DNA of 64,000 nucleotides. Source: Lacrimispora saccharolytica (GTDB lineage: Bacteria; Bacillota; Clostridia; Lachnospirales; Lachnospiraceae). The stretch is taken from positions 1-64,000 of the forward strand of contig JACJJN010000019.1 of the NCBI GenBank assembly GCA_016899975.1, given 5' to 3'. Shown in pieces: positions 1 through 64,000 of the stretch. The number at the start of each line of letters is the position of its first letter. Position 1 is the stretch's first letter. Under the pieces are notes generated by a model. It did no database searches, was not told where the DNA came from, and saw only the letters and a list, made by a program, of their open reading frames with translations. A program made the translations under genes and the position numbers.

Positions 1-60
1 TTGAATACCTCCTTATTCTCATGATTCTATTATGAAATCCTTGAGAATAAACTGTCAACT
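1..60 (-). promoter_or_regulatory. Promoter, inverted repeat and RBS for a leftward gene outside the window
   Basis: Read on the minus strand, a TTGACA -35 box (58-53) and a CATAAT -10 box (34-29) are 18 bases apart. They are followed by an AAGGAGG-type ribosome binding site at about 13-7, so a leftward gene should begin just beyond base 1. Two perfect 9-base arms, TTATTCTCA (13-21) and TGAGAATAA (42-50), flank the -10 box and look like a repressor operator. The gene and the regulator are not visible. Confidence 0.5.
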
Positions 61-164
61 TTTTTTATACCACACCACACCTCCATTTCGGTACAGTCTC
101 GCGTCATTTCTTTTTCCCTTTCATTATATAAGAGTATTTTTCAGAAGACAACGGTAATTGTTTT

Positions 165-206
165 TTGAAGATTATACATTTTAAAAATCAGAGAATGTGT
201 TATACT
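165..206 (+). promoter_or_regulatory. Probable sbcDC promoter
   Basis: A good -10 box, TATACT, lies at 201-206, 37 bases before the sbcD start. The -35 region (TTTTAA, about 179-184) is weak. No operator-like symmetry was seen. It is the only promoter-like sequence between the left-edge promoter and sbcD. Confidence 0.4.
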
Positions 207-242
207 GGAGTCAGACTGATCATAGAACGGAAAGGAGAAAGC

Positions 243-1394
243 ATGCGTTTTTTACATACAGCGGATCTCCACATCGGAAAGCGGGTCAATGAGTTTTCCA
301 TGCTGGAGGATCAGGAATATATTCTGCGTCAGATTTTAAAGACAGCAGACAAGGAACAGGTGGAAGCGGTTCTGATCGCAGGCGATGTTTACGATAAACA
401 GGTGCCGTCAGCGGAAGCTGTCCGGTTGTTTGACTGGTTTCTGACACAGTTGAACAGCCGGAAGCTTCCTGTTTTTGTCATCGGAGGAAATCATGACTCG
501 GTGGAACGGCTGTCTTTTGGCGCGCAGATCATGGAGGAAAGCGGGGTTTATCTGACACAGAGTTACGATGGGAAGGTGGTTCCGGTGCGGCTGGAGGATG
601 AGTACGGACCGGTGAATCTCTGGATGCTTCCGTTTCTGAAGCCTGCGATGGTGAAACGGTTCTTTCCGGAGCAGGACATCGTCACTTACCAGGACGCGCT
701 GGAAACGCTAATCGGCAATATGGAGCTGAACAGGGAAGAGAGAAACCTTCTGATCGCCCATCAGTTCGTCACCGGGGCAGTCACGGGAGGATCGGAGGAT
801 TCGGTGGAAGTGTTTGTGGGCGGAGTCGAGAATGTGGACGCTTCTGTGTTTGCCGATTTTGATTACGTGGCGCTGGGTCACATTCACCGGGCGCAGTCTG
901 CCGGCGGGGAGCAGATCCGTTACAGCGGAACGCCTCTGAAATATTCGTTTTCTGAGATCCGGCATGAAAAATCTGTGACGATTGCTGAGCTGAAAGAGAA
1001 AGGTTCTCTGACCGTCCATCAGGAACCGCTGAAGCCGCTTCATGACATGCGGGAGATCCGGGGCAGCTATGAGGAGCTGGTCCTGAGAGAAAATTATCAG
1101 GGAACGGATCTGGAGGACTATCTTCATGTGATCCTCACGGATGAAAACGATATTCCGGATGTGATCGGACGCCTCCGGAGCATTTATCCCAATATCATGA
1201 AGCTGGACTATGATAATCAGCGTACCCGGAGGAACCAGGAGCTGATGAAGGAGGAGGCGGCTGTGGAGCAGTCGCCGATGGAATTGCTGGGACAGTTCTT
1301 TTTGCAGCAGAACAATCAGGAGATGAGTCCGGAGCAGACGGAATACGCCAGGACATTGATGGAAACGATACGAAAGGAGGAAGGTGTGGAATGA
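243..1394 (+). CDS. sbcD: Exonuclease SbcD (Mre11-type nuclease subunit)
   Basis: Nuclease subunit of the SbcCD (Rad50-Mre11-like) complex, which cuts DNA hairpins, palindromes and protein-blocked ends in the cytoplasm. The 383-residue product carries the calcineurin-type phosphoesterase motifs in order: DLHIGK at the N-terminus (metal ligands D8, H10), GDVYD near 50, GGNHDS near 82 and GHIH in the middle. The ATG at 243 was chosen over an upstream in-frame TTG because it follows AAAGGAGAAAGC and begins the conserved MRFLHTADLH sequence. The stop overlaps the sbcC start by four bases (ATGA), which implies translational coupling. The length is normal for the family. It matters here because the region holds many palindromic repeats, which are natural substrates of this complex. 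Confidence 0.95.
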   Translation: MRFLHTADLHIGKRVNEFSMLEDQEYILRQILKTADKEQVEAVLIAGDVYDKQVPSAEAVRLFDWFLTQLNSRKLPVFVIGGNHDSVERLSFGAQIMEESGVYLTQSYDGKVVPVRLEDEYGPVNLWMLPFLKPAMVKRFFPEQDIVTYQDALETLIGNMELNREERNLLIAHQFVTGAVTGGSEDSVEVFVGGVENVDASVFADFDYVALGHIHRAQSAGGEQIRYSGTPLKYSFSEIRHEKSVTIAELKEKGSLTVHQEPLKPLHDMREIRGSYEELVLRENYQGTDLEDYLHVILTDENDIPDVIGRLRSIYPNIMKLDYDNQRTRRNQELMKEEAAVEQSPMELLGQFFLQQNNQEMSPEQTEYARTLMETIRKEEGVE

Positions 1395-4213
1395 AGCCGG
1401 TATTTTTGGAAATGTCCGCGTTTGGGCCCTATGCAGACAAAGTGACCATTGATTTTGAGCAGTTCGGGGAAAGCGGCCTGTATCTGATCACAGGGGATAC
1501 CGGCGCCGGAAAGACGACGATCTTCGATGCCATCACCTTCGCCCTGTACGGAGAGGCCAGCGGAAACGTCCGTCAGGCGGACATGTTCCGAAGCAAATAT
1601 GCCAGGGAGGACGCGGAGACGTATGTGGAACTGACGTTTCTCTACGGAACGAAAACGTATCGGGTGCGCCGGAATCCGGAGTATCTCCGTCCGGCACGGC
1701 GGGGAAAGAAAATGACGACACAGAAAGGAGACGCAGTTCTGACCGCGCCGGACGGACAGGTCACCACAGGCGCCCGTCCGGTTACGAAAGCGGTGGAAGA
1801 ACTGCTGGGGATCGACCGGAGCCAGTTCGTGCAGATCGCGATGATCGCTCAGGGCGATTTCCAGCGGCTTCTTCTGGCTTCCACACAGGAGCGAAGTGCA
1901 ATCTTCCGGGAACTGTTTGATACGGGATTTTATAAAAGGTTCCAGGATCAGGTCAAGGAACGTGCCGCGTCCCTCCGGAAAAGTTATGAGGAAATCCAGC
2001 GGAGCATGCGCCAGTATGCGGACGGGATCCTGTGCGATGAGAACTCGGTCTGTTACGATGAAGTGCGCAGAATACGGGAACAGAAGAAAAACGTGCTTGT
2101 CTCCGCCGGGGAAATTCTTGAACTTCTGGAACGTATCATACAGGAGGACGAGGAGCATTACAGGGATACCCGGAAAGAACTGGAAGCCTGCAGCCAGCGG
2201 ACAGAACACTGGAACCGGGAACTTGGCAGGGTCAGTGAACAGCGGCGGACCAGAGAGCGTCTGGAGCAGGTGCGGCAGGAGCTGGAACGGGACAAAGAGC
2301 AGATGGAACAGCTGAGACAGCAGCTGGAGCAGGCGCAGGAAAAACATCCGGAACTGGAACGTCTGGAAAAGGAAACCGCCGCCGAGAGCCAGCGTCTGGA
2401 GGAATACCGGCAGCTGGGGGCACAGGAACAGCATCTGAAGCGTCTGCGTCTGGAGCAGGAGCATCTGGAACAGGAAGTGCAGACCGGAAAACAGCGTCTG
2501 GAAGCGCTGCAGCAGCGGCAGGAAAAGCTTCGGGAGGAGGCGGAAACGCTTCAGAATGCGGAACTGCGTCTGGAACAGGTGCGTGTACAGAAACAGCAGA
2601 TCCGGAACGATTACAATGAATGGAATCAGATCCTGCGGCTTTGCAGGGAAGAGAGCAGAGGACGCAGGGTCCTGGAAGAAGCCCAGGAAAACTATAAGGC
2701 TGCCCTGGCGGAATACCAGAGAAAAAATGTTTCTTTTACCTTGATCTATCAGACGTATCTGGACGCCCAGGCAGGACTGCTGGCAAGGGATCTGAAAGAC
2801 GGAACCCCCTGCCCGGTCTGCGGTTCCTGCAGCCATCCGGCGCCTGCGCAGCTTGGAGACGATACGGTCACAAGGGAGCAGGTGGAGCAGGCGAGAGCGG
2901 AGATGGAGCAGGCTTCCAAAACCGTGTCAGACCGCAGCGGAGACGCCAGAGGCGCAGGGGAACGTCTGCAGGAACTGCAGAAAAACATCCGGCAGCAGTG
3001 TGAGGAAAAAGGGATAAGCCTGCCGGAGAAAGATCCGGAAGAATATCTGGAACAGCAGATGGAGCGTCAGAAGGAGCAGGCTGCAGCGGTTCAGAAAAAA
3101 GAACTGGAGGCTCAGCAGCAGGTGAAGCGGAAAGGGCTGCTGGCACAGGAACTGGAAGAAACCGCAAAAAACAGGGAGCAGGAGAGCCGTGACCTTCAGG
3201 AAAAGGAAAAAAGTCTGGGGGCCTGCAGCGCGGAACGAAAGACACGGCAGGACCAGTGGGAACAGGCGAAGGAACGGCTGCCTTATCAGGATCTGGCGCA
3301 GGCAGAAGCATCCCTGAAAGAGAAAGAAAGGAAAAAGAAGCTTCTTTCCCAGGAAATCCAGCAGGCACAGAAACAGTACGACGAATGTCAGAGAGGAAAA
3401 GAGCAGAAGGAACATCTGGCGCGGGAGCTGGCGGAGCAGCTGAACCGGAATGAAAAGGCACAGGAAGCTCCAGAGATGGGAGAAATGTCCCGGGAGCAGG
3501 CACAGAAACAGGAAGACCAGCTGGCGAAAATGCTGGAGGAACAGCATAAGATACAGAAGGCCTGGACCAAGCGGCAGAACGACTGTTATACCCGTCTTCA
3601 GAACAACCGCAGGATCCGGGAGACCCTGCAGCGGCAAAGGGAAGCTTCCGGAGGTCTGGAACAGGAACTGGCGTCCGTGAAAATGCTGTCCGATACGGTC
3701 AACGGCGAGATCACGGGGAAAGAAAAGATCACGCTGGAAACCTATGCGCAGGCACTGTACTTTGACCGGATCCTGACGAAAGCCAATACCCGGTTTATGA
3801 TGATGAGCGGTGGTCAGTATGAGCTGAAACGCAGCACCCAGTCCCGGAATATCAAGAGCCAGAGTGGTCTGGAACTGGATGTGGCGGATCACTATAACGG
3901 GACGATCCGGAGTGTGCGGACCCTGTCCGGCGGGGAATCGTTTATGGCTTCTTTGAGTCTGGCGCTTGGCCTTTCCGACGAGATCCAGTCCAGGGCAGGG
4001 GGAATCCGTCTGGACGCGATGTTTGTGGACGAAGGGTTTGGAAGTCTGGACGAGGAAAGCCTGAACCAGGCGATCCGTGCCCTGTCCAGCCTGACCAAAG
4101 GCAATCGGCTGGTCGGCATTATCTCTCATGTGCCGGGACTGAAGGAACGGATTGGCCGGCAGATCCAGGTAAAGAAGGAGCGGACGGGAAGCAGCGTGGA
4201 ACTGCAGATCTGA
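1391..4213 (+). CDS. sbcC: Exonuclease SbcC (Rad50-type SMC-like ATPase subunit)
   Basis: ATPase subunit of SbcCD. The 940-residue protein has an N-terminal Walker A motif GDTGAGKTT (catalytic Lys about 41), then a very long Glu/Gln-rich coiled coil from about 180 to 760. The coil is interrupted near residues 474-477 by CPVCG, the zinc hook that joins two SbcC molecules. At the C-terminus come the ABC signature LSGGES and a Walker B with D-loop (MFVDEGFGSLDEE). It starts inside the sbcD stop codon. The coiled coil is rich in CAG/GAG codons, which creates long but spurious open frames on the other strand. The gene is complete. Confidence 0.95.
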   Translation: MKPVFLEMSAFGPYADKVTIDFEQFGESGLYLITGDTGAGKTTIFDAITFALYGEASGNVRQADMFRSKYAREDAETYVELTFLYGTKTYRVRRNPEYLRPARRGKKMTTQKGDAVLTAPDGQVTTGARPVTKAVEELLGIDRSQFVQIAMIAQGDFQRLLLASTQERSAIFRELFDTGFYKRFQDQVKERAASLRKSYEEIQRSMRQYADGILCDENSVCYDEVRRIREQKKNVLVSAGEILELLERIIQEDEEHYRDTRKELEACSQRTEHWNRELGRVSEQRRTRERLEQVRQELERDKEQMEQLRQQLEQAQEKHPELERLEKETAAESQRLEEYRQLGAQEQHLKRLRLEQEHLEQEVQTGKQRLEALQQRQEKLREEAETLQNAELRLEQVRVQKQQIRNDYNEWNQILRLCREESRGRRVLEEAQENYKAALAEYQRKNVSFTLIYQTYLDAQAGLLARDLKDGTPCPVCGSCSHPAPAQLGDDTVTREQVEQARAEMEQASKTVSDRSGDARGAGERLQELQKNIRQQCEEKGISLPEKDPEEYLEQQMERQKEQAAAVQKKELEAQQQVKRKGLLAQELEETAKNREQESRDLQEKEKSLGACSAERKTRQDQWEQAKERLPYQDLAQAEASLKEKERKKKLLSQEIQQAQKQYDECQRGKEQKEHLARELAEQLNRNEKAQEAPEMGEMSREQAQKQEDQLAKMLEEQHKIQKAWTKRQNDCYTRLQNNRRIRETLQRQREASGGLEQELASVKMLSDTVNGEITGKEKITLETYAQALYFDRILTKANTRFMMMSGGQYELKRSTQSRNIKSQSGLELDVADHYNGTIRSVRTLSGGESFMASLSLALGLSDEIQSRAGGIRLDAMFVDEGFGSLDEESLNQAIRALSSLTKGNRLVGIISHVPGLKERIGRQIQVKKERTGSSVELQI

Positions 4214-4238
4214 ATAGTTATCCTGTATTGATGCCCAT

Positions 4239-4372
4239 GTAACGGTTCAGCCTTGCTGAACCGTTACATGCAAAATCCATTGAAAATCGCCTTCGGCGAT
4301 GGGATTTTGCACTCCTGAATCACGTTCTTACGGTCCGCGCAGCATGTGCGCAGACCTGGACTGAACTGTTAC
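4239..4372. repeat. Composite palindromic repeat, family 1, copy A
   Basis: Three hairpins in a row. The first is GTAACGGTTCAG / CTGAACCGTTAC at 4239-4267 (perfect 12-bp stem). The second is TGCAAAATCC / GGATTTTGCA at 4269-4311 with an inner ATCGC/GCGAT stem. The third is GGTCCGCGCA / TGCGCAGACC at about 4332-4356. The element closes with CTGAACTGTTAC, a one-mismatch repeat of the right arm of hairpin one. The same hairpin order and near-identical arms recur at 53696-53823. It lies exactly where the 5' part of cbiM should be. Confidence 0.8.
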
Positions 4373-4819
4373 AGGGGTATCGCCTGGCTCCGCGGACCTG
4401 CAGCCGTTTCCATTCTTGGACTGATCGTTCTGGTTTTTCAGGCAATCTTGCTGGCGCATGGAGGATTGACAACTCTGGGCGCAAATACATTTTCCATGGC
4501 AATCGCAGGTCCGTTCGTTTCCTATGGCCTGTTTCAGCTGTTTAAGAAACTGAAAGTAAACCGGAAAGTGAGCGTGTTTTTCGCGGCGTTTCTCGGGGAC
4601 CTGTTCACTTACTGTGTGACCGCGTTTCAGCTTGCGCTGGCACATAATTCCGCGACAAGCTTCAGCGTGGCGCTGAAAGAAAATCTGGTGATCTTTGCCG
4701 GAACACAGCTTCCGCTGGCAATCGTGGAAGGAATCCTGACGGTAGTTATCGTCATCGGACTGGAATCTTACGCGAAACCGGAATTGAAGGCAGTCGGCTA
4801 TATCAGGGAGGGCAAATAA
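4346..4819 (+). pseudogene. cbiM: 5'-truncated cobalt ECF transporter component CbiM
   Basis: CbiM is the substrate-binding membrane component of the CbiMNQO cobalt importer. What remains matches the C-terminal two thirds, from about GPAAV through the conserved LLAHGGLTTLGANTFSM segment to the end, with several membrane helices. Intact CbiM proteins are well over 200 residues and begin MHIPDG, where the N-terminal Met-His pair binds the metal. Nothing of that is present. The recognisable homology begins near base 4375, at the edge of repeat copy A, and the preceding gene ends at 4213, so there is no room for the missing part. The nominal start at 4346 lies inside the repeat and has no good ribosome binding site. 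The protein is probably non-functional. An assembly error is possible but not indicated. Confidence 0.8.
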
Positions 4820-4820
4820 G

Positions 4821-5144
4821 ATGGAAAAGAAAAAAAATAACAAATTGCTGGTTGCAGTGCTTCTGATTCTGGCGGTATTTATTGCCTTTGCGCCTCTTTT
4901 TATGCTGAAAGATGCGGAGTTCGGGGGCTCCGACGATAAGGGCAATTCCCTGATCGAGGAGACCGATCCGGATTACGAACCGTGGGCGGCTCCGATTCTG
5001 GAAGTGATCCTTGGCGGAGAACTTCCGGGCGAGGTGGAGAGTATGCTGTTCTGTGTGCAGACAGGGATCGGCGTCGGAATCATCGCATTTCTGATGGGGC
5101 GTTTTGTGGAACGGAAAAAATGGATGAAGGATGAAGAGGAGTAA
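4821..5144 (+). CDS. cbiN: Cobalt transport protein CbiN
   Basis: Small accessory membrane subunit of the cobalt ECF transporter, which works with CbiM in substrate capture. At 107 residues it has the family pattern: an N-terminal transmembrane helix (about 9-28), an extracytoplasmic loop containing the conserved region around DYEPWAAPI and PGEVESMLF, and a second helix (about 78-95) followed by a charged tail. It starts one base after the cbiM remnant and precedes cbiQ by 11 bases, so the operon order M-N-Q-O is kept even though cbiM is broken. Confidence 0.9.
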   Translation: MEKKKNNKLLVAVLLILAVFIAFAPLFMLKDAEFGGSDDKGNSLIEETDPDYEPWAAPILEVILGGELPGEVESMLFCVQTGIGVGIIAFLMGRFVERKKWMKDEEE

Positions 5145-5155
5145 GGCAGACAGGC

Positions 5156-5923
5156 ATGCTTATTATTGATAAACTCAGCTATCAGTCAAAACTTCGATAT
5201 GTGAATGCCGGGGAGAAATTTGGATTTTCGGTGGCGACGCTGATACTCTGTGTTGCCAGCCGGTCCGTTTTGCTTGGTATTCTGGTATTTGCTGTGATGG
5301 GGATTCTTACCGTGTGGAAAGGGGGAATCCCCCTTTGGCGTTATTTGAAGCTGATGACGATCCCGCTGACTTTTCTGATGCTGAATGTGGTGATCCTGGG
5401 ACTTTCCATCCGGCGCACGCCGTTGGAGGTTTTTGCGATTTCTTTTGGAAACTGGTATCTGACGGCAAGCAAAGAAACCCTGTATTACGCGTTTCAGATT
5501 TTTGTCACTGCGATGGCTTCCGTATCCTGTCTGTACTTTCTGTCCTGCAATACACCGATGACGGATATTCTGAATGTGCTGAAAAAACTGAGATGTCCGA
5601 AGCTGTTGATCGAACTGATGATGCTGATCTACCGTTTTATCTTTGTGCTTCTTGACTGTGCGCATGAAATCAGTATTTCACAGAAGTCAAGACTGGGCAA
5701 TATTGATTACCGGACATCGCTGAAATCTTTCGGGACGCTGGTTTCCGCATTGTTTGTCCGGGCAGTGAAACGTTCCGGCTTCCTGTATGATGCGATGGAG
5801 TCCCGTTGTTATGACGGCGACCTTCGGGTGCTGTGTGAAGATCATCCGCCCAAAAAGAAGGAGATTCTGATGATTCTGTGTTTTGAAGGACTGTTGCTTG
5901 CGATTGCTGTCATTGTGAGGTGA
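5156..5923 (+). CDS. cbiQ: Cobalt ECF transporter T component CbiQ
   Basis: Transmembrane coupling (T) component that links the substrate-binding CbiMN to the ATPase CbiO. The 255-residue product has several hydrophobic helices and the cytoplasmic coupling-helix signatures typical of EcfT/CbiQ, seen here near AVKRSGFLYDAMESRCYDG in the C-terminal third, just before the last helix. It overlaps the beginning of cbiO. It is complete, but without a working CbiM it has no obvious substrate unit in this window. Confidence 0.9.
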   Translation: MLIIDKLSYQSKLRYVNAGEKFGFSVATLILCVASRSVLLGILVFAVMGILTVWKGGIPLWRYLKLMTIPLTFLMLNVVILGLSIRRTPLEVFAISFGNWYLTASKETLYYAFQIFVTAMASVSCLYFLSCNTPMTDILNVLKKLRCPKLLIELMMLIYRFIFVLLDCAHEISISQKSRLGNIDYRTSLKSFGTLVSALFVRAVKRSGFLYDAMESRCYDGDLRVLCEDHPPKKKEILMILCFEGLLLAIAVIVR

Positions 5924-5925
5924 GG

Positions 5926-6777
5926 ATGATGAATGAAGTTATTTTAAAGGCCGAAAATGTTTTTTATTCTTATGATGACGGGAAGACCCATTCTCTGAAT
6001 GGTCTTTCCCTGGAAATCCGTCGGGGGAAAAAGATTGCGGTGATGGGAGCCAATGGTTCCGGAAAATCCACTTTTTTTCTCTGCTGCAACGGAGTTTACC
6101 GACCGTCAGAGGGAACGATTTACTTCCACGGAAAGCCGGTGGATTATTCCCGGAAAGGCCTGCTGCAGCTGCGTCAGAAAGTGGGGATCGTCTTTCAGGA
6201 TCCGGACAATCAGCTGTTCTCAGCCAGTGTGTTTCAGGAAATTTCTTTCGGTATTTTGAACCTGGGTGTTCCGGAAGAAGAAGCCCGGAAGGAAGTGGAA
6301 CGGATCATGAATGAAATGGAGATTACGCCTTATCGAGACCGGCCCACCCATGCCCTCTCCGGAGGACAGAAAAAGCAGGTGTCCATTGCGGATATCCTGA
6401 TCATGAAGCCGGAGATCGTGATCCTGGATGAACCGGCGGCTGCCCTGGATCCGAAACATACGGTTCTGGTCAACCAGGCGGTGGACCGGATGACCGGAGA
6501 GGGGATCACGGTAATGATGGCGACCCATGACGTCAATTACGCGATGGAGTGGGCGGACGAAGTGATGATTTTCCGGGATGGAACGGTTGCCGCCCATGGT
6601 GTGCCGGAACAGGTTTTTGAAGACAAACAGCTCCTGCGGGAAACCAATCTGGAACAGCCGGCTGTTTTACAGCTGTTTGATTCGCTGAAAAAGAAAGGAA
6701 TCCTGAAAGAAGAACTGCCGCTCCCAAGAAGTCTGGGAGCGCTGCTGCAGGAAATTGAACGCCTGCCTTCAAGATGA
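5926..6777 (+). CDS. cbiO: Cobalt ECF transporter ATPase CbiO
   Basis: ABC ATPase that powers cobalt uptake. Motifs in order: Walker A GANGSGKST near 43, Q-loop VFQDPDNQLF near 92, signature LSGGQKKQ, Walker B VILDEPAAALDP and an H-loop (ATHD). The C-terminal tail of about 60 residues is usual for ECF ATPases. Start candidates are GTG 5920, ATG 5926 and ATG 5929; the ATGs follow GAGGTGAGG, and 5926 is given here. The gene converges on the next gene with only five bases between the stops and no visible terminator. Confidence 0.9.
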   Translation: MMNEVILKAENVFYSYDDGKTHSLNGLSLEIRRGKKIAVMGANGSGKSTFFLCCNGVYRPSEGTIYFHGKPVDYSRKGLLQLRQKVGIVFQDPDNQLFSASVFQEISFGILNLGVPEEEARKEVERIMNEMEITPYRDRPTHALSGGQKKQVSIADILIMKPEIVILDEPAAALDPKHTVLVNQAVDRMTGEGITVMMATHDVNYAMEWADEVMIFRDGTVAAHGVPEQVFEDKQLLRETNLEQPAVLQLFDSLKKKGILKEELPLPRSLGALLQEIERLPSR

Positions 6778-6782
6778 ATGTC

Positions 6783-7382
6783 TCAGTGCAGTTCGTCCTC
6801 GTCCACATCGACGAAGTCATCCTCCGGAAAATGCATTTCCAGGCGCCGCTTGACGGTACCGATGCCGAACATCATGCAGAGGTTGGAAATTCCATTGAGG
6901 ATCAGGCAGATTCCAATAAAAATATTGGTAGTTGCCACTGCGTCAAAAGGACGCAGCCAGATGATCACACCGAGAATGGTGATAACAACTGCAAAAGACA
7001 GATCGATCCACCAGCGTTCCAGCCCTGCCTTCTTCAGATGGAACGCCTTTTTCAGATTGACGATTCCATTGACAAAAAGTACAATGCCGACGATGGTCGG
7101 GATAAAGGAAATGATTAGGTCGCTCTGTGTGATCACGAACACACCCGCCAGGCAGAGGATTACACCGACTACCAGGTCGTAGCGCACCAGAAACGGTTCA
7201 TTTTTTGAGGTGACATACCGGAGAATATCGACGATGCCGCACAGGATCAGAAGGATTCCGGCAAGGTTGCAGATAAAAAAGCTGGTTTTGACCGGAAACA
7301 GGACAAGAACCAGTCCGAGCAGAATCGAAACAATCGCGGTGAGCAGAAAGTTGTTTCGAATATCTCTGAATATCTGTTTCAT
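6783..7382 (-). CDS. HdeD/DUF308 family membrane protein
   Basis: A 199-residue integral membrane protein with about six transmembrane helices in three related pairs, the layout of the DUF308/HdeD family. It has repeated L-I-x-G-I-x-N/D-I segments, such as AGILLILCGIVDILRY and VGIVLFVNGIVNLKK. The tail is acidic (DDFVDVDEDE). HdeD proteins are linked to acid stress in enterobacteria, but the clostridial members are uncharacterised, so no function is assigned. The ATG at 7382 is preceded by AAAGGAG on the minus strand. It stands alone, convergent with cbiO. Confidence 0.75.
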   Translation of the reverse strand: MKQIFRDIRNNFLLTAIVSILLGLVLVLFPVKTSFFICNLAGILLILCGIVDILRYVTSKNEPFLVRYDLVVGVILCLAGVFVITQSDLIISFIPTIVGIVLFVNGIVNLKKAFHLKKAGLERWWIDLSFAVVITILGVIIWLRPFDAVATTNIFIGICLILNGISNLCMMFGIGTVKRRLEMHFPEDDFVDVDEDELH

Positions 7383-7523
7383 ATTGAGAAAAATCTCCTT
7401 TCGCAAATTTTTGAACAGAAACTCCGATAAGAATATCGGAACATCCGTTGTTATCTAAAATACTACTGCGCCGGGAGGGAAAATGCAATAGACTTTTTGT
7501 CAAATCTATGGTATTCTCAGGTA

Positions 7524-7619
7524 GTCAGATACCCCGCGGCAGAGCTGCGGGGTATCTGACCCTCGCGGCAGTCGCCAAATGGACATGCAAGCATGTCCAC
7601 TTGGCTCGTTGCCCGCGGG
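7524..7619. repeat. Intergenic double hairpin
   Basis: The first hairpin has a perfect 14-bp stem, GTCAGATACCCCGC (7524-7537) with GCGGGGTATCTGAC (7547-7560). The second is long and imperfect, from CGCGGCA (about 7565) to TTGCCCGCG (about 7617), with an inner perfect ATGGACATG/CATGTCCA core around a CAAG loop. It ends just before the ribosome binding site of the sigma-like gene at 7649. There is no U-tract, so it is not a standard terminator. It is unlike repeat family 1. Confidence 0.7.
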
Positions 7620-7648
7620 AATGAAAAATCAGATAAAGGATGGTATCT

Positions 7649-8377
7649 ATGAATCAGGAACAGGAAAAATTTCAAAAAAGTCTGAGAGAATTTCTGACCT
7701 CTGCCAGGGAAAGCGGACAGCAGATCACTGCTGAGCAGGCGGAGGCTTTTTTTGAAGAACAGAATTTGAACGAAGAGCAGCGGGCAATGGTCCGCGAGTA
7801 TCTGGAGATGGAGCAGATTGACATTGTCGGGGCGGAGAAGAAAGAACGGAAAAAGCGTGAGGAACTTCCCCTGTCTCCGGAGGAAGAGCATTTTCTGAAA
7901 CTTTATCTGGAGGAGCTTACGGTTCCGGAAGAACTTGTGGAAGAAGAAAAAGAAGCGTTGTTCCATGCGGCGGCAGCGGGAGACGCGCTGGCGAAAAGCC
8001 GTCTGCTGGAATATTATATGCCGAAACTTCCGGAAATTGCCCGGGGTGTTTATGACCAGAGCGTATTTTTCGGAGATCTTGTACAGGAGGGAAGCGTAAG
8101 TCTTCTTCTGGCATTGGAACATATCAGTGAGACGGAGGCGGAGCAGAGTCTTCTGGACGAAATCCGGACCGGAATGGAAGCGCTTCTGGAGGAGCATCAT
8201 TACCAGAAACACCAAGATGAGGCAGTGGTACACAAGGTCAACCGTCTGAAGGACGCAATCGAAGAGCTGTCTGACGGAGAAGAGATGGATTTCTCCGTGG
8301 CGGAGCTGTCTGCTTATCTGGATCTTTCCGTGGAAGAGATTGAAGATATCCTGCGGCTGACCGGTGAGGATCAGTGA
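7649..8377 (+). CDS. Degenerate sigma-70-like protein
   Basis: A 242-residue acidic protein. Residues about 65-160 resemble sigma-70 region 1.2/2: a stretch around LSPEEEHFLKLYLEEL is followed by AAAGDALAKSRLLEYYMPKLPEIAR, comparable to the GD..AR..L....L.LV..IA motif of primary sigma factors, and by the region-2-like FGDLVQEGSVSLLLALE. The C-terminus (about 200-240) has a weak region-3/4-like helical segment, YLDLSVEEIEDILRLTG. No convincing -35-reading helix-turn-helix is present. It may be an anti-sigma or sigma-like regulator. The ATG at 7649 is preferred over 7640 because of spacing from AAAGG. Function unknown. Confidence 0.55.
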   Translation: MNQEQEKFQKSLREFLTSARESGQQITAEQAEAFFEEQNLNEEQRAMVREYLEMEQIDIVGAEKKERKKREELPLSPEEEHFLKLYLEELTVPEELVEEEKEALFHAAAAGDALAKSRLLEYYMPKLPEIARGVYDQSVFFGDLVQEGSVSLLLALEHISETEAEQSLLDEIRTGMEALLEEHHYQKHQDEAVVHKVNRLKDAIEELSDGEEMDFSVAELSAYLDLSVEEIEDILRLTGEDQ

Positions 8378-8436
8378 TGCCGCAGCGGCTGCCGATCCGG
8401 GAGCTGCTCAAAGAAGTGGCGGAGGCATTGGAGTAA
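8377..8436 (+). CDS. Possible 19-residue peptide overlapping the sigma-like gene
   Basis: The stop of the preceding gene and this start form TGATG, the classic stop-start overlap for translational coupling. The peptide MPQRLPIRELLKEVAEALE is amphipathic and helical. No homologue is known to me. It could be a real microprotein, or the true C-terminus of the preceding protein reached by a frameshift. Confidence 0.25.
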   Translation: MPQRLPIRELLKEVAEALE

Positions 8437-8440
8437 AATG

Positions 8441-8502
8441 AAATTCCCGCAGAGTCCGGGAGCGCGCACATACGCGTTCCGGATTCTACGGGAATTTTTT
8501 TG
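8441..8502. terminator. Bidirectional intrinsic terminator
   Basis: AAATTCCCG (8441-8449) pairs with CGGGAATTT (8489-8497), with an inner GTCCGG/CCGGAT pairing. A run of T follows on the plus strand and a run of A precedes it only weakly. It separates the rightward sigma-like gene from the leftward trpB. Confidence 0.8.
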
Positions 8503-8571
8503 TTTTTTCAAAGTCTTTTGTTGTTTTGGGAAGCTTCCAAAGATACCGTTTTGTATGTAGTCAACCGTATG

Positions 8572-9942
8572 TCAGTCAACCTTCGGGAATTTTGCGAAGG
8601 ATGCTTCCAGTTCTTCGTCCGTTGGAATATAGTCGGTCATCTCGCCGTTGTTGTATTTTTCATAAGCTACCATATCAAAATATCCCGTTCCGGTCAGACC
8701 GAAGACGATGGTCTTTTCTTCACCGGTTTCCTTGCACTTGAGCGCTTCGTCGATCGCGACGCGGATTGCATGGCTGCTCTCCGGTGCGGGCAGGATTCCT
8801 TCGATGCGGGCAAACTGTTCAGCGGCTGCAAAAACGGAGGTCTGTTCTACGGAGCGGGCTTCCAGCAGGCCGTCCGCATAGAGCTGGGAAACCACAGAAC
8901 TCATGCCGTGATAGCGCAGTCCGCCTGCGTGGTTGGCGGATGGGATAAAGTCGCAGCCCAGCGTGTACATCTTCGACAGTGGGCATACTTTTCCGGTATC
9001 GCAGAAGTCATAGGCAAAGCGGCCTCTGGTCAGGCTCGGGCAGGAAGCCGGTTCTACGGCAATGATCTGGTACTGTTTTTCGCCCCGGAGCATTTCTCCC
9101 GCAAACGGGGAAATCAGACCGCCAAGGTTGGAACCGCCGCCGGCACAGCCGATGATGATATCCGGCTGAATGTCATATTTATCCAGAGCGGCTTTCGTCT
9201 CCAGTCCGATAATGGACTGATGGAGGAGTACCTGAGAGAGGACCGAGCCAAGGACGTAACGGTAATTGGGGTTGGCGGAAGCAGCCTCCACCGCTTCGGA
9301 GATCGCACAGCCAAGGCTTCCGGAGGTTCCCGGATGCTCGGCAAGGATTTTTCTTCCCACGTTGGTCGTCTCGGACGGGGACGGAGTTACGGACGCGCCG
9401 TAGGTACGCATCACTTCACGGCGGAACGGTTTCTGCTCGTAGGAGACTTTTACCATGTAGACTTTGCAGTCCAGATGGAAGTAAGCGCATGCCATGGAGA
9501 GGGCAGTGCCCCACTGTCCGGCACCGGTTTCAGTGGTAACACCGGTCAGTCCCTGTTCTTTCGCGTAGTAAGCCTGAGCGATCGCGGAATTCAGTTTATG
9601 GCTGCCGGAAGTGTTGTTTCCCTCAAATTTGTAGTAAATTTTTGCGGGAGTGTCCAGTTCCTTTTCCAGACAGTAAGCGCGGACGAGAGGTGACGGACGG
9701 TACATTTTGTAAAAATCCCGGATCTCTTTCGGAATATCAATGTAAGCGTCTGTATCATTCAGTTCCTGGCGCGCCAGCTCGTCACAGAAAATAGTCCGAA
9801 GCTCTTCAAAGGTAACCGGCTGTAAGGTGGCCGGATTCAGAAGTGGAGCCGGTTTGTTTTTCATATCGGCGCGGACATTATACCACTGTCTGGGAAGTTC
9901 GCTTTCTTCCAGATAAATTTTGTAGGGAATTTTTTTCTCCAT
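8572..9942 (-). CDS. trpB: Tryptophan synthase beta chain-like (TrpB2 type)
   Basis: PLP enzyme of the TrpB2 branch, which joins indole and serine to make tryptophan. At 456 residues it is longer than canonical TrpB, as expected for TrpB2. The PLP lysine lies in NNTSGSHKLNSA (K116), the catalytic ETGAGQWG motif follows, and the phosphate-binding GCAGGGSN is near the middle. No trpA, trpC or other trp gene is beside it. It is preceded by aroK, 20 bases upstream on the same strand, which links it to aromatic amino acid synthesis. TrpB2 proteins often act without TrpA, for example in indole salvage. Confidence 0.9.
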   Translation of the reverse strand: MEKKIPYKIYLEESELPRQWYNVRADMKNKPAPLLNPATLQPVTFEELRTIFCDELARQELNDTDAYIDIPKEIRDFYKMYRPSPLVRAYCLEKELDTPAKIYYKFEGNNTSGSHKLNSAIAQAYYAKEQGLTGVTTETGAGQWGTALSMACAYFHLDCKVYMVKVSYEQKPFRREVMRTYGASVTPSPSETTNVGRKILAEHPGTSGSLGCAISEAVEAASANPNYRYVLGSVLSQVLLHQSIIGLETKAALDKYDIQPDIIIGCAGGGSNLGGLISPFAGEMLRGEKQYQIIAVEPASCPSLTRGRFAYDFCDTGKVCPLSKMYTLGCDFIPSANHAGGLRYHGMSSVVSQLYADGLLEARSVEQTSVFAAAEQFARIEGILPAPESSHAIRVAIDEALKCKETGEEKTIVFGLTGTGYFDMVAYEKYNNGEMTDYIPTDEELEASFAKFPKVD

Positions 9943-9962
9943 TTCACATTTCCTCCATATTT

Positions 9963-10484
9963 TTAATTCAATACCAGTCGGCTCAGTTCCTCGCAGATGC
10001 TGTCGATGGTCCGGTGGTCGGTGGCGATGATCCGGTCGGCGGCAGCCTCATATTTCGGCCGGCGCTGTTCCAGAAGTTCGGCGATCGCCTCCGGGCTTTT
10101 CCGGTTTTTCAGATTGGGCCGGTCGTCGCTGCCGCGGGTTCTGGAATAGATGGTTTCCGGGGTAGCAGTCAGAAGGATGACCTCGCCGATTTTTTTCATT
10201 TCTGTAACGTTTTCCCTGCGAAGGGGCACACCGCCGCCGCAGGATACGACACAGCCGTTTCTGCCCTGAAGACTTCGCAGCAGGGCGGTTTCCAGATCAC
10301 GGAAATATTCTTCGCCGTAACGTTCAAAGATTTCCGGAATGGAGAGTCCCTGCTGGCCGGCGATCATCTGATCCATCTCCACCACTTCCATCTGGCAATG
10401 TCTGCCCAGCGCTGCTGCTACAGAACTTTTGCCGCAGCCCATGAAACCGATGAGCACAAGGTTTTTTTCTGGTTTCTGATTCAT
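9963..10484 (-). CDS. aroK: Shikimate kinase
   Basis: Phosphorylates shikimate to shikimate 3-phosphate in chorismate synthesis. The 173-residue product shows the P-loop LIGFMGCGKSSV at the N-terminus, the shikimate-binding aspartate in EMDQMI, the FRDLE segment, the CGGG motif (VVSCGGGVPLR) and the lid region with SDDRPNL. The ATG at 10484 follows AGAGGAAACCT. An upstream in-frame extension has no ribosome binding site and was rejected. It forms a two-gene unit with trpB. Confidence 0.93.
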   Translation of the reverse strand: MNQKPEKNLVLIGFMGCGKSSVAAALGRHCQMEVVEMDQMIAGQQGLSIPEIFERYGEEYFRDLETALLRSLQGRNGCVVSCGGGVPLRRENVTEMKKIGEVILLTATPETIYSRTRGSDDRPNLKNRKSPEAIAELLEQRRPKYEAAADRIIATDHRTIDSICEELSRLVLN

Positions 10485-10636
10485 AGGTTTCCTCTTTTTG
10501 CTTTTGTACTGTGATGTAATAAACAATAGGTTGTAGTCAGTGTAACACATGTGGAGGGCAGTGGCAAGAGTTTTTCATGCAGAAAAACCCAGAAAAAAAT
10601 GCAGAATGGTCATGAATGCGGTATCTGCTCAGCACC

Positions 10637-10665
10637 TTGAAATTCTCCGGTTTCTATGATATGAT
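10637..10665 (+). promoter_or_regulatory. Sigma-A promoter of the 10734 gene
   Basis: TTGAAA (10637-10642), a 17-base spacer and TATGAT (10660-10665). It leads into an AAAGGAGGAG ribosome binding site just before the start at 10734. Confidence 0.65.
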
Positions 10666-10733
10666 TTTCAACAATTCCATATGCTTTTCTGATGGGATAA
10701 GGCATCGAATTTAAAGGAGGAGAAATTGAACTT

Positions 10734-12356
10734 ATGAAACGTGGCAACCTGAAATGGAAGCTGCTGGCAGTTCTGGCAGCGCTCATTGCAGCCGGTGTCT
10801 ATTATTATGTGGCATTGCCTGCGGTGAACATTCACAGCAAAGGATTTTGGGGCTTTCTGATCGGCATCGTGGTCGTTTTTCTGATCGTTTATTCGCTGAG
10901 AAAGAAAACCACAGATGTGAGGGAATTGAAGTCTTATCTGGGATTTAAGATCGGGGCGGGAATCATTGGCCTGCTGCTGGTCTTTCTGATCGTCGGTACG
11001 GTGCTTTCCTCACCGATCGTCAATGCAAAGAAGTATTACAACCTGGTGGAGCAGGAGGAAAGAAATTTCACGGAAGATATCCCGCAGATCAGTTTTGATC
11101 AGATACCGATCCTTGACCGGGACAGTGCGATTATCCTCGGTGAACGGAAGATGGGAAGCATCGTGGATATGGTTTCCCAGTTTGAAGTCAGCGACCTGTA
11201 TTCTCAGATCAATTATCAGGAAGTACCGGTACGTGTTTCCCCGCTGGTTTATGCCAGCACGATCAAATGGTTCACCAACCAGTCGGAAGGTATTCCGGCA
11301 TATATGCAGATCGATATGGCGACCCAGGAGACGGAACTGGTGATGCTGGATCAGCCGATCCGGTATTCCGAGTCGGAACTGTTTAACCGCAACATTTACC
11401 GTCATCTGAGATTCCGTTATCCGACTTACATGTTCGATCAGATCAGTTTTGAGATCAATGATGACGGTGTTCCGTACTGGGTATGCCCGGTGCAGAAGTT
11501 CAACATCGGCCTGTTTGGCGGCCAGACCATTGGACGTGTGGTTCTGTGTAATGCCCAGACCGGCGAGACGGAAGATTATGCGATCGAAGACTGTCCTCAG
11601 TGGGTGGACCGTGCGTATCCGGCGGATCTTCTGCTGGAACTTTACAACTACCATGGCACACTGGTCAACGGATTCCTCAACAGTGTGTTCGGGCAGAAAG
11701 GATGTCTGAAGACCACCGACGGCTATAATTATATCGCGATGGACGATGATGTGTGGGTATACACAGGCGTGACATCCGTGAACTCCGACCAGTCCAACGT
11801 GGGATTTATCCTGATGAATCAGAGAACGATGGAGACGAGATATTATGCGATCTCCGGTGCGGAGGAGCGTTCGGCAATGGCTTCCGCGGAAGGACAGGTG
11901 CAGAACCTGCGCTATACAGCGGCGTTCCCGCTGCTTTTGAATGTGGCAAATGAGCCGACGTATGTGATGGCGCTGAAGGACGGCGCGGGACTGGTGAAGA
12001 AATATGCAATGGTCAATGTGCAGCAGTATCAGACCGTTGCCACGGGAGACACCCTTTCCGACTGCCAGGAAGAATATGTCCGGCTGCTGGAGACCAGCGG
12101 CATTTCCGATGACACAGATGTGGCAGCAGAGACAGAGACGGTGACAGGAACCATTACCCGGATCGCCCAGAGTGTCATCGACGGCAATTCTCACTTCTAT
12201 CTGGTACTGGATGGGGACGACAGGATCTATGATGTGTCGATCACGGATTTTGTGGAAATCGTAACGTACCAGGAAGGTGACCGGATCACCATGGAGTATC
12301 AGGAAGGCGATCCGTTATGCACGGTAACCGCAATCGGTGAGGAACAGGTATCATAA
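10734..12356 (+). CDS. Membrane-anchored protein of unknown function
   Basis: A 540-residue protein with three N-terminal transmembrane helices (about 9-27, 37-55, 73-95) and a large soluble domain of about 440 residues, predicted to be outside the membrane. The soluble part has repeated beta-rich segments (YWVCPVQKFNIGLFGGQTIGRVVLCN and WVYTGVTSVNSDQSNVGFIL regions). It ends in an OB-fold-like stretch (about 465-535, TGTITRIAQSV..HFYLVLDG..YDVSI..GDRITMEYQ). The overall architecture is familiar from uncharacterised Firmicutes proteins, but I cannot name a family with confidence. It is transcribed alone from a recognisable promoter and ends before a strong terminator. Confidence 0.75.
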   Translation: MKRGNLKWKLLAVLAALIAAGVYYYVALPAVNIHSKGFWGFLIGIVVVFLIVYSLRKKTTDVRELKSYLGFKIGAGIIGLLLVFLIVGTVLSSPIVNAKKYYNLVEQEERNFTEDIPQISFDQIPILDRDSAIILGERKMGSIVDMVSQFEVSDLYSQINYQEVPVRVSPLVYASTIKWFTNQSEGIPAYMQIDMATQETELVMLDQPIRYSESELFNRNIYRHLRFRYPTYMFDQISFEINDDGVPYWVCPVQKFNIGLFGGQTIGRVVLCNAQTGETEDYAIEDCPQWVDRAYPADLLLELYNYHGTLVNGFLNSVFGQKGCLKTTDGYNYIAMDDDVWVYTGVTSVNSDQSNVGFILMNQRTMETRYYAISGAEERSAMASAEGQVQNLRYTAAFPLLLNVANEPTYVMALKDGAGLVKKYAMVNVQQYQTVATGDTLSDCQEEYVRLLETSGISDDTDVAAETETVTGTITRIAQSVIDGNSHFYLVLDGDDRIYDVSITDFVEIVTYQEGDRITMEYQEGDPLCTVTAIGEEQVS

Positions 12357-12423
12357 AAAGATAAAGCAAAGAGAATCAACGAAAAGTAAAAAGACAGACA
12401 GAGAGATAACAATGAGACAGAGG

Positions 12424-12470
12424 CAGGCTCCGGCAGCCCGGCATTTGTGCCGGCGCCGGAGCCTGTTTTT
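12424..12470 (+). terminator. Intrinsic terminator abutting the lacI RBS
   Basis: CAGGCTCCGGC (12424-12434) and GCCGGAGCCTG (12455-12465) enclose a second GCCGGCA-type pairing, followed by TTTTT. The next gene's ribosome binding site (GGGAGGT) begins at once. It ends the preceding transcript and may also act as an attenuator for lacI, because no separate promoter is evident between them. Confidence 0.8.
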
Positions 12471-12480
12471 GGGAGGTTTT

Positions 12481-13518
12481 ATGATAAGGATTAAAGATAT
12501 TGCAGAAAAAGCAGGAGTGAGCCCGACGACAGTCTCCAATGTGATCCACGGGAAGACCGGCAGGGTTTCCGGGGAAACGGTGGAGAAGATCAACCGCATT
12601 CTGGAGGAGATGAACTACGTGCCGAGTATCAGTGCGCGGATGCTGGCAAGGGAACATTCCGGGTTGATCGGTGTCGTGCTCGGATATACCAGGGAAGGGA
12701 TGTCTTACGCGCTGGAGGACCCATTTATCGCGGAGCTGGTGGGTAACCTGGAGTATCAGATTCAGGAAAACGGATATTATATGATGCTGGTGACACGGTA
12801 CCAAGGAAGAGATTTGATGGAGCAGATCCTTGGCTGGAATCTGGAAGCGATGATTTCCATCGGACTGGAAGAGAGGGAGATTGCCAAGATTCGAAGCCGT
12901 TTTTCCGGTCCGATGGCTGTGATCGATGGTTACTGCCGGCTGCCGGAAGGTGTGGTGAATGTGCGCACGGACGACTGGGGCGGCGGTTACCTGATGGCAA
13001 ATTATCTGCTGAAAAAGGGACACAGAAAACTGCTGTTTCTCACGGACAATGATCATGCGGTGGATCATGAGCGGTGGCTCGGCGTTCAGGCGGCACTGGA
13101 GGAAGAGCAGGTGGAGAATGTTGCTTCCAGCCATATTCTGATTGCGAGGGAGCCGTCGGAGCGGAAGAGACAGTATCAGGAGATGCTTCCTTTTTTGCGA
13201 AAACAGAGTGCGCTGTTCTTTGCTTCGGACCTCTATGCGGTGGAAGCGTTGAATTTCCTGCAGGATCACGGGGTGCGGGTTCCGGAAGAAGTGTCGGTTG
13301 CGGGTTTTGATGATGTTTCCTATGCGAAACTTTCCAGACCTGCGCTGACCACCGTGCGCCAGAACGTGGACGAAAAGGCGCGGCGTGCGGCGCAGGCGGT
13401 TCTCAAACGGATGCGGGAGGAACCGGCGGAAGCGGAATACAAAGTATCAACCCTGCTGATTGAGAGAGAATCTGTGTCAGACAGAACTGACCGGTCTGAA
13501 ATTAGTGAAAATATATAA
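12481..13518 (+). CDS. LacI family transcriptional regulator
   Basis: A 345-residue repressor with the LacI helix-turn-helix at the N-terminus (IKDIAEKAGVSPTTVSNVIHG) followed by the hinge and a periplasmic-binding-protein-like sugar sensor ending in the usual FDDVSYAKLSRPALTTVRQ segment. The ATG at 12481 is used because it starts the HTH and follows GGGAGGTTTT. It lies directly upstream of GH13 and GH31 alpha-glucosidase genes in the same orientation, and a perfect 16-bp palindrome sits in front of them. It is therefore probably the local repressor of alpha-glucoside use, comparable to MalR; the ligand is inferred. Confidence 0.9.
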   Translation: MIRIKDIAEKAGVSPTTVSNVIHGKTGRVSGETVEKINRILEEMNYVPSISARMLAREHSGLIGVVLGYTREGMSYALEDPFIAELVGNLEYQIQENGYYMMLVTRYQGRDLMEQILGWNLEAMISIGLEEREIAKIRSRFSGPMAVIDGYCRLPEGVVNVRTDDWGGGYLMANYLLKKGHRKLLFLTDNDHAVDHERWLGVQAALEEEQVENVASSHILIAREPSERKRQYQEMLPFLRKQSALFFASDLYAVEALNFLQDHGVRVPEEVSVAGFDDVSYAKLSRPALTTVRQNVDEKARRAAQAVLKRMREEPAEAEYKVSTLLIERESVSDRTDRSEISENI

Positions 13519-13549
13519 AAATTAAAACATAAACTTGTATAGAAATAAT

Positions 13550-13596
13550 AGTTTTGCGCAAAACTGTTGAAAACCACGGGACAGATGTGATAGTAT
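13550..13596 (+). promoter_or_regulatory. LacI-type operator and promoter of the GH13-GH31 operon
   Basis: AGTTTTGCGCAAAACT (13550-13565) is a perfect palindrome with the central CG typical of LacI-family operators. It abuts TTGAAA (13567-13572), which is followed after 18 bases by TAGTAT (13591-13596). The operator lies just upstream of and touching the -35 box, so a bound repressor would exclude RNA polymerase. Confidence 0.65.
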
Positions 13597-13701
13597 GGAC
13601 TCGTAGAGAAAAAGATCACAGGAAAGCAGGCGAGAGGACAGAGATGGACGTGATGCGTGCCTGCCTGCACCTGTAAAAAATAGGAAAGCGAGGAAAAACA
13701 T

Positions 13702-15366
13702 ATGGAAAAAGCATGGTGGAAAGAAGCGGTGGTCTATCAGATTTATCCGAGAAGCTTCATGGACAGCAACGGGGATGGAATCGGAGATATCAACGGCATT
13801 ACCTCACGGCTGGATTATCTGAAGGAACTCGGCGTGGATGTCCTGTGGCTGTCTCCGGTCTACCAGTCGCCCAATGATGACAATGGCTATGATATCAGCG
13901 ATTACCAGGCAATCATGGAAGAATTCGGCACAATGGAAGATTTTGACCGTATGCTGGAAGGCATTCACGCGAGGGGCATGAAGCTGGTGATGGACCTGGT
14001 GGTAAACCATACCTCCGACGAGCACCCGTGGTTTGTGGAGAGCCGCAAATCAAAGGACAATCCGTACCGTGATTATTATATCTGGAGAGAGGGAAAAGAT
14101 GGAAAAGAGCCGAACAACTGGGGAAGTTGTTTCTCCGGCTCCGCGTGGGAGTATGATAAGACGACAGATATGTATTACCTTCATCTGTTTTCCAAAAAAC
14201 AGCCGGATCTGAACTGGGACAATCCAAAAGTCCGTGACGAAGTTTTCCAGATGATGAACTGGTGGTGTGAGAAAGGAATCGACGGATTCCGTATGGATGT
14301 GATCAGCCTGATTTCCAAGAAACCGGGGCTTCCGGACGGTTATCAGGCACCGGGAGCTCTGTATGGGGATTCGGGATGTGCCAATGGTCCTCATGTCCAT
14401 GAATATCTGCAGGAAATGAACCAGAAAGTGCTGTCCCACTATGATCTGATGACAGTGGGAGAATGCGCCGGTGTGACCATTGAAGAGGCGAAAAAATACG
14501 CCAATGCCGACGGAAGAGAGCTGAGCATGGTCTTCCAGTTTGAACATGTGGAAGCCAATGGACCGATGGGCAAATGGACAGATGAGAGAGTCCAGCTGAA
14601 AGATTTCAAGACAACCATGAGCAAATGGCAGACGGAACTGGAAGGAAAAGCATGGAACAGCCTGTTTCTTGGCAACCATGACCAGGCAAGAAGTGTCTCC
14701 CGTTTTGGAAACGATGCGCCGGAATACCGCGCAGTGAGCGCGAAGATGCTGGTGACCTGTCTCCATATGATGCAGGGAACGCCGTACGTGTACCAGGGAG
14801 AAGAGCTTGGAATGACCAACTGTCCGTTTCCGACACTGGAGGATCTGCGGGACATTGAAAGCATCAATGCGTTCCACGAACTGACAGAGGCAGGAAAAGT
14901 GAATCCGGAAGATATGATGCGCTATATCCGTCTCCGCGGAAGGGACAACGCGAGAACACCGATGCAGTGGGATGACGGTGCAAATGCGGGATTTACAACG
15001 GGAACTCCATGGATCATGGTGAACCCCAACTATACCGAGATCAACGCGAAGACCGAGATGGAGGATCCGGATTCTGTATTCCGTTATTACCAGAAGATCA
15101 TTGGCCTGAGAAAGAAAGAGAAGGTCATGGTGTACGGAACGTATCAGCTTCTGGACCCGGACAACGAAAAACTGTATGTTTATACAAGAACTCTGGACAA
15201 TGAAAAACTGCTGGTGATCTGCAATTTCACAGAAGAGGAAGAAACTTACAGCGTACCGGAAGAGTTTTCCAAGGGAGAAGTGCTGATCAGCAGTTATCAT
15301 CGGGAGAAAGCAGAAAAAGAAATCATGCTGAAGCCGTATGAGGCTCTGGTTCTGAAAATTTCATAA
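13702..15366 (+). CDS. GH13 alpha-glucosidase (oligo-1,6-glucosidase/MalL type)
   Basis: Cytoplasmic retaining alpha-glucosidase that removes glucose from the non-reducing end of short alpha-glucosides such as isomaltose or isomaltulose. It has 554 residues and no signal peptide. The four GH13 regions are present: DLVVNHTSDEHPWF, GFRMDVI with the nucleophile D199, the acid/base E254 in VGECAG, and GNHDQ (N325-H326-D327). The stretch around PFPTLEDLRDIES is typical of the GH13_31 branch. It follows a LacI regulator and is followed by a GH31 gene 51 bases downstream. It probably hydrolyses oligosaccharides imported by a transporter encoded elsewhere. The exact linkage preference cannot be read from sequence alone. 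Confidence 0.92.
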   Translation: MEKAWWKEAVVYQIYPRSFMDSNGDGIGDINGITSRLDYLKELGVDVLWLSPVYQSPNDDNGYDISDYQAIMEEFGTMEDFDRMLEGIHARGMKLVMDLVVNHTSDEHPWFVESRKSKDNPYRDYYIWREGKDGKEPNNWGSCFSGSAWEYDKTTDMYYLHLFSKKQPDLNWDNPKVRDEVFQMMNWWCEKGIDGFRMDVISLISKKPGLPDGYQAPGALYGDSGCANGPHVHEYLQEMNQKVLSHYDLMTVGECAGVTIEEAKKYANADGRELSMVFQFEHVEANGPMGKWTDERVQLKDFKTTMSKWQTELEGKAWNSLFLGNHDQARSVSRFGNDAPEYRAVSAKMLVTCLHMMQGTPYVYQGEELGMTNCPFPTLEDLRDIESINAFHELTEAGKVNPEDMMRYIRLRGRDNARTPMQWDDGANAGFTTGTPWIMVNPNYTEINAKTEMEDPDSVFRYYQKIIGLRKKEKVMVYGTYQLLDPDNEKLYVYTRTLDNEKLLVICNFTEEEETYSVPEEFSKGEVLISSYHREKAEKEIMLKPYEALVLKIS

Positions 15367-15417
15367 TCGCGAAGCGCTGCAAACAGCTATAAAGTAAAAT
15401 TGGGAGGATTACAGGAG

Positions 15418-17811
15418 ATGAAAAAATATCTGAAAATAGACGCATATCCGCAGGCATGCCCGGAAAATATGATTCAGGGAGAACATTACCGGATCACAGT
15501 ACTGACTAAAAGCCTGGTACGCCTGGAGTACAGCCCGGATGGAATATTTACCGATGCACCGACGCAGACGGTGCTGAACCGGAATTTCCCGCAGGTTTCT
15601 TTTGAGGTAAGGGAAACACCGGAAGAACTGGAAATCCGCACAGAATATTTCCAGTTGAATTACGACAAAAAAGAATTCACCAGTCACGGTCTTTCCTGCT
15701 ATGCCCTGGGCATGCCGGGAGGAAACCGAAATGCCTGGCGTTACGGTGCGAAAAATGAGAATCTGAAGGGAACAGCAAGAACCCTGGATAATGTCAACGG
15801 AGCCTGTGAGCTGGAGGATGGTATTTTGTCCTTATGGTGCGGCTGCGTGGCGCTGGATGATTCCCGTACGTTGACCCTCCGTGAGGACGGATGGGTGGAA
15901 CCCAGAAAGAAGGGAATCCAGGATCTGTACCTGTTTGCCTACGGACACCGCTATCTGGAAGCGCTGAAAGATTTCTATCATCTCTGCGGAGAGACACCAA
16001 TGCTGCCGAGATTCGCCCTGGGCAACTGGTGGAGCAGATATTACAAATATACGGAAGAGTCCTACATGGAACTGATGGAGCGGTTTGATCAGGAACAGAT
16101 CCCGTTCTCCGTTGCGGTTATTGATATGGACTGGCATCTGGTGGATATCGATCCGAAGTACGGTACAGGATGGACAGGCTATACCTGGAACCGGGAATTC
16201 TTCCCGGATCCGGAACGGTTCCTGAAAAAGCTCCATGACAGAGGAATGAAGACGACTCTCAACCTCCATCCGGCGGACGGCATCCGCGGCTTTGAAGACT
16301 GCTACCCGCAGATGGCTGAGGCGATGGGTCTGGATCCGGAGAAAGAAGAGCCAGTCAATTTTGATATTGCCAATCCGGATTTCCTGGAGGCATATCTGGA
16401 AAAGACCCTTCATCCGCTGGAAGAGGAAGGCGTGGATTTCTGGTGGGTTGACTGGCAGCAGGGAACCAACAGCAAAATGGAAGGGCTGGACCCTCTTTGG
16501 ATGCTGAACCATTACCATTTCCTGGACAGCGCAAGAAACGGAAAACGTCCGATGACCTTTTCCCGTTATGCCGGACCAGGCTCTCACCGATATCCGGTAG
16601 GATTCTCCGGTGACACGCTGATTACCTGGGAATCTCTGGATTTCCAGCCGTATTTTACCAGCACGGCATCCAACATCGGTTATGGATGGTGGAGTCATGA
16701 TATCGGCGGTCATATGTTGGGATACAAGAACGATGAGATGGAAGCGCGCTGGTATCAGTTCGGCGTCTTTTCTCCGATCAACCGTCTGCACAGCAGCAGC
16801 AGTGAATTCAACGGAAAAGAGCCGTGGAGATTCAAAAAAGAAGTTCATGACACCATGTGCGAGTTTCTTCGCCTGCGCCATCGGCTGCTGCCTTACCTGT
16901 ATACCATGAACCACCGGGCATGGGCAGAAGGAGAGCCGATCTGCCAGCCGATGTACTACGCATATCCGGAAAACTGGGATGCCTACGGACGGAAAAATGA
17001 ATATTTCTTCGGAAGCGAGCTGATCGCAGCGCCGGTGACCACAGCGAGGATCGAGAATCTGAATGTGGCAAAGACAAAAGTATGGCTTCCCGAGGGATTG
17101 TGGTTTGATTTCTTCACGGACACCGTATACCAGGGCGGAAGAAACCAGAATATGTACCGCTCTATTGACCAGATTCCGGTACTGGCAAAAGCAGGAGCCA
17201 TTCTCCCGATGACGGATGAGATCCGTGCCATCGACACAGAGAAAAATCCGGAAGAACTGACCGTTCGCGTCTACCCGGGCGCAGACAACAGCTTTACACT
17301 GTACGAGGACGACAACATAACCGAAGGCTACCGTCAGGGAATCTGCGCAGTCACAGAAATGAACCTGAACTGGCAGGAAAAAACCTTCACCATCAAACCG
17401 TCCGCCGGAGACCTGACCCTTCTGCCGAAACAGAGAACCTGGAAGATCGAACTGCACAAAGTGACAGCAGAAGAGGCAGTTGTCCTGGTCAACCAGACAG
17501 AACAGAAAGACTGCTGCACTCACAACGGAACCACCTTGACCATAACCCTGGCTGACATCCGTCCGGAAGACACTATAGAAATCCGTCTGCCCCAGAACAC
17601 CCAGGTGGCAGCCAACCCGGTACAACAGCAGATCTTTGACTTCCTGAACCAGGCGGAGATCGACTTCATCGCCAAAGAAAAAATCTACCAGGCAGCCAGA
17701 CACGCCCAGGAAACCCCGGAACTCCTGCTCAGCGAACTCCAGAGCATGGAAATCACTCCAGACCTCAGCGGAGCCATCCAGGAAATTATCTGCGCGTACT
17801 TAAAACGGTGA
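15418..17811 (+). CDS. GH31 family alpha-glycosidase
   Basis: A 797-residue GH31 enzyme without a signal peptide, hence cytoplasmic. The N-terminal beta-sandwich (about 1-190) is followed by the (beta/alpha)8 barrel. The catalytic nucleophile is the Asp in FWWVDWQQG (D345), and the barrel continues with the GDTLITWESL and GYGWWSHDIGGH signatures. A C-terminal beta domain contains the usual YEDD segment. The last 70 residues form an extra helical tail not needed for catalysis in related enzymes. The WVDWQQG nucleophile motif, instead of WxDMNE, separates it from the enzyme at 27185 and suggests a different alpha-linked substrate. The ATG at 15418 follows GGAGGATTACAGGAG. From about 17400 onwards the coding strand becomes rich in A and C and poor in G and T. 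Confidence 0.9.
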   Translation: MKKYLKIDAYPQACPENMIQGEHYRITVLTKSLVRLEYSPDGIFTDAPTQTVLNRNFPQVSFEVRETPEELEIRTEYFQLNYDKKEFTSHGLSCYALGMPGGNRNAWRYGAKNENLKGTARTLDNVNGACELEDGILSLWCGCVALDDSRTLTLREDGWVEPRKKGIQDLYLFAYGHRYLEALKDFYHLCGETPMLPRFALGNWWSRYYKYTEESYMELMERFDQEQIPFSVAVIDMDWHLVDIDPKYGTGWTGYTWNREFFPDPERFLKKLHDRGMKTTLNLHPADGIRGFEDCYPQMAEAMGLDPEKEEPVNFDIANPDFLEAYLEKTLHPLEEEGVDFWWVDWQQGTNSKMEGLDPLWMLNHYHFLDSARNGKRPMTFSRYAGPGSHRYPVGFSGDTLITWESLDFQPYFTSTASNIGYGWWSHDIGGHMLGYKNDEMEARWYQFGVFSPINRLHSSSSEFNGKEPWRFKKEVHDTMCEFLRLRHRLLPYLYTMNHRAWAEGEPICQPMYYAYPENWDAYGRKNEYFFGSELIAAPVTTARIENLNVAKTKVWLPEGLWFDFFTDTVYQGGRNQNMYRSIDQIPVLAKAGAILPMTDEIRAIDTEKNPEELTVRVYPGADNSFTLYEDDNITEGYRQGICAVTEMNLNWQEKTFTIKPSAGDLTLLPKQRTWKIELHKVTAEEAVVLVNQTEQKDCCTHNGTTLTITLADIRPEDTIEIRLPQNTQVAANPVQQQIFDFLNQAEIDFIAKEKIYQAARHAQETPELLLSELQSMEITPDLSGAIQEIICAYLKR

Positions 17812-17988
17812 AACACAAAAAACCAAGCTATTAAAACACATAAACACAAAAAACTATAACCCCAAATACTGAAACGTTAAAACAGAAAGCACCAAAATAC
17901 TAAAATACTACAATACTAAAGAAACACTCCCGCCATCACCCCGTCCCCGTCCGCCGCTTCGTGCTCTCCCGTCCGTTGCCAAAAAAAC
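17812..17988 (+). other. G-poor, C-containing tract without intrinsic terminator
   Basis: This gap holds no gene. The plus strand is made almost entirely of A, C and T, with tandem variants of AATACTAAA (about 17890-17920), and ends in a C-rich block (17925-17980). No hairpin with a T-run was found after the GH31 stop. The composition is that expected of a Rho-loading (rut) region. Confidence 0.4.
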
Positions 17989-19606
<1,618 letters not shown>

Positions 19607-19640
19607 AGACAGATGGAACATGTATTGTGAGGGATTTTAT

Positions 19641-21083
19641 ATGTATGATGTGATCATTATCGGAGCCGGAGTCTGCGGCTGTGCTGTCGCGCGGGAACTT
19701 TCCCGGTTTCAGGGAAAAATCTGTGTGCTGGAACGGCAGGAGGATGTGTGCTGCGGAACGTCGAAGGCAAACAGCGGAATCGTGCATGCGGGCTTTGACG
19801 CAGTGCCCGGTTCCATGAAAGCAAAAATGAATCTGGAAGGAAATCTTCGGATGAAAGAACTGACCGAGGAGCTGGATGTTTTATTTGAACAGAACGGTTC
19901 CCTGGTGGTTTGCACGGAGGAAGAACAGAGACAGGGACTGGAGGATCTGTTGGAACGGGGCAGGGAGAACGGGGTCCAGGGACTCAGGATCCTGGAGCGG
20001 GAAGAACTGCGGAAGATGGAACCGAATCTGTCTGAACGTGTGGCTGCAGCGCTGTACGCGCCCACCGGCGGAATCGTCTGCCCCTTCGGTCTTACCATCG
20101 CTCTGGCTGAAAATGCATGCCGGAACGGTGTGGAGTTTCGTTTTAATACGGAAGTACAGAAAATAGAAAAAACAGGTCAGGGTTATCGGCTGGAAACTTC
20201 AAAAGGTGTATTCGAAACACGTACGGTGGTCAATGCCGCCGGGGTTTACGCGGACCTTTTCCATAATATGGCAAGCGGTACAAAGATACATATCACACCG
20301 AGAAAAGGAGAATATCAGCTTCTGGACCGGACGGCAGGCAAGCATGTCCACTGTACGGTATTTGCGCTTCCGGGCAAATATGGAAAAGGCGTACTGGTTT
20401 CGCCGACGGTTCATGGAAATCTTCTGCTGGGTCCGACTGCAGTGGATATCGAGGACAGGGAAGGAACTGACACGACAAGGGAAGGTCTGGAAACCGTGGC
20501 GGCGAAGTCTGCCGAAACAGTGAAAGACCTTCCCTACCGCCAGGTGATCACTTCGTTCGCAGGACTCCGGGCCCACGAAGACGGAGACGATTTCCTTCTG
20601 GGAGAGCCGGAGGACGCGGAGGGCTTCTTTGACTGTGCGGGGATCGAGTCGCCGGGACTGACCAGCGCGCCGGCCATCGGCATCTATCTGGCAGAGCGGA
20701 TTGCTTCCCGGCTGGGATTGGATAAGAATCTGGAATTTGAGCCAAGGAGAAAAGGGATTCTCAATCCGTCCGACCTGGATCTGGAACAGCGAAAGGAACT
20801 GATCCGAAAGGAGCCGGCCTACGGGCGGATCCTCTGCCGCTGTGAGGGGATTTCTGAAGGGGAAATTCTTGATGCCATCCGCCGTCCGCTGGGCGCGCGG
20901 TCACTGGACGGCATCAAGCGGAGGACACGCGCCGGAATGGGAAGGTGCCAGGCGGGCTTCTGCTCTCCGAAAGTCATGGAACTGCTGGTAAGGGAATGCG
21001 GAACAGATTGGACAGAACTGACGAAATCCGGGGGCGATTCCTGGCTGATCTCAGGAAGAAACAAGGAGGGGATCCAAAGATGA
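19641..21083 (+). CDS. glpA: GlpA-type FAD-dependent glycerol-3-phosphate dehydrogenase with BFD-like domain
   Basis: Oxidises glycerol 3-phosphate to dihydroxyacetone phosphate. The 480-residue protein has an N-terminal FAD-binding GxGxxG (IIGAGVCGCAVARELS), the DAO fold, and a C-terminal [2Fe-2S] BFD-like domain whose cysteines are visible in ILCRCEG and MGRCQAGFC. This domain layout is that of anaerobic GlpA, not aerobic GlpD. The following genes encode a second flavoprotein and a DUF1667 protein, which together replace the GlpB/GlpC electron route in many Clostridia. The ATG at 19641 is 34 bases after glpK, and the stop overlaps the next start by four bases. Confidence 0.9.
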   Translation: MYDVIIIGAGVCGCAVARELSRFQGKICVLERQEDVCCGTSKANSGIVHAGFDAVPGSMKAKMNLEGNLRMKELTEELDVLFEQNGSLVVCTEEEQRQGLEDLLERGRENGVQGLRILEREELRKMEPNLSERVAAALYAPTGGIVCPFGLTIALAENACRNGVEFRFNTEVQKIEKTGQGYRLETSKGVFETRTVVNAAGVYADLFHNMASGTKIHITPRKGEYQLLDRTAGKHVHCTVFALPGKYGKGVLVSPTVHGNLLLGPTAVDIEDREGTDTTREGLETVAAKSAETVKDLPYRQVITSFAGLRAHEDGDDFLLGEPEDAEGFFDCAGIESPGLTSAPAIGIYLAERIASRLGLDKNLEFEPRRKGILNPSDLDLEQRKELIRKEPAYGRILCRCEGISEGEILDAIRRPLGARSLDGIKRRTRAGMGRCQAGFCSPKVMELLVRECGTDWTELTKSGGDSWLISGRNKEGIQR

Positions 21084-22441
21084 AACAACATGCAATTGTG
21101 ATCATCGGCGGCGGCCCTGCCGGTCTGGCAGCGGCAATCTCCGCCGCCGAACAGGGAGAAAAAGATATCCTGATCCTGGAACGGGACAGGGAACTGGGCG
21201 GAATTCTGAACCAGTGTATTCATAATGGTTTTGGTCTTCACACATTTCAGGAAGAACTGACCGGTCCGGAATATGCGGCAAGATATATAGAAAAAGTGGA
21301 GCGCATGGGGATTCCTTATCTTACGGACACGATGGTATTGGATCTGTCATCGGAAAAGGTGGTGACAGCGGTCAGCCCGACGGAAGGCATTTTTCAGATT
21401 CAGGCGCAGGCTGTAATCCTGGCAATGGGCTGCCGGGAGCGTCCAAGGGGAGCGCTGAATCTGCCGGGATACCGCCCGGCAGGAATCTATACGGCAGGAA
21501 CCGCCCAGCGGCTGGTCAATGTGGAGGGCAGGATGCCCGGACGTGAGGTGGTGATCCTTGGTTCCGGGGATATCGGTCTGATCATGGCGCGGAGAATGAC
21601 GCTGGAAGGGGCGAAGGTGAAAGTGGTTGCGGAGTTGATGCCCTATTCCGGCGGCTTGAAGAGAAACATCGTTCAGTGTCTGGAAGATTTCGGCATCCCG
21701 CTGAAGCTGAGCCATACCGTCGTTGCCATCCATGGGAAGGAACGCCTTACAGGGGTGACTCTGGCGCAAGTGGATCATGACGGACGCCCTGTTCCGAGGA
21801 CGGAGGAAGAATATTCCTGCGATACCCTGCTGTTATCCGTAGGGCTGATCCCGGAAAATGAACTGTCAAAAAATGCCGGTGTGGCATTGAGTTCTGCTAC
21901 CTCTGGTCCGGTCGTGGATGAATCTTTTCAGACCAGCGTTAATGGGATTTTTGCCTGCGGAAATGTGCTTCATGTCCATGATCTGGTGGATTTCGTATCG
22001 GAAGAAGCCGCCAATGCCGGCCGCCGTGCAGCGGAATATGTCCGGGAAACTTCCGGAGAGAGCAGTGAAAAACGGATGAAATGCGGGGAAAGCAGAAAAG
22101 ATCTGCCGGAATCGCAGGCTGCTTGCGAAGAATGGACAGCAAAAATGCCGGAAAAGGAAGTTTCTGGTATTTTGGATATCCTTCCCGGAGACGGGGTCCG
22201 GTATACGGTGCCGTCTGTGCTGCATCTGGCGCAGATGGGAGAAACGCTGAAAATCCGTTTTCGTGTCAGAAAGGAATATAAAAACAGCTGTGTCACGGTC
22301 CATGCAGGAGACCGGCAGCTGTTCCGCAGAAGAAAGCAGATTTTTGTGCCGGGAGAGATGGAAGAGGCTGTGATCAGAAGAGAGGATCTGAACGCCGCGC
22401 TGCCGGCAGATACCATAACGATACGGATCGAGGAGGTGTAG
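21080..22441 (+). CDS. FAD/NAD(P)-dependent oxidoreductase of the glycerol operon
   Basis: A 453-residue pyridine nucleotide-disulfide oxidoreductase-like flavoprotein. The FAD site is VIIGGGPAGLAAAISAAEQG at the N-terminus, the NAD site is VVILGSGDIGLIMARR near 158-173, and a second FAD motif is GIFACGNVLHVHDLVD near 300. After about residue 340 comes a tail of roughly 110 residues that is not part of the core fold. It has no CxxxxC redox disulfide at the first FAD helix. It probably passes electrons between the GlpA-like dehydrogenase and NAD or another carrier. It starts within the glpA stop codon (ATGA). Confidence 0.85.
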   Translation: MKQHAIVIIGGGPAGLAAAISAAEQGEKDILILERDRELGGILNQCIHNGFGLHTFQEELTGPEYAARYIEKVERMGIPYLTDTMVLDLSSEKVVTAVSPTEGIFQIQAQAVILAMGCRERPRGALNLPGYRPAGIYTAGTAQRLVNVEGRMPGREVVILGSGDIGLIMARRMTLEGAKVKVVAELMPYSGGLKRNIVQCLEDFGIPLKLSHTVVAIHGKERLTGVTLAQVDHDGRPVPRTEEEYSCDTLLLSVGLIPENELSKNAGVALSSATSGPVVDESFQTSVNGIFACGNVLHVHDLVDFVSEEAANAGRRAAEYVRETSGESSEKRMKCGESRKDLPESQAACEEWTAKMPEKEVSGILDILPGDGVRYTVPSVLHLAQMGETLKIRFRVRKEYKNSCVTVHAGDRQLFRRRKQIFVPGEMEEAVIRREDLNAALPADTITIRIEEV

Positions 22442-22444
22442 GAA

Positions 22445-22846
22445 ATGGAAAAGAAAATACTCACCTGCATCGGCTGTCCGATGGGATGTCAGCTGACGGT
22501 GGAACTGGACGGAGAACAGATTGCTTCCATTTCCGGCTACACCTGTAAGCGGGGAAAGATCTACGGGGAAAAAGAAGTGACTCATCCGACCAGGATCGTG
22601 ACCACTACGGTCCGTGTCGTTCATGGCACTGCGCAGATGGTTCCTGTAAAGACGAAGGAAGATGTTCCAAAAGATAAGATTTTTGACTGTATTCGGGAAC
22701 TGAAAGAGGTGGAGATTGAGGCGCCTGTGCGTGCAGGAGAACCGGTACTGAAAAATGTGGCGGGGACAGGCGTGGATGTGATTGCTGTAAAAAGTGTCGA
22801 GATACAGCAGATGGAACATGGAATCCATTCCTCCCGCAATTTGTGA
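22445..22846 (+). CDS. DUF1667 family protein of the glycerol operon
   Basis: A 133-residue protein with an N-terminal CIGCPMGC motif and a further cysteine in GYTCKRG, arranged like a small metal or Fe-S site, followed by THPTRIVTTTVRV. These features define DUF1667, which is regularly found after GlpA-like and FAD oxidoreductase genes in Firmicutes. The role is probably electron transfer or assembly for the dehydrogenase, but this is not established. It starts three bases after the previous stop and ends before a strong terminator. Confidence 0.85.
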   Translation: MEKKILTCIGCPMGCQLTVELDGEQIASISGYTCKRGKIYGEKEVTHPTRIVTTTVRVVHGTAQMVPVKTKEDVPKDKIFDCIRELKEVEIEAPVRAGEPVLKNVAGTGVDVIAVKSVEIQQMEHGIHSSRNL

Positions 22847-22875
22847 GAATCCTGCTTGAGGAAGTCCATTTTCGT

Positions 22876-22929
22876 GGAGCCGCTGCAGACCAGAGAAATC
22901 ATCCTCTGGTTTGTAACGGCTCCTTTTTT
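22876..22929 (+). terminator. Terminator of the glycerol operon
   Basis: GGAGCCG and CGGCTCC form the outer stem, CCAGAG and CTCTGG an inner one, followed by TTTTTT (22924-22929). It also separates the operon from the convergent minus-strand genes. Confidence 0.85.
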
Positions 22930-22944
22930 GTTTATCCAAGTGTT

Positions 22945-24219
22945 TTATTTTTCCTTGTGGCTGGTCAGAATATCAGGATATTGTGTTCTGACATTCCGGT
23001 AGAGAATTTCTTCCCCGCTGCTGTCAGGAATACTCATTTCCGCAAAGATCCTGTCGGTGGCTCTGTCGATTTCTTCGCGGGTACCCGCATGGAGAAAGCA
23101 TCTTGCCACATAGGGGCGGGCGAACTCCTGGACCTGTTCTCCCTGGCGGTAAAAAATCCAGCTTTGGCTGATTTCCGGGGAGCGGAAACATTTTTCGGCT
23201 GATTCCAGACTGGCGATTTCCCTCTCGCGTCCGTGGAAATAGAGAACGGCGCTGCTCTTGTCGAAAAATGGATTGTGCTCCTGCAGCATAAGCGGGATGC
23301 GTTCCGGCGCGTAGACAGAATTGAGGAGCAGCTCTTCGATGGAGAGACCGCTGCAGAATTCAATCAGCTCATGCTCATAGCCCAGAAAACGCGCGGCGAT
23401 TTCGCAGACCTCAATGCCCCTGTCCGGATGCCAGAAAAACTGCATGGAAAGTTCTCCGTCCTGCTGTCCGGTAAAACGGATCACCTTTTCCAGGATACGT
23501 TTTGCATCCTGGTATACATGATCCATCAGGCAGGAAGGATACACGTTGCGGCTGCAGACCGGAATGGAGTGCGTTTCACCTGGGCTTTTCTCCCGGTCGG
23601 CGATTCCCAGGACGAAAACCTGTCCGTTGTTTACCCATGCCATCAGATTAAATTCATATCCCGTGTTGTACTCTTCAAGCAGTATTTTCTCTGTTTCCGA
23701 GCCGGCACAGATTTCGTGGAATCTACTGCGGATCTCCTCCAGGCTGTTCAGTACGAGGACGCCGCGGGAACCGTATCGGTCCAGAGGCTTGGTTACCACC
23801 GGGAAACGGAGATCGCCAAGAAGGTCCGGGGAGCAGTCTGCTCCGGTCTCCACGTACCGCGGCGTCGGAATATCCAGGGAAGCAAACATTTTTTTCATCA
23901 CAGATTTGTCCCGGTAGAATTTCAGCTGCTCCGGAATCAGATAGCAGGGCAGACCGGCCTTTGCCGCGATTTTGACCATACATTCCAAGAGCAGATCGGA
24001 AAATGCAGTGAGGATGCCGTCCACCCGTTCCTTCCTGCAGATTTCCGCAATTTTTTCCGTGGATCTGACATCCACATCGTAGACGATATCCGCCTCTTTT
24101 TTTGCCGGACCGTCCGGATTGCCGTCGCAGACAATCGTACAGATTCCTCTTGCTTTGGAGAGTTTTACCAGTTGTATAAATTCCTCGGAGCTGCCGAGGA
24201 TGAAAATGCGATGATTCAT
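22945..24219 (-). CDS. ATP-grasp domain ligase
   Basis: A 424-residue ATP-grasp protein. An N-terminal Rossmann-like pre-grasp domain (FILGSSEEFIQLVKLSK) is followed by the ATP-grasp lobes with KPLDRYGSRGV (ATP-binding lysine and glycine-rich loop), LLEEYNTGYEFNLMAW, and the metal-binding ELSMQFFWHPDRGIEVCEIAARFLG. The family forms amide or ester bonds using acyl phosphates; the substrate here is not known. It is the last gene of a three-gene operon, and its ATG overlaps the TGA of the PLP-fold gene. The neighbours (a membrane-anchored glycosyltransferase and a DegT-like enzyme) suggest that it adds an amino acid or similar group to a lipid-linked sugar; this is inference. Confidence 0.8.
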   Translation of the reverse strand: MNHRIFILGSSEEFIQLVKLSKARGICTIVCDGNPDGPAKKEADIVYDVDVRSTEKIAEICRKERVDGILTAFSDLLLECMVKIAAKAGLPCYLIPEQLKFYRDKSVMKKMFASLDIPTPRYVETGADCSPDLLGDLRFPVVTKPLDRYGSRGVLVLNSLEEIRSRFHEICAGSETEKILLEEYNTGYEFNLMAWVNNGQVFVLGIADREKSPGETHSIPVCSRNVYPSCLMDHVYQDAKRILEKVIRFTGQQDGELSMQFFWHPDRGIEVCEIAARFLGYEHELIEFCSGLSIEELLLNSVYAPERIPLMLQEHNPFFDKSSAVLYFHGREREIASLESAEKCFRSPEISQSWIFYRQGEQVQEFARPYVARCFLHAGTREEIDRATDRIFAEMSIPDSSGEEILYRNVRTQYPDILTSHKEK

Positions 24220-25184
24220 AAGTTCCTCCCACATAACCGCAGAACCGCGGCTGCAACCCTTTCCATGTCGGACGTTGTATAACGCTGATCGCAGGGAAGA
24301 GGCAGGATATTGGCGGCGTAACGGTATTCTGTACTGTCTTTTGGCATTTCGTTCACAACGTTCTTCCAGTTAACAGGTACATAAATTTTTTTCTCTGCCA
24401 GTTTTTTCCGGATTTCGAGCCCGTTCGGCGTGTAATACGGATAACACAGCGGAACAGACGGTTCCCGGAACGGAAGCGGGTTGGAAGTGTCAAGAAAGGA
24501 AGACAGCGTCCGGTAATTTTCTTTTCGTCTCTGAGCGCTTCCGGAGTAGTCGATTCCGCGCAGAAGGTTTTGTGTCAGGCGGGACATCCGGCGGATTTCC
24601 CGGGAATGAAAAGTCTCCGCATTTTTCAGCATGACGGAGTAATAAGCGTTTCCGCCCTTTTCATAACGCCCGAGAACATGTTCCATCCTTTCGGTGGAAA
24701 AATCCATCGGCAGATCGTCTTCCGTGAGCAGATCCGCAGCCAGGTATGCGCCGTCGGGAAGGCCGAAAAATTTTCTTGGCGAATAAATCGTGTCCACATG
24801 CTCCACTGGCCGCTGATAAAAGGCATGGGTCTGATCTACGATGATCCGTTGATATTTCTTCTGGAAGAAGCGGATTTGTTCATCGGTCAGCTGTCCATAG
24901 TAATTGACCAGATACAGCCATGCGCCCTCCGGCAGTTCGTCGATTTCCGGCATCAACTCCTCATTGACAGAGTAGAAGGAAACTTTTGCGCTGCTGTTAC
25001 GGCATGCGTCAATCACTGAGTCGCACAGGTAATAGGGCAAAAAGATTTCCTGGCAGCCGCGCCGGTCCAGCAGGTACTGAAGCGCAGTTCTGCCAAGATT
25101 CAGATGGAGCAGATCAGGATAATATTCTTCACCGGGCAGTTCTTCCATTTCAAAGTAACCGCCGATTTCTTTCTGGTTTATCAT
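24216..25184 (-). CDS. DegT/DnrJ/EryC1-like PLP-fold protein
   Basis: A 322-residue protein with the fold-type I aminotransferase layout of sugar aminotransferases: LNLGRTALQYLL near the N-terminus, the FLPYYLCDSVIDAC and LVNYYGQ strands, VDQTHAFY where the PLP-nitrogen aspartate is expected, and a candidate Schiff-base lysine in YSPRKFFGLPDGAYL. The overall similarity to DegT enzymes is weak. It could be a divergent 3-keto-sugar aminotransferase or a non-catalytic relative. Two ATGs, 25193 and 25184, overlap the end of the glycosyltransferase gene; 25184 has the better-spaced AAGGA. Confidence 0.65.
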   Translation of the reverse strand: MINQKEIGGYFEMEELPGEEYYPDLLHLNLGRTALQYLLDRRGCQEIFLPYYLCDSVIDACRNSSAKVSFYSVNEELMPEIDELPEGAWLYLVNYYGQLTDEQIRFFQKKYQRIIVDQTHAFYQRPVEHVDTIYSPRKFFGLPDGAYLAADLLTEDDLPMDFSTERMEHVLGRYEKGGNAYYSVMLKNAETFHSREIRRMSRLTQNLLRGIDYSGSAQRRKENYRTLSSFLDTSNPLPFREPSVPLCYPYYTPNGLEIRKKLAEKKIYVPVNWKNVVNEMPKDSTEYRYAANILPLPCDQRYTTSDMERVAAAVLRLCGRNL

Positions 25185-25185
25185 G

Positions 25186-26124
25186 TTAAACATCCTTATC
25201 TCTGATGGTATAGTTTGGCATTTTCCTCGTCTCTTCCAGAATATTGATCAGGTACTGTCCGACAATGCCCACGGAAAGCAGCAGCAAACCGGAGTAGGCG
25301 CTGATCAGAAGGACGATCGTCGTCCACCCTTCCACAGGGCTTCCGAAACACAGGAATTTTATCAGATAAAACAGCCCAAGGACAATGCTGACAAGAAAGC
25401 TGACGATTCCTATGTCGCGTACGACGATCAGCGGGAAAGCCGAATTGGAAATAATATCGTAATACAGGTCATGAGCCAGGCGGCGGTAGCTGTAGCCGCT
25501 TTTTCCGTATTTTCTGGCATCATGGCGCACCTCCACATTGATGATCCGGTTGGAGGTCTGCACCAGAAGATTGCCGATCTGGGGCAGATGAACGTCCATT
25601 CCAAGGATGGCGTCAACAATGAAACGGCGCATCAGGCGGAAGCTGGTGATTTCCAGGTTTGGATCCTTTTTCAGCATTTTGGAAGTCGCATAAACGGATA
25701 TTTTCGTTCCAAGCTTCCGGATCAGATTGTGATGGCGGTTCTGGTATTTGGCGATGATGACATCGACCTCAGGATTTTCCTGGATTGCCTTCACAAGCTT
25801 TGGAATCTCCTCAGGGGGATGCTGAAGGTCGTCGTCCATGGTTATGATGAAATCCCCTTTTGCAAAAGAAAAACCGCAGAGCAAAGCGGGATGCTGTCCG
25901 AAATTTTTCGCCATCTGTACAATCCGTACCCTGGGATCTGCATTGCGGAGTTCTTTCATGATTTTATAGGAGTTATCTCTGGAACTGTCATCCACCAGAA
26001 TCAGTTCAAACTCTTCGTGAATCGTAGTTTCAAATACTGTCCGGATGCGCTGGTACAGTTCCGCGAGCGTGTGTTCAGAGTTGAAAACAGGTACTACAAC
26101 GGAATATAGACTCATAGCACTCAT
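25186..26124 (-). CDS. Membrane-anchored GT2 glycosyltransferase (ArnC/GtrB/DPM type)
   Basis: A 312-residue family 2 glycosyltransferase. The N-terminal GT-A domain shows VVVPVFNSE, VDDSSRDNS and the metal-binding DDDLQHPPEE. Two C-terminal transmembrane helices (about 232-255 and 268-290) are typical of enzymes that move a sugar to a polyprenyl phosphate, such as ArnC or GtrB. It heads a tightly overlapped operon with a PLP-fold enzyme and an ATP-grasp ligase. The likely role is making a lipid-linked modified sugar for the cell envelope; the sugar is unknown. The ATG at 26124 has AAAGGA close upstream. Confidence 0.85.
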   Translation of the reverse strand: MSAMSLYSVVVPVFNSEHTLAELYQRIRTVFETTIHEEFELILVDDSSRDNSYKIMKELRNADPRVRIVQMAKNFGQHPALLCGFSFAKGDFIITMDDDLQHPPEEIPKLVKAIQENPEVDVIIAKYQNRHHNLIRKLGTKISVYATSKMLKKDPNLEITSFRLMRRFIVDAILGMDVHLPQIGNLLVQTSNRIINVEVRHDARKYGKSGYSYRRLAHDLYYDIISNSAFPLIVVRDIGIVSFLVSIVLGLFYLIKFLCFGSPVEGWTTIVLLISAYSGLLLLSVGIVGQYLINILEETRKMPNYTIRDKDV

Positions 26125-26172
26125 AAAATCCTTTCCATTTCTATTTTTTTCGCTATTACTATAGCATCTTTT

Positions 26173-27048
26173 TCAGCGGTTATCAAGCTTGCGGTATTCC
26201 TTTGGCGTCACGCCGAATTTCTTTTTAAAGACCCGGTTAAAATATGAAATATTGTTAAAGCCTGACTCAAGAGCGATGGTGGTGATCGGAAGTTCCGTCT
26301 TCGCAAGCTGGCGGGATGCCATTTCCAGGCGGTACTGGTTCAGATACTCGATGCAGGTCATATTCATATGGCGTTTAAAGAAACGCATAAAATGGTATTC
26401 ACTGAAGTGGCAGAGGTCTGCCAGTTCCCGTACGGTCACGGAACTCTGATAATGCTCCTGGATAAACTGCAGGACCATCTTTAGTTTGTCGGTAATATCG
26501 GTGTGGGTCTGGTCGGTTTTCTGGTAGGGTACGTGGCTGTACAGCAGGAAGAACAGGTGAAGAAGCTGCGCTTTGATCTCCAGTTCGTAGCCGAACGGTT
26601 TTTCCAGGAATGCCTTCCGGACCGTCTCAAAGGATTCCAGCAGAAGCGGTACCACTGGGTCCGAGGCGGGAAGATGCACGGGGAACCGGATTGTTCCGCT
26701 GGCAAGAGGAACGAAAAAACGGGTCGTGCAGAAGTCCGGAATCGAACTTTCCAGCAGATCCAGGCGAAAGACGAAGCTGTCCGTGATAAATTCCGCCTGA
26801 GACTGTTCCACGGTGCCATGGAGCATTTCCGGAGGAAGGAGCAGAAAATCTCCCTCAGTAATATGGTAAGACTGCAGATCGATCTGATAGGTGCAGGAGC
26901 CCTTCCGTACATAAGTGATCTCAAATTCTTCATGCCAGTGTACCGGCAGGCTGCCGGTGCCGAGAGGAAATACACAGGGATAATACTCCAGAGGGAACAT
27001 GGCGGAGCCATGCTGCACCGGTTCCAAAAGATCAGGGTTCTGGTTCAT
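26173..27048 (-). CDS. AraC family transcriptional regulator
   Basis: A 291-residue regulator. The N-terminal cupin domain has the sugar-pocket pattern VHWHEEFEITYV and GDFLLLPPEMLHG. The C-terminal 100 residues hold two helix-turn-helix motifs (TVRELADLCHFSEYHFMRFF and PITTIALESGFNNISYFNRVFK) with the AraC signature ending GVTPKEYRK. The ATG at 27048 follows AGGAGAGTTATT; the long upstream in-frame extension overlaps the GH31 gene on the other strand and was rejected. It is divergent from the GH31 gene at 27185 and probably activates it in response to a glucoside. Confidence 0.92.
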   Translation of the reverse strand: MNQNPDLLEPVQHGSAMFPLEYYPCVFPLGTGSLPVHWHEEFEITYVRKGSCTYQIDLQSYHITEGDFLLLPPEMLHGTVEQSQAEFITDSFVFRLDLLESSIPDFCTTRFFVPLASGTIRFPVHLPASDPVVPLLLESFETVRKAFLEKPFGYELEIKAQLLHLFFLLYSHVPYQKTDQTHTDITDKLKMVLQFIQEHYQSSVTVRELADLCHFSEYHFMRFFKRHMNMTCIEYLNQYRLEMASRQLAKTELPITTIALESGFNNISYFNRVFKKKFGVTPKEYRKLDNR

Positions 27049-27061
27049 AATAACTCTCCTT

Positions 27062-27128
27062 CGGCAGCAGGATTGTGTTATAAAAAGCTGGAAATATGCA
27101 AGAAAATCCTGTCTGCTGCCGCTATAAT
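27062..27128 (+). promoter_or_regulatory. Divergent control region between araC-type gene and GH31 gene
   Basis: An inverted repeat CGGCAGC-AGGATT (27062-27074) and AATCCT-GTCT-GCTGCCG (27105-27121) spans the region. A TATAAT -10 box (27123-27128) points toward the GH31 gene, but the -35 position holds only A-rich sequence. A good -10 with a poor -35 and an upstream symmetric site fits an activator-dependent promoter. Confidence 0.5.
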
Positions 27129-27184
27129 AATACCATAGGACATCATGCAGTGTCAAAAAATGAGAGCGGAAAGGAGAAGAAAGC

Positions 27185-29251
27185 ATGATTCGTAAGTATC
27201 GTTTCGGAAACCCGTTGAATACAGAGGCCGTAGTGGAAGAGCATCCCATTGAGCAGGGGAAACTCCCACGGGTGGAAGTGAAAGAAGGAGAAAAAATTTC
27301 CTTCATGATGACAAAGGACGCGCCCGTGTATGGCCTGGGTGAACAGGTACGCGGTATCAATAAGAGGGGATGGATTTATATCAGCAACTGTACCGACGAC
27401 CCCAACCACCGGGAAGACACCCGTTCCCTGTATGCGGCCCACAATTTTCTTCTGTTTGCGGAGAAAGAACCGTTTGGAATTTTCCTGGATCATCCGGGCA
27501 AGGTGACCTTTGATATCGGTTACACCCAGCAGGATACTGCAGTGATCACCATGGAAAGCTGGGATATGGACGTATATTTTATCGATGGAAAAGATCTCAA
27601 AGACATCGTACATCAGTTCCGGCATATGATCGGCCGCAGCTATATTCCTCCAAAGTGGGCGTTTGGATTCGGACAGAGCCGCTGGGGTTACAAAAGCGAG
27701 GATGACGTGCGTGAGGTGGAACGCAGATACCGTGAACTGGGAATTCCTCTGGACAGCATTTATCTGGATATCGACTATATGGAACGGTTCAAGGACTTTA
27801 CGGTGAACGAAGAAACCTTCCCGGATTTCCCGGAATTTGTAAAGGAAATGCAGGAGAAGCATATCCATCTGGTGCCGATCATTGACGCAGGCGTCAAGAT
27901 CGAAGAAGGCTACCAGGTTTACGAAGAAGGCATGGAGAAAGGATATTTCTGTAAGGATGAGGATGGAAAGGAGTTCGTCGCAGCCGTATGGCCGGGACGA
28001 GTGCATTTCCCGGATATGCTGAATCCGGAGGCGCGCCGCTGGTTCGGACTGAAGTACAAATTCCTGCTGGATCAGGGAATCGATGGATTCTGGAATGATA
28101 TGAACGAGCCGTCCATCTTCTATTCCGAAAAGCGTCTGGAGAAAGTTTTTGATGAGTTGGAAAGCTTCCGCGGAAAGAACCAGGATCTGATGACACATTT
28201 CCGATTTAAGGGTCTGGTCATGGAGTTGGCGAACAATCCCGAGGATTACCGAAGCTTTTATCATAACTTTAACGGGGAAGGCACTCCGGTTCGTCATGAC
28301 AAGGTACATAATCTGTACGGCTACAATATGACCCGCGCGGCAGGAGATGCATTTGAGGAACTGGAGCCGGACAAGAGGATCCTGATGTTCTCTCGTTCTT
28401 CCTATATCGGAATGCATCGTTACGGCGGAATCTGGCAGGGAGACAATCTGTCCTGGTGGTCCCATCTGCTGCTGAACATCAAAATGATGCCTTCCTTGAA
28501 TATGTGCGGCTTCCTGTATACCGGAGCGGATCTGTGCGGTTTCGGCGCAGACACAACAGAAGACCTGGCACTGCGCTGGATGCAGTTCGGTGTGTTCACG
28601 CCGCTGATGAGAAATCATGCTGCCCTTGGAACACGTGAGCAGGAGCTGTATCAGTTCTCCAACAGCGAGGCATGCGGAAGAATGGTGAAGATTCGTTACA
28701 GCCTGCTGCCGTATCTGTACAGCGAGTATATGAAGGCGGCGCTGAGGGATGAGATGATGTTCCGCCCGCTGGCTTTCGATTATCCGGACGATCCGTATGC
28801 GGATCAGGTTGAGGATCAGCTGATGATCGGCGACAGTATGATGATCGCTCCGGTATATGAACAGAACAAGACAGGCCGTTATGTCTATCTGCCGGAGGAT
28901 ATGATGCTTGTATCCATGAGAAGTCCGGAGGATTACACGGTTCAGGTGGTGGAACAGGGACATCATTATGTGCCGGTGGCAATGGACGAACTGATCTTCT
29001 TTATTAAGAAAGATCATGTGATCCCGATGGCAGAAAGTGCAAAGAGTGTGTCGGATATGGACTTCGAACATCTGAACCTGCTGGGTTATGTGACCGACAA
29101 GGCGGTTTACGAGCTGTATGACGATGACGGAAACAGCAAGGATTATGAGAATCCGGAGCATTATGAGAAGATCACAGTCAGCGCGAAGGGAACCATCCGC
29201 CAGAGCGGAAAGATGAAAAAGGTATTTGAGAAATTCAACGGCATTCATTGA
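27185..29251 (+). CDS. GH31 alpha-glucosidase (Ro-alphaG1-like)
   Basis: A 688-residue cytoplasmic alpha-glucosidase. From memory it closely follows the characterised Blautia obeum GH31 alpha-glucosidase Ro-alphaG1 along its whole length (start MIRKYR, INKRGW.YISNCTDDP, IGRSYIPPKWAFGFGQSRWGY). The nucleophile is D305 in GFWNDMNEP. MFSRSSYIGMHRYGG, WWSHLLLNIKMMPSLNMCGF and the YTGADLCGFG acid/base region follow. Ro-alphaG1 prefers alpha-1,6 over alpha-1,4 linkages, and a similar preference is inferred here. The gene is divergent from an AraC regulator and ends before a terminator, so it is a single-gene unit. Confidence 0.93.
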   Translation: MIRKYRFGNPLNTEAVVEEHPIEQGKLPRVEVKEGEKISFMMTKDAPVYGLGEQVRGINKRGWIYISNCTDDPNHREDTRSLYAAHNFLLFAEKEPFGIFLDHPGKVTFDIGYTQQDTAVITMESWDMDVYFIDGKDLKDIVHQFRHMIGRSYIPPKWAFGFGQSRWGYKSEDDVREVERRYRELGIPLDSIYLDIDYMERFKDFTVNEETFPDFPEFVKEMQEKHIHLVPIIDAGVKIEEGYQVYEEGMEKGYFCKDEDGKEFVAAVWPGRVHFPDMLNPEARRWFGLKYKFLLDQGIDGFWNDMNEPSIFYSEKRLEKVFDELESFRGKNQDLMTHFRFKGLVMELANNPEDYRSFYHNFNGEGTPVRHDKVHNLYGYNMTRAAGDAFEELEPDKRILMFSRSSYIGMHRYGGIWQGDNLSWWSHLLLNIKMMPSLNMCGFLYTGADLCGFGADTTEDLALRWMQFGVFTPLMRNHAALGTREQELYQFSNSEACGRMVKIRYSLLPYLYSEYMKAALRDEMMFRPLAFDYPDDPYADQVEDQLMIGDSMMIAPVYEQNKTGRYVYLPEDMMLVSMRSPEDYTVQVVEQGHHYVPVAMDELIFFIKKDHVIPMAESAKSVSDMDFEHLNLLGYVTDKAVYELYDDDGNSKDYENPEHYEKITVSAKGTIRQSGKMKKVFEKFNGIH

Positions 29252-29268
29252 CAGGTGAATGAAAACAT

Positions 29269-29335
29269 GGAGCATGTGCCCGTCCGGGCAATCGCAGAGC
29301 GATTCCGGATATGCGCATGCTCCCTTTTGCTTTTA
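29269..29335 (+). terminator. Terminator of the GH31 gene
   Basis: GGAGCATG (29269-29276) pairs with CATGCTCC (29316-29323), with an inner ATCGC-AGA-GCGAT hairpin and the T-rich tail CTTTTGCTTTT. Confidence 0.75.
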
Positions 29336-29413
29336 TGAAACTGAAATTGTCCGAAACTGTACTTTTTTGCAGCCTGCAGGGGAAAATAAGTAGATGGAAA
29401 GAAACAGTTATGG

Positions 29414-29500
29414 TATACTTAAATTAACTTACTTGTTCTCTGGAGCGCATTTGAAGATTGCAGGAATGAACCTTCAAACACACTCAAATGAGAGGGGGAA
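29414..29500 (+). promoter_or_regulatory. Extended -10 promoter and switch-like leader
   Basis: TGGTATACT (29411-29419) is an extended -10 promoter. In the leader, the same left arm can pair two ways: TTTGAAG (29450-29456) with CTTCAAA (29472-29478), or CATTTGA (29448-29454) with TCAAATG (29484-29490). The second pairing reaches the edge of the GAGAGGGGG ribosome binding site of the small gene at 29508. The two stems exclude each other. Confidence 0.4.
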
Positions 29501-29507
29501 TGAAAAC

Positions 29508-29576
29508 ATGAAGAAAAAAGTAAAACAGAACTATGAACAGATGGCGCGTCAGACAGGACTCCCCGCAAGACAGTAA
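29508..29576 (+). CDS. 22-residue leader peptide
   Basis: ATG at 29508 is preceded by GAGAGGGGGAATGAAAAC and encodes MKKKVKQNYEQMARQTGLP plus three residues, ending in TAA. The basic N-terminus and lack of a hydrophobic core argue against secretion. The next gene's AGAGGAGGAA ribosome binding site starts just after the stop. It may be a regulatory leader peptide or a small protein. No homologue is known to me. Confidence 0.4.
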   Translation: MKKKVKQNYEQMARQTGLPARQ

Positions 29577-29592
29577 GAGGAGGAATGGAATT

Positions 29593-30327
29593 TTGAAAGA
29601 GAACAGGTACGATGATGAAGAATTTTTTAATAAATACAGCCAGATGAGCCGGTCAGTGAAAGGACTTTCGGGCGCGGGCGAATGGCGGGAACTGGAAAAG
29701 CTGCTGCCGGATTTCCACGGAAAGCGGGTGCTGGATCTGGGCTGCGGGTATGGATGGCACTGCATCTACGCGGCGGAGCACGGGGCGCAGAGAGTGGAAG
29801 GAACGGATATTTCAGAAAGGATGCTGGCGGTTGCCAAAGAGAAATGTCAGATGGAGCAGGTACATTTTGTCCGGTGTGCGATGGAGGATCTGGAATACGC
29901 GCCGGAAAGCTTTGACGTGGTGATCAGTTCGCTGGCATTTCATTATGTGAAGGATTTCGGAGCTCTTGTGGAGAAGATCAGCCGGTGGCTCACCTCGGGC
30001 GGAAAGTTTGTATTTTCCGCGGAACATCCGGTGTTTACCGCTGAGGGAAGCCAGGACTGGATGTACGACAAAGACGGAAAGATCCTCTGCTTCCCGGTGG
30101 ATCACTACTATTATGAGGGGAAAAGGGACGCCATTTTCCTTGGGGAACATGTGGTAAAGTATCACAGAACGGTGACGACTTATGTACAGACACTTTTGAA
30201 GCAGGGATTCGTGCTGGACGCGCTGGTAGAGCCGCAGCCGCCGGAGGATATGATGGATCTGCCCGGCATGGCGGATGAGATGCGCCGTCCGATGATGCTG
30301 CTTCTGGCGGCAACAAAAAAATCCTGA
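29593..30327 (+). CDS. Class I SAM-dependent methyltransferase
   Basis: A 244-residue methyltransferase. Motif I VLDLGCGYGWHCIYAA binds S-adenosylmethionine, followed by the acidic residue in VEGTDISERML, motif II around MEDLEYAPESFDVVISSLAFHYV, and FVFSAEHPVF. It resembles UbiE/Methyltransf_11-type proteins of small-molecule specificity; the substrate is unknown. I place the start at TTG 29593, because it begins the conserved KENRYDDEEFF segment and stands nine bases after GGAGG. An upstream ATG (29533) would overlap the leader peptide and has no ribosome binding site. Confidence 0.85.
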   Translation: MKENRYDDEEFFNKYSQMSRSVKGLSGAGEWRELEKLLPDFHGKRVLDLGCGYGWHCIYAAEHGAQRVEGTDISERMLAVAKEKCQMEQVHFVRCAMEDLEYAPESFDVVISSLAFHYVKDFGALVEKISRWLTSGGKFVFSAEHPVFTAEGSQDWMYDKDGKILCFPVDHYYYEGKRDAIFLGEHVVKYHRTVTTYVQTLLKQGFVLDALVEPQPPEDMMDLPGMADEMRRPMMLLLAATKKS

Positions 30328-30447
30328 CGAAAACGGTTCCAAAAACTCGAAATCCGCGGAATGTTTTTTGAAAAAGCCAAATCCGGCGGATGCATCCGGA
30401 ATCCCATGTGCTATACTGGAAGAAATGAAAAAAGGAGGATTCCGCCA

Positions 30448-30672
30448 ATGGCAGGCAGAGGACGCAGAAAGCAGAATCTTACACTGGATGAACAACTGAT
30501 CAGAACGGAAGAAGAAATCGACGAACTGGAACTGCGCATGGAAGAACTGCAGAAAAAGAAAGAAGAGATCGAGGAACAGATTGCCGGGCAGAAAAAGGAA
30601 GCGCTGTATCAGGCGGCGATACATTCTGGTAAATCGATGGAAGAAGTACTTGCTTTACTAGAGCGTGTTTGA
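30448..30672 (+). CDS. Small coiled-coil protein
   Basis: A 74-residue, highly charged protein beginning MAGRGRRKQNLTLDEQL, with one long heptad-type helix (about 12-52, rich in EE, EL and KKK) and a short C-terminal helix GKSMEEVLALLERV. ATG 30448 follows AAAGGAGGATTCCGCCA. The last three codons and the stop come from the left end of the repeat element starting at 30661, so the original C-terminus may have differed. Function unknown. Confidence 0.6.
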   Translation: MAGRGRRKQNLTLDEQLIRTEEEIDELELRMEELQKKKEEIEEQIAGQKKEALYQAAIHSGKSMEEVLALLERV

Positions 30673-30820
30673 AAATTCATTCCTGCAATCTGCACGCCCC
30701 ACTTTGCGGGAAATTCGCCCCAAAATCAGTCAGCGTAGCCCGCTACGCCTCCTGATTTCGGAACAAATTTCCCGCAAACTGTGACGCACATCTTGCAGAA
30801 AGCAATTTTCGAACACGCTC
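30661..30820. repeat. Inverted-repeat element, family 2, complete copy
   Basis: The ends are GAGCGTGTTTGAAAATT (30661-30677) and AATTTTCGAACACGCTC (30804-30820). The two halves pair imperfectly along their whole length (CTGCAATCTGCACG with GACGCACATCTTGCAG, GCGGGAAATT with AATTTCCCGC, AAAATCAG with CTGATTT) to a GTAGC/GCTAC tip. About 160 bp with no open frame, it looks like a MITE or a transcribed long hairpin. A related half copy is at 33418. Confidence 0.8.
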
Positions 30821-30845
30821 TTGCAGCAGAGGAAGGAATATAAGA

Positions 30846-30899
30846 ACAAAACAGCCCCCACAGAAAACGAACATGCATTTTCTGTGGGGGCTGTTTTGT
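30846..30899. terminator. Strong bidirectional terminator
   Basis: ACAAAACAGCCCCCACAGAA and its complement form a perfect stem of about 22 bp (30846-30867 with 30878-30899), with A-runs before and T-runs after. It serves both the rightward small gene and the leftward gene at 30961. Confidence 0.85.
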
Positions 30900-30960
30900 C
30901 CGGGATTCTGAGCCGCACGGAAATATGTGACAACACATATTTAAAAAGTATGGGAGGAGA

Positions 30961-31542
30961 TCAGAAAATCTTTTTCAGCTCCTGCCTGGAAATCTGGTAA
31001 GTCTTCAGAAACTGTTCCAGATCCTCTTCGGATGCGATCATGGCTACCTCCTGAAATTTACCGGTTTTTCGGTCTACGAAACCGGCGACTTGTTCGCCGG
31101 TACAGATACTGCAGCGGATCGCAGGTTCCAGAAGGGAACGGTCAAAAGAAGAGGAAGCTCCCGCATCGGCACTGTGTTCACGGCGATGAAGGACTGCCCG
31201 GCGGATCAGAGCGCCGATTCCGATTCCAATCAGGGATGCTGCAGCCGGAAGCAGAAAGAGCAGAAATCCCGAAAGTGTATTGGAAATCAGAAAATTCAGA
31301 AGCATTTCCGCGGCTCCGAAGCAAAGCGGAAACACCCACCGCCAGCGGAATCCCACCGCGGAAACCGCCAGTGAGGCAAACAGAGCTGCCGCTGGCAACA
31401 GGAGGAAAAAGGCAAGGATTCCATACCCCATAACATCCGTCGGATCCAACCCTGTGTAATACAGCAGAAGCAGGTAAACCCAGACAATCCCACTGATTCC
31501 AACAGAGATCTGGACAACCAGTTTTTTCCTGTTTGTATTCAT
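30961..31542 (-). CDS. Membrane protein with C-terminal CxxC domain
   Basis: A 193-residue protein with four predicted transmembrane helices (about 8-28, 36-60, 67-85, 91-112), then a basic linker and a soluble C-terminal part. This part starts with IRCSICTGEQVAGFVDRKTG and ends near EEDLEQFLKTYQIS. The same CxxC-GEQVAGF pattern occurs as a free-standing small protein in Lachnospiraceae, sometimes labelled aspartate dehydrogenase without support. Here it is fused to a membrane anchor. A zinc or redox role for the cysteine pair is plausible. Function unknown. Confidence 0.6.
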   Translation of the reverse strand: MNTNRKKLVVQISVGISGIVWVYLLLLYYTGLDPTDVMGYGILAFFLLLPAAALFASLAVSAVGFRWRWVFPLCFGAAEMLLNFLISNTLSGFLLFLLPAAASLIGIGIGALIRRAVLHRREHSADAGASSSFDRSLLEPAIRCSICTGEQVAGFVDRKTGKFQEVAMIASEEDLEQFLKTYQISRQELKKIF

Positions 31543-31576
31543 AACAGTCCCCCTTCCAATTCATCGTTCCCGCATC

Positions 31577-31604
31577 GCAGCCGTTCCGCTAACGGAACGG
31601 TTGC
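31577..31604. repeat. Palindromic repeat, family 1, divergent hairpin
   Basis: GCAGCCGTTCCG (31577-31588) pairs with CGGAACGGTTGC (31593-31604) around a CTAA loop, with one G-U pair. It shares the AACCGTTC core with family 1 but is the least similar copy. Confidence 0.5.
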
Positions 31605-31705
31605 TCTGTATCATCAGCGGGAAAAACAGATTTCTTTTCTTCTGCCATTATCATACCATGAAGAGGCAAATGTCATCAATCCAAACTTCTGGATTATAAT
31701 AGGTT

Positions 31706-33370
31706 TTATACTGTCATTACAAGAAACTGATACGGTTCCAGGTGCAGTGTCCTGCCGTCTGCGGCAAGTCCGTCACAGTTGTTGAGAAGGATCGTTCCCG
31801 GTTCTTTTTCCAGCGTGACATCCAGAGGCTCATTCTGGTAATTTCCCATCACCAGCAGTGTATGTTTCTCATCTTTCCGATAATACGCCATCAGATGTTT
31901 CTGCTCTCTGTGGTACGGGACCAGTCTGCCGTATACCAGAGTGTCCTTGTAATCCGGATGCTTGCGCAGGGCAATCAGTTTTTTGTAGAAGGAGAGAACC
32001 GAATCCTCATCCTTTTCCTGAGTGGCGACATTGATCCGGCGGTAGTTGGGATTGACGTTCAGCCACGGAGTGCCGGTGGTGAATCCCGCCTGCGGGGAAT
32101 CGTCCCACTGCACCGGGGTTCTGGCGTTGTCGCGGCTGTAGGCGGAGACGGCTTTCAGCGCTTCCTCCGGAGAGAGACCTGCGTCCAACGCCACCTGGTA
32201 CTGGTCCAGTGTGGAGATATCGTCTACCTCGCTGATGGAGGAAAAGACGGTATTTTCCATGCCGATTTCCTGTCCCTGGTAAATAAACGGAAGTCCTTTC
32301 AGAAGGAAATTCAGTCCTCCAAGCATCTTTTTCGCCCGCGGGCTGTGCTCGCCCTCCGGAAGATAGCGGGAAACACCCCTTGGCTCATCATGATTCTCAA
32401 TGATATTGGAAAGAAAGCCGATGCCCTCTGTGCGTTCCTGGGCTTCAAAACAACAGTTTTTATAGTCTTCCCCGGTGATTTTCTTTATATCGTACCAGCC
32501 ATTGGGGCTCTCGCCGAAGATGGTTTCATTGAAATCGAACATACTGGAAAAATGTCCGTCCGGGCCGATGAAATCCCGCAGTTCGTCGTCCTTCATGTTG
32601 AAGACCTCGCCGACGGTAAACGCATCATATTTCGCGAAAGTTTCCCGTTTCATTTCCTCCAGAAATTCACCGATGCCTCTGGCATGTTTCAGCATTTCGC
32701 CTACGGAGCACAGGCCGTCGTCCCGATCCGGTGTATAGTCGCAGAACGGCAGAGGCTTTTTGATATTGATGATCGCGTCGATGCGGAAACCGCCCAGACC
32801 TTTGTCCAGCCACCAGTTGATGTTTTTGTAAATTTCCTGACGTACCTGTGGGTTTTCCCAGTTCAGATCCGGTTGCTTTTTATGAAAGATATGAAGATAC
32901 TGTTTGTCCGTGCCCGGGAGCGGTTCCCATACGGAACCGCCGAAGCAGGAGCGCCAGTTGCAGGGCCGTCCGTCTTTTTGGTCGGCAAGGTAAAAAAACT
33001 TTCCGTAAGGACCGTCCGGATCCTTTTTTGCCGCTTCAAACCAGGGATGCTCGTCGGAGCAGTGGTTGACCACCAGATCCATCAGCAGATACATGCCGCG
33101 ATTTTTTGTCTCGGTGATCAGTTCGTCCATATCTTCCATGGTGCCGAACCGTGGATCGATGGCGTAATAATCGGAAATGTCGTAGCCCTGATCTGCCAGG
33201 GGAGATTTATAGATCGGGGAAAGCCAGAGCACATCCACGCCCAGTTCTTTCAGATAATCCAGTTTCTGAATAATTCCCTGAAGATCTCCGATTCCGTCCC
33301 CGTTGGAATCATAAAAACTTTTCGGGTAAATCTGGTAGAAAATTTTGTCATGCCACCATTTGCGTTCCAT
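31706..33370 (-). CDS. GH13 alpha-glucosidase (oligo-1,6-glucosidase type)
   Basis: A 554-residue cytoplasmic GH13 enzyme. Its conserved regions are DLVVNHCSDEHPWF, GGFRIDAI (nucleophile Asp near 200), TVGEVF (acid/base Glu) and IIENHDEPRG. It differs from the enzyme at 13702 in keeping MENTVFSSISEVDD after the QGQEIG loop, so the two are not recent duplicates. The start is ATG 33370, set by GGAGGAAACAAAA. No regulator or transporter is beside it on this strand. It probably hydrolyses isomalto-type or sucrose-type alpha-glucosides; the substrate is inferred. Confidence 0.9.
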   Translation of the reverse strand: MERKWWHDKIFYQIYPKSFYDSNGDGIGDLQGIIQKLDYLKELGVDVLWLSPIYKSPLADQGYDISDYYAIDPRFGTMEDMDELITETKNRGMYLLMDLVVNHCSDEHPWFEAAKKDPDGPYGKFFYLADQKDGRPCNWRSCFGGSVWEPLPGTDKQYLHIFHKKQPDLNWENPQVRQEIYKNINWWLDKGLGGFRIDAIINIKKPLPFCDYTPDRDDGLCSVGEMLKHARGIGEFLEEMKRETFAKYDAFTVGEVFNMKDDELRDFIGPDGHFSSMFDFNETIFGESPNGWYDIKKITGEDYKNCCFEAQERTEGIGFLSNIIENHDEPRGVSRYLPEGEHSPRAKKMLGGLNFLLKGLPFIYQGQEIGMENTVFSSISEVDDISTLDQYQVALDAGLSPEEALKAVSAYSRDNARTPVQWDDSPQAGFTTGTPWLNVNPNYRRINVATQEKDEDSVLSFYKKLIALRKHPDYKDTLVYGRLVPYHREQKHLMAYYRKDEKHTLLVMGNYQNEPLDVTLEKEPGTILLNNCDGLAADGRTLHLEPYQFLVMTV

Positions 33371-33417
33371 TTTTGTTTCCTCCATGTTAAATAAAATTTA
33401 ATCTTTGCAGCCGTTTA

Positions 33418-33470
33418 GAGGGTGTTTGAAAATTGCTTTCTGCGAGATGTGCGTCGCAGTTTGTGCGAGA
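33418..33470. repeat. Half copy of inverted-repeat family 2
   Basis: GAGGGTGTTTGAAAATTGCTTT and the following bases (CTGCGAGATGTGCGTCGCAGTTTGTGCGAGAT) match the reverse complement of the right half of the element at 30661-30820 with few mismatches. The other half is missing. It lies upstream of the GH13 gene at 31706, on its promoter side. Confidence 0.7.
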
Positions 33471-33757
33471 TCCGCAGACCGCTGAATAATTACCTTGTGA
33501 TCACAGTATACTGCTTTTAGCGGAGGGAAAACAGAACGAAACTGCGGAAAACAGATACAATTCTGCGCTGAACCGTTTGGCGTTTCGTGTGCGTGGAAAC
33601 AGAAGATGGCGCCGGCTATCCGTTCCGTTATCGGAAAGGTCGGGAATTGCATGAAAATTTATATACATTTTATAACTTATTAGAAATTTTATGATATAAT
33701 AGGAAAAACTCCCGTGTCAAAAAGAAAGAGAACAGGAAGCTTTGGAAAGGAGATTGC
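33471..33757 (+). promoter_or_regulatory. Non-coding gap with promoter of the amidohydrolase gene
   Basis: No gene is supported here. An AT-rich stretch (33645-33710) ends in GATATAATAGG, giving a -10 box TATAAT at 33695-33700. The -35 region is weak (TATAAC near 33672). The gene's GAAAGGAG ribosome binding site follows at about 33745-33752. Confidence 0.45.
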
Positions 33758-35350
33758 ATGAAGCAGACATTTTATTATGGCGGAACGATTCTGACCATGG
33801 ATGAGAAAAGATGTGCGGAGGCGGTTCTGACGTCCGAGGGCAGGATCCTGGCGGTAGGGACGTACGAAGAAGTGGAAGCGGCTGCCGGGAAAGAGGCGGA
33901 AATGGAAAAGATTCCCCTGGAGGGAAGGACGATGATGCCGGCGTTCATCGATGCCCACAGTCATTTCAGCGCCTACGCCAACGCCATGCTGCAGGCGGAT
34001 CTGGAGAAGGCGGAGAGCTTCGAGGATATCCGTAACATTCTCCGTGCATATAAAGAAGAACACAAGATTCCCGATGGCAAGTGGATCCAGGGCAAGGGAT
34101 ACGATCATAATCGTCTGAAAGAAAAAAGACATCCGGACAAGGGGCTTCTTGATGCAGCGCTGCCTTCCAATCCGGTTATGATCTCACATCAGTCGGGCCA
34201 TGTGGGCGTTTTCAATACCCGGGGGTTGGAAGCACTGGGAGTGACAGAGACGACACAGGCGCCGGAAGGCGGAATGATTGAAAAAAAGGATGGAAAACTG
34301 ACCGGATATATGGAAGAAAATGCGTTCCTCCAATACATGAAGGAGATCCCTATGGCGTCTATGGAGGAGTTTCTCCGTGCGTTTGAGGAAGGACAGAGAC
34401 GTTATGCCGCCCATGGGATCACAACAGTGCAGGAGGGAATGATGATCGACGAGCTGCTTCCATTCTACCGGATGCTGACCGAACAGGACCGGCTGTACCT
34501 GGATGTGGTGCTTTACGCGGATATCCGCCGGGGCGAGGGACTGAGAAAGGCGCTGGAACCATATCGGAACGGCTATCGTGACCATGTCCGCCTGGGCGGT
34601 TACAAAATCTTTCTGGACGGATCACCGCAGAGCAGGACGGCATGGCTTCGGGCACCCTATGAGGGAGCAGAGGACGGATACTGCGGCTATGGCACCCTCA
34701 GTGATGAGGAGACAAAAGCGGCGATCCGTCAGGCATTCCGGGATCATATGCAGATCCTTGCGCATTGCAATGGGGATGCGGCTTGTGAACAGTATATCCG
34801 ATGCTATGAGGAGGTAAAACAGGAATTTCCGGGACAGGAGATTCATCCCGTTCTGGTTCATGCCCAGCTGCTGGGACGGGATCAGCTGGAGCGGGTAAAG
34901 AAACTTGGCATGATCCCGTCCTTCTTTGTGGCGCACGTTTATCACTGGGGGGAAGTCCACAGGGAGAATTTCGGCGAGCTTCGCGCCTCTAGGATCAGTC
35001 CGTGCAAAAGCGCTCTGAATCAGGGCATCCGTTTCACGTTCCATCAGGACACTCCGGTGATCGCTCCGAATATGATGGAAACGGTTTGGTGCGCGGTGAA
35101 CCGCAGAACATCCGGCGGCTATGTTCTCGGCGCAGAAGAAAGGATTCCTGTGGAGGAAGCCCTGAAAGCAGTGACGATCCATGCCGCCTGGCAGTATGGA
35201 GAGGACGGAGAAAAGGGAAGCATCACACCGGGGAAATCTGCGGATTTTGTGATCCTTGACCGTGATCCGTACAAAACAGATCCGGAAGCTTTGCGGGAAA
35301 TCAGAATCCTTCAAACGATCAAGGCGGGTAAGACCATTTATCAAAGCTGA
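33758..35350 (+). CDS. Metal-dependent amidohydrolase (YtcJ-like)
   Basis: A 530-residue amidohydrolase of the YtcJ/AepA type (Amidohydro_3). It shows the N-terminal beta segment with GRILAVGTYEEVE, the metal ligands in AFIDAHSHF, GKWIQGKGYDHNRL, HQSGHVGVFNT, the carboxylate segment in GGYKIFLDGSPQSRTAWL, histidines in ILAHCNGD and VLVHAQLLGRDQ, and the Asp in FHQDTPV. The C-terminal ITPGKSADFVILDRDP closes the fold. The substrate is unknown; relatives hydrolyse N-substituted or formyl amides. It is cytoplasmic with no signal peptide and is followed by an unrelated membrane protein. Confidence 0.85.
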   Translation: MKQTFYYGGTILTMDEKRCAEAVLTSEGRILAVGTYEEVEAAAGKEAEMEKIPLEGRTMMPAFIDAHSHFSAYANAMLQADLEKAESFEDIRNILRAYKEEHKIPDGKWIQGKGYDHNRLKEKRHPDKGLLDAALPSNPVMISHQSGHVGVFNTRGLEALGVTETTQAPEGGMIEKKDGKLTGYMEENAFLQYMKEIPMASMEEFLRAFEEGQRRYAAHGITTVQEGMMIDELLPFYRMLTEQDRLYLDVVLYADIRRGEGLRKALEPYRNGYRDHVRLGGYKIFLDGSPQSRTAWLRAPYEGAEDGYCGYGTLSDEETKAAIRQAFRDHMQILAHCNGDAACEQYIRCYEEVKQEFPGQEIHPVLVHAQLLGRDQLERVKKLGMIPSFFVAHVYHWGEVHRENFGELRASRISPCKSALNQGIRFTFHQDTPVIAPNMMETVWCAVNRRTSGGYVLGAEERIPVEEALKAVTIHAAWQYGEDGEKGSITPGKSADFVILDRDPYKTDPEALREIRILQTIKAGKTIYQS

Positions 35351-35416
35351 GAATCCAGGTGGCCGTTCCATCCAACAAAAACGCTCTAAATATACTGAGA
35401 GAAAAAGGGGAGAGTT

Positions 35417-36364
35417 ATGTATTCATATAATTTTACACAGTGGTTATTGATTTTTTATCTGTATAGTTTTGTCGGATGGGTGTGGGAGTCCTGCTATGTG
35501 TCGCTGAAAAAAGCACGATGGGTTAACCGGGGGTTCCTGAACGGACCGTTCCTTCCGATTTATGGCTTCGGTGCGTTGACCATTCTGCTAAGTACACTGG
35601 CGGTGAGGGAGAATCTGCCGCTGATCTTTCTGTTTGGAATGGCTGCTGCGTCAGTCCTGGAGTATTTCACCGGTGTCGGGATGGAAAAGATTTTCCACGT
35701 ACGTTACTGGGACTACAGCAATCAGAAATTTAATTTAAACGGTCATATCTGTCTGACTTCGTCGCTGGCTTGGGGATTCTTTTCCGTCCTGCTGGTGCGG
35801 GTGATACATCCGCCTGTGGAAACGGCAGTGCTGAGTATCCCGGCGACGACGGCGGAGGTTGTCACGGTCGTGCTGAGTATTCTGGTGGCGGGCGATGTAA
35901 CGCAGTCGTTCCACGAGGCACTCGATCTGAAAGAAACGCTGATCAGGCTCAGCGAGAGCAACGAACATATCCGTCGTCTGCAGAAACGTCTGGAGGTGGC
36001 ATCCGCCTTTGCGGAACTGGATTATGAAGAACAGCAGAAAAAATTCCGGGAAAAACTTGCCGGAAAAGGAGAATTTCTCCGGAATCTGGAAGAATACCGC
36101 CAGATGCAGCAGCAGCGTTTGAGAGAGTTGGCACAGAAACTGGCACAATCCGTGGAAGCCGGAAAACAGAAGACGGAAGAACTGTCTTCCCTTCAGGAAA
36201 TGCTGGTGAAAGAACTCCAGGAGCTCGGTTCCCGCACCAATCGGAAGTACCGTCATGCGGCACGCCAGCTGCGCAGAAACCCGGGAATGATCTCGGAGAA
36301 ATATGGGGACGCGCTGAAAGATATCCGGGAGATCATGAGACGGAAAAATACAAAAAAGGATTGA
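35417..36364 (+). CDS. CmpB-like membrane protein with coiled-coil tail
   Basis: A 315-residue protein. The N-terminal 160 residues carry about five transmembrane helices and match the family called putative ABC transporter type IV (CmpB): FYLYSFVGWVWESCYVSL, RGFLNGPFLPIYGFGAL, EYFTGVGMEKIFHVRYWDYS and LNGHICLTSSLAWGFF are its hallmarks. Residues about 165-300 are a charged Gln/Glu-rich coiled coil, ending in a basic tail. Despite the family name there is no ABC ATPase nearby, and transport is unproven. It starts after AAAAAGGGGAGAGTT. Confidence 0.75.
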   Translation: MYSYNFTQWLLIFYLYSFVGWVWESCYVSLKKARWVNRGFLNGPFLPIYGFGALTILLSTLAVRENLPLIFLFGMAAASVLEYFTGVGMEKIFHVRYWDYSNQKFNLNGHICLTSSLAWGFFSVLLVRVIHPPVETAVLSIPATTAEVVTVVLSILVAGDVTQSFHEALDLKETLIRLSESNEHIRRLQKRLEVASAFAELDYEEQQKKFREKLAGKGEFLRNLEEYRQMQQQRLRELAQKLAQSVEAGKQKTEELSSLQEMLVKELQELGSRTNRKYRHAARQLRRNPGMISEKYGDALKDIREIMRRKNTKKD

Positions 36365-36410
36365 CAAATCGCGGAAAAGGAACTATAGTTGCTATAGATA
36401 ATTATTAAAG
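36361..36410 (+). promoter_or_regulatory. marR promoter with probable MarR operator
   Basis: A near-consensus promoter, TTGACA (36361-36366), 17 bases, TATAGT (36384-36389), starts right at the stop of the preceding gene. AGTTGCTATAGATAATTATTAA overlaps the -10 box and continues to 36407. The TTGCTAT..ATAATTAT pattern recurs in front of the MATE gene (36980-37005), so both are probably bound by the same MarR protein. Confidence 0.65.
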
Positions 36411-36441
36411 GTAATTAAATGAGAAAAACAGGAGTCATGAT

Positions 36442-36882
36442 ATGGAGCATACGGAGGAAGAATTGAAGCGATTTATTGATGCCTGCACGACAGCCAGGAG
36501 GATCGTCGAGACCATGCCGGAGCTTCCCAAAGGAATCAAGCCGCGTCATATCCATGTGATCGATGCGATCGTGCTGACAGAACAACAGAAAGGGAAAGTG
36601 CAGGTTTCCGATATCAGCCGGCATCTGAACGTGACCATGCCAAGCGTCACCCGGCTGGTCAGAGAGCTGGAGGAGCAGGGCGTTCTCGTTAAATATCCGG
36701 ACAGGGAAGACGGGCGCAATGTGCTGCTGAAGCTGACCGCGCTGGGACAGGAATATTACCAGCGCTATGTCCATGATTATTATCAGGAACTTGGACAGCG
36801 CCTGGAAGAGATTTCCCGGGCAGATCTGAAAACAGCGGTACAGACGATCAACAAAGTTTATGGCTGCATGAAAGAAAAATAG
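36442..36882 (+). CDS. MarR family transcriptional regulator
   Basis: A 146-residue winged-helix regulator. The recognition region is VSDISRHLNVTMPSVTRLVRELEEQGVL, followed by the wing KYPDREDGRNVLLKLTALGQ, the MarR hallmark DxRxxxLxLT in variant form. N- and C-terminal helices form the dimer. It lies 140 bases before a MATE efflux gene with which it shares an operator-like sequence. It is therefore likely to repress both itself and the efflux pump until a drug-like ligand binds. Confidence 0.88.
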   Translation: MEHTEEELKRFIDACTTARRIVETMPELPKGIKPRHIHVIDAIVLTEQQKGKVQVSDISRHLNVTMPSVTRLVRELEEQGVLVKYPDREDGRNVLLKLTALGQEYYQRYVHDYYQELGQRLEEISRADLKTAVQTINKVYGCMKEK

Positions 36883-36895
36883 GGCATGTCAGATA

Positions 36896-36968
36896 CGGTT
36901 CAGCCGGAAATCGGCGATGGCTGGCTGAACCGAATGGATGATCCTGCCAGAGATGGCAGGAATCCTTT
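36896..36968. repeat. Family 1 hairpin followed by a terminator-like hairpin
   Basis: CGGTTCAGCC (36896-36905) pairs with GGCTGAACCG (36923-36932), a family 1 type hairpin. CCTGCCA-GAGA-TGGCAGG (36943-36960) then precedes AATCCTTTT, a likely terminator for marR. Confidence 0.6.
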
Positions 36969-36974
36969 TGCCTA

Positions 36975-37005
36975 TATAGTTGCTATTAATAATTATCAAT
37001 AGCAA
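36975..37005 (+). promoter_or_regulatory. MarR operator and -10 box before the MATE gene
   Basis: TTGCTATT (36980-36987) and AATAGCAA (36998-37005) form a perfect interrupted palindrome around AATAATTATC. A TATAGT -10 box (36975-36980) abuts it. The core matches the site overlapping the marR promoter. Confidence 0.65.
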
Positions 37006-37022
37006 TAAAAGGAGAAGAGAAT

Positions 37023-38357
37023 ATGGATCATTCTGAAGACTTTGAAAACGGAAAACTTTTCCCGATGATTGTACGCTACTCCGTACCGGCGGCAATCTCC
37101 CTGCTGATCACGGCGATTTACAATATCGTTGATCGTATCTTTGTGGGAAATTACTGCGGTACCAGCGCTTTGGCGGGGCTCTCGGTCTGCTTTCCGCTGT
37201 CTTTCCTCATGATGGCGGTGGGTCTGAACTGTTCGGCGGGAGGCGCGACCCTGTTCAGCCTTTTCCGCGGACGCGGGGAAAAGAAGGATATGAGCCGGAG
37301 TTTTGGAAATTCCTATCTGATGGTCGTGGTGCTGGAGCTTTTGCTTTCTGCGATTCTTCTGCTGTTTGCTGAGCCGATCCTGATGCTGTTTGGCGCGACC
37401 GATACCTGTTACACCTATGCATTGGCTTATTACCGGATCGTTGCGGTAGGCTGTGTGTTTCAGGGAATTTCCCAGGTGTGCTGCGACTTCGTCCGAGTGT
37501 CCGGAAAACCGGTGCTGGGAATGTGTGTGACCAGTATAGGCGCTGTGACGAACATTATCCTGGATTTTCTGTTTGTGGCTGTGCTGGACATGGGTGTGGA
37601 AGGCGCTGCGCTGGCGACGGTTGCAGGTCAGTTCCTTTCTGCGGTGTTTGGCTCGGTCCTGATCTTTTCCGGAAGAACCCTTGTGGTGATCGAAAGGCAG
37701 ATTTTCCGGATCAGGAAAGAACTTGCCGGAAAAATCCTGTCCTGCGGTTTTGCCTTCTTTATCTCCCAGATCGCAATGGGACTGATCAGTCTGGTGTATA
37801 ACGGGCAGCTTGGAAAATACGGCGGCGATACGGCGATCAGTGTCTACGCGGTTGTCTCCAGTGTCATGACCTTTGTCATTATGCCAGCCAGCGGGATCAG
37901 CCAGGGAATCCAGCCGATCCTGGGGAATAATTACGGAGCGGGAAAGTATCACAGAGTTATGAAAACCATGTGGAAGGCTTCGGCGCTTTCGGTGGGGATC
38001 ACCTGTGTGATCTGGGCAGGCGTGATGCTGTTTTCCAGAGAACTGATCCTTGTCTTCGGAGGCGGAGAGGATATGCTGGCTATCGGCGTTTCAGGCCTGC
38101 GCATCAATTTTATCATCACTCCGGCGCTGGGATTTATCATGCTGGCGACCACCTTCTTTCAGTCCCTGGGAAAACCATTGCCTTCCATCATCATTACGGC
38201 TCTGCGCCAGATTGTTTTTCTGATTCCGTTTATTTACCTTCTGCCCCTCGTTCTGGGAATCAACGGAATCTTCTGGGCGCAGCCGATCAGTGATGCGCTC
38301 GCGCTTCTGCTTTCCCTGTGGCTTACCCTGCGGGAACAGAAAAATATGTACCGGTGA
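37023..38357 (+). CDS. MATE family multidrug efflux protein
   Basis: A 444-residue membrane protein with 12 predicted helices in two halves. Features include PAAISLLITAIYNIVDRIFVG near the N-terminus, GTSALAGLSVCFPLSF, and the second-half equivalent GQLGKYGGDTAISVYAVVSSVMTF with PASGISQGIQPILGNNYGAGK. These are typical of MatE proteins of the DinF/MepA branch, which export cationic drugs using Na+ or H+. A MarR gene upstream with a shared operator supports a drug-inducible efflux role. Start ATG 37023 follows AAAGGAGAAGAGAAT. Confidence 0.9.
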   Translation: MDHSEDFENGKLFPMIVRYSVPAAISLLITAIYNIVDRIFVGNYCGTSALAGLSVCFPLSFLMMAVGLNCSAGGATLFSLFRGRGEKKDMSRSFGNSYLMVVVLELLLSAILLLFAEPILMLFGATDTCYTYALAYYRIVAVGCVFQGISQVCCDFVRVSGKPVLGMCVTSIGAVTNIILDFLFVAVLDMGVEGAALATVAGQFLSAVFGSVLIFSGRTLVVIERQIFRIRKELAGKILSCGFAFFISQIAMGLISLVYNGQLGKYGGDTAISVYAVVSSVMTFVIMPASGISQGIQPILGNNYGAGKYHRVMKTMWKASALSVGITCVIWAGVMLFSRELILVFGGGEDMLAIGVSGLRINFIITPALGFIMLATTFFQSLGKPLPSIIITALRQIVFLIPFIYLLPLVLGINGIFWAQPISDALALLLSLWLTLREQKNMYR

Positions 38358-38427
38358 CGTTTTTTCATTATGCCGCATAATTATAAAAGTAGTTACTGAC
38401 AATCTCGGATGTAACAGGGAGGAAATT

Positions 38428-39492
38428 ATGAAAAAGAAAGCGGTATATCTGATTATTCCGGCAGTTCTCTGTGTTCTGCTTGCGGGCTGCGGTGATAAGA
38501 CCAAGGAGGAAGAACCTGCGGCGGTATCCGCCGTCAGCCAGACGGAAGAACAGTCTGCCCAGGAGGAAGAGCTGATTTCGGTGACACTCAACGAGGTGGC
38601 ACATTCCATTTTCTATGCTCCTCAGTATGTGGCGATTGAGGAAGGGTACTTTAAGGAGGAAGGCATCGATCTGACACTGGTCAATGGCTTTGGCGCCGAC
38701 AAAGTCATGACCGCTGTGATCTCAGGGGAAGCGGACATTGGATTTATGGGAGCGGAAGCCTCTGTCTATGCGTATCTGGAAGGAACCTCCAATCCTGTGG
38801 TGAATTTCGCCCAGCTGACACAGCGCGCCGGTAACTTTGTCGTTGCACGGGAGCCAGACGAAGATTTTCAGTGGGAAGACCTGAAAGGGAAAACGGTTCT
38901 GGGAGGAAGAAAGGGCGGAATGCCGGAGATGGTCTTTGAATACGTTCTGAAAGACAAAGGCATCGATCCGACGGCGGATCTTGAAATCAACCAGAGCATC
39001 GACTTCGGTTCCACTGCCGCTGCATTTTCTGGCGGCCAGGGCGATTACACGATCGAATTTGAACCGTCGGCGACTGCCCTGGAAGAAGAGGGCGCGGGCT
39101 ATGTGGTGGCATCTGTCGGAACCGAATCCGGTTATGTCCCGTACACTTCCTACAGCGCAAAGGAAAGCTATATAGAGGAAAATCCCGAGGTGATCCAGAA
39201 ATTTACCAATGCGCTTCAGAGAGGAATGGAGTATGTGCAGACACATACGCCGGAGGAGATTGCGAAAGTGATCGCTCCTCAGTTCGAGGAGACAAAGCTG
39301 GAGACGATCACGACCATTGTAAACAGATATTATGAGCAGGATACCTGGAAGAGCAATCTGATCTTTGAACAGGACAGTTTCGATCTGCTTCAGAATATTC
39401 TGGAGAGTGCAGGGGAACTGAAAGAACGTGCGCCGTATGACGAACTGGTAACGACGGAATTTGCAGAGAAAGCGGCAAAAGCACAGGATTAA
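38428..39492 (+). CDS. ABC transporter substrate-binding lipoprotein (NMT1/THI5-like)
   Basis: A 354-residue lipoprotein with a signal peptide ending in the lipobox LLAGC (Cys21), followed by a Glu/Ala-rich linker to about residue 50. The mature domain starts VTLNEVAHSIFYAPQYVAIEEGYFKEEG, the signature of the SsuA/THI5-like binding proteins for nitrate, sulfonate or pyrimidine-like ligands. GGRKGGMPE is a typical ligand-loop motif. No permease or ATPase gene accompanies it, so it is an orphan component here. Start ATG 38428 follows AGGGAGGAAATT. Confidence 0.85.
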   Translation: MKKKAVYLIIPAVLCVLLAGCGDKTKEEEPAAVSAVSQTEEQSAQEEELISVTLNEVAHSIFYAPQYVAIEEGYFKEEGIDLTLVNGFGADKVMTAVISGEADIGFMGAEASVYAYLEGTSNPVVNFAQLTQRAGNFVVAREPDEDFQWEDLKGKTVLGGRKGGMPEMVFEYVLKDKGIDPTADLEINQSIDFGSTAAAFSGGQGDYTIEFEPSATALEEEGAGYVVASVGTESGYVPYTSYSAKESYIEENPEVIQKFTNALQRGMEYVQTHTPEEIAKVIAPQFEETKLETITTIVNRYYEQDTWKSNLIFEQDSFDLLQNILESAGELKERAPYDELVTTEFAEKAAKAQD

Positions 39493-39511
39493 GGGGCCGT
39501 GAGATCCTGAA

Positions 39512-39562
39512 AAAAGAGCGTATCCGGAAATTGAGAGAACCAGTTTCCGGATACGCTCTTTT
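39512..39562. terminator. Bidirectional terminator
   Basis: AAAAGAGCGTATCCGGAAA (39512-39530) and its exact complement (39544-39562) form a 19-bp stem with A and T runs at the two ends. It separates the convergent lipoprotein and ferredoxin genes. Confidence 0.85.
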
Positions 39563-39602
39563 AGCAGCTGTTCAGCCAGACGAACGGTTATCGCTGTTGT
39601 TC

Positions 39603-39989
39603 TTATTTGTCCTGAACCTCAAGGATACCCATCGGACAGGCTTTCGCACAGATTCCGCATGCGATACATTTGGAAGCAACCGGAGACTCCGGAACTTTTA
39701 CCATAACGCCCATCGGACAGGCTTCCACACATTTGCCGCAGCCGACACAAAGTTTTTTGTTGATCACGTAAGTGCCTTTTGCATTCTGAGAAATGGCACC
39801 TTCCGGACAGACGCGGGCACATTTGCCGCACTGAATACATACATTTGTTTTGACTGCGCCGTTCTTCTCCACGATACGGATACAGGATTTCTCCGGATCA
39901 AAGACTTTGTAGAAAGCTGTGGAGCAGGCAATTTCACACTGAAGACATGCCTTGCAGGCAGATTTGTCGGTTACTACCAGTTTTTTCAT
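39603..39989 (-). CDS. Polyferredoxin with four [4Fe-4S] sites
   Basis: A 128-residue iron-sulfur protein with four CxxCxxC(x)nC groups: CKACLQCEIAC near 12, CIQCGKCARVCP near 50, CVGCGKCVEACP near 80 and CIACGICAKACP near 105. This is the HycB/DMSO-reductase-B-like layout of electron transfer subunits. The catalytic partner is not next to it. It probably carries electrons for an aldehyde or other oxidoreductase encoded elsewhere. ATG 39989 follows GGAGGAACCATT on the minus strand; the upstream in-frame extension was rejected. Confidence 0.85.
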   Translation of the reverse strand: MKKLVVTDKSACKACLQCEIACSTAFYKVFDPEKSCIRIVEKNGAVKTNVCIQCGKCARVCPEGAISQNAKGTYVINKKLCVGCGKCVEACPMGVMVKVPESPVASKCIACGICAKACPMGILEVQDK

Positions 39990-40186
39990 AATGGTTCCTC
40001 CGCTTATGTAAAATTTCCACGGGAGATTCCCGTTTGGCTTATTCCAGTATACTGTTGCTTTGCCATTTTCGCAAGTGTTTTTCGGCAAAATAACGGAGAC
40101 AGCCTGCTCCTGTTCGTTTTCGACTGTTTTATCAAAAAACCATTTCTAAAAAAGCTATAAAGAATGTGAAAATGCTGTGACTTTGC

Positions 40187-40216
40187 TTGACCGAAAAGGG
40201 CAGAAAGAGGTATAGT
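40187..40216 (+). promoter_or_regulatory. Promoter of the dnaK-like gene
   Basis: TTGACC (40187-40192), an 18-base spacer and TATAGT (40211-40216). No CIRCE element (TTAGCACTC-N9-GAGTGCTAA) was seen in the 110-base leader. Confidence 0.55.
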
Positions 40217-40328
40217 TGTAACAATTCGAAAGATTCTGCCGCGATCCCGGTGTGCGCCGGTCTTGCACTGTACCGGCGAAGGGCAATGAAAAGATAGAAG
40301 AGATAGAAAATCATGGAGGAAAGAACCA

Positions 40329-42080
40329 GTGAGTAAAGTAATCGGTATTGATCTTGGAACGACCAACAGCTGTGTGGCTGTCATGGAAGGCGGAGAGCCG
40401 GTCGTTATCACAAATGCGGAAGGAACAAGGACCACGCCGTCCGTTGTGGCGTTTTCCAAAAATAATGAGCGTCTGGTGGGCGCGGTGGCGAAACGCCAGG
40501 CGGCGACCAATGTGGACCGTACGATTTCATCCATCAAACGTGAGATGGGAACCAATTATCGTGTAAGGATTGACAGAAAAGAGTATTCCCCGCAGGAAAT
40601 TTCCGCTTTTATTCTGATGAAGCTGAAAAAAGATGCGGAGAGTTATCTTGGAGAGAGTGTCAGCCAGGCGGTCATCACCGTTCCGGCGTATTTCAACGAT
40701 GCTCAGCGTCAGGCGACCAAGGACGCGGGAAGGATCGCCGGTCTGGAGGTAATGCGTATCATCAATGAGCCGACTTCTGCGGCGCTGGCTTACGGACTGG
40801 ATCATGGTCAGGCACAGAAGATCATGGTGTATGACCTGGGCGGCGGAACGTTTGACGTTTCCCTGATCGAGATCGGCGATAACCTGATCGAAGTTCTTGC
40901 TACGGCGGGAGACAACCATCTGGGCGGCGATGATTTTGACGAGCGCCTGACGGATTATATCGTAGACACTTACAAAAAGCAGGAAAAGGTCAATCTGGCG
41001 AAAGATCCGGTGGCTCTTCAGAGAGTCCGGGATGCAGCGGAGGAGGCGAAGAAAGCTCTTTCTTCCCAGATGATCACCACCATTAATCTTCCGTTTATAA
41101 CAACGGTGCGCAATGAACCGAAGCATCTGGAGATGGAGATCACCAGAGCCATGTTCAATGAACTGACCAGAGATCTGGTGGACCGTACCGAAGAGCCGGT
41201 GCGAAGAGCATTGAGTGATGCCGGCGTTTCCGCTTCAGAGCTCGGCATGGTGCTTCTGGTCGGCGGTTCTACAAGAATCCCTGCCGTACAGGATAAGGTA
41301 CGCCAGATTACCGGCAAGGAACCGTCCAGAAACATGAATCCGGACGAATGCGTCGCGATTGGAGCGGCGATCCAGGGAGGAAAACTGGGCGGCGAGATTA
41401 CAACCGGAACGGCATCGGAATTGATCCTGATGGATGTTACTCCGCTGTCACTCTCCATCGAGACAGTGGGCGGTGTTGCGACCAAGATCATTGACCGGAA
41501 TACAACCATTCCGACGCGCCACAGCCAGGTATTCTCCACAGCAGGAAACTTCCAGACTTCGGTGGAAATCAAAGTACTTCAGGGTGAGCGTCAGTTTGCA
41601 AGGGACAATACACTGCTCGGCAATTTCCGTCTGACTGGAATCAAGCGTGCGCCGGCGGGAGTTCCGCAGATTGAGGTAACCTTTGATATTGATGCCAATG
41701 GAATCGTCAATGTATCCGCCAGAGATCTGGATACCGGCAAGCAGCAGAGCATCACCATCAGCGCCAGCTCGAATCTGTCGGAGGCGGAAATCCAGCGCGC
41801 GATCCATGAAGCCCAGATGAACGAAGCACAGGATTCCGACCGGATGGAGCGTATGGATACTCTTGGCGCGGCGCAGAGCCAGCTGATCCGTTGTGAACGC
41901 TATCTGTCAGAAAACAAAAAACAGATCACAAAAGAGGAGAAAAAAGAACTGAAGGCGCAGATGTCCGCGCTTCAGAGGATGATCCGGGGCAAAAAGCCGG
42001 AAAAATTGACGGAAGGCGAAGCGATGGATATAAGGAGCCAGACAGAACGTCTGAAGAGAATGGTTCCCGGAGAGGAGTAA
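40329..42080 (+). CDS. dnaK: Short Hsp70 family chaperone (DnaK paralogue)
   Basis: A 583-residue Hsp70, shorter than the roughly 610-640 of housekeeping DnaK. The nucleotide-binding domain is complete: [56 protein letters not shown] and [13 protein letters not shown]. The substrate-binding beta domain has [14 protein letters not shown] and the linker. The helical lid is short and charged and lacks the usual disordered Gln/Gly-rich tail. Translation starts at GTG. No grpE, dnaJ or hrcA lies nearby and no CIRCE is seen. It is therefore likely a second, specialised DnaK, not the main copy. Confidence 0.85.
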
Positions 42081-42587
42081 GCGAAAAAAGGTTGCAAACT
42101 GGGAAAAAATGGTGCATAATAAAATTATCCGGCAGGAAAAGGAAATCCTGTCGGATGTTCGGTGGCTGAACGGCAGATGCATTGATGTGCGGATGAGAAT
42201 TGGACATCCATAAGGCGTTATCAAAAATAAACTTTTTATTTTCTTACACTACACTCGGAGCCCCGGAGTCTGACTGAAAAATGCTTTCTGCAGGATATAA
42301 GCGAAAGCGGTGGGGACTGTAGAAAGGGATTTTCAGCGTGTTCTGGAACGGCACCGTTTTATCAACGCCGGATGGTCATGGATTGAACGTATATCAGGCA
42401 GAAAACGATCAGCGGACACCGTTTTGTATCGGATTCTTATCGCATGCAGTTTAGGAAAATGCGATCCATCTGCTGTTTGGAGCAGATGCGGGCTTCGGAT
42501 ATGGCCCATCCGGAGCTGACGTCAAAGGCAAAAAGGGGGATATAAGTTCTTTCCCAAAAGCCTGAAAAATGAGTGTTAAGGGAAAAA
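42081..42587. other. Long intergenic region without a supported gene
   Basis: About 500 bases. Short open frames (for example 42310-42519) have no ribosome binding site and no family resemblance. Bases about 42275-42300 (CTGAAAAATGCTTTCTGCAGGAT) resemble the end of repeat family 2, so a decayed copy may be present. Otherwise nothing was recognised; it may be the remains of a lost gene. Confidence 0.4.
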
Positions 42588-42616
42588 GGGAACCGTAGCA
42601 GGCGGTTCCCTTTTTT
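42588..42616 (+). terminator. Intrinsic terminator
   Basis: GGGAACCG (42588-42595) and CGGTTCCC (42603-42610) are followed by TTTTTT. It lies between the dnaK-like transcript and the convergent CYTH gene. Confidence 0.8.
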
Positions 42617-42641
42617 CGCCGAAAATGAAGACCAAACACGC

Positions 42642-43109
42642 TTAACAGCTGTGATCCGCAGGGAAAATGCCCTGACTCAGAGTGCTGTTATGGTAAGTGG
42701 AAGAAAAAGTGACATCTTCCCCGAACCAGCCCGGAGGGCAGAATGCATTTGCTGCCTCTTCGGTGGGAAATTCTACTTCAGCGAGAAGCAGCCCCTCATA
42801 GTCGTCATGGAACAGATCCAGTTCCGCGGTGAGACCGCTGTCCAGCGGGATCAGATACCGGGTTTTGGAAATCAGGATTCCATCCACTTTTGTTTTCAGG
42901 TGTTCGTAAGCTTCCCTGGTCAGAGGCAGATTATATTCTTCACGTACCATCAGCCCTTTGGATTTATAGGTCAGCCAGTATTCCTCGTCCTGCCGGCGGA
43001 TGCGTACGACAGGCGCAGTACAGAGATATCCCTGCTCAATGCAGTGGGAGGGATAGGAATCCAATGGGTCGGGCAGTGTTTGGACCAGATATTTTCTTTC
43101 AATTTCCAT
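42642..43109 (-). CDS. CYTH domain protein
   Basis: A 155-residue CYTH (triphosphate tunnel metalloenzyme) protein. It opens with MEIERKYLV, the defining ExExK motif. The charged tunnel residues appear in VRIRRQDEEYWLTYKSKG, KTRYLIPL, AELDLFHDDYEGLLLAEVEF and the C-terminal region. Members hydrolyse tripolyphosphate or thiamine/nucleoside triphosphates or bind them; the exact substrate is not readable. The start at 43109 begins the motif; AAAGGAA lies about 12 bases upstream. It is a single gene, convergent with the dnaK-like gene. Confidence 0.85.
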   Translation of the reverse strand: MEIERKYLVQTLPDPLDSYPSHCIEQGYLCTAPVVRIRRQDEEYWLTYKSKGLMVREEYNLPLTREAYEHLKTKVDGILISKTRYLIPLDSGLTAELDLFHDDYEGLLLAEVEFPTEEAANAFCPPGWFGEDVTFSSTYHNSTLSQGIFPADHSC

Positions 43110-43256
43110 AAAACAATCATTCCTTTCTTTTATTTTCCGGGATTGATTGAATTTTAGCATAAACAATTTCAGTCGTCCACCTGCAGCCTATGTTCTTTTC
43201 CTTCTAAATGTGATACAATGGGCGAAGGAAAAAAGAAACCATCAGGAGGTAGGAAC

Positions 43257-43805
43257 ATGGCAAAAATATATGTATTTCTGGCAGACGGATGTGAAGAGAT
43301 CGAAGCTCTGACCCCGGTGGATATCCTGCGCCGGGCAGGCGAGGAAGTGGTCACTGTTTCTGTCATGGGAAGAAAAGAAGTGACTGGTTCTCATAAGATC
43401 ACGATCCAGGCGGATACTGTGATCGAAGACGGAACGTTTACAGACGGCAGCGTGCTGGTACTGCCGGGCGGAATGCCAGGCACTCTGAATCTTGGAAAAA
43501 ATGAAAAGCTCAAAGAGCTGATTCTGTCCTATCACAGGGAGGGAAAACGATTGGCTGCGATCTGTGCGGCGCCCAGTGTTCTTGGGAAATTGGGTGTGTT
43601 GGAAGGAAGACAGGCGGTCTGCTTCCCGGGCTTTGAGGAACAGTTAAAAGGCGCGTCCGTTCTCCAGGTGCCTGCTGTTACAGACGGAACGATCACTACC
43701 GGACGGGGCATGGGAGCAGCCGTGGATTTTTCGCTGGAACTGCTGACTCAGCTGCAGGGAAAAGAGGCGGCAGAGGAGATGGCAGAGAAAATCATTGCCA
43801 GGTAA
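43257..43805 (+). CDS. DJ-1/PfpI family protein
   Basis: A 182-residue DJ-1 family protein. It has YVFLADGCEEIEALTPVDILRRAG at the N-terminus with the conserved Glu, and VLPGGMPGTLNL. The nucleophile elbow AAICAAPSVLG contains the reactive C103. The C-terminal ITTGRGMGAAVDFSLEL is typical of the YajL/ThiJ subgroup. These proteins act in oxidative or carbonyl stress protection as deglycase-like or chaperone factors; the activity is debated. ATG 43257 follows CAGGAGGTAGGAAC. Confidence 0.9.
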   Translation: MAKIYVFLADGCEEIEALTPVDILRRAGEEVVTVSVMGRKEVTGSHKITIQADTVIEDGTFTDGSVLVLPGGMPGTLNLGKNEKLKELILSYHREGKRLAAICAAPSVLGKLGVLEGRQAVCFPGFEEQLKGASVLQVPAVTDGTITTGRGMGAAVDFSLELLTQLQGKEAAEEMAEKIIAR

Positions 43806-43867
43806 CGCTCTGCGCGTGTCCGAAAGTTGGTAAAAAGAAAAAAATACTGGCGTTTTTTTCAGGAATA

Positions 43868-43876
43868 TGATATACT
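43868..43876 (+). promoter_or_regulatory. Extended -10 promoter of tig
   Basis: TGATATACT, an extended -10 element with TATACT at 43871-43876, lies 82 bases upstream of the trigger factor start. No clear -35 box is present. Confidence 0.5.
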
Positions 43877-43958
43877 CCAATAATGACTGTAGAGTGGAGA
43901 AGTGTGCTGGCTTTCGATACCGGCTGCTTTTCAGATAAACAAGGAGGAAATATTTATC

Positions 43959-45266
43959 ATGAGTGTACAGGTTGAAAATCTGGAAAAGAACATGGCAAAA
44001 CTTACGATTGAAGTTACAGCCGAAGATCTGGAGAAAGCTTTAAATGCAGCATACCAGAGACAGAAAAAGAATATCAGCATCCCGGGCTTCCGTAAAGGCA
44101 AAGTGCCGAGAGCAATGGTAGAAAAAATGTACGGCCCGGCCGTATTCTATGAAGATGCAGTAAACAGCCTGATCCCGCAGGAGTATGCGAAAGCGGCAGA
44201 CGAAAGCGGACTGGATATCGTTTCCCAGCCGGAAATCGATGTTGTACAGATCGAAAAAGGAAAACCGTTTATCTTCACAGCAGAAGTTGCTGTAAAACCG
44301 GAAGTAACCCTGGGCGAGTACAAGGGACTGGAAGTTCCGAAGGCAGATCTGGAAGTTACTGACGAGGAGATCGAGGCAGAACTGAAGAAAGAGCAGGAGA
44401 AGAACGCAAGAACGATCCATGTGGAAGATCGTGCGGCACAGGAAGGCGACAAAGTAACCATCGATTTCGAGGGATTCGTTGACGGCGTTGCTTTCGAAGG
44501 CGGAGCAGGAAAAGATTATCCGCTGACTCTGGGCTCCAAAACCTTCATCCCGGGCTTTGAAGAGCAGCTGGTAGGCGTTGCTCTGGAGCAGCCGGTAGAT
44601 GTAAACGTAACCTTCCCGGAAGATTATCAGGCAGAAGAGCTGAAAGGCAAAGAGGCAGTATTCAAATGTGTGATCCACAAGATCGAAGCAAAAGAACTGC
44701 CGGAGCTGGATGATGATTTCGCGAAAGACGTTTCCGAGTTCGATACTCTGGAAGAGTACAAAAAAGAGATCAAAGACAACATCGAGAAGAGAAAAGCAGA
44801 CGCTGCAAAGACAGAAAAAGAAAACGCAGTGGTAGACAAAGCGATCGAGAACGCGCAGATGGACATTCCGGAGGCGATGGTAAAAACTCAGATCAACCAG
44901 ATGATCGATGACTTTGCAAGAAGAATCCAGTCTCAGGGTCTGACCATGGAGCAGTACATGCAGTTTACAGGATCCACCAGAGAGACCATGCAGGAGCAGA
45001 TGAGACCGCAGGCAATGAAGAGAATTCAGAGCAGACTGGTTCTTGAGAAAGTTGCAGAGGTTGAGAACATTCAGATCTCCGATGAGAAGCTGGATGAGGA
45101 ACTGACCAAGATGGCTGAAATGTACAAGATGGAACTTGATAAGTTCAAAGAGTTGGTAGATGACTATCAGAAAGACCAGATGAAGAAAGATCTGGCTGTA
45201 CAGGAAGCCGTAACTCTGATGGCGGAAAACGCAAAAGAGGTAGAGGCAAAGGCAGAGGAGGAGTAA
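43959..45266 (+). CDS. tig: Trigger factor
   Basis: Ribosome-associated chaperone and peptidyl-prolyl isomerase. The 435-residue product has the three expected domains. The N-terminal ribosome-binding domain carries the signature GFRKGKVPRAMVEKMYG. The FKBP-type domain (about 155-245) has DKVTIDFEGFVDGVAFEGG and GSKTFIPGFEEQLVG. A long helical C-terminal domain completes it. ATG 43959 follows AAGGAGGAAATATTTATC. It leads the protein quality-control cluster tig-clpP-clpX-lon, the usual order in Clostridia. Confidence 0.97.
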   Translation: MSVQVENLEKNMAKLTIEVTAEDLEKALNAAYQRQKKNISIPGFRKGKVPRAMVEKMYGPAVFYEDAVNSLIPQEYAKAADESGLDIVSQPEIDVVQIEKGKPFIFTAEVAVKPEVTLGEYKGLEVPKADLEVTDEEIEAELKKEQEKNARTIHVEDRAAQEGDKVTIDFEGFVDGVAFEGGAGKDYPLTLGSKTFIPGFEEQLVGVALEQPVDVNVTFPEDYQAEELKGKEAVFKCVIHKIEAKELPELDDDFAKDVSEFDTLEEYKKEIKDNIEKRKADAAKTEKENAVVDKAIENAQMDIPEAMVKTQINQMIDDFARRIQSQGLTMEQYMQFTGSTRETMQEQMRPQAMKRIQSRLVLEKVAEVENIQISDEKLDEELTKMAEMYKMELDKFKELVDDYQKDQMKKDLAVQEAVTLMAENAKEVEAKAEEE

Positions 45267-45303
45267 TCCTTCCGGATCAAACCGTAAAGCTCTGAAACAT
45301 TTT

Positions 45304-45342
45304 GTAACCGTTCACGAAGGTCTGCGCGTTTCTGCGCAGACC
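45304..45342. repeat. Palindromic repeat, family 1, internally deleted copy
   Basis: GTAACCGTTCAC (45304-45315) is the left arm of the first family hairpin. It is followed directly by the third hairpin, GGTCTGCGC-GTTTCT-GCGCAGACC (45319-45342). The middle hairpin seen at 4239 and 53696 is absent. It sits just before the clpP ribosome binding site. Confidence 0.75.
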
Positions 45343-45367
45343 GCAACCATAGATAGGAGGCCCTGAA

Positions 45368-45949
45368 ATGAGTTTAGTACCTTATGTCATTGAACAGACC
45401 AGCAGAGGGGAGAGAAGTTATGACATTTATTCCAGGCTGCTGAAAGACCGTATCATTTTCCTCGGGGAAGAGGTCAATGATGTGTCTGCCAACCTGATCG
45501 TTGCACAGCTTCTGTTTCTGGAATCAGAGGATCCGGGAAAGGATATTCATCTGTATATCAACAGTCCGGGTGGTTCTGTTACTGCAGGTATGGCGATTTA
45601 CGACACGATGCAGTATATCAAATGTGACGTTTCCACAATCTGTATGGGAATGGCGGCAAGCATGGGTGCCTTCTTACTGGCCGGAGGTACAAAAGGCAAA
45701 CGCCTTGCACTTCCGAACGCTGAAATCATGATCCATCAGCCGTCCGGCGGCGCGCAGGGACAGGCAACCGAGATTAAGATCGTTGCCGACCATATCCTGA
45801 AGACCAAGAAAAAGCTCAACGAGATCCTGTCCGCCAATACAGGACAGCCTCTGGAGCGCGTCGAGATCGATACGGAGCGCGACAACTATATGTCAGCACA
45901 GGAAGCGGTAGAGTACGGCCTGATCGACCATGTAATTGAGAAACGATAA
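45368..45949 (+). CDS. clpP: ATP-dependent Clp protease proteolytic subunit
   Basis: Serine peptidase that forms the double-ring degradation chamber used with ClpX or other Clp ATPases. At 193 residues it has the standard ClpP length. The catalytic Ser lies in GMAASMGAF, the His in [13 protein letters not shown], and the Asp in the RDNYMSA region near 171. The N-terminal [24 protein letters not shown] is the usual mature start. Translation begins after ATAGGAGGCCCTGAA. It precedes clpX and is separated from it by a weak terminator-like hairpin. Confidence 0.97.
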
Positions 45950-45972
45950 ATGATAAATCGGTAAACGATAAG

Positions 45973-46023
45973 AAAAGGTGTCCCGAAAGTGTGTGTTCCA
46001 AAGGCTTTTGTGGCACCTTTTTG
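45973..46023 (+). terminator. Weak terminator-like hairpin between clpP and clpX
   Basis: AAAAGGTG (45973-45980) pairs with CACCTTTT (46014-46021), with CCAAAGGCTTTTGTGG-type pairing inside. The short U-run and long loop suggest partial termination, which would lower clpX relative to clpP. Confidence 0.45.
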
Positions 46024-46060
46024 CCAAAAAGGAAAATCTCATTGGAAAGGAAGTAAAAAA

Positions 46061-47359
46061 ATGGCAATAAAAGGGAATGATATGAGAATCCGTTGTTCCT
46101 TTTGCGGTAAGACAGAAGATCAGGTGCATAAACTGATCGCGGGTCCGGATGGAGCGTATATCTGCGACGAATGTGTGGAAATCTGCTCTGAGATCATCCA
46201 GGAGGAGATGGAAGAAGAATACGCACAGGTGGATTCCGATGAGATCAATCTGATGAAGCCAAAAGAAATCAAGGCATTTTTGGATGAATACGTCATCGGC
46301 CAGGATGAGGCGAAAAAAGCGCTTTCCGTGGCTGTTTACAATCATTATAAACGTGTGCTCTCCGGAGACACCTCCGATGTGGAGCTGCAGAAGAGCAATA
46401 TTCTGATGCTGGGGCCGACCGGCTGCGGCAAGACGATGCTTGCGCAGACCCTGGCAAGGCTTTTGAACGTACCGTTTGCCATTGCAGACGCGACGGCGCT
46501 GACAGAAGCCGGTTATGTCGGTGAAGATGTGGAAAATATTCTGCTGAAGCTGATCCAGGCAGCAGATTACGATATGGAACGTGCACAGCACGGAATTATC
46601 TATATAGATGAGATCGATAAGATCACAAGAAAATCAGAAAACGCGTCCATCACCCGTGATGTATCGGGAGAAGGCGTACAGCAGGCGCTTCTGAAAATCC
46701 TGGAAGGAACCGTTGCATCCGTTCCGCCTCAGGGAGGAAGAAAACATCCGCATCAGGAGTTCCTGCAGATTGATACCACCAATATTCTGTTTATCTGCGG
46801 CGGTGCGTTTGAAGGTCTGGAGAAGATCATCGAGGCACGCCAGGATGCAAAATCCATCGGATTCAATGCACAGATCCGTGAGAAGAATGAACAGAATGTG
46901 GGCAAACTGCTCAAGGATGTCATGCCGCAGGATTTTGTGAAGTTCGGTATGATCCCTGAGTTTATCGGCCGTGTTCCGGTGGTTGTGACCCTGAATGCGC
47001 TGGATGAGGAATCCCTGATCCAGATCCTGAAAGAGCCGAAAAATTCTCTGGTGAAACAGTATCAGAAGCTGTTCGAGCTGGACGGCGTGAAACTGGAGTT
47101 TGATGATGAGGCTCTGAAGGCGATTGCCGAGAAATCTCTGGAGAGAAAGACAGGCGCCCGCGGTCTGCGTGCGATCATGGAATCCACGATGATGGATGTC
47201 ATGTTTGACGCGCCGTCGGACAATACGATTCAGGAATGCCGCATTACCAGAGAGGCTGTGGAGAAAAAAGCGCAACCGGTACTGGTACACGGAGAGCCTG
47301 CGCCCCTGCCGAGACGTTCCACGAAACGCCGCACAGGAGGAAGGCCTGAGACTGCCTGA
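46061..47359 (+). CDS. clpX: ATP-dependent Clp protease ATP-binding subunit ClpX
   Basis: AAA+ unfoldase that feeds substrates to ClpP. The 432-residue protein has the N-terminal zinc-binding domain ([14 protein letters not shown] with the second pair in CDECVEIC), Walker [17 protein letters not shown], Walker [12 protein letters not shown], the pore loop GYVGEDVE, and sensor 2 in [15 protein letters not shown] 46061 follows GGAAAGGAAGTAAAAAA. It is complete and flanked by clpP and lon, as is common in Clostridia. Confidence 0.97.
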
Positions 47360-47385
47360 ACCGAAGAAAAAGAAGTACAGACATA

Positions 47386-47411
47386 GTAACCGTTCCGTTG
47401 CTGAACGGTTA
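47386..47411. repeat. Palindromic repeat, family 1, single hairpin
   Basis: GTAACCGTTC (47386-47395) pairs with GAACGGTTAT around CGTTGCT. Only the first hairpin of the family is present, 10 bases before the lon ribosome binding site. Confidence 0.7.
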
Positions 47412-47436
47412 TCGGACATACATCAGGAGGAAAAAC

Positions 47437-49764
47437 ATGAGTGAATTGATCAGAATTCTGCCGGCGATCGCCCTTCGCGGGACCACGATTCTGCCAGATA
47501 TGATCGTACACTTTGATATCAGCAGGAGTCGTTCGATAAAAGCTGTGGAAGAGGCGATGCTGCATGACCAGAAAGTATTTCTTGTGACTCAGAAAGACCC
47601 GGATACGGAAGTACCGGGTCTGCTTGACGTGTATAAGATAGGAACTGTTGCCACGGTCAAACAGGTGGTGAAGCTTCCGAAAGGCGTGCTCCGCATCCTT
47701 GTGGAAGGAGAAAAGCGTGCGGAACTGCTGGGTTTTGAACCGAACGACGAGTGGCTGGAGGCTGAGATCGAAGGATTTGATCATCTGGAGGAAAAGCCGC
47801 TGACAGAGAACGAGCAGGAGGCTATGAGCCGGAATCTGAAGGAACTCTTTACGATCTACTGCCGTTCCGGACAGAAGATCAGCCAGGAACTTGCCGTACA
47901 GATCATGGAGAATGAGAGCCTGGAGCGTCTGGTGGACCAGATTGCCATCAATCTTCCCATTGATTATGAACAGCGGCAGAAGCTGCTGGAGGCAGTGGCG
48001 CTCACCGAGCGGTACGAACTGCTCTGCACGATCCTTGCCAATGAAGTGGAGATCATGGAGATTCGCCTGGAACTGCAGAGCAGGATCAAAGAGCGGATCG
48101 ACAAGAACCAGAAGGAATATATTTTAAGAGAACAGCTCAGACTGATCAGGGAAGAGCTTGGAGAGGACAACGTTCAGTCGGAGATCGAGGGCTACAGGAA
48201 AGCGGCTGCTGCACTGAAGGCATCCAAAGAAGTGAAGGAAAAGATCAATGAGGAAATCCGCCGCTTTGAAAATGTGGGAGGAAATCCATCGGAAGGAGCG
48301 GTAATCCGCGGATATATCGAGACGCTGCTTGGCCTTCCGTGGGACAAGACTTCAAGAGACAATCAGAATCTTGCGAAAGCGCGGGAGATCCTGGAGGCGG
48401 ATCATTACGGTCTGACGAAAGTAAAAGAAAGGATCCTGGAATATCTGGCTGTACGTACGCTGACGAAAAAAGGCGACAGCCCGATCCTTTGCCTGGTCGG
48501 CCCTCCGGGAACCGGAAAAACATCCATCGCCCGCTCTGTGGCGAAAGCCTTGAACAAAAAATACGTCCGCATTTCTCTGGGAGGCGTGCGGGATGAAGCG
48601 GAGATCCGCGGTCATAGAAGAACCTATGTGGGAGCGATGCCGGGACGGATCGTTCAGAGTCTGCACCAGGCGGGAGTAAAAAATCCTCTGATGCTTCTGG
48701 ATGAGATCGATAAGGTCAGCTCCGATTACAAAGGGGACACCGCGTCTGCGCTTCTGGAGGTTCTGGATTCCGAGCAAAACAACAAATTTACCGACCACTA
48801 CGTGGAGATTCCGGTGGATCTGTCGGAAGTGCTGTTTATCGCAACCGCCAACGATGTACAGACGATCCCGCGGCCTTTGCTGGACCGTATGGAACTGATC
48901 GAGATCACCAGCTATACGGAGAATGAAAAACAGCATATCGGCCGTGAACATCTGATCCCGAAACAGATGAAAAACAACGGAATCAAGGAATCACAGCTGA
49001 CGATCACCGACGAAGCTCTGGAAGAGATCATCAGCGGATACACCAAAGAAGCCGGCGTCCGTTCCCTGGAGCGCCAGATCGGACGCATCTGCCGCAGGAC
49101 GGCACGGAAGCTTCTGGAAGAGAAACAGGACCATGTGGAAGTGACAAAGGATAATCTGGAAGAATTTCTGGACCGCCGCCGCTTCGATTATGTGAAGAAA
49201 AACGATAAGCCGGAGGTTGGAATTGTCCGCGGCCTGGCATGGACTTCTGTGGGAGGAGATACCCTCCAGATTGAAGTCAATGTGATGCCGGGAACAGGAG
49301 ATTTTATGCTGACCGGTCAGCTCGGAGATGTGATGAAAGAATCTGCCCAGGCGGGAATCAGTTATATCCGCTCCATTGCCGGGGAATATCAGATTGAAGA
49401 GAACTTTTTTGAGAAACACGATATACATATCCATATACCGGAGGGCGCCGTTCCGAAGGACGGTCCGTCTGCGGGAATCACGATGGCGACCGCGATGATC
49501 TCAGCAATCCTCAATGTGCCGGTGCGGGCAGATCTGGCAATGACCGGGGAGATTACTCTGCGCGGCAGGGTACTGCCCATCGGAGGTCTGAAAGAAAAAC
49601 TGCTGGCTGCGAAAAAGGCGGGGATCACGACGGTTCTGGTGCCGGAAAAAAACCGGCTGGATGTGGATGAAATGGATCATGAGATTACAGACGGACTTAC
49701 CATCTGTTTCGTGAACAACATGAAAGAGGTTCTTGACCGGGCGCTTCTGAAGGAAGAAGAGTGA
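47437..49764 (+). CDS. lon: ATP-dependent protease Lon
   Basis: Cytoplasmic serine protease and AAA+ ATPase that removes damaged and regulatory proteins. The 775-residue product has the N-terminal LAN substrate domain (ILPAIALRGTTILPDMIVHFD), a coiled linker, Walker A VGPPGTGKTSIARSVA, Walker B PLMLLDEIDK, and the protease domain with the catalytic serine S678 in PKDGPSAGIT plus the lysine in GGLKEKLLAAKKAG. ATG 47437 follows ATCAGGAGGAAAAAC. A family 1 hairpin lies immediately upstream. ysxC follows after 16 bases, as in Bacillus. Confidence 0.97.
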   Translation: MSELIRILPAIALRGTTILPDMIVHFDISRSRSIKAVEEAMLHDQKVFLVTQKDPDTEVPGLLDVYKIGTVATVKQVVKLPKGVLRILVEGEKRAELLGFEPNDEWLEAEIEGFDHLEEKPLTENEQEAMSRNLKELFTIYCRSGQKISQELAVQIMENESLERLVDQIAINLPIDYEQRQKLLEAVALTERYELLCTILANEVEIMEIRLELQSRIKERIDKNQKEYILREQLRLIREELGEDNVQSEIEGYRKAAAALKASKEVKEKINEEIRRFENVGGNPSEGAVIRGYIETLLGLPWDKTSRDNQNLAKAREILEADHYGLTKVKERILEYLAVRTLTKKGDSPILCLVGPPGTGKTSIARSVAKALNKKYVRISLGGVRDEAEIRGHRRTYVGAMPGRIVQSLHQAGVKNPLMLLDEIDKVSSDYKGDTASALLEVLDSEQNNKFTDHYVEIPVDLSEVLFIATANDVQTIPRPLLDRMELIEITSYTENEKQHIGREHLIPKQMKNNGIKESQLTITDEALEEIISGYTKEAGVRSLERQIGRICRRTARKLLEEKQDHVEVTKDNLEEFLDRRRFDYVKKNDKPEVGIVRGLAWTSVGGDTLQIEVNVMPGTGDFMLTGQLGDVMKESAQAGISYIRSIAGEYQIEENFFEKHDIHIHIPEGAVPKDGPSAGITMATAMISAILNVPVRADLAMTGEITLRGRVLPIGGLKEKLLAAKKAGITTVLVPEKNRLDVDEMDHEITDGLTICFVNNMKEVLDRALLKEEE

Positions 49765-49780
49765 ACAGGGGTAAAAAAAT

Positions 49781-50395
49781 ATGGTATTAAGAAAGGTAGA
49801 ACTGCAGTATGTCTGCGGAATCACCAGCAAACTGCCGGATACCGGCCAGCCGGAAGTGGCCTTTGCGGGAAAATCGAATGTGGGGAAATCCTCCCTGATC
49901 AATGCGCTGATGAACCGTAAGGCGCTGGCACGCACCAGCGCCCAGCCTGGCAAGACGCAGACGATCAATTACTATCATATCAACGACGATCTGTATCTGG
50001 TGGATCTTCCCGGGTACGGTTACGCGAAGGTTTCTGAGGAGATCAAGGCGAAATGGGGAAAGATGATTGAGAATTATCTCCATACCTCCCCAACCCTTCG
50101 GGCAGTCTTTCTGCTGATCGATATCCGCCATGCGCCGTCCGCCAACGATGTGGTCATGTATGACTGGGTAATCCGCAATGGATTTCAGCCGATCATCATT
50201 GCCACAAAGCTGGACAAGATCAAGCGGAGCCAGGTGGCGAAGCAGGTGAAGCTTCTGAAGACAACCCTGAACGTGGTACCCGGCACACCGGTGATCCCGT
50301 TTTCCGCACAGACGAAGCAGGGACGGGAAGAAATCTGGAAACTGATCGAACAATTTATCTCTATGCCGGCGGAAGAAACGCCGGAACAGGAGTAA
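49781..50395 (+). CDS. ysxC: Ribosome biogenesis GTP-binding protein YsxC/EngB
   Basis: Essential GTPase that helps assemble the 50S subunit. The 204-residue product shows G1 [16 protein letters not shown]2 around [14 protein letters not shown]3 [12 protein letters not shown]4 TKLDKI and G5 FSAQTKQG. It follows lon directly, a gene pair conserved in Firmicutes. The ECF transporter genes start four bases after its stop, so the stretch from lon to truA is probably read as one or two overlapping transcripts. Confidence 0.96.
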
Positions 50396-50399
50396 GGAT

Positions 50400-51245
50400 A
50401 TGGGAATTATAAGAGCTGCAAAGCTGGGCTTTGATTATTTCAGATATGAAGAGGAAGGCGCGGAGCCGGAGGCGACCAGGGCGATCGATGATGTGAACCT
50501 GGACATCCAGGCAGGGCAGTTTATCGCGGTGCTCGGACATAACGGCAGCGGAAAATCCACACTGGCAAAACATATCAACGGTCTGCTGGTGCCGACGGAA
50601 GGAACGCTGTGGGTGGATAACATGGATACTTCCGAGGAAGAAGACATCTGGAAGATCCGCCAGAAAGCCGGGATGGTCTTCCAGAATCCGGACAACCAGA
50701 TCATCGGAAGCGTCGTGGAGGAGGATGTCGGATTCGGTCCGGAGAACATCGGAATCCCGACAGAGGAAATCTGGAAGCGGGTGGACGAAAGCCTTCAGGC
50801 GACGGGAATGGTAGCCTACCGCCACCACTCGCCCAATAAACTGTCCGGCGGACAGAAGCAGAGGGTCGCGATCGCCGGAGTGATGGCGATGCGCCCGGAA
50901 TGTATCGTACTGGACGAACCGACGGCGATGCTGGATCCCAACGGCAGAAAAGAAGTTCTGAAAGCTGTCCGGGAACTGAACGAAAAAGAAGGAGTCACGG
51001 TCATTCTGATCACTCATTATATGGAAGAGGTGGTCTTTGCGGATCACGTCTTTGTGATGGATCAGGGACGCGTGGTGATGCAGGGAACTCCAAGAGAAGT
51101 ATTTTCCCGCGTGGAAGAATTAAAGGCGCTTCGGCTGGATGTGCCGCAGGTGACGCTTCTCGCCCATGAGCTGAAGCAGGCGGGCGTGGAGATTCCGGAC
51201 GGGATATTGACGATAGAGGAATTGGTGGACGCATTATGTCAGTAG
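50400..51245 (+). CDS. ecfA1: Energy-coupling factor transporter ATPase EcfA1
   Basis: One of two ABC ATPases of the general group II ECF module that powers several vitamin-specific S components. The 281-residue product has Walker [15 protein letters not shown]-loop VFQNPDNQI, signature KLSGGQKQR, Walker [14 protein letters not shown] and H-loop ITHYMEE. It overlaps ecfA2 by ten bases. The S components are usually encoded elsewhere, and none is seen here. Confidence 0.96.
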
Positions 51246-52093
51246 AATTAAAAGATGTGACTTATACCTACAGCCCGGGAACCGCTTATGAGATGCATGC
51301 CCTGGAACATGTGTCGATGGAAATCCAGGACGGTCAGTTTGTCGGAGTGATCGGTCATACCGGCAGCGGAAAGTCCACGCTGGTACAGCATTTCAACGGG
51401 CTGATCCGGCCGACCTCGGGACACGTTTATTACAACGGGGAGGATATCTGGCAGGAAGGCTACAACCTCCGGGAACTGCGCAGTCATGTGGGATTGGTGT
51501 TTCAGTATCCGGAACATCAGCTGTTTGAGACAGACGTTCTTACCGACGTCTGTTTCGGACCAAAGAATCAGGGACTTTCTCCGGAAGAATGTAAGGAGCG
51601 CGCGAAAGAGGCTCTGCAGCATGTAGGGCTGGATGAAAGCTATTATGAAAAATCTCCTTTTGAGCTGTCCGGAGGACAGAAACGCAGGGTGGCGATCGCG
51701 GGAGTCCTGGCGATGAATCCTTCCTTTCTGATTCTGGATGAGCCGACGGCTGGTCTGGACCCGAAGGGCAGAGATGAGATTCTGGATCAGCTGGCGCTGC
51801 TGCATGAAACCAGAGGGATCTCCATTATGCTGGTTTCCCACAGTATGGAAGATATCGCCAGATATGTGGAGCGGATCATCGTGATGAACAAAGGCCATGT
51901 GGCGTTCGACGATACGCCGAAAGAGGTATTCTCCCACTATAAAGAACTGGAAGAGATGGGACTTGCTGCGCCGCAGATGACCTACATTATGCATGCGCTG
52001 AAGGAAAGAGGAATGGATGTGGACGTCACGGCAACCACCGTGGAGGAAGCAAGAGATTCCATTCTGAAAGCGTTGAAAAAGAGAAAGGCATAA
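51236..52093 (+). CDS. ecfA2: Energy-coupling factor transporter ATPase EcfA2
   Basis: Second ATPase of the general ECF module. The 285-residue product has Walker [18 protein letters not shown]-loop [11 protein letters not shown] (the YPEHQLFE form is typical of EcfA2), signature LSGGQKRR, Walker [14 protein letters not shown] and H-loop VSHSMED. It pairs with EcfA1 to make the heterodimer that couples to EcfT. It starts inside ecfA1 and is followed by ecfT after six bases. Confidence 0.96.
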
Positions 52094-52099
52094 AGAACC

Positions 52100-52900
52100 A
52101 TGTTACGAGATATCACAATAGGACAGTACTATCCGGCGGATTCCGTTCTTCACCGTATGGATCCGAGGGTAAAATTTATAGGGACGCTGGCGTATATCAT
52201 CTCTCTGTTTCTGTTTCATAGCTGGGGATATGTGCTGGGAACCGTGTTTCTGATCAGTATGATCGTACTCTCCAAAGTCCCCTTCAAATTTATGGTCAGA
52301 GGTCTGAAATCCATCGTGGTTCTTCTGATGATCACGCTGGTGTTCAATATTCTGTTTACGCCGGGTGAAGCGGTCGTGACGATCTGGAAGATCCATATCA
52401 CCAAGGAAGGACTGATCCTGGCGGCGCGTATGGGAATCCGTCTGATCTTTCTGATCATCGGAGCTTCTATCATGACGTTGACCACCACACCGAATCAGCT
52501 GACAGACGGACTGGAAAGCCTGCTGGGGCCGTTGAAGAAGATCCATGTGCCGGTACACGAAGTGGCAATGATGATGTCCATTGCGCTCCGGTTTATCCCC
52601 ATCCTTCTGGAGGAGACGGACAAGATCATGAAGGCGCAGATGGCGAGGGGAGCAGATTTTGAGAGTGGAAACCTGATCCAGAAAGTGAAAAATATGATAC
52701 CGCTGCTGGTGCCGCTGTTCATTTCCGCTTTCCGCCGTGCCAACGACCTGGCGCTGGCAATGGAAGCCCGCTGCTATCACGGCGGCGATGGACGGACACA
52801 GATGAAACCGCTCCGTTATCAGAAGAGAGATTATGCGGCATATGCCGTTCTGGCGGTGTATTTTGGAATCAGCATCCTGTGTGCGGTATTCGGCTTTTGA
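52100..52900 (+). CDS. ecfT: Energy-coupling factor transporter transmembrane protein EcfT
   Basis: Transmembrane coupling component that joins EcfA1A2 to exchangeable vitamin-binding S components. The 266-residue product has about five helices and the two cytoplasmic coupling-helix motifs with the conserved Ala-Arg-Gly: MARGADFESG and MEARCYHGGDGRT. It follows ecfA2 and precedes truA, an arrangement conserved across Firmicutes. Confidence 0.95.
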   Translation: MLRDITIGQYYPADSVLHRMDPRVKFIGTLAYIISLFLFHSWGYVLGTVFLISMIVLSKVPFKFMVRGLKSIVVLLMITLVFNILFTPGEAVVTIWKIHITKEGLILAARMGIRLIFLIIGASIMTLTTTPNQLTDGLESLLGPLKKIHVPVHEVAMMMSIALRFIPILLEETDKIMKAQMARGADFESGNLIQKVKNMIPLLVPLFISAFRRANDLALAMEARCYHGGDGRTQMKPLRYQKRDYAAYAVLAVYFGISILCAVFGF

Positions 52901-52940
52901 TGCACGAAAAGCCATGGAAACAGTCGGAAAAGGAAAAAGA

Positions 52941-53690
52941 ATGAGACGTATAAAACTGATCGTTGCATACGATGGAACCAATTACTGCGGCTGGCAGGTA
53001 CAGCCCAACGGGCTTTCCGTGCAGGAAGTGCTGAACCGTGCCCTGAGCGACCTGTTCGGCGTACCGGTCACTACAATCGGAGCGAGCCGTACAGACGCGG
53101 GCGTGCATGCCCTGGGAAATGTGGCGGTTTTTGACACGGAAGCGCGGATGCCGGCGGAGCGGGTAGCTTTCGCTCTGAACACCCGTCTTCCGGAAGATAT
53201 CCGGATCCAGGGGTCTGAAGAAGTGCCGCCGGAGTTTCATCCCAGATTTACCCAGACCATAAAGACTTATGAATACCGGATCCTGAACCGGACATTTGCA
53301 GACCCGTGCCGCCGGCTCAATTCTACTTTCTGGTATGGAAAGCTGGATACGGATGCGATGCAGAAAGCAGCGGCATATTTGGAAGGAACTCATGATTTCA
53401 AAAGTCTTGCCACCGCGAATCCTGCGGTCACGGATACCGTCCGCACCATCTATAAAACCCGCTTGTGGAAAGAAGAGGATATGATCCACTTCCAGATTAC
53501 CGGAAACGGGTTTCTTTACAACATGGTTCGGATCATCGTCGGAACTCTGATGGAGATCGGCAAAGGAACCTGGCCTCCGGAACAGATGCAGACGATCCTG
53601 GAGGCAAAAGACCGGTCCCAGGCAGGTCCTACCGCACGCCCGGAGGGACTGACACTCCTTAAAATCGAATACCCTGAGTGGGAAAGATGA
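52941..53690 (+). CDS. truA: tRNA pseudouridine(38-40) synthase TruA
   Basis: Converts uridines 38-40 of the anticodon stem to pseudouridine. The 249-residue product shows the N-terminal VAYDGTNYCGWQVQPNG, the catalytic aspartate D52 in GASRTDAGVHALG, and the C-terminal HFQITGNGFLYNMVRIIVGTL. ATG 52941 follows AGGAAAAAGA. It ends the ECF transcript; a family 1 repeat and a strong promoter separate it from rplM. Confidence 0.96.
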   Translation: MRRIKLIVAYDGTNYCGWQVQPNGLSVQEVLNRALSDLFGVPVTTIGASRTDAGVHALGNVAVFDTEARMPAERVAFALNTRLPEDIRIQGSEEVPPEFHPRFTQTIKTYEYRILNRTFADPCRRLNSTFWYGKLDTDAMQKAAAYLEGTHDFKSLATANPAVTDTVRTIYKTRLWKEEDMIHFQITGNGFLYNMVRIIVGTLMEIGKGTWPPEQMQTILEAKDRSQAGPTARPEGLTLLKIEYPEWER

Positions 53691-53695
53691 AATTT

Positions 53696-53823
53696 GTAAC
53701 CGTTCAGCTAGCTGAACGGTTACGGCATCCGCCCATGAAAAATCGCTTCGCGATGGCGCGGATGCCCACAGGCACTACGTTTTCATACGGTCTGCGCAGT
53801 AAATGCGCAGACCTGGTTGAATA
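53696..53823. repeat. Composite palindromic repeat, family 1, copy B
   Basis: Three hairpins. GTAACCGTTCAGCT / AGCTGAACGGTTAC (53696-53723) is a perfect 28-base palindrome. GGCATCCGC / GCGGATGCC (53724-53732 with 53758-53766) carries an inner ATCGC-TTC-GCGAT hairpin. GGTCTGCGCA / TGCGCAGACC lies at 53789-53813. A degenerate terminal arm, CTGGTTGAATAC, follows. The order and inner loops match copy A at 4239-4372. Confidence 0.85.
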
Positions 53824-53857
53824 CTTACTGAAATTTGACAAAATGCGGAAAAAACAG

Positions 53858-53886
53858 TTGACATTGATAATTCTGTATAATATAAT
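53858..53886 (+). promoter_or_regulatory. Consensus promoter of the rplM-rpsI operon
   Basis: TTGACA (53858-53863), exactly 17 bases, TATAAT (53881-53886). A fully consensus sigma-A promoter, as expected for ribosomal protein genes. Confidence 0.9.
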
Positions 53887-53911
53887 ATCTCAATGTGACA
53901 TAGTATGAAAA

Positions 53912-53946
53912 CGCCGAGACCATTAGCCCCGGTGAGGCGGTTTTTC
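53912..53946 (+). ncRNA. L13 leader (ribosomal protein autoregulation element)
   Basis: Just after the promoter, CGCC-GAG-ACC (from 53912) can pair with GGT-GA-GGCG (to 53939), followed by TTTTTCT. The position between promoter and rplM, the small size and the terminator-like end fit the L13 leader of Firmicutes, through which L13 limits its own synthesis. Assigned by position and structure only. Confidence 0.6.
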
Positions 53947-53991
53947 TAATATATGCAACAAATAAGTGAAAATTAACAGGAGGTTATATCC

Positions 53992-54420
53992 ATGAACACC
54001 TTTATGGCAAATCCAGATAAGATTGAAAGAAAATGGTATGTAGTAGATGCAGATGGATGTACATTGGGACGTCTGGCATCTGAAGTAGCAAGCGTACTGC
54101 GCGGAAAAAACAAACCGCAGTATACTCCGAACGTAGACACCGGAGATTATGTAATCGTAATCAACGCTGACAAGATCAACGTAACAGGCAAGAAGCTGGA
54201 TCAGAAGATCTACTACAGACATTCCGAATATGTTGGTGGTATGAAAGAGACAACTCTTCGTGAGATGATGGCGAAAAAGCCGGAGAAGGTAGTTGAACTT
54301 GCAGTAAAAGGCATGCTTCCAAAAGGACCTCTGGGAAGACAGATGTACACCAAACTTCATGTATACGCTGGTGCAGAGCATCCGCACGCAGCTCAGAAGC
54401 CTGAAGTATTAACATTTTAA
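53992..54420 (+). CDS. rplM: 50S ribosomal protein L13
   Basis: Early-assembly protein of the large ribosomal subunit. The 142-residue product has the family length and signatures: [19 protein letters not shown] at the N-terminus, [18 protein letters not shown], and the [22 protein letters not shown] segment. ATG 53992 follows AACAGGAGGTTATATCC. It is co-transcribed with rpsI 17 bases downstream. Confidence 0.98.
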
Positions 54421-54437
54421 TAGGGAGGTAAAAAACA

Positions 54438-54830
54438 TTGGCTAGCGCAAAATTCTACGGAACCGGAAGAAGAAAAAAATCTATCGCAAGAGTATACCTT
54501 GTACCGGGTACAGGTAATATCACAATCAATAAAAGAGATATCGACGAGTATCTGGGTCTGGAGACCTTAAAGGTAATCGTTCGTCAGCCTCTGGTAGCTA
54601 CAGAGACAAGTGATAAATTTGACGTAATCGTAAACGTACACGGCGGCGGTTACACAGGACAGGCTGGTGCAATCCGTCACGGAATCGCACGTGCACTGCT
54701 TCAGGCAGACGCTGACTACAGACCAGTTCTGAAGAAAGCAGGATACCTGACTCGTGATCCGAGAATGAAAGAGAGAAAGAAATACGGCCTCAAGGCCGCT
54801 CGTCGTGCTCCGCAGTTCAGCAAGCGATAA
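54438..54830 (+). CDS. rpsI: 30S ribosomal protein S9
   Basis: Small-subunit protein whose C-terminal tail touches P-site tRNA. The 130-residue product shows [18 protein letters not shown] at the N-terminus, [23 protein letters not shown], and the terminal [17 protein letters not shown]. Translation starts at TTG 54438 after TAGGGAGGTAAAAAACA. The gene is intact. The mobile element begins shortly after its terminator; the 3' end of rpsI is a known insertion target of integrative elements in streptococci. Confidence 0.98.
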
Positions 54831-54850
54831 TTTTAGTTCAAAACAGCTCA

Positions 54851-54885
54851 AAAACCCCGAAACCATGCGGTTTTCGGGGTTTTTC
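54851..54885 (+). terminator. Terminator of the rplM-rpsI operon
   Basis: AAAAACCCCGAAA (54851 onward) pairs with TTTTCGGGGTTTTT, a strong stem with flanking A and T runs. Confidence 0.88.
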
Positions 54886-54906
54886 CTTTTCAGATTGTTT
54901 GCCCTG

Positions 54907-55105
54907 TTTTGGCATAGTCTGACCCGTTTTGAACCATTTTTTATGGGTTAAATTAAGGACAACCACCCCCAAAACAGGGGCTAATGGGTTAAATCATAGG
55001 ACAACTTTTTTGCCCCAGCCCTCTCCCAAGAGGTCATTTTTGCTTTTTTGTCCCTCTGAAATTTTATGCAAAATCGGTTTGGCAGAGTTTGACCCAATCT
55101 GAACA
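54907..55105 (+). repeat. Two pairs of imperfect direct repeats at the element's left end
   Basis: Pair one: ATGGGTTAAATTAAGGACAAC (54943-54963) and ATGGGTTAAATCATAGGACAAC (54984-55005). Pair two: TTGGCATAGTCTGACCC (about 54909 on) and TTGGCAGAGTTTGACCC (about 55079 on), each continuing to TGAAC. A CCCCC-AAAACA-GGGG hairpin separates the members of pair one. They may be protein-binding sites for an integrase, ParB or replication protein. The gap holds no gene. Confidence 0.55.
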
Positions 55106-55119
55106 AATGAATATGATTT

Positions 55120-55236
55120 TATTGCGAAAGCGTTCAGCGTTCCAGCTGGGCGCTTTTTGCATTTCCGGGGACCGACGTTCCGGGATCAGAAAAAGCCGTC
55201 ACTCTTTTTTTCAAGAAAGTAGTGGCGGCTTTTTCT
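55120..55236 (+). terminator. Two terminator-like hairpins before parA
   Basis: GCGAAAGCG with CGCTTTTTGC (about 55119-55160), then AAAAAGCCGTCACT with AGTGGCGGCTTTTT (about 55190-55234). The second is strong. They insulate parA from upstream transcription or regulate it. Confidence 0.65.
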
Positions 55237-55277
55237 ATTTCCAGAACCAAACACGACAAACAGAAACGAGGTGAAAT

Positions 55278-56102
55278 ATGATGAACCCACAAATCATTGC
55301 CGTCGCCAACCAGAAGGGCGGCGTCGGCAAGACGACCACCTGCGCCAACTTAGGCATCGGGCTGGCGCAGGCCGGAAAGAAGGTGCTGCTGGTGGATGCT
55401 GACCCCCAGGCCAGCCTGACCATCAGCCTGGGCAACCCCCAACCGGACAAGCTGCCCTTCACCCTCTCGGACGCGATGGGCCGCATCCTCATGGACGAGC
55501 CGCTGCGCCCCGGCGAGGGCATCCTGCACCACCTGGAGGGCGTGGACCTCATGCCCGCCGACATCCAGCTCTCCGGCATGGAGGTATCCCTGGTGAATGC
55601 CATGAGCCGGGAGACCATCCTGCGGCAATATCTGGACATTGTGAAGGGACAGTATTCCCATATCCTGATCGACTGCCAGCCCTCCCTGGGGATGCTCACG
55701 GTCAACGCTTTGGCCGCTGCGGGCAGGATCATAGTCCCCGTCCAGGCGGAGTACCTGCCCGCCAAGGGCCTGGAACAGCTGCTGTCCACCATCAACAAGG
55801 TCAAATGGCAGTTGAACCCCAAGCTCCAGATTGACGGCATCCTGCTGACGATGGTGGACAATCGCACCAACTTTGCCAAAGAGATCGCCGCCCTGCTGCG
55901 GGAGACCTACGGCAGCAAAATCAAGGTGTTCGGCACCGAGATACCCCATTCGGTCCGGGCAAAGGAGATCAGCGCCGAGGGGAAAAGCATTTTTGCTCAT
56001 GACCCCGGCGGCAAGGTGGCGGAAGCCTATAAAAATCTGACGCGGGAGGTGATAAAACTTGAAAAGCAGCGCGAAAAAAGTAGAGCTGGCCTCAGTCGAT
56101 GA
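55278..56102 (+). CDS. parA: ParA family partition ATPase
   Basis: Walker-type ATPase of the ParA/Soj family that distributes the excised circular element or stabilises it. The 274-residue product begins with the deviant Walker A NQKGGVGKTTTCANLG, followed by LLVDADPQASLT and the switch region HILIDCQPSLGMLTVNAL. Either ATG 55278 or 55281 may be used; GAGGTGAAAT lies upstream. The gene is GC-rich compared with rpsI. It overlaps parB by 44 bases. Confidence 0.92.
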   Translation: MMNPQIIAVANQKGGVGKTTTCANLGIGLAQAGKKVLLVDADPQASLTISLGNPQPDKLPFTLSDAMGRILMDEPLRPGEGILHHLEGVDLMPADIQLSGMEVSLVNAMSRETILRQYLDIVKGQYSHILIDCQPSLGMLTVNALAAAGRIIVPVQAEYLPAKGLEQLLSTINKVKWQLNPKLQIDGILLTMVDNRTNFAKEIAALLRETYGSKIKVFGTEIPHSVRAKEISAEGKSIFAHDPGGKVAEAYKNLTREVIKLEKQREKSRAGLSR

Positions 56103-56988
56103 CCTGTTCTCCACCGAGGAAAGCCGCGCCGATGCCCAGCGGGAGAAGGTTCTGGAAATCCCTTTGTCCGAGCTGCACCCGTTCAAGGACCACCCCTTCA
56201 AGGTCAAGGACGACGAGGCCATGATGGAGACCGCCGACAGCATCCGGCAGTACGGCGTGCTGGTCCCGGCCATTGCCCGCCCGGACCCGAACGGCGGCTA
56301 TGAGCTGGTAGCCGGGCACCGGCGTCACCGGGCCAGCGAGCTGGCGGGCAAGGATACCATGCCGGTCATTGTCCGGGACCTGGACGACGATCAGACCACC
56401 ATCATCATGGTTGACAGCAATTTGCAGCGAGAAAGCCTGCTCCCCAGCGAGCGAGCTTTTGCTTATAAGATGAAGCTGGAAGCCATCAAGCACCAGGGGG
56501 AGCGTTCGGATTTAACTTCTCGCCAAGTTGGCGAGAAGTCGCAGACTTCGATTTCCCTTGTTGCAGATCAGGCAGGAGAAAGTCAGCGACAGGTTCAGCG
56601 TTACATCCGCCTCACCGAGCTGATTCCCGAACTGCTGGACATGGTGGATGAGAAGAAAATCGCCTTCAACCCGGCCTATGAGCTGTCCTTCCTCAAAAAA
56701 GAGGAACAGGTGGATTTGCTGGACGCGATGGACAGCGAACAGGCCACACCGTCGCTCTCCCAGGCCCAGCGGCTGAAAAAGTACAGCCAGGAGGGCCACC
56801 TGACCCTCGACATGATGCGGGTCATAATGGGCGAGGAAAAGAAAAGCGACCTGGACAAGATCACCTTCACCAGTGACACCCTGCGCAAATATTTCCCCCG
56901 GAGCTACACGCCCCAGCGGATGCAGGAGACCATCATCAAGCTGCTGGAACAGTGGCAGCGCAAGCGCAAGCAACAGCATGAACGCTGA
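56059..56988 (+). CDS. parB: ParB family partition protein
   Basis: CTP-dependent DNA-binding partner of ParA. The 309-residue product shows the ParB nuclease-like domain with IPLSELHPFKDHPFKV, the CTP-binding LVAGHRRHRASELAG, VDSNLQRESLLPSERAFAYK and a central helix-turn-helix around SISLVADQAGESQRQVQRYIRL. Translation starts at TTG 56059 inside parA, set by GGGAGGTGATAAAAC. The family of ICE-borne ParB proteins is common in gut Clostridia. No clear parS palindrome was found. Confidence 0.9.
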   Translation: MKSSAKKVELASVDDLFSTEESRADAQREKVLEIPLSELHPFKDHPFKVKDDEAMMETADSIRQYGVLVPAIARPDPNGGYELVAGHRRHRASELAGKDTMPVIVRDLDDDQTTIIMVDSNLQRESLLPSERAFAYKMKLEAIKHQGERSDLTSRQVGEKSQTSISLVADQAGESQRQVQRYIRLTELIPELLDMVDEKKIAFNPAYELSFLKKEEQVDLLDAMDSEQATPSLSQAQRLKKYSQEGHLTLDMMRVIMGEEKKSDLDKITFTSDTLRKYFPRSYTPQRMQETIIKLLEQWQRKRKQQHER

Positions 56989-57002
56989 GAGAGGAGTTGC
57001 CT

Positions 57003-57278
57003 ATGAGGGATATTTCAGCCCGCGAGCTGAAAGGACATAATATTTTGGCTGTGGAGCGGTTTCGGGACAATACCCGCTGGATGATCGAATTTTCCGTCCT
57101 GCGTTCCGGCTCCTACGGCAGCCCCGGCGATGAAATGCGGCTGTTTCTCACCGAGGACGGCTATCAGGCCGCCTTACTCAGCCAGCAGCGCCGGGACATC
57201 AAAATCAAGCGCCATGCCCACGTTGTCGAGGGGCACATCATAGACTTCAAGCCGAAGAGAAAGCGCCGCCACCCGTAA
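57003..57278 (+). CDS. Small basic protein of unknown function
   Basis: A 91-residue protein, compact and rich in Arg and Lys at the C-terminus (IKIKRHAHVVEGHIIDFKPKRKRR). ATG 57003 follows GAGAGAGGAG. It lies 14 bases after parB and is probably co-transcribed. Such small genes accompany parAB in gut integrative elements, but I know of no function. Confidence 0.6.
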   Translation: MRDISARELKGHNILAVERFRDNTRWMIEFSVLRSGSYGSPGDEMRLFLTEDGYQAALLSQQRRDIKIKRHAHVVEGHIIDFKPKRKRRHP

Positions 57279-57301
57279 ACCCACCACTTGCCAAGAAAGG
57301 A

Positions 57302-58345
57302 ATGAATTATGTGTACCGTTACACAAAAATGCGCAACGTGGCGGGCCTCTCCACCACGGACGCGCAGAAATCTTCGGATATGTTCGCCAAGTGCCGCTAC
57401 ATGGACGAGATCACCGGCAGCCGGGGCGCTATTTTTGCCACTGGCACGCCTGTCAGCAACTCCATGACCGAGCTTTACACCATGCAGCGGTATCTCCAAT
57501 ATGACCGCCTGCAAGAGCTGGGCATGGCTCATTTTGACTGCTGGGCATCCCGCTTCGGCGAGACTGTGACGGCGCTGGAGCTGGCCCCGGAGGGCACCGG
57601 CTACCGGGCAAGAACAAGATTCAGCAAGTTTTTCAACCTGCCGGAGCTGATGAACCTGTTCAAAGAGGTGGCCGACATCAAGACCGCCGATCAGCTGCAC
57701 CTGCCCACCCCGCAGGTGGAGTACCACAACATCGTGGCTCAGCCCACCGAGCAGCAGCAGGAAATGGTGAAGGCGCTTTCGGAACGCGCTTCCCTGGTAC
57801 ACAGCGGTACGGTGGACCCGTCCCAGGACAATATGCTCAAGATCACCAGCGACGGGCGCAAGCTGGGGCTGGACCAGCGGATCATCAACCAGCTGCTGCC
57901 GGATGAGCCGGGCACCAAGGTCAATCAGTGCGTGAACAACATCATGCAGATCTGGCGGGATGGCGAGGCTGACAAGCTGACCCAGCTGGTGTTCTGCGAC
58001 ATTTCCACGCCCCAGGCCCGGCCCGCCAAAAAGGTGCCAAGGAGCTGGACAACCCGACCCTCCACGCTTTGGAGGACGCGGTGCCGCTGGACGAGCCGGA
58101 ACCGGCTTTTACCGTGTACGAGGACATCCGGCAAAAGCTCATCGCCCAGGGTGTGCCCGCTGAGCAGATTGCCTTTATCCATGAGGCCAACACCGAGGTG
58201 CGCAAAAAGGAGCTGTTCTCCAAGGTCCGCACCGGCCAGGTGCGCGTCCTGCTGGGCAGCACGGCCAAAATGGGCGCGGGCACCAACGTGCAGGACCGCC
58301 TGGTGGCGCTGCATGACCTGGACTGCCCGTGGCGGCCCGGCGATG
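57302..58345 (+). pseudogene. Truncated and frameshifted helicase/methylase (LtrC/SNF2-like)
   Basis: The remnant encodes the C-terminal helicase half of the very large DNA methylase/helicase proteins of gut ICEs: TKMRNVAGLSTTDAQKSSDMF, IFATGTPVSNSMTELYTMQRYLQ, and further on IAFIHEANTEVRKKELFSKV and LLGSTAKMGAGTNVQDRLVALHDLDCPWRPGD. The N-terminal part is missing. Near 58038 the sequence reads GCCAAAAAGGTGCC where one more G would restore the frame, so a single-base deletion shifts it. At about 58345, after CPWRPGD, homology stops where QRKGR-type sequence is expected and the tnpV module begins. Confidence 0.8.
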
Positions 58346-58399
58346 TAGGACGGATTTTGCGGACATTCAAAATAAAAAAGAATGTGGAGGTAACATACA

Positions 58400-58774
58400 A
58401 TGGCAAAATCATTATTTGAGGAACTGGGCGGAAGATACGAAAGACAAGAGGATTATCTAATTCCATGTATGACTTTACCCGCCGAAGAAGAACAGCCGAT
58501 AGGCATATGGGGACAGCGGCATTTAGATTATCTGAAGCAATACCGCAAAGTTACATACACCAATTTTCTCACAAGCGGCAGGCTCAACGCCTATCTTGCC
58601 GACATCGACAGACAGGCGCAGGAACGCTTTGAACGGCTCATAGAGGGCATGAAACAGGCACAGGGCATAACGGAACAGCTAAAGGCAGAAAACGCCTTAG
58701 AATGGACAGGATACCTCAATAACATAAGGGCTTGTGCGAGGGAGATTGTGGAAAAGGAAATTATTTTTGCATAA
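58400..58774 (+). CDS. tnpV: Transposon-encoded protein TnpV
   Basis: A 124-residue protein with the features of the TnpV family, first described on Tn4451-type mobilisable transposons of Clostridium: FEELGGRYERQEDYLIPCM, IWGQRHLDYLKQYRKVTYTNFLTSG and LNAYLADIDRQAQERFERL. Its role in transposition is unclear. It starts with a GTGGAGGTAACATACA ribosome binding site directly after the helicase junction. It marks the left edge of the low-GC tet(O) module. Confidence 0.85.
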   Translation: MAKSLFEELGGRYERQEDYLIPCMTLPAEEEQPIGIWGQRHLDYLKQYRKVTYTNFLTSGRLNAYLADIDRQAQERFERLIEGMKQAQGITEQLKAENALEWTGYLNNIRACAREIVEKEIIFA

Positions 58775-58784
58775 ACAGATGATT

Positions 58785-58814
58785 AGTGGCAGGGGAAATC
58801 CTGCCGCTTTTTCT
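58785..58814 (+). terminator. Terminator of tnpV
   Basis: AGTGGCAGG (58785-58793) pairs with CCTGCCGCT (58800-58808), followed by a T-rich tail. Confidence 0.7.
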
Positions 58815-58830
58815 GCTTTAGTTTGTCAGC

Positions 58831-58859
58831 TTGACAAATAAAGGGTTAAGGAATATAAT
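58831..58859 (+). promoter_or_regulatory. Consensus promoter of tet(O)
   Basis: TTGACA (58831-58836), 17 bases, TATAAT (58854-58859). A full consensus promoter placed about 280 bases before tet(O). Confidence 0.9.
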
Positions 58860-58891
58860 TAGATTCAGTATTATACAAGGAGTTAATAAAT

Positions 58892-59102
58892 ATGCGGCAA
58901 GGTATTCTTAAATAAACTGTCAATTTGATAGTGGGAACAAAAAGTAGCAGTCCCGTTTCACTTTTAATATGGGGCTTAGTTTTTTGTACCCAGTTTAAGA
59001 ATACTTTTATCATGTAATTTTATATGCCCGAAAACATATAAGTGTTTTGGGGCTATTGGAGTTATTTACCCAGTGATAGGAGTATTTATCACTGGGTATT
59101 TT
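58892..59102 (+). ncRNA. tet(O) attenuator leader with short leader peptides
   Basis: After GGAGTTAATAAAT, a leader peptide MRQGILK is encoded at 58892-58915. Its last codons lie in GTATTCTTAAA (58902-58912), which pairs with TTTAAGAATAC (58994-59004). A second short frame, MPENI, is at 59024-59041. A terminator hairpin ACCCAGTGATA / TATCACTGGGT (59068-59097) is followed by ATTTTTATG. The arrangement is that of the tet(M)/tet(O)-type leaders, in which ribosome behaviour on the leader under tetracycline lets transcription pass. Confidence 0.7.
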
Positions 59103-59139
59103 TATGCCCTTTTTTGGGTGTTGATAGGAGGAAAATCAC

Positions 59140-61059
59140 ATGAAAATAATTAACTTAGGCATTCTGGCTCACGTTGACGCAGGAAAGACAACATTAACGG
59201 AGAGTTTATTGTATACCAGTGGTGCAATTGCAGAACTAGGGAGCGTAGATAAAGGCACAACAAGGACAGATACAATGAATTTGGAGCGTCAAAGGGGAAT
59301 CACTATCCAGACAGCAGTGACATCTTTTCAGTGGGAGGATGTAAAAGTCAACATTATAGATACGCCAGGCCATATGGATTTTTTGGCGGAAGTATACCGT
59401 TCTTTATCCGTATTAGACGGAGCAGTATTATTAGTTTCTGCAAAGGATGGCATACAGGCACAGACCCGTATACTGTTTCATGCACTACAGACAATGAAGA
59501 TTCCGACAATTTTTTTCATCAATAAAATTGACCAAGAGGGGATTGATTTGCCAATGGTATATCGGGAAATGAAAGCAAAGCTTTCTTCGGAAATTATAGT
59601 GAAGCAAAAGGTTGGGCAGCATCCCCATGTAAATGTAACGGACAATGATGATATGGAACAGTGGGATGCGGTAATTATGGGAAACGATGAACTATTAGAG
59701 AAATATATGTCAGGAAAACCGTTTAAAATGTCAGAACTGGAACAGGAAGAAAACAGGAGATTCCAAAACGGAACGTTATTTCCCGTTTATCACGGAAGCG
59801 CTAAAAACAATCTGGGGATTCGGCAGCTTATAGAAGTAATTGCCAGTAAGTTTTATTCATCAACGCCTGAAGGTCAATCTGAACTATGCGGGCAGGTTTT
59901 TAAGATTGAATATTCAGAGAAAAGGCGGCGTTTTGTTTATGTGCGTATATATAGCGGAACATTGCATTTGAGGGATGTTATTAGAATATCTGAAAAAGAG
60001 AAAATAAAAATCACAGAGATGTGTGTTCCGACAAACGGTGAATTATATTCATCCGATACAGCCTGCTCTGGTGATATTGTAATTTTACCAAATGATGTTT
60101 TGCAGCTAAACAGTATTTTGGGGAACGGAATGCTGTTGCCGCAGAGAAAATTTATTGAAAATCCTCTCCCTATGCTCCAAACAACGATTGCAGTAAAGAA
60201 ATCTGAACAGCGGGAAATATTGCTTGGGGCACTTACAGAAATTTCAGATGGCGACCCTCTTTTAAAATATTATGTGGATACTACAACGCATGAGATTATA
60301 CTTTCTTTTTTGGGGAATGTGCAGATGGAAGTCATTTGTGCCATCCTTGAGGAAAAATATCATGTGGAGGCAGAAATAAAAGAGCCTACTGTTATATATA
60401 TGGAAAGACCACTTAGAAAAGCAGAATATACCATCCACATAGAAGTCCCGCCAAATCCTTTCTGGGCTTCTGTCGGGTTGTCCATAGAGCCGCTCCCTAT
60501 TGGAAGCGGAGTGCAGTATGAAAGCAGAGTTTCACTTGGATATTTAAACCAATCGTTCCAAAATGCGGTTATGGAGGGGGTTCTTTATGGCTGCGAGCAG
60601 GGGTTGTATGGATGGAAAGTGACAGACTGTAAAATCTGTTTTGAATATGGATTGTATTATAGCCCTGTAAGTACCCCCGCAGACTTTCGGCTGCTTTCCC
60701 CTATCGTATTGGAGCAGGCTTTAAAAAAAGCAGGGACAGAACTATTAGAGCCATATCTCCACTTTGAAATTTATGCACCGCAGGAATATCTCTCACGGGC
60801 GTATCATGATGCTCCAAGGTATTGTGCAGATATTGTAAGTACTCAGATAAAGAATGACGAGGTCATTCTGAAAGGAGAAATCCCTGCCAGATGTATTCAA
60901 GAATACAGGAACGATTTAACTTATTTCACGAATGGGCAGGGAGTCTGCTTGACAGAGTTAAAAGGATACCAGCCAGCTATTGGTAAATTTATTTGCCAAC
61001 CCCGCCGCCCGAATAGCCGTATAGATAAGGTTCGGCATATGTTCCACAAGTTAGCTTAA
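59140..61059 (+). CDS. tet(O): Tetracycline resistance ribosomal protection protein Tet(O)
   Basis: Translation-factor-like GTPase that binds the ribosome and releases tetracycline. It is 639 residues, the exact Tet(O) length, and matches Tet(O) as I remember it along the whole protein. Motifs: G1 [15 protein letters not shown], switch [14 protein letters not shown]3 DTPGHMDF, G4 NKIDQEG. The C-terminal domain IV loop includes [11 protein letters not shown], which reaches the decoding centre, and the protein ends [11 protein letters not shown] 59140 follows ATAGGAGGAAAATCAC. The gene is AT-rich compared with its surroundings and is clearly imported cargo. Mosaics of tet(O) with tet(32) or tet(W) exist, but no break was noticed. 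Confidence 0.96.
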
Positions 61060-61110
61060 CAGCTTGCAAAAGTCATATAAAATGAGATTTGAAAGGATTA
61101 GAGACTAATT

Positions 61111-61284
61111 ATGATGAAATGCGAATGGATATTGTGTCCTGTTTGTGGGAGCAAAACCCGTAATAAAATTAGGAAGGACACTGTTTTGGAGAATTATCCT
61201 CTTTATTGTCCAAAATGCAGACAAGAAAGATTGATTAAAGTTGACAACTTGAAGATAACTGTCATCAAAGAGCCAGACGCTTAA
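61111..61284 (+). CDS. Cysteine-rich KTR protein
   Basis: A 57-residue protein with two CxxC pairs, ILCPVCGSKTRNKIR and LYCPKCRQE, forming a small zinc-ribbon. The SKTR sequence after the first pair gives the family its name (Cys_rich_KTR). Such genes regularly follow tet genes in Firmicutes transposons. Function unknown. It begins 51 bases after tet(O) with GAAAGGATTAGAGACTAATT upstream, and is probably read from the same transcript. Confidence 0.85.
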   Translation: MMKCEWILCPVCGSKTRNKIRKDTVLENYPLYCPKCRQERLIKVDNLKITVIKEPDA

Positions 61285-61290
61285 GACGCA

Positions 61291-61336
61291 GAGCCGATGA
61301 AATTGTGGAACAATTCACGAATCATCGGCTCTTTTT
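61291..61336 (+). terminator. Terminator of the tet(O) transcript
   Basis: GAGCCGATGA (61291-61300) pairs with TCATCGGCTC (61322-61331), followed by TTTTTG. Confidence 0.85.
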
Positions 61337-61452
61337 GTTTCGTATTTGAAAGAACAAACTCACCAAATAAAAAAAACGATATTCGGGTGGGTTATTTTGT
61401 TATACCCTAAATTACCCTCTGAATTTGTTTTTTAATTTGGAGGGATTTTTTT

Positions 61453-61581
61453 ATGTTCTTTTTTCGGGCGGTTATTTATCTGCTCATACGAAGTAAAATT
61501 TATCAATACATAGCATGTCAGAGAACGGCAGGAAACCAGTTAAAAAAATTTCTGCCAGTGCAGCGGTACTTCTCACCTTGA
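61453..61581 (+). CDS. Possible 42-residue leader protein
   Basis: ATG 61453 follows GGAGGGATTTTTTT and opens a frame beginning MFFFRAVIYLLIRSKIYQY, hydrophobic then basic. It ends before the hairpin at 61628. A short open frame with a good ribosome binding site in front of a hairpin fits a leader for the sigma-like gene at 61773, but it could be chance. Confidence 0.35.
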   Translation: MFFFRAVIYLLIRSKIYQYIACQRTAGNQLKKFLPVQRYFSP

Positions 61582-61627
61582 AAGTAGAAGTACAATCTCC
61601 ATACAACAGAATTACTATTTCCTATAA

Positions 61628-61658
61628 CCGTAAAGGTCACAGAGCCTTTGCGGTTTTT
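61628..61658 (+). terminator. Terminator-like hairpin upstream of the first sigma-like gene
   Basis: CCGTAAAGG (about 61628-61636) pairs with CCTTTGCGG (61645-61653), followed by TTTTTC. It lies 115 bases before the gene start at 61773. Confidence 0.7.
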
Positions 61659-61772
61659 CTTTTGTCGATTTTTGTTGGAAAGTGCCGCAGGGCTGTTTCT
61701 TATATTAGGTGTCGTTCGCCGCCTCTCCATCTGGATTTTAGATTTCAAAAATTCAGATGGGAGGTACTTACG

Positions 61773-62282
61773 GTGAAGTATGCACCAAAAAAAGTATATA
61801 TCAGAGAAAGCGGTGGCTATGTGGAATTATCTTACACGGACTTCTGCCGCCGCAGGCAAGCCGACCAGACCTATATGGACAAGCTGTTTATTCCCGTTCA
61901 GGGCTGTCTGCTTGAAGTCGTGAGGGAGCAATACACAGACTTCTATCGTGACAAGGAACGGTGGCGTTATCTGCAAAAATTAGATACAAAGAACAGCCTG
62001 CTATCTCTGGACGGGTTTACAGACAGCGAGGGGAATCCTCTGGACTTTATCGCTGATGAAGCGATGGACGTTGCGGAAATCGTTGTCAATGCGGTCATGG
62101 TGGACAGGCTGAAAGCTGCCCTGCCTTTGCTGTCGGATAGTGAACAGGAACTGATACAGGCAATCTTTTTTGACGGACTTTCCGAGCGTGAAGTCGGGGC
62201 GAGGTTAGGCATAACCCAGAGCGTTGTGAACAAACGCAAAGCCAAAATCCTAATAAAGCTAAGAAAGATAATAGAAAATTAA
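61773..62282 (+). CDS. Sigma-70 family-like regulator 1 (region 4 HTH)
   Basis: A 169-residue protein. The C-terminal 55 residues form a sigma-70 region 4 helix-turn-helix: LPLLSDSEQELIQAIFFDGLSEREVGARLGITQSVVNKRKAKIL. The N-terminal part (YIRESGGYVELSYTDFCRRRQADQTYMDKLFIPVQ) has no clear region 2. GTG 61773 is chosen because it follows GGGAGGTACTTACG; the longer frame upstream crosses a terminator hairpin. Proteins of this type are the regulatory genes of Tn916-like and related elements of Clostridia. It probably controls transfer genes. Confidence 0.75.
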   Translation: MKYAPKKVYIRESGGYVELSYTDFCRRRQADQTYMDKLFIPVQGCLLEVVREQYTDFYRDKERWRYLQKLDTKNSLLSLDGFTDSEGNPLDFIADEAMDVAEIVVNAVMVDRLKAALPLLSDSEQELIQAIFFDGLSEREVGARLGITQSVVNKRKAKILIKLRKIIEN

Positions 62283-62296
62283 AATTTAAGGCGTTC

Positions 62297-62340
62297 AGCC
62301 CCCTTGTTTTTTCCTTTGGGAAGATGAGGGGGGCTTTTCT
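62297..62340 (+). terminator. Terminator-like hairpin between regulators 1 and 2
   Basis: AGCCCCCT (62297-62304) pairs with GAGGGGGGCT (62326-62335), followed by TTTTCT. The next ribosome binding site (GGAGGAAGT) starts about 25 bases later. Confidence 0.7.
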
Positions 62341-62377
62341 CTGCCCTCTCAATCAATTCTGATTGGAGGAAGTAAGA

Positions 62378-62803
62378 ATGGCATACAACCACGGACGGGA
62401 GGACAGGAAATGGCGTATCTGGAAAGAAGCGGAGGAAAAGCTGCTGCGTGAGTGCGGCGTTGATGAAGCGACCATTGAGCAGATACGAATAGAGGACAGG
62501 GCAGACTTCAATTCCAACAGGCGGTTTTACCGATGGACGAATGACGTTGCGGAATACCTTGAGGATATGGCAGACAGGGAGCGGCAGGCGGAAGTGGGTA
62601 CGGTTGCGGAGTTACTGGACGAGATTGAGAGCGAAAATCTCTATCAAGTATTAGTCACGGTGGACGGGCGTACCTTGAAAATCGTCCTGCTGAAAATGCA
62701 GGGGTATTCCACAAAGGAGATTGCCCCGCTTGTGCATTTGACGACTGGTGCCATCTATGCGAGGTTAGACCATCTGCGGAAGAAGCTGCGGAAAATTTTG
62801 TAA
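62378..62803 (+). CDS. Sigma-70 family-like regulator 2
   Basis: A 141-residue protein. The N-terminal half is charged and helical (KWRIWKEAEEKLLRECGVDEATIEQIRIEDR, then RRFYRWTNDVAEYLEDMADRERQ). The C-terminal 50 residues (LKIVLLKMQGYSTKEIAPLVHLTTGAIYARLDHLRKKL) are a region-4-like helix-turn-helix. ATG 62378 follows TTGGAGGAAGTAAGA. No promoter is evident in the short gap, so it depends on transcription passing the hairpin before it. Target unknown. Confidence 0.7.
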   Translation: MAYNHGREDRKWRIWKEAEEKLLRECGVDEATIEQIRIEDRADFNSNRRFYRWTNDVAEYLEDMADRERQAEVGTVAELLDEIESENLYQVLVTVDGRTLKIVLLKMQGYSTKEIAPLVHLTTGAIYARLDHLRKKLRKIL

Positions 62804-62839
62804 GCGTCTAATACATCCCATTATCCTGCGGGCTACTGG

Positions 62840-62870
62840 GTGGGGAGTGGAATCTCCCCGCTTATTTTTT
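62840..62870 (+). terminator. Terminator-like hairpin between regulators 2 and 3
   Basis: GTGGGGAG (62840-62847) pairs with CTCCCCGC (62854-62861), followed by TTATTTTTT. The GGCAGGAGGACAG ribosome binding site of the next gene starts at once. Confidence 0.7.
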
Positions 62871-62887
62871 GGCAGGAGGACAGAGGG

Positions 62888-63361
62888 ATGGCATATAAGG
62901 CTAAGGCGTACACGCTTTGGGAGGAATCCACGGAAAGCGGCACAAGGTATTTTATCAGCTTTAAGGACGGGCAGGGCAAATCCCACGAGTTGGAAGTGTC
63001 GGAACAGTTCTTTATGGAGTTTCGGCAGATGGAGCGCAGGAACAGGAATCTTCTCCAATGGGACGAGCGGCACAGGGAGTTTAACGAGGTATGGGACGAA
63101 ACCCTTTACAGACGGGCGTTGCGTGTGCCTAAGAGCCTTGATGAACGCATGATTGAGGAAGAACGGAATGAAACGCTCTGTAAGGCGGTTGGGAGCCTGC
63201 CAGAGATACAAAGGCGGCGTTTCCTGCTCTATTACGAGTATGGGTTCAATTTTTACCAAATCGCCGCTATGGAGCATTGCACCGCTTCGGCAATACAGAA
63301 ATCTGTTGCGATTGCAAAGGAGAAAGTAAAGGCGGAAATGAGGAAGTATCTCCAACCGTGA
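62888..63361 (+). CDS. Sigma-70 family-like regulator 3
   Basis: A 157-residue protein. The N-terminus (YKAKAYTLWEESTESGTRYFISFKDGQG) is followed by a charged helix and a C-terminal region 4-like helix-turn-helix (LPEIQRRRFLLYYEYGFNFYQIAAMEHCTASAIQKSVAIAKEKV). ATG 62888 follows GGAGGACAGAGGG. Together with the two genes before it, it forms a run of three region-4-like regulators, each behind its own terminator-like hairpin. Target unknown. Confidence 0.7.
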   Translation: MAYKAKAYTLWEESTESGTRYFISFKDGQGKSHELEVSEQFFMEFRQMERRNRNLLQWDERHREFNEVWDETLYRRALRVPKSLDERMIEEERNETLCKAVGSLPEIQRRRFLLYYEYGFNFYQIAAMEHCTASAIQKSVAIAKEKVKAEMRKYLQP

Positions 63362-63558
63362 CCGACACCGCCCGAAAAAGAAATCTGTTTTTTATTTGTG
63401 TGGGATTGGCGGCATTACATACTCTCATTTTTTTCATGGGAGTAAATCTATTTTTAAGGAGGTCAACGCCTATGTGCAACGAAAACAAAGACACCGCCCG
63501 AAAGGAGGAAAGCCATGCAGAAGTTACAGACAGTCAACGCCGAAACGCTCCTTTATGA
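63358..63558 (+). CDS. Small membrane protein overlapping two genes (uncertain start)
   Basis: A frame from GTG 63358, overlapping the preceding stop, encodes 66 residues. They include a hydrophobic segment (NLFFICVGLAALHTLIFFMG, about 10-29) and a polar tail. A second start, ATG 63472, has a perfect AAGGAGG eight bases upstream and would give only the 28-residue tail. The frame overlaps the start of the ATPase gene at 63515. One of the two versions is probably translated; I cannot decide which. Confidence 0.4.
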   Translation: MTDTARKRNLFFICVGLAALHTLIFFMGVNLFLRRSTPMCNENKDTARKEESHAEVTDSQRRNAPL

Positions 63559-64000
63559 GCCGCTTGAGAAACCGTCCTTTGTGGTGGACAGCCTTATTCC
63601 GACAGGTTTATCGCTGTTCTGCGGCTCACAGAAGATAGGCAAGAGCTGGCTCATGCTGAAGCTATGCCTATGCGTGTCGCAGGGACTTCCCTTGTGGGAT
63701 ATGCCGACAATGGAGGGCGACGTGCTTTACCTCTGCCTTGAGGACACGTTCTGCCGCATACAGGACAGGCTGTTCCGATTGACGGACGAAGCGAGCAGGC
63801 GGCTTCACTTTGCCGTGGCAAGCTGCAAGCTGTCAGACGGTCTTATCGTGCAGTTGGAGGATTATCTGAAAGACTATCCAGACAGCAGGCTCATTGTGAT
63901 TGACACTTTGCAGAAAGTCCGTACAGCTTCAAAAGACAATGCCTACGCAAGCGACTATGGGGACATCTCCCTAATCAAAGACTTTGCCGATAGGCATTCT
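63515..64000 (+). CDS. AAA/RecA-fold ATPase (RepA/helicase-like), partial
   Basis: The 162 residues visible before the window ends show Walker A SLFCGSQKIGKSWLMLKLC near 31-49, an acidic Walker B-like strand in GDVLYLCLEDTFCRIQDRL, and a second strand SRLIVIDTLQKVRT. This is the AAA_25/RepA-like hexameric helicase fold found in mobilisable elements and plasmids, where it helps replicate the excised element. ATG 63515 follows AAAGGAGGAAAGCC. The gene is open to the right, so the full length is unknown. Confidence 0.8.
   Translation, partial: MQKLQTVNAETLLYEPLEKPSFVVDSLIPTGLSLFCGSQKIGKSWLMLKLCLCVSQGLPLWDMPTMEGDVLYLCLEDTFCRIQDRLFRLTDEASRRLHFAVASCKLSDGLIVQLEDYLKDYPDSRLIVIDTLQKVRTASKDNAYASDYGDISLIKDFADRHS

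What the first reader, a model, noticed from the sequence alone, without database searches (positions are those of the whole stretch)
22945..26124. Unassigned operon: lipid-type glycosyltransferase, PLP-fold enzyme and ATP-grasp ligase
Three overlapping genes combine a GtrB/ArnC-like transferase, a divergent sugar aminotransferase-like protein and an ATP-grasp ligase. Together they could build a polyprenyl-linked amino sugar and then amidate or acylate it, for example with an amino acid. I know of no named pathway with this exact set. It is the best candidate here for an undescribed envelope modification system.
Basis: inference. Interest (0 to 1): 0.6.

Follow-up and report, generated by a model that had tools for sequence, protein, structure and literature searches.

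The report
Aminoacyl-amino-sugar lipid carrier pathway operon
Three overlapping genes of a gut Lachnospiraceae bacterium look like part of a pathway that builds an amino sugar, joins an amino-acid-like group to it, loads it on a membrane lipid and exports it to decorate the cell surface; one of the three enzymes belongs to a large family that Pfam and NCBIfam do not yet cover.

Summary
The three genes are real, at the stated coordinates, and overlap as an operon. The set GT-PLP-ATP-grasp is conserved in many Lachnospiraceae and related Firmicutes. The PLP protein hits no Pfam or NCBIfam model, yet its model (pLDDT 93.9) has the ArnB/DegT sugar-aminotransferase fold (Z 22.9), with Lys141 and Asp120 invariant. 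The ligase model is closest to L-amino acid ligases. The operon is only half of the system: in other genomes it lies next to WecE (dTDP-Fuc4N transaminase), an SMR/ArnEF-like pair, RmlA/RmlB and Wzm/Wzt. This genome has WecE, RmlB, the SMR pair and a GtrII-type GT-C on another contig; all 8 sampled genomes with the operon have WecE, against 135/397 overall. Best reading: an Arn/Gtr-like three-component pathway for an N-aminoacylated Fuc4N-type sugar. WecE, not the PLP protein, probably makes the first amine; the PLP protein most likely adds a second amine for the ligase (or a GNAT elsewhere) to cap. No substrate is shown. New variant of a known kind, with an uncovered enzyme family.

The parts
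25186..26124 (-). GtrB/ArnC/PgfS-like GT2, predicted polyprenyl-phosphate glycosyltransferase; most orthologues start at Met4 (MSLYS)
   Evidence: PF00535 1.9e-36; ArnC and PgfS models are best but below cut-off; orthologues 65-94% identical in the same operon
24216..25193 (-). divergent PLP-dependent enzyme of the ArnB/DegT fold
   Evidence: no Pfam/NCBIfam hit; model pLDDT 93.9; ArnB 8snj_B Z 22.9, 2.8 A over 266 residues; profile match to a WecE alignment E 1.5e-6
24771..24773 (-). codon of Lys141, predicted PLP Schiff-base lysine; the only invariant lysine of the family
   Evidence: 55/55 and 31/31 sequences
24834..24836 (-). codon of Asp120, predicted partner of the PLP ring nitrogen
   Evidence: invariant; aligns with the EDAAQ aspartate of WecE
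22945..24234 (-). ATP-grasp carboxylate-amine ligase, L-amino acid ligase type
   Evidence: PF13535 above cut-off; model pLDDT 92.8; L-amino acid ligase 3vot TM 0.76/0.82

Best explanation
The operon is the activation and acylation half of an Arn/Gtr-like extracytoplasmic glycosylation pathway. Proposed route: RmlA and RmlB make dTDP-4-keto-6-deoxyglucose; WecE (contig C11) turns it into dTDP-Fuc4N; the window's ATP-grasp ligase joins a carboxylate, probably an amino acid, to an amine; the DegT-fold PLP enzyme transaminates a second keto group so that a further amine is available for acylation; the window's GT2 moves the finished sugar to undecaprenyl phosphate; the SMR pair (C11) flips it; a GT-C enzyme (GtrII or YfhO, C11) transfers it to a surface polymer, possibly the one exported by the Wzm/Wzt transporter of the same locus. 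Shown here: gene content, order, conservation, folds and partner genes. Inferred: every substrate, the order of steps and the final acceptor. Least certain: the PLP substrate (about 0.4 for a second amination). I favour it because the slot downstream of the PLP gene holds either an ATP-grasp or a GNAT, almost never both, as if either can cap the amine that the PLP enzyme makes.
For: GT-PLP-ATP-grasp in 17 of 19 loci with the GT orthologue; the other two end after the PLP gene at a contig end. In 16 of 19, WecE, the SMR pair or RmlA/RmlB lies in the held flanks; L120 has WecE-SMR-SMR-GT-PLP-ATP-grasp in a row. In 397 Lachnospiraceae genomes, all 8 with the close PLP have the GT orthologue (10/397 at E<=1e-60), all 8 have WecE (135/397) and 7 of 8 have the close SMR protein (15/397) (hypergeometric p 3e-15, 1.6e-4, 2e-10, no correction for shared ancestry). 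In this genome C11 runs SMR2-SMR1-MdoB-like-GtrII-RmlB on one strand, with WecE, two YfhO and Wzm/Wzt nearby. WecE scores 642.9 bits (cut-off 375), RmlB 485 (365). WecE + SMR + GT2 + ATP-grasp loci without a PLP gene tie the ligase to the WecE sugar. Upstream slot: ATP-grasp 38, WbqC 11, both 1; downstream slot: ATP-grasp 34, GNAT 13, both 1. Precedent: in C. difficile an ATP-grasp gene in a flagellin locus with an FdtB homologue is needed for a terminal cap of Fuc3N with taurine, alanine and glycine (PMC5207246, PMC5207245).
Against: In the window's genome and its two relatives with the operon, the partners lie on other contigs, so the link here rests on other genera. SMR and WecE also occur without the operon. 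The co-occurrence statistics ignore phylogeny. The GT substrate cannot be read from sequence. Some PLP loci (7 of 65) lack both ATP-grasp and WbqC by tblastn. The hhalign alignment is gapped around Lys141 and does not pair it with the WecE lysine.
Confidence: 0.6

Rival explanations
1. The PLP protein is itself the ArnB-like transaminase that makes the amino sugar which the GT loads; WecE serves another sugar.
For: ArnB is its top fold match and most DegT-fold enzymes act on nucleotide sugars (general knowledge); part of the PLP loci show no DegT gene within 10 kb (16 of 65).
Against: WecE in 8/8 operon genomes and adjacent in 10 of 19 named loci; WecE + SMR + GT2 + ATP-grasp loci with no PLP gene.
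Confidence: 0.25
2. The PLP enzyme makes the free amino-acid-like acid that the ligase then attaches to Fuc4N.
For: PLP and ATP-grasp genes are adjacent in most loci (43 of 65 within 400 bp); the ligase model resembles L-amino acid ligases.
Against: GNAT replaces the downstream ATP-grasp in 13 loci, which fits better with the PLP product carrying the amine to be capped; the fold group is mostly sugar transaminases.
Confidence: 0.25
3. The operon is unrelated to the C11 genes and makes a separate small molecule or glycolipid.
For: In the window genome, G001 and G003 it stands alone, far from C11-type genes.
Against: WecE, SMR pair or RmlA/B near the operon in 16 of 19 named loci.
Confidence: 0.12

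Closest known systems
Arn pathway (ArnB, ArnC, ArnE/ArnF) for undecaprenyl-phosphate aminoarabinose
   Same: ArnC-like GT2, ArnB-fold PLP enzyme, SMR-type pair as flippase
   Different: found in Bacillota; WecE supplies an amine, an ATP-grasp ligase is added, and a dTDP-linked 6-deoxy sugar is expected
GtrA/GtrB/GtrX and CsbB/GtcA/YfhO three-component glycosylation (PMC7389260)
   Same: GtrB-type GT2, small flippase, GT-C enzymes (GtrII, YfhO) in the genome
   Different: the lipid-linked sugar is expected to be an amino sugar modified before export; genes are split over two loci here
C. difficile type B flagellin peptidylamido-glycan (PMC5207245, PMC5207246)
   Same: an ATP-grasp gene near a sugar-aminotransferase gene, required for an amino-acid cap on an amino sugar
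   Different: cap sits on Fuc3N on flagellin, with FemAB-like and cyclodeaminase-like genes; relation of the two ATP-grasp proteins not tested
Enterobacterial common antigen Fuc4NAc branch (WecE, then an N-acetyltransferase)
   Same: WecE; one Lachnospiraceae locus (L195) has a GNAT in the ATP-grasp position
   Different: amino-acid-type ligase instead of acetyltransferase; Und-P rather than Und-PP route expected

Membership tests
DegT/DnrJ/EryC1/StrS aminotransferases (PF01041) | match to the Pfam model | tested here: not met
   0 families at E<=1 for the window protein and no PF01041 among 31 homologues
DegT/DnrJ/EryC1/StrS aminotransferases (PF01041) | fold | tested here: met
   ArnB Z 22.9, 2.8 A, 266 residues; WecE 4piw Z 21.7
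DegT/DnrJ/EryC1/StrS aminotransferases (PF01041) | Schiff-base lysine and PLP aspartate in matching positions | tested here: inconclusive
   Lys141 and Asp120 invariant; Asp120 aligns with WecE, Lys141 falls in a gapped stretch
ArnC equivalog (NF007986) | score above the curated cut-off | tested here: not met
   170 bits against 529
ATP-grasp_4 (PF13535) | score above gathering cut-off | tested here: met
   32.5 against 27 bits
PylC (TIGR03909) | score above the curated cut-off | tested here: not met
   54.6 against 248.3 bits
L-amino acid ligases | fold | tested here: met
   3vot TM 0.76/0.82
L-amino acid ligases | amino acid ligase activity | not testable with these tools
   needs an enzyme assay
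Three-component (Gtr-type) glycosylation | GtrB-type GT2, small flippase and GT-C in one genome | tested here: met
   window GT; SMR pair (EamA PF00892 38.6 against 28.2 bits for SMR1) and GtrII (PF14264 73 against 30 bits) on C11
Three-component (Gtr-type) glycosylation | the three parts act together | not testable with these tools
   needs deletions and lipid analysis
Arn pathway | ArnA formyltransferase/dehydrogenase and ArnT | not tested
   not searched in the genome

The most novel reading that the evidence does not exclude
The PLP protein belongs to a large family (at least 560 loci in one genome collection, several phyla) with no Pfam or NCBIfam model, whose members transaminate an already acylated sugar so that GNAT or ATP-grasp enzymes can extend an amide chain on it, giving peptide-like caps on surface sugars.
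Probability: 0.25. Interest if true: 0.75.

Novelty: new variant of a known kind. Interest (0 to 1): 0.55.

Why it matters
It predicts, from gene content alone, an amino-acid-bearing surface sugar in common gut bacteria, names the missing flippase and sugar genes, and points to an uncovered enzyme family in surface-polysaccharide clusters of many bacteria. Such caps can change surface charge and recognition by phages, antimicrobial peptides and the host (general expectation, not tested).

Tried and rejected
Single-sequence search of genome contigs found no relative; the family profile found 560. A sequence search of PDB with the single PLP protein gave only chance hits; the profile gave weak QdtB and 7n63 hits. 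PylC membership rejected on score. The AraC-type ORF at 26173-27360 just upstream was not counted as part: an ORF of 298 aa sits in the same place in the close relative L078, but other genera show other genes there. E. coli genomes hold no DNA match to the Proteus locus, so no known E. coli O-antigen structure could be used. Literature searches found no paper describing this gene set; the library holds open-licence papers only. Promoter and terminator scans of the region were near the shuffled background and were not used.

Full report
Observation. The three ORFs are on the minus strand at the stated coordinates, overlapping by 8 and 19 bp. The GT is a GT2 whose nearest NCBIfam models, ArnC and PgfS, it matches below cut-off. 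The last gene is an ATP-grasp protein. The middle gene matches no model in Pfam or NCBIfam, nor does any of 31 homologues match a PLP family in Pfam.

Where it comes from. The window genome has 3.25 Mb in 201 contigs. The best named locus, L078, is a Fusicatenibacter MAG at 77% identity, so I place it in Lachnospiraceae.

Conservation. In 397 genomes of the family, 63 encode the PLP family at E<=0.001. Close versions sit in a GT-PLP-ATP-grasp operon. More distant ones sit in polysaccharide clusters with a Wzx-type flippase, DegT aminotransferase, ATP-grasp, GNAT or WbqC genes. Records of the plasmid collection add Proteus and Cupriavidus.

Folds. The PLP model (pLDDT 93.9) aligns with ArnB at Z 22.9 over 266 residues, with DesV, DesI, PseC and WecE close behind. 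A profile comparison with a WecE alignment spans residues 32-320 (E 1.5e-6). Lys141 is the only invariant lysine, and Asp120 is invariant. The loop around Lys141 looks shorter than in WecE and the profile alignment is gapped there, so the match of the two lysines is likely but not shown. The ligase model is nearest to 4dim and to the L-amino acid ligase 3vot.

Partners. Clustering of neighbours turned up two small proteins of about 110-135 aa in ten or eleven loci. They match EamA and look like the ArnE/ArnF type of SMR pair. Next to the operon in other genera lie WecE, the SMR pair, RmlA/RmlB, and in some Wzm/Wzt. In the window genome these are on contig C11: WecE 37415-38551, RmlB 52214-53302, GtrII-type GT-C 53372-54919, MdoB-like 54950-56827, SMR1 56854-57192, SMR2 57188-57544, YfhO twice between 61913 and 67689, Wzt and Wzm at 48822-51545. 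An RmlA-like protein (63% identical to the one in L107) is on C123. The related genomes G001 and G003 also have WecE and the SMR protein, on contigs other than the operon's.

Statistics. Of 8 genomes with the close PLP in the family sample, 8 have the GT orthologue, 8 have WecE and 7 the close SMR protein; backgrounds are 10, 135 and 15 of 397. In five of them (G417, G132, G423, G230, G162) WecE, SMR and the operon lie within about 9 kb. The p-values assume independent genomes.

A PLP-free version. Around WecE and SMR genes in further genera I found GT2 plus ATP-grasp without a PLP gene in the fetched stretch, and one locus (L195) with a GNAT instead. This ties the ligase to the WecE sugar and makes the PLP enzyme an addition. 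It is the main reason to doubt that the PLP enzyme makes the first amine.

Slot pattern. Over 98 PLP loci the one or two genes upstream hold an ATP-grasp (38), WbqC (11) or the window-type GT (16), with the pairs ATP-grasp+WbqC and ATP-grasp+GT once each. Downstream are ATP-grasp (34) or GNAT (13), both once. I read this as alternative acylating enzymes on either side of the PLP step; that reading is inference. WbqC itself is described as functionally uncharacterised (PMC5532660).

Precedent. In C. difficile the ATP-grasp gene CDR20291_0245 lies near a gene for an FdtB-like aminotransferase and its mutant loses the terminal cap (PMC5207246); the cap contains taurine, alanine and glycine on Fuc3N (PMC5207245). 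Three-component systems with SMR-type flippases are discussed in PMC7389260 and PMC11127046.

Verdict. A real, conserved operon, best read as part of an Arn/Gtr-like pathway for an N-aminoacylated Fuc4N-type lipid-linked sugar. The chemistry is untested; the PLP substrate is the open question.

Noticed in passing
L181, L183, L186-L189, L192, L196, L199-L202: WecE and/or SMR genes beside a GT2 and an ATP-grasp with no PLP gene in the fetched stretch: a broader Lachnospiraceae module.
   Followed up: partly
L195:4309-7785: GNAT gene where other loci have the ATP-grasp, between GT2 and the SMR pair.
   Followed up: no
L070-L073, L075: PLP-family domain in long ORFs of 640-990 aa, possible fusions.
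   Followed up: no
L203:9124-24310: Proteus mirabilis H63 locus between a two-component regulator pair (probably cpxR/cpxA) and a tRNA-methyltransferase-like gene, probably an O-antigen cluster: DegT, GT, WbqC, PLP, SDR epimerase in a row.
   Followed up: partly
L172:2858-6276: WecE-like (46%), ATP-grasp and a GT 55% identical to the window GT, no PLP match in this genome.
   Followed up: partly
window:18032-22846: Glycerol kinase-like ORF followed by two FAD oxidoreductase-like ORFs and a small ORF, all + strand; named from the sequence, no family search run.
   Followed up: no
window:26173-27360: AraC-type regulator ORF on the same strand, ending 49 bp before the GT start; named from the sequence.
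   Followed up: no
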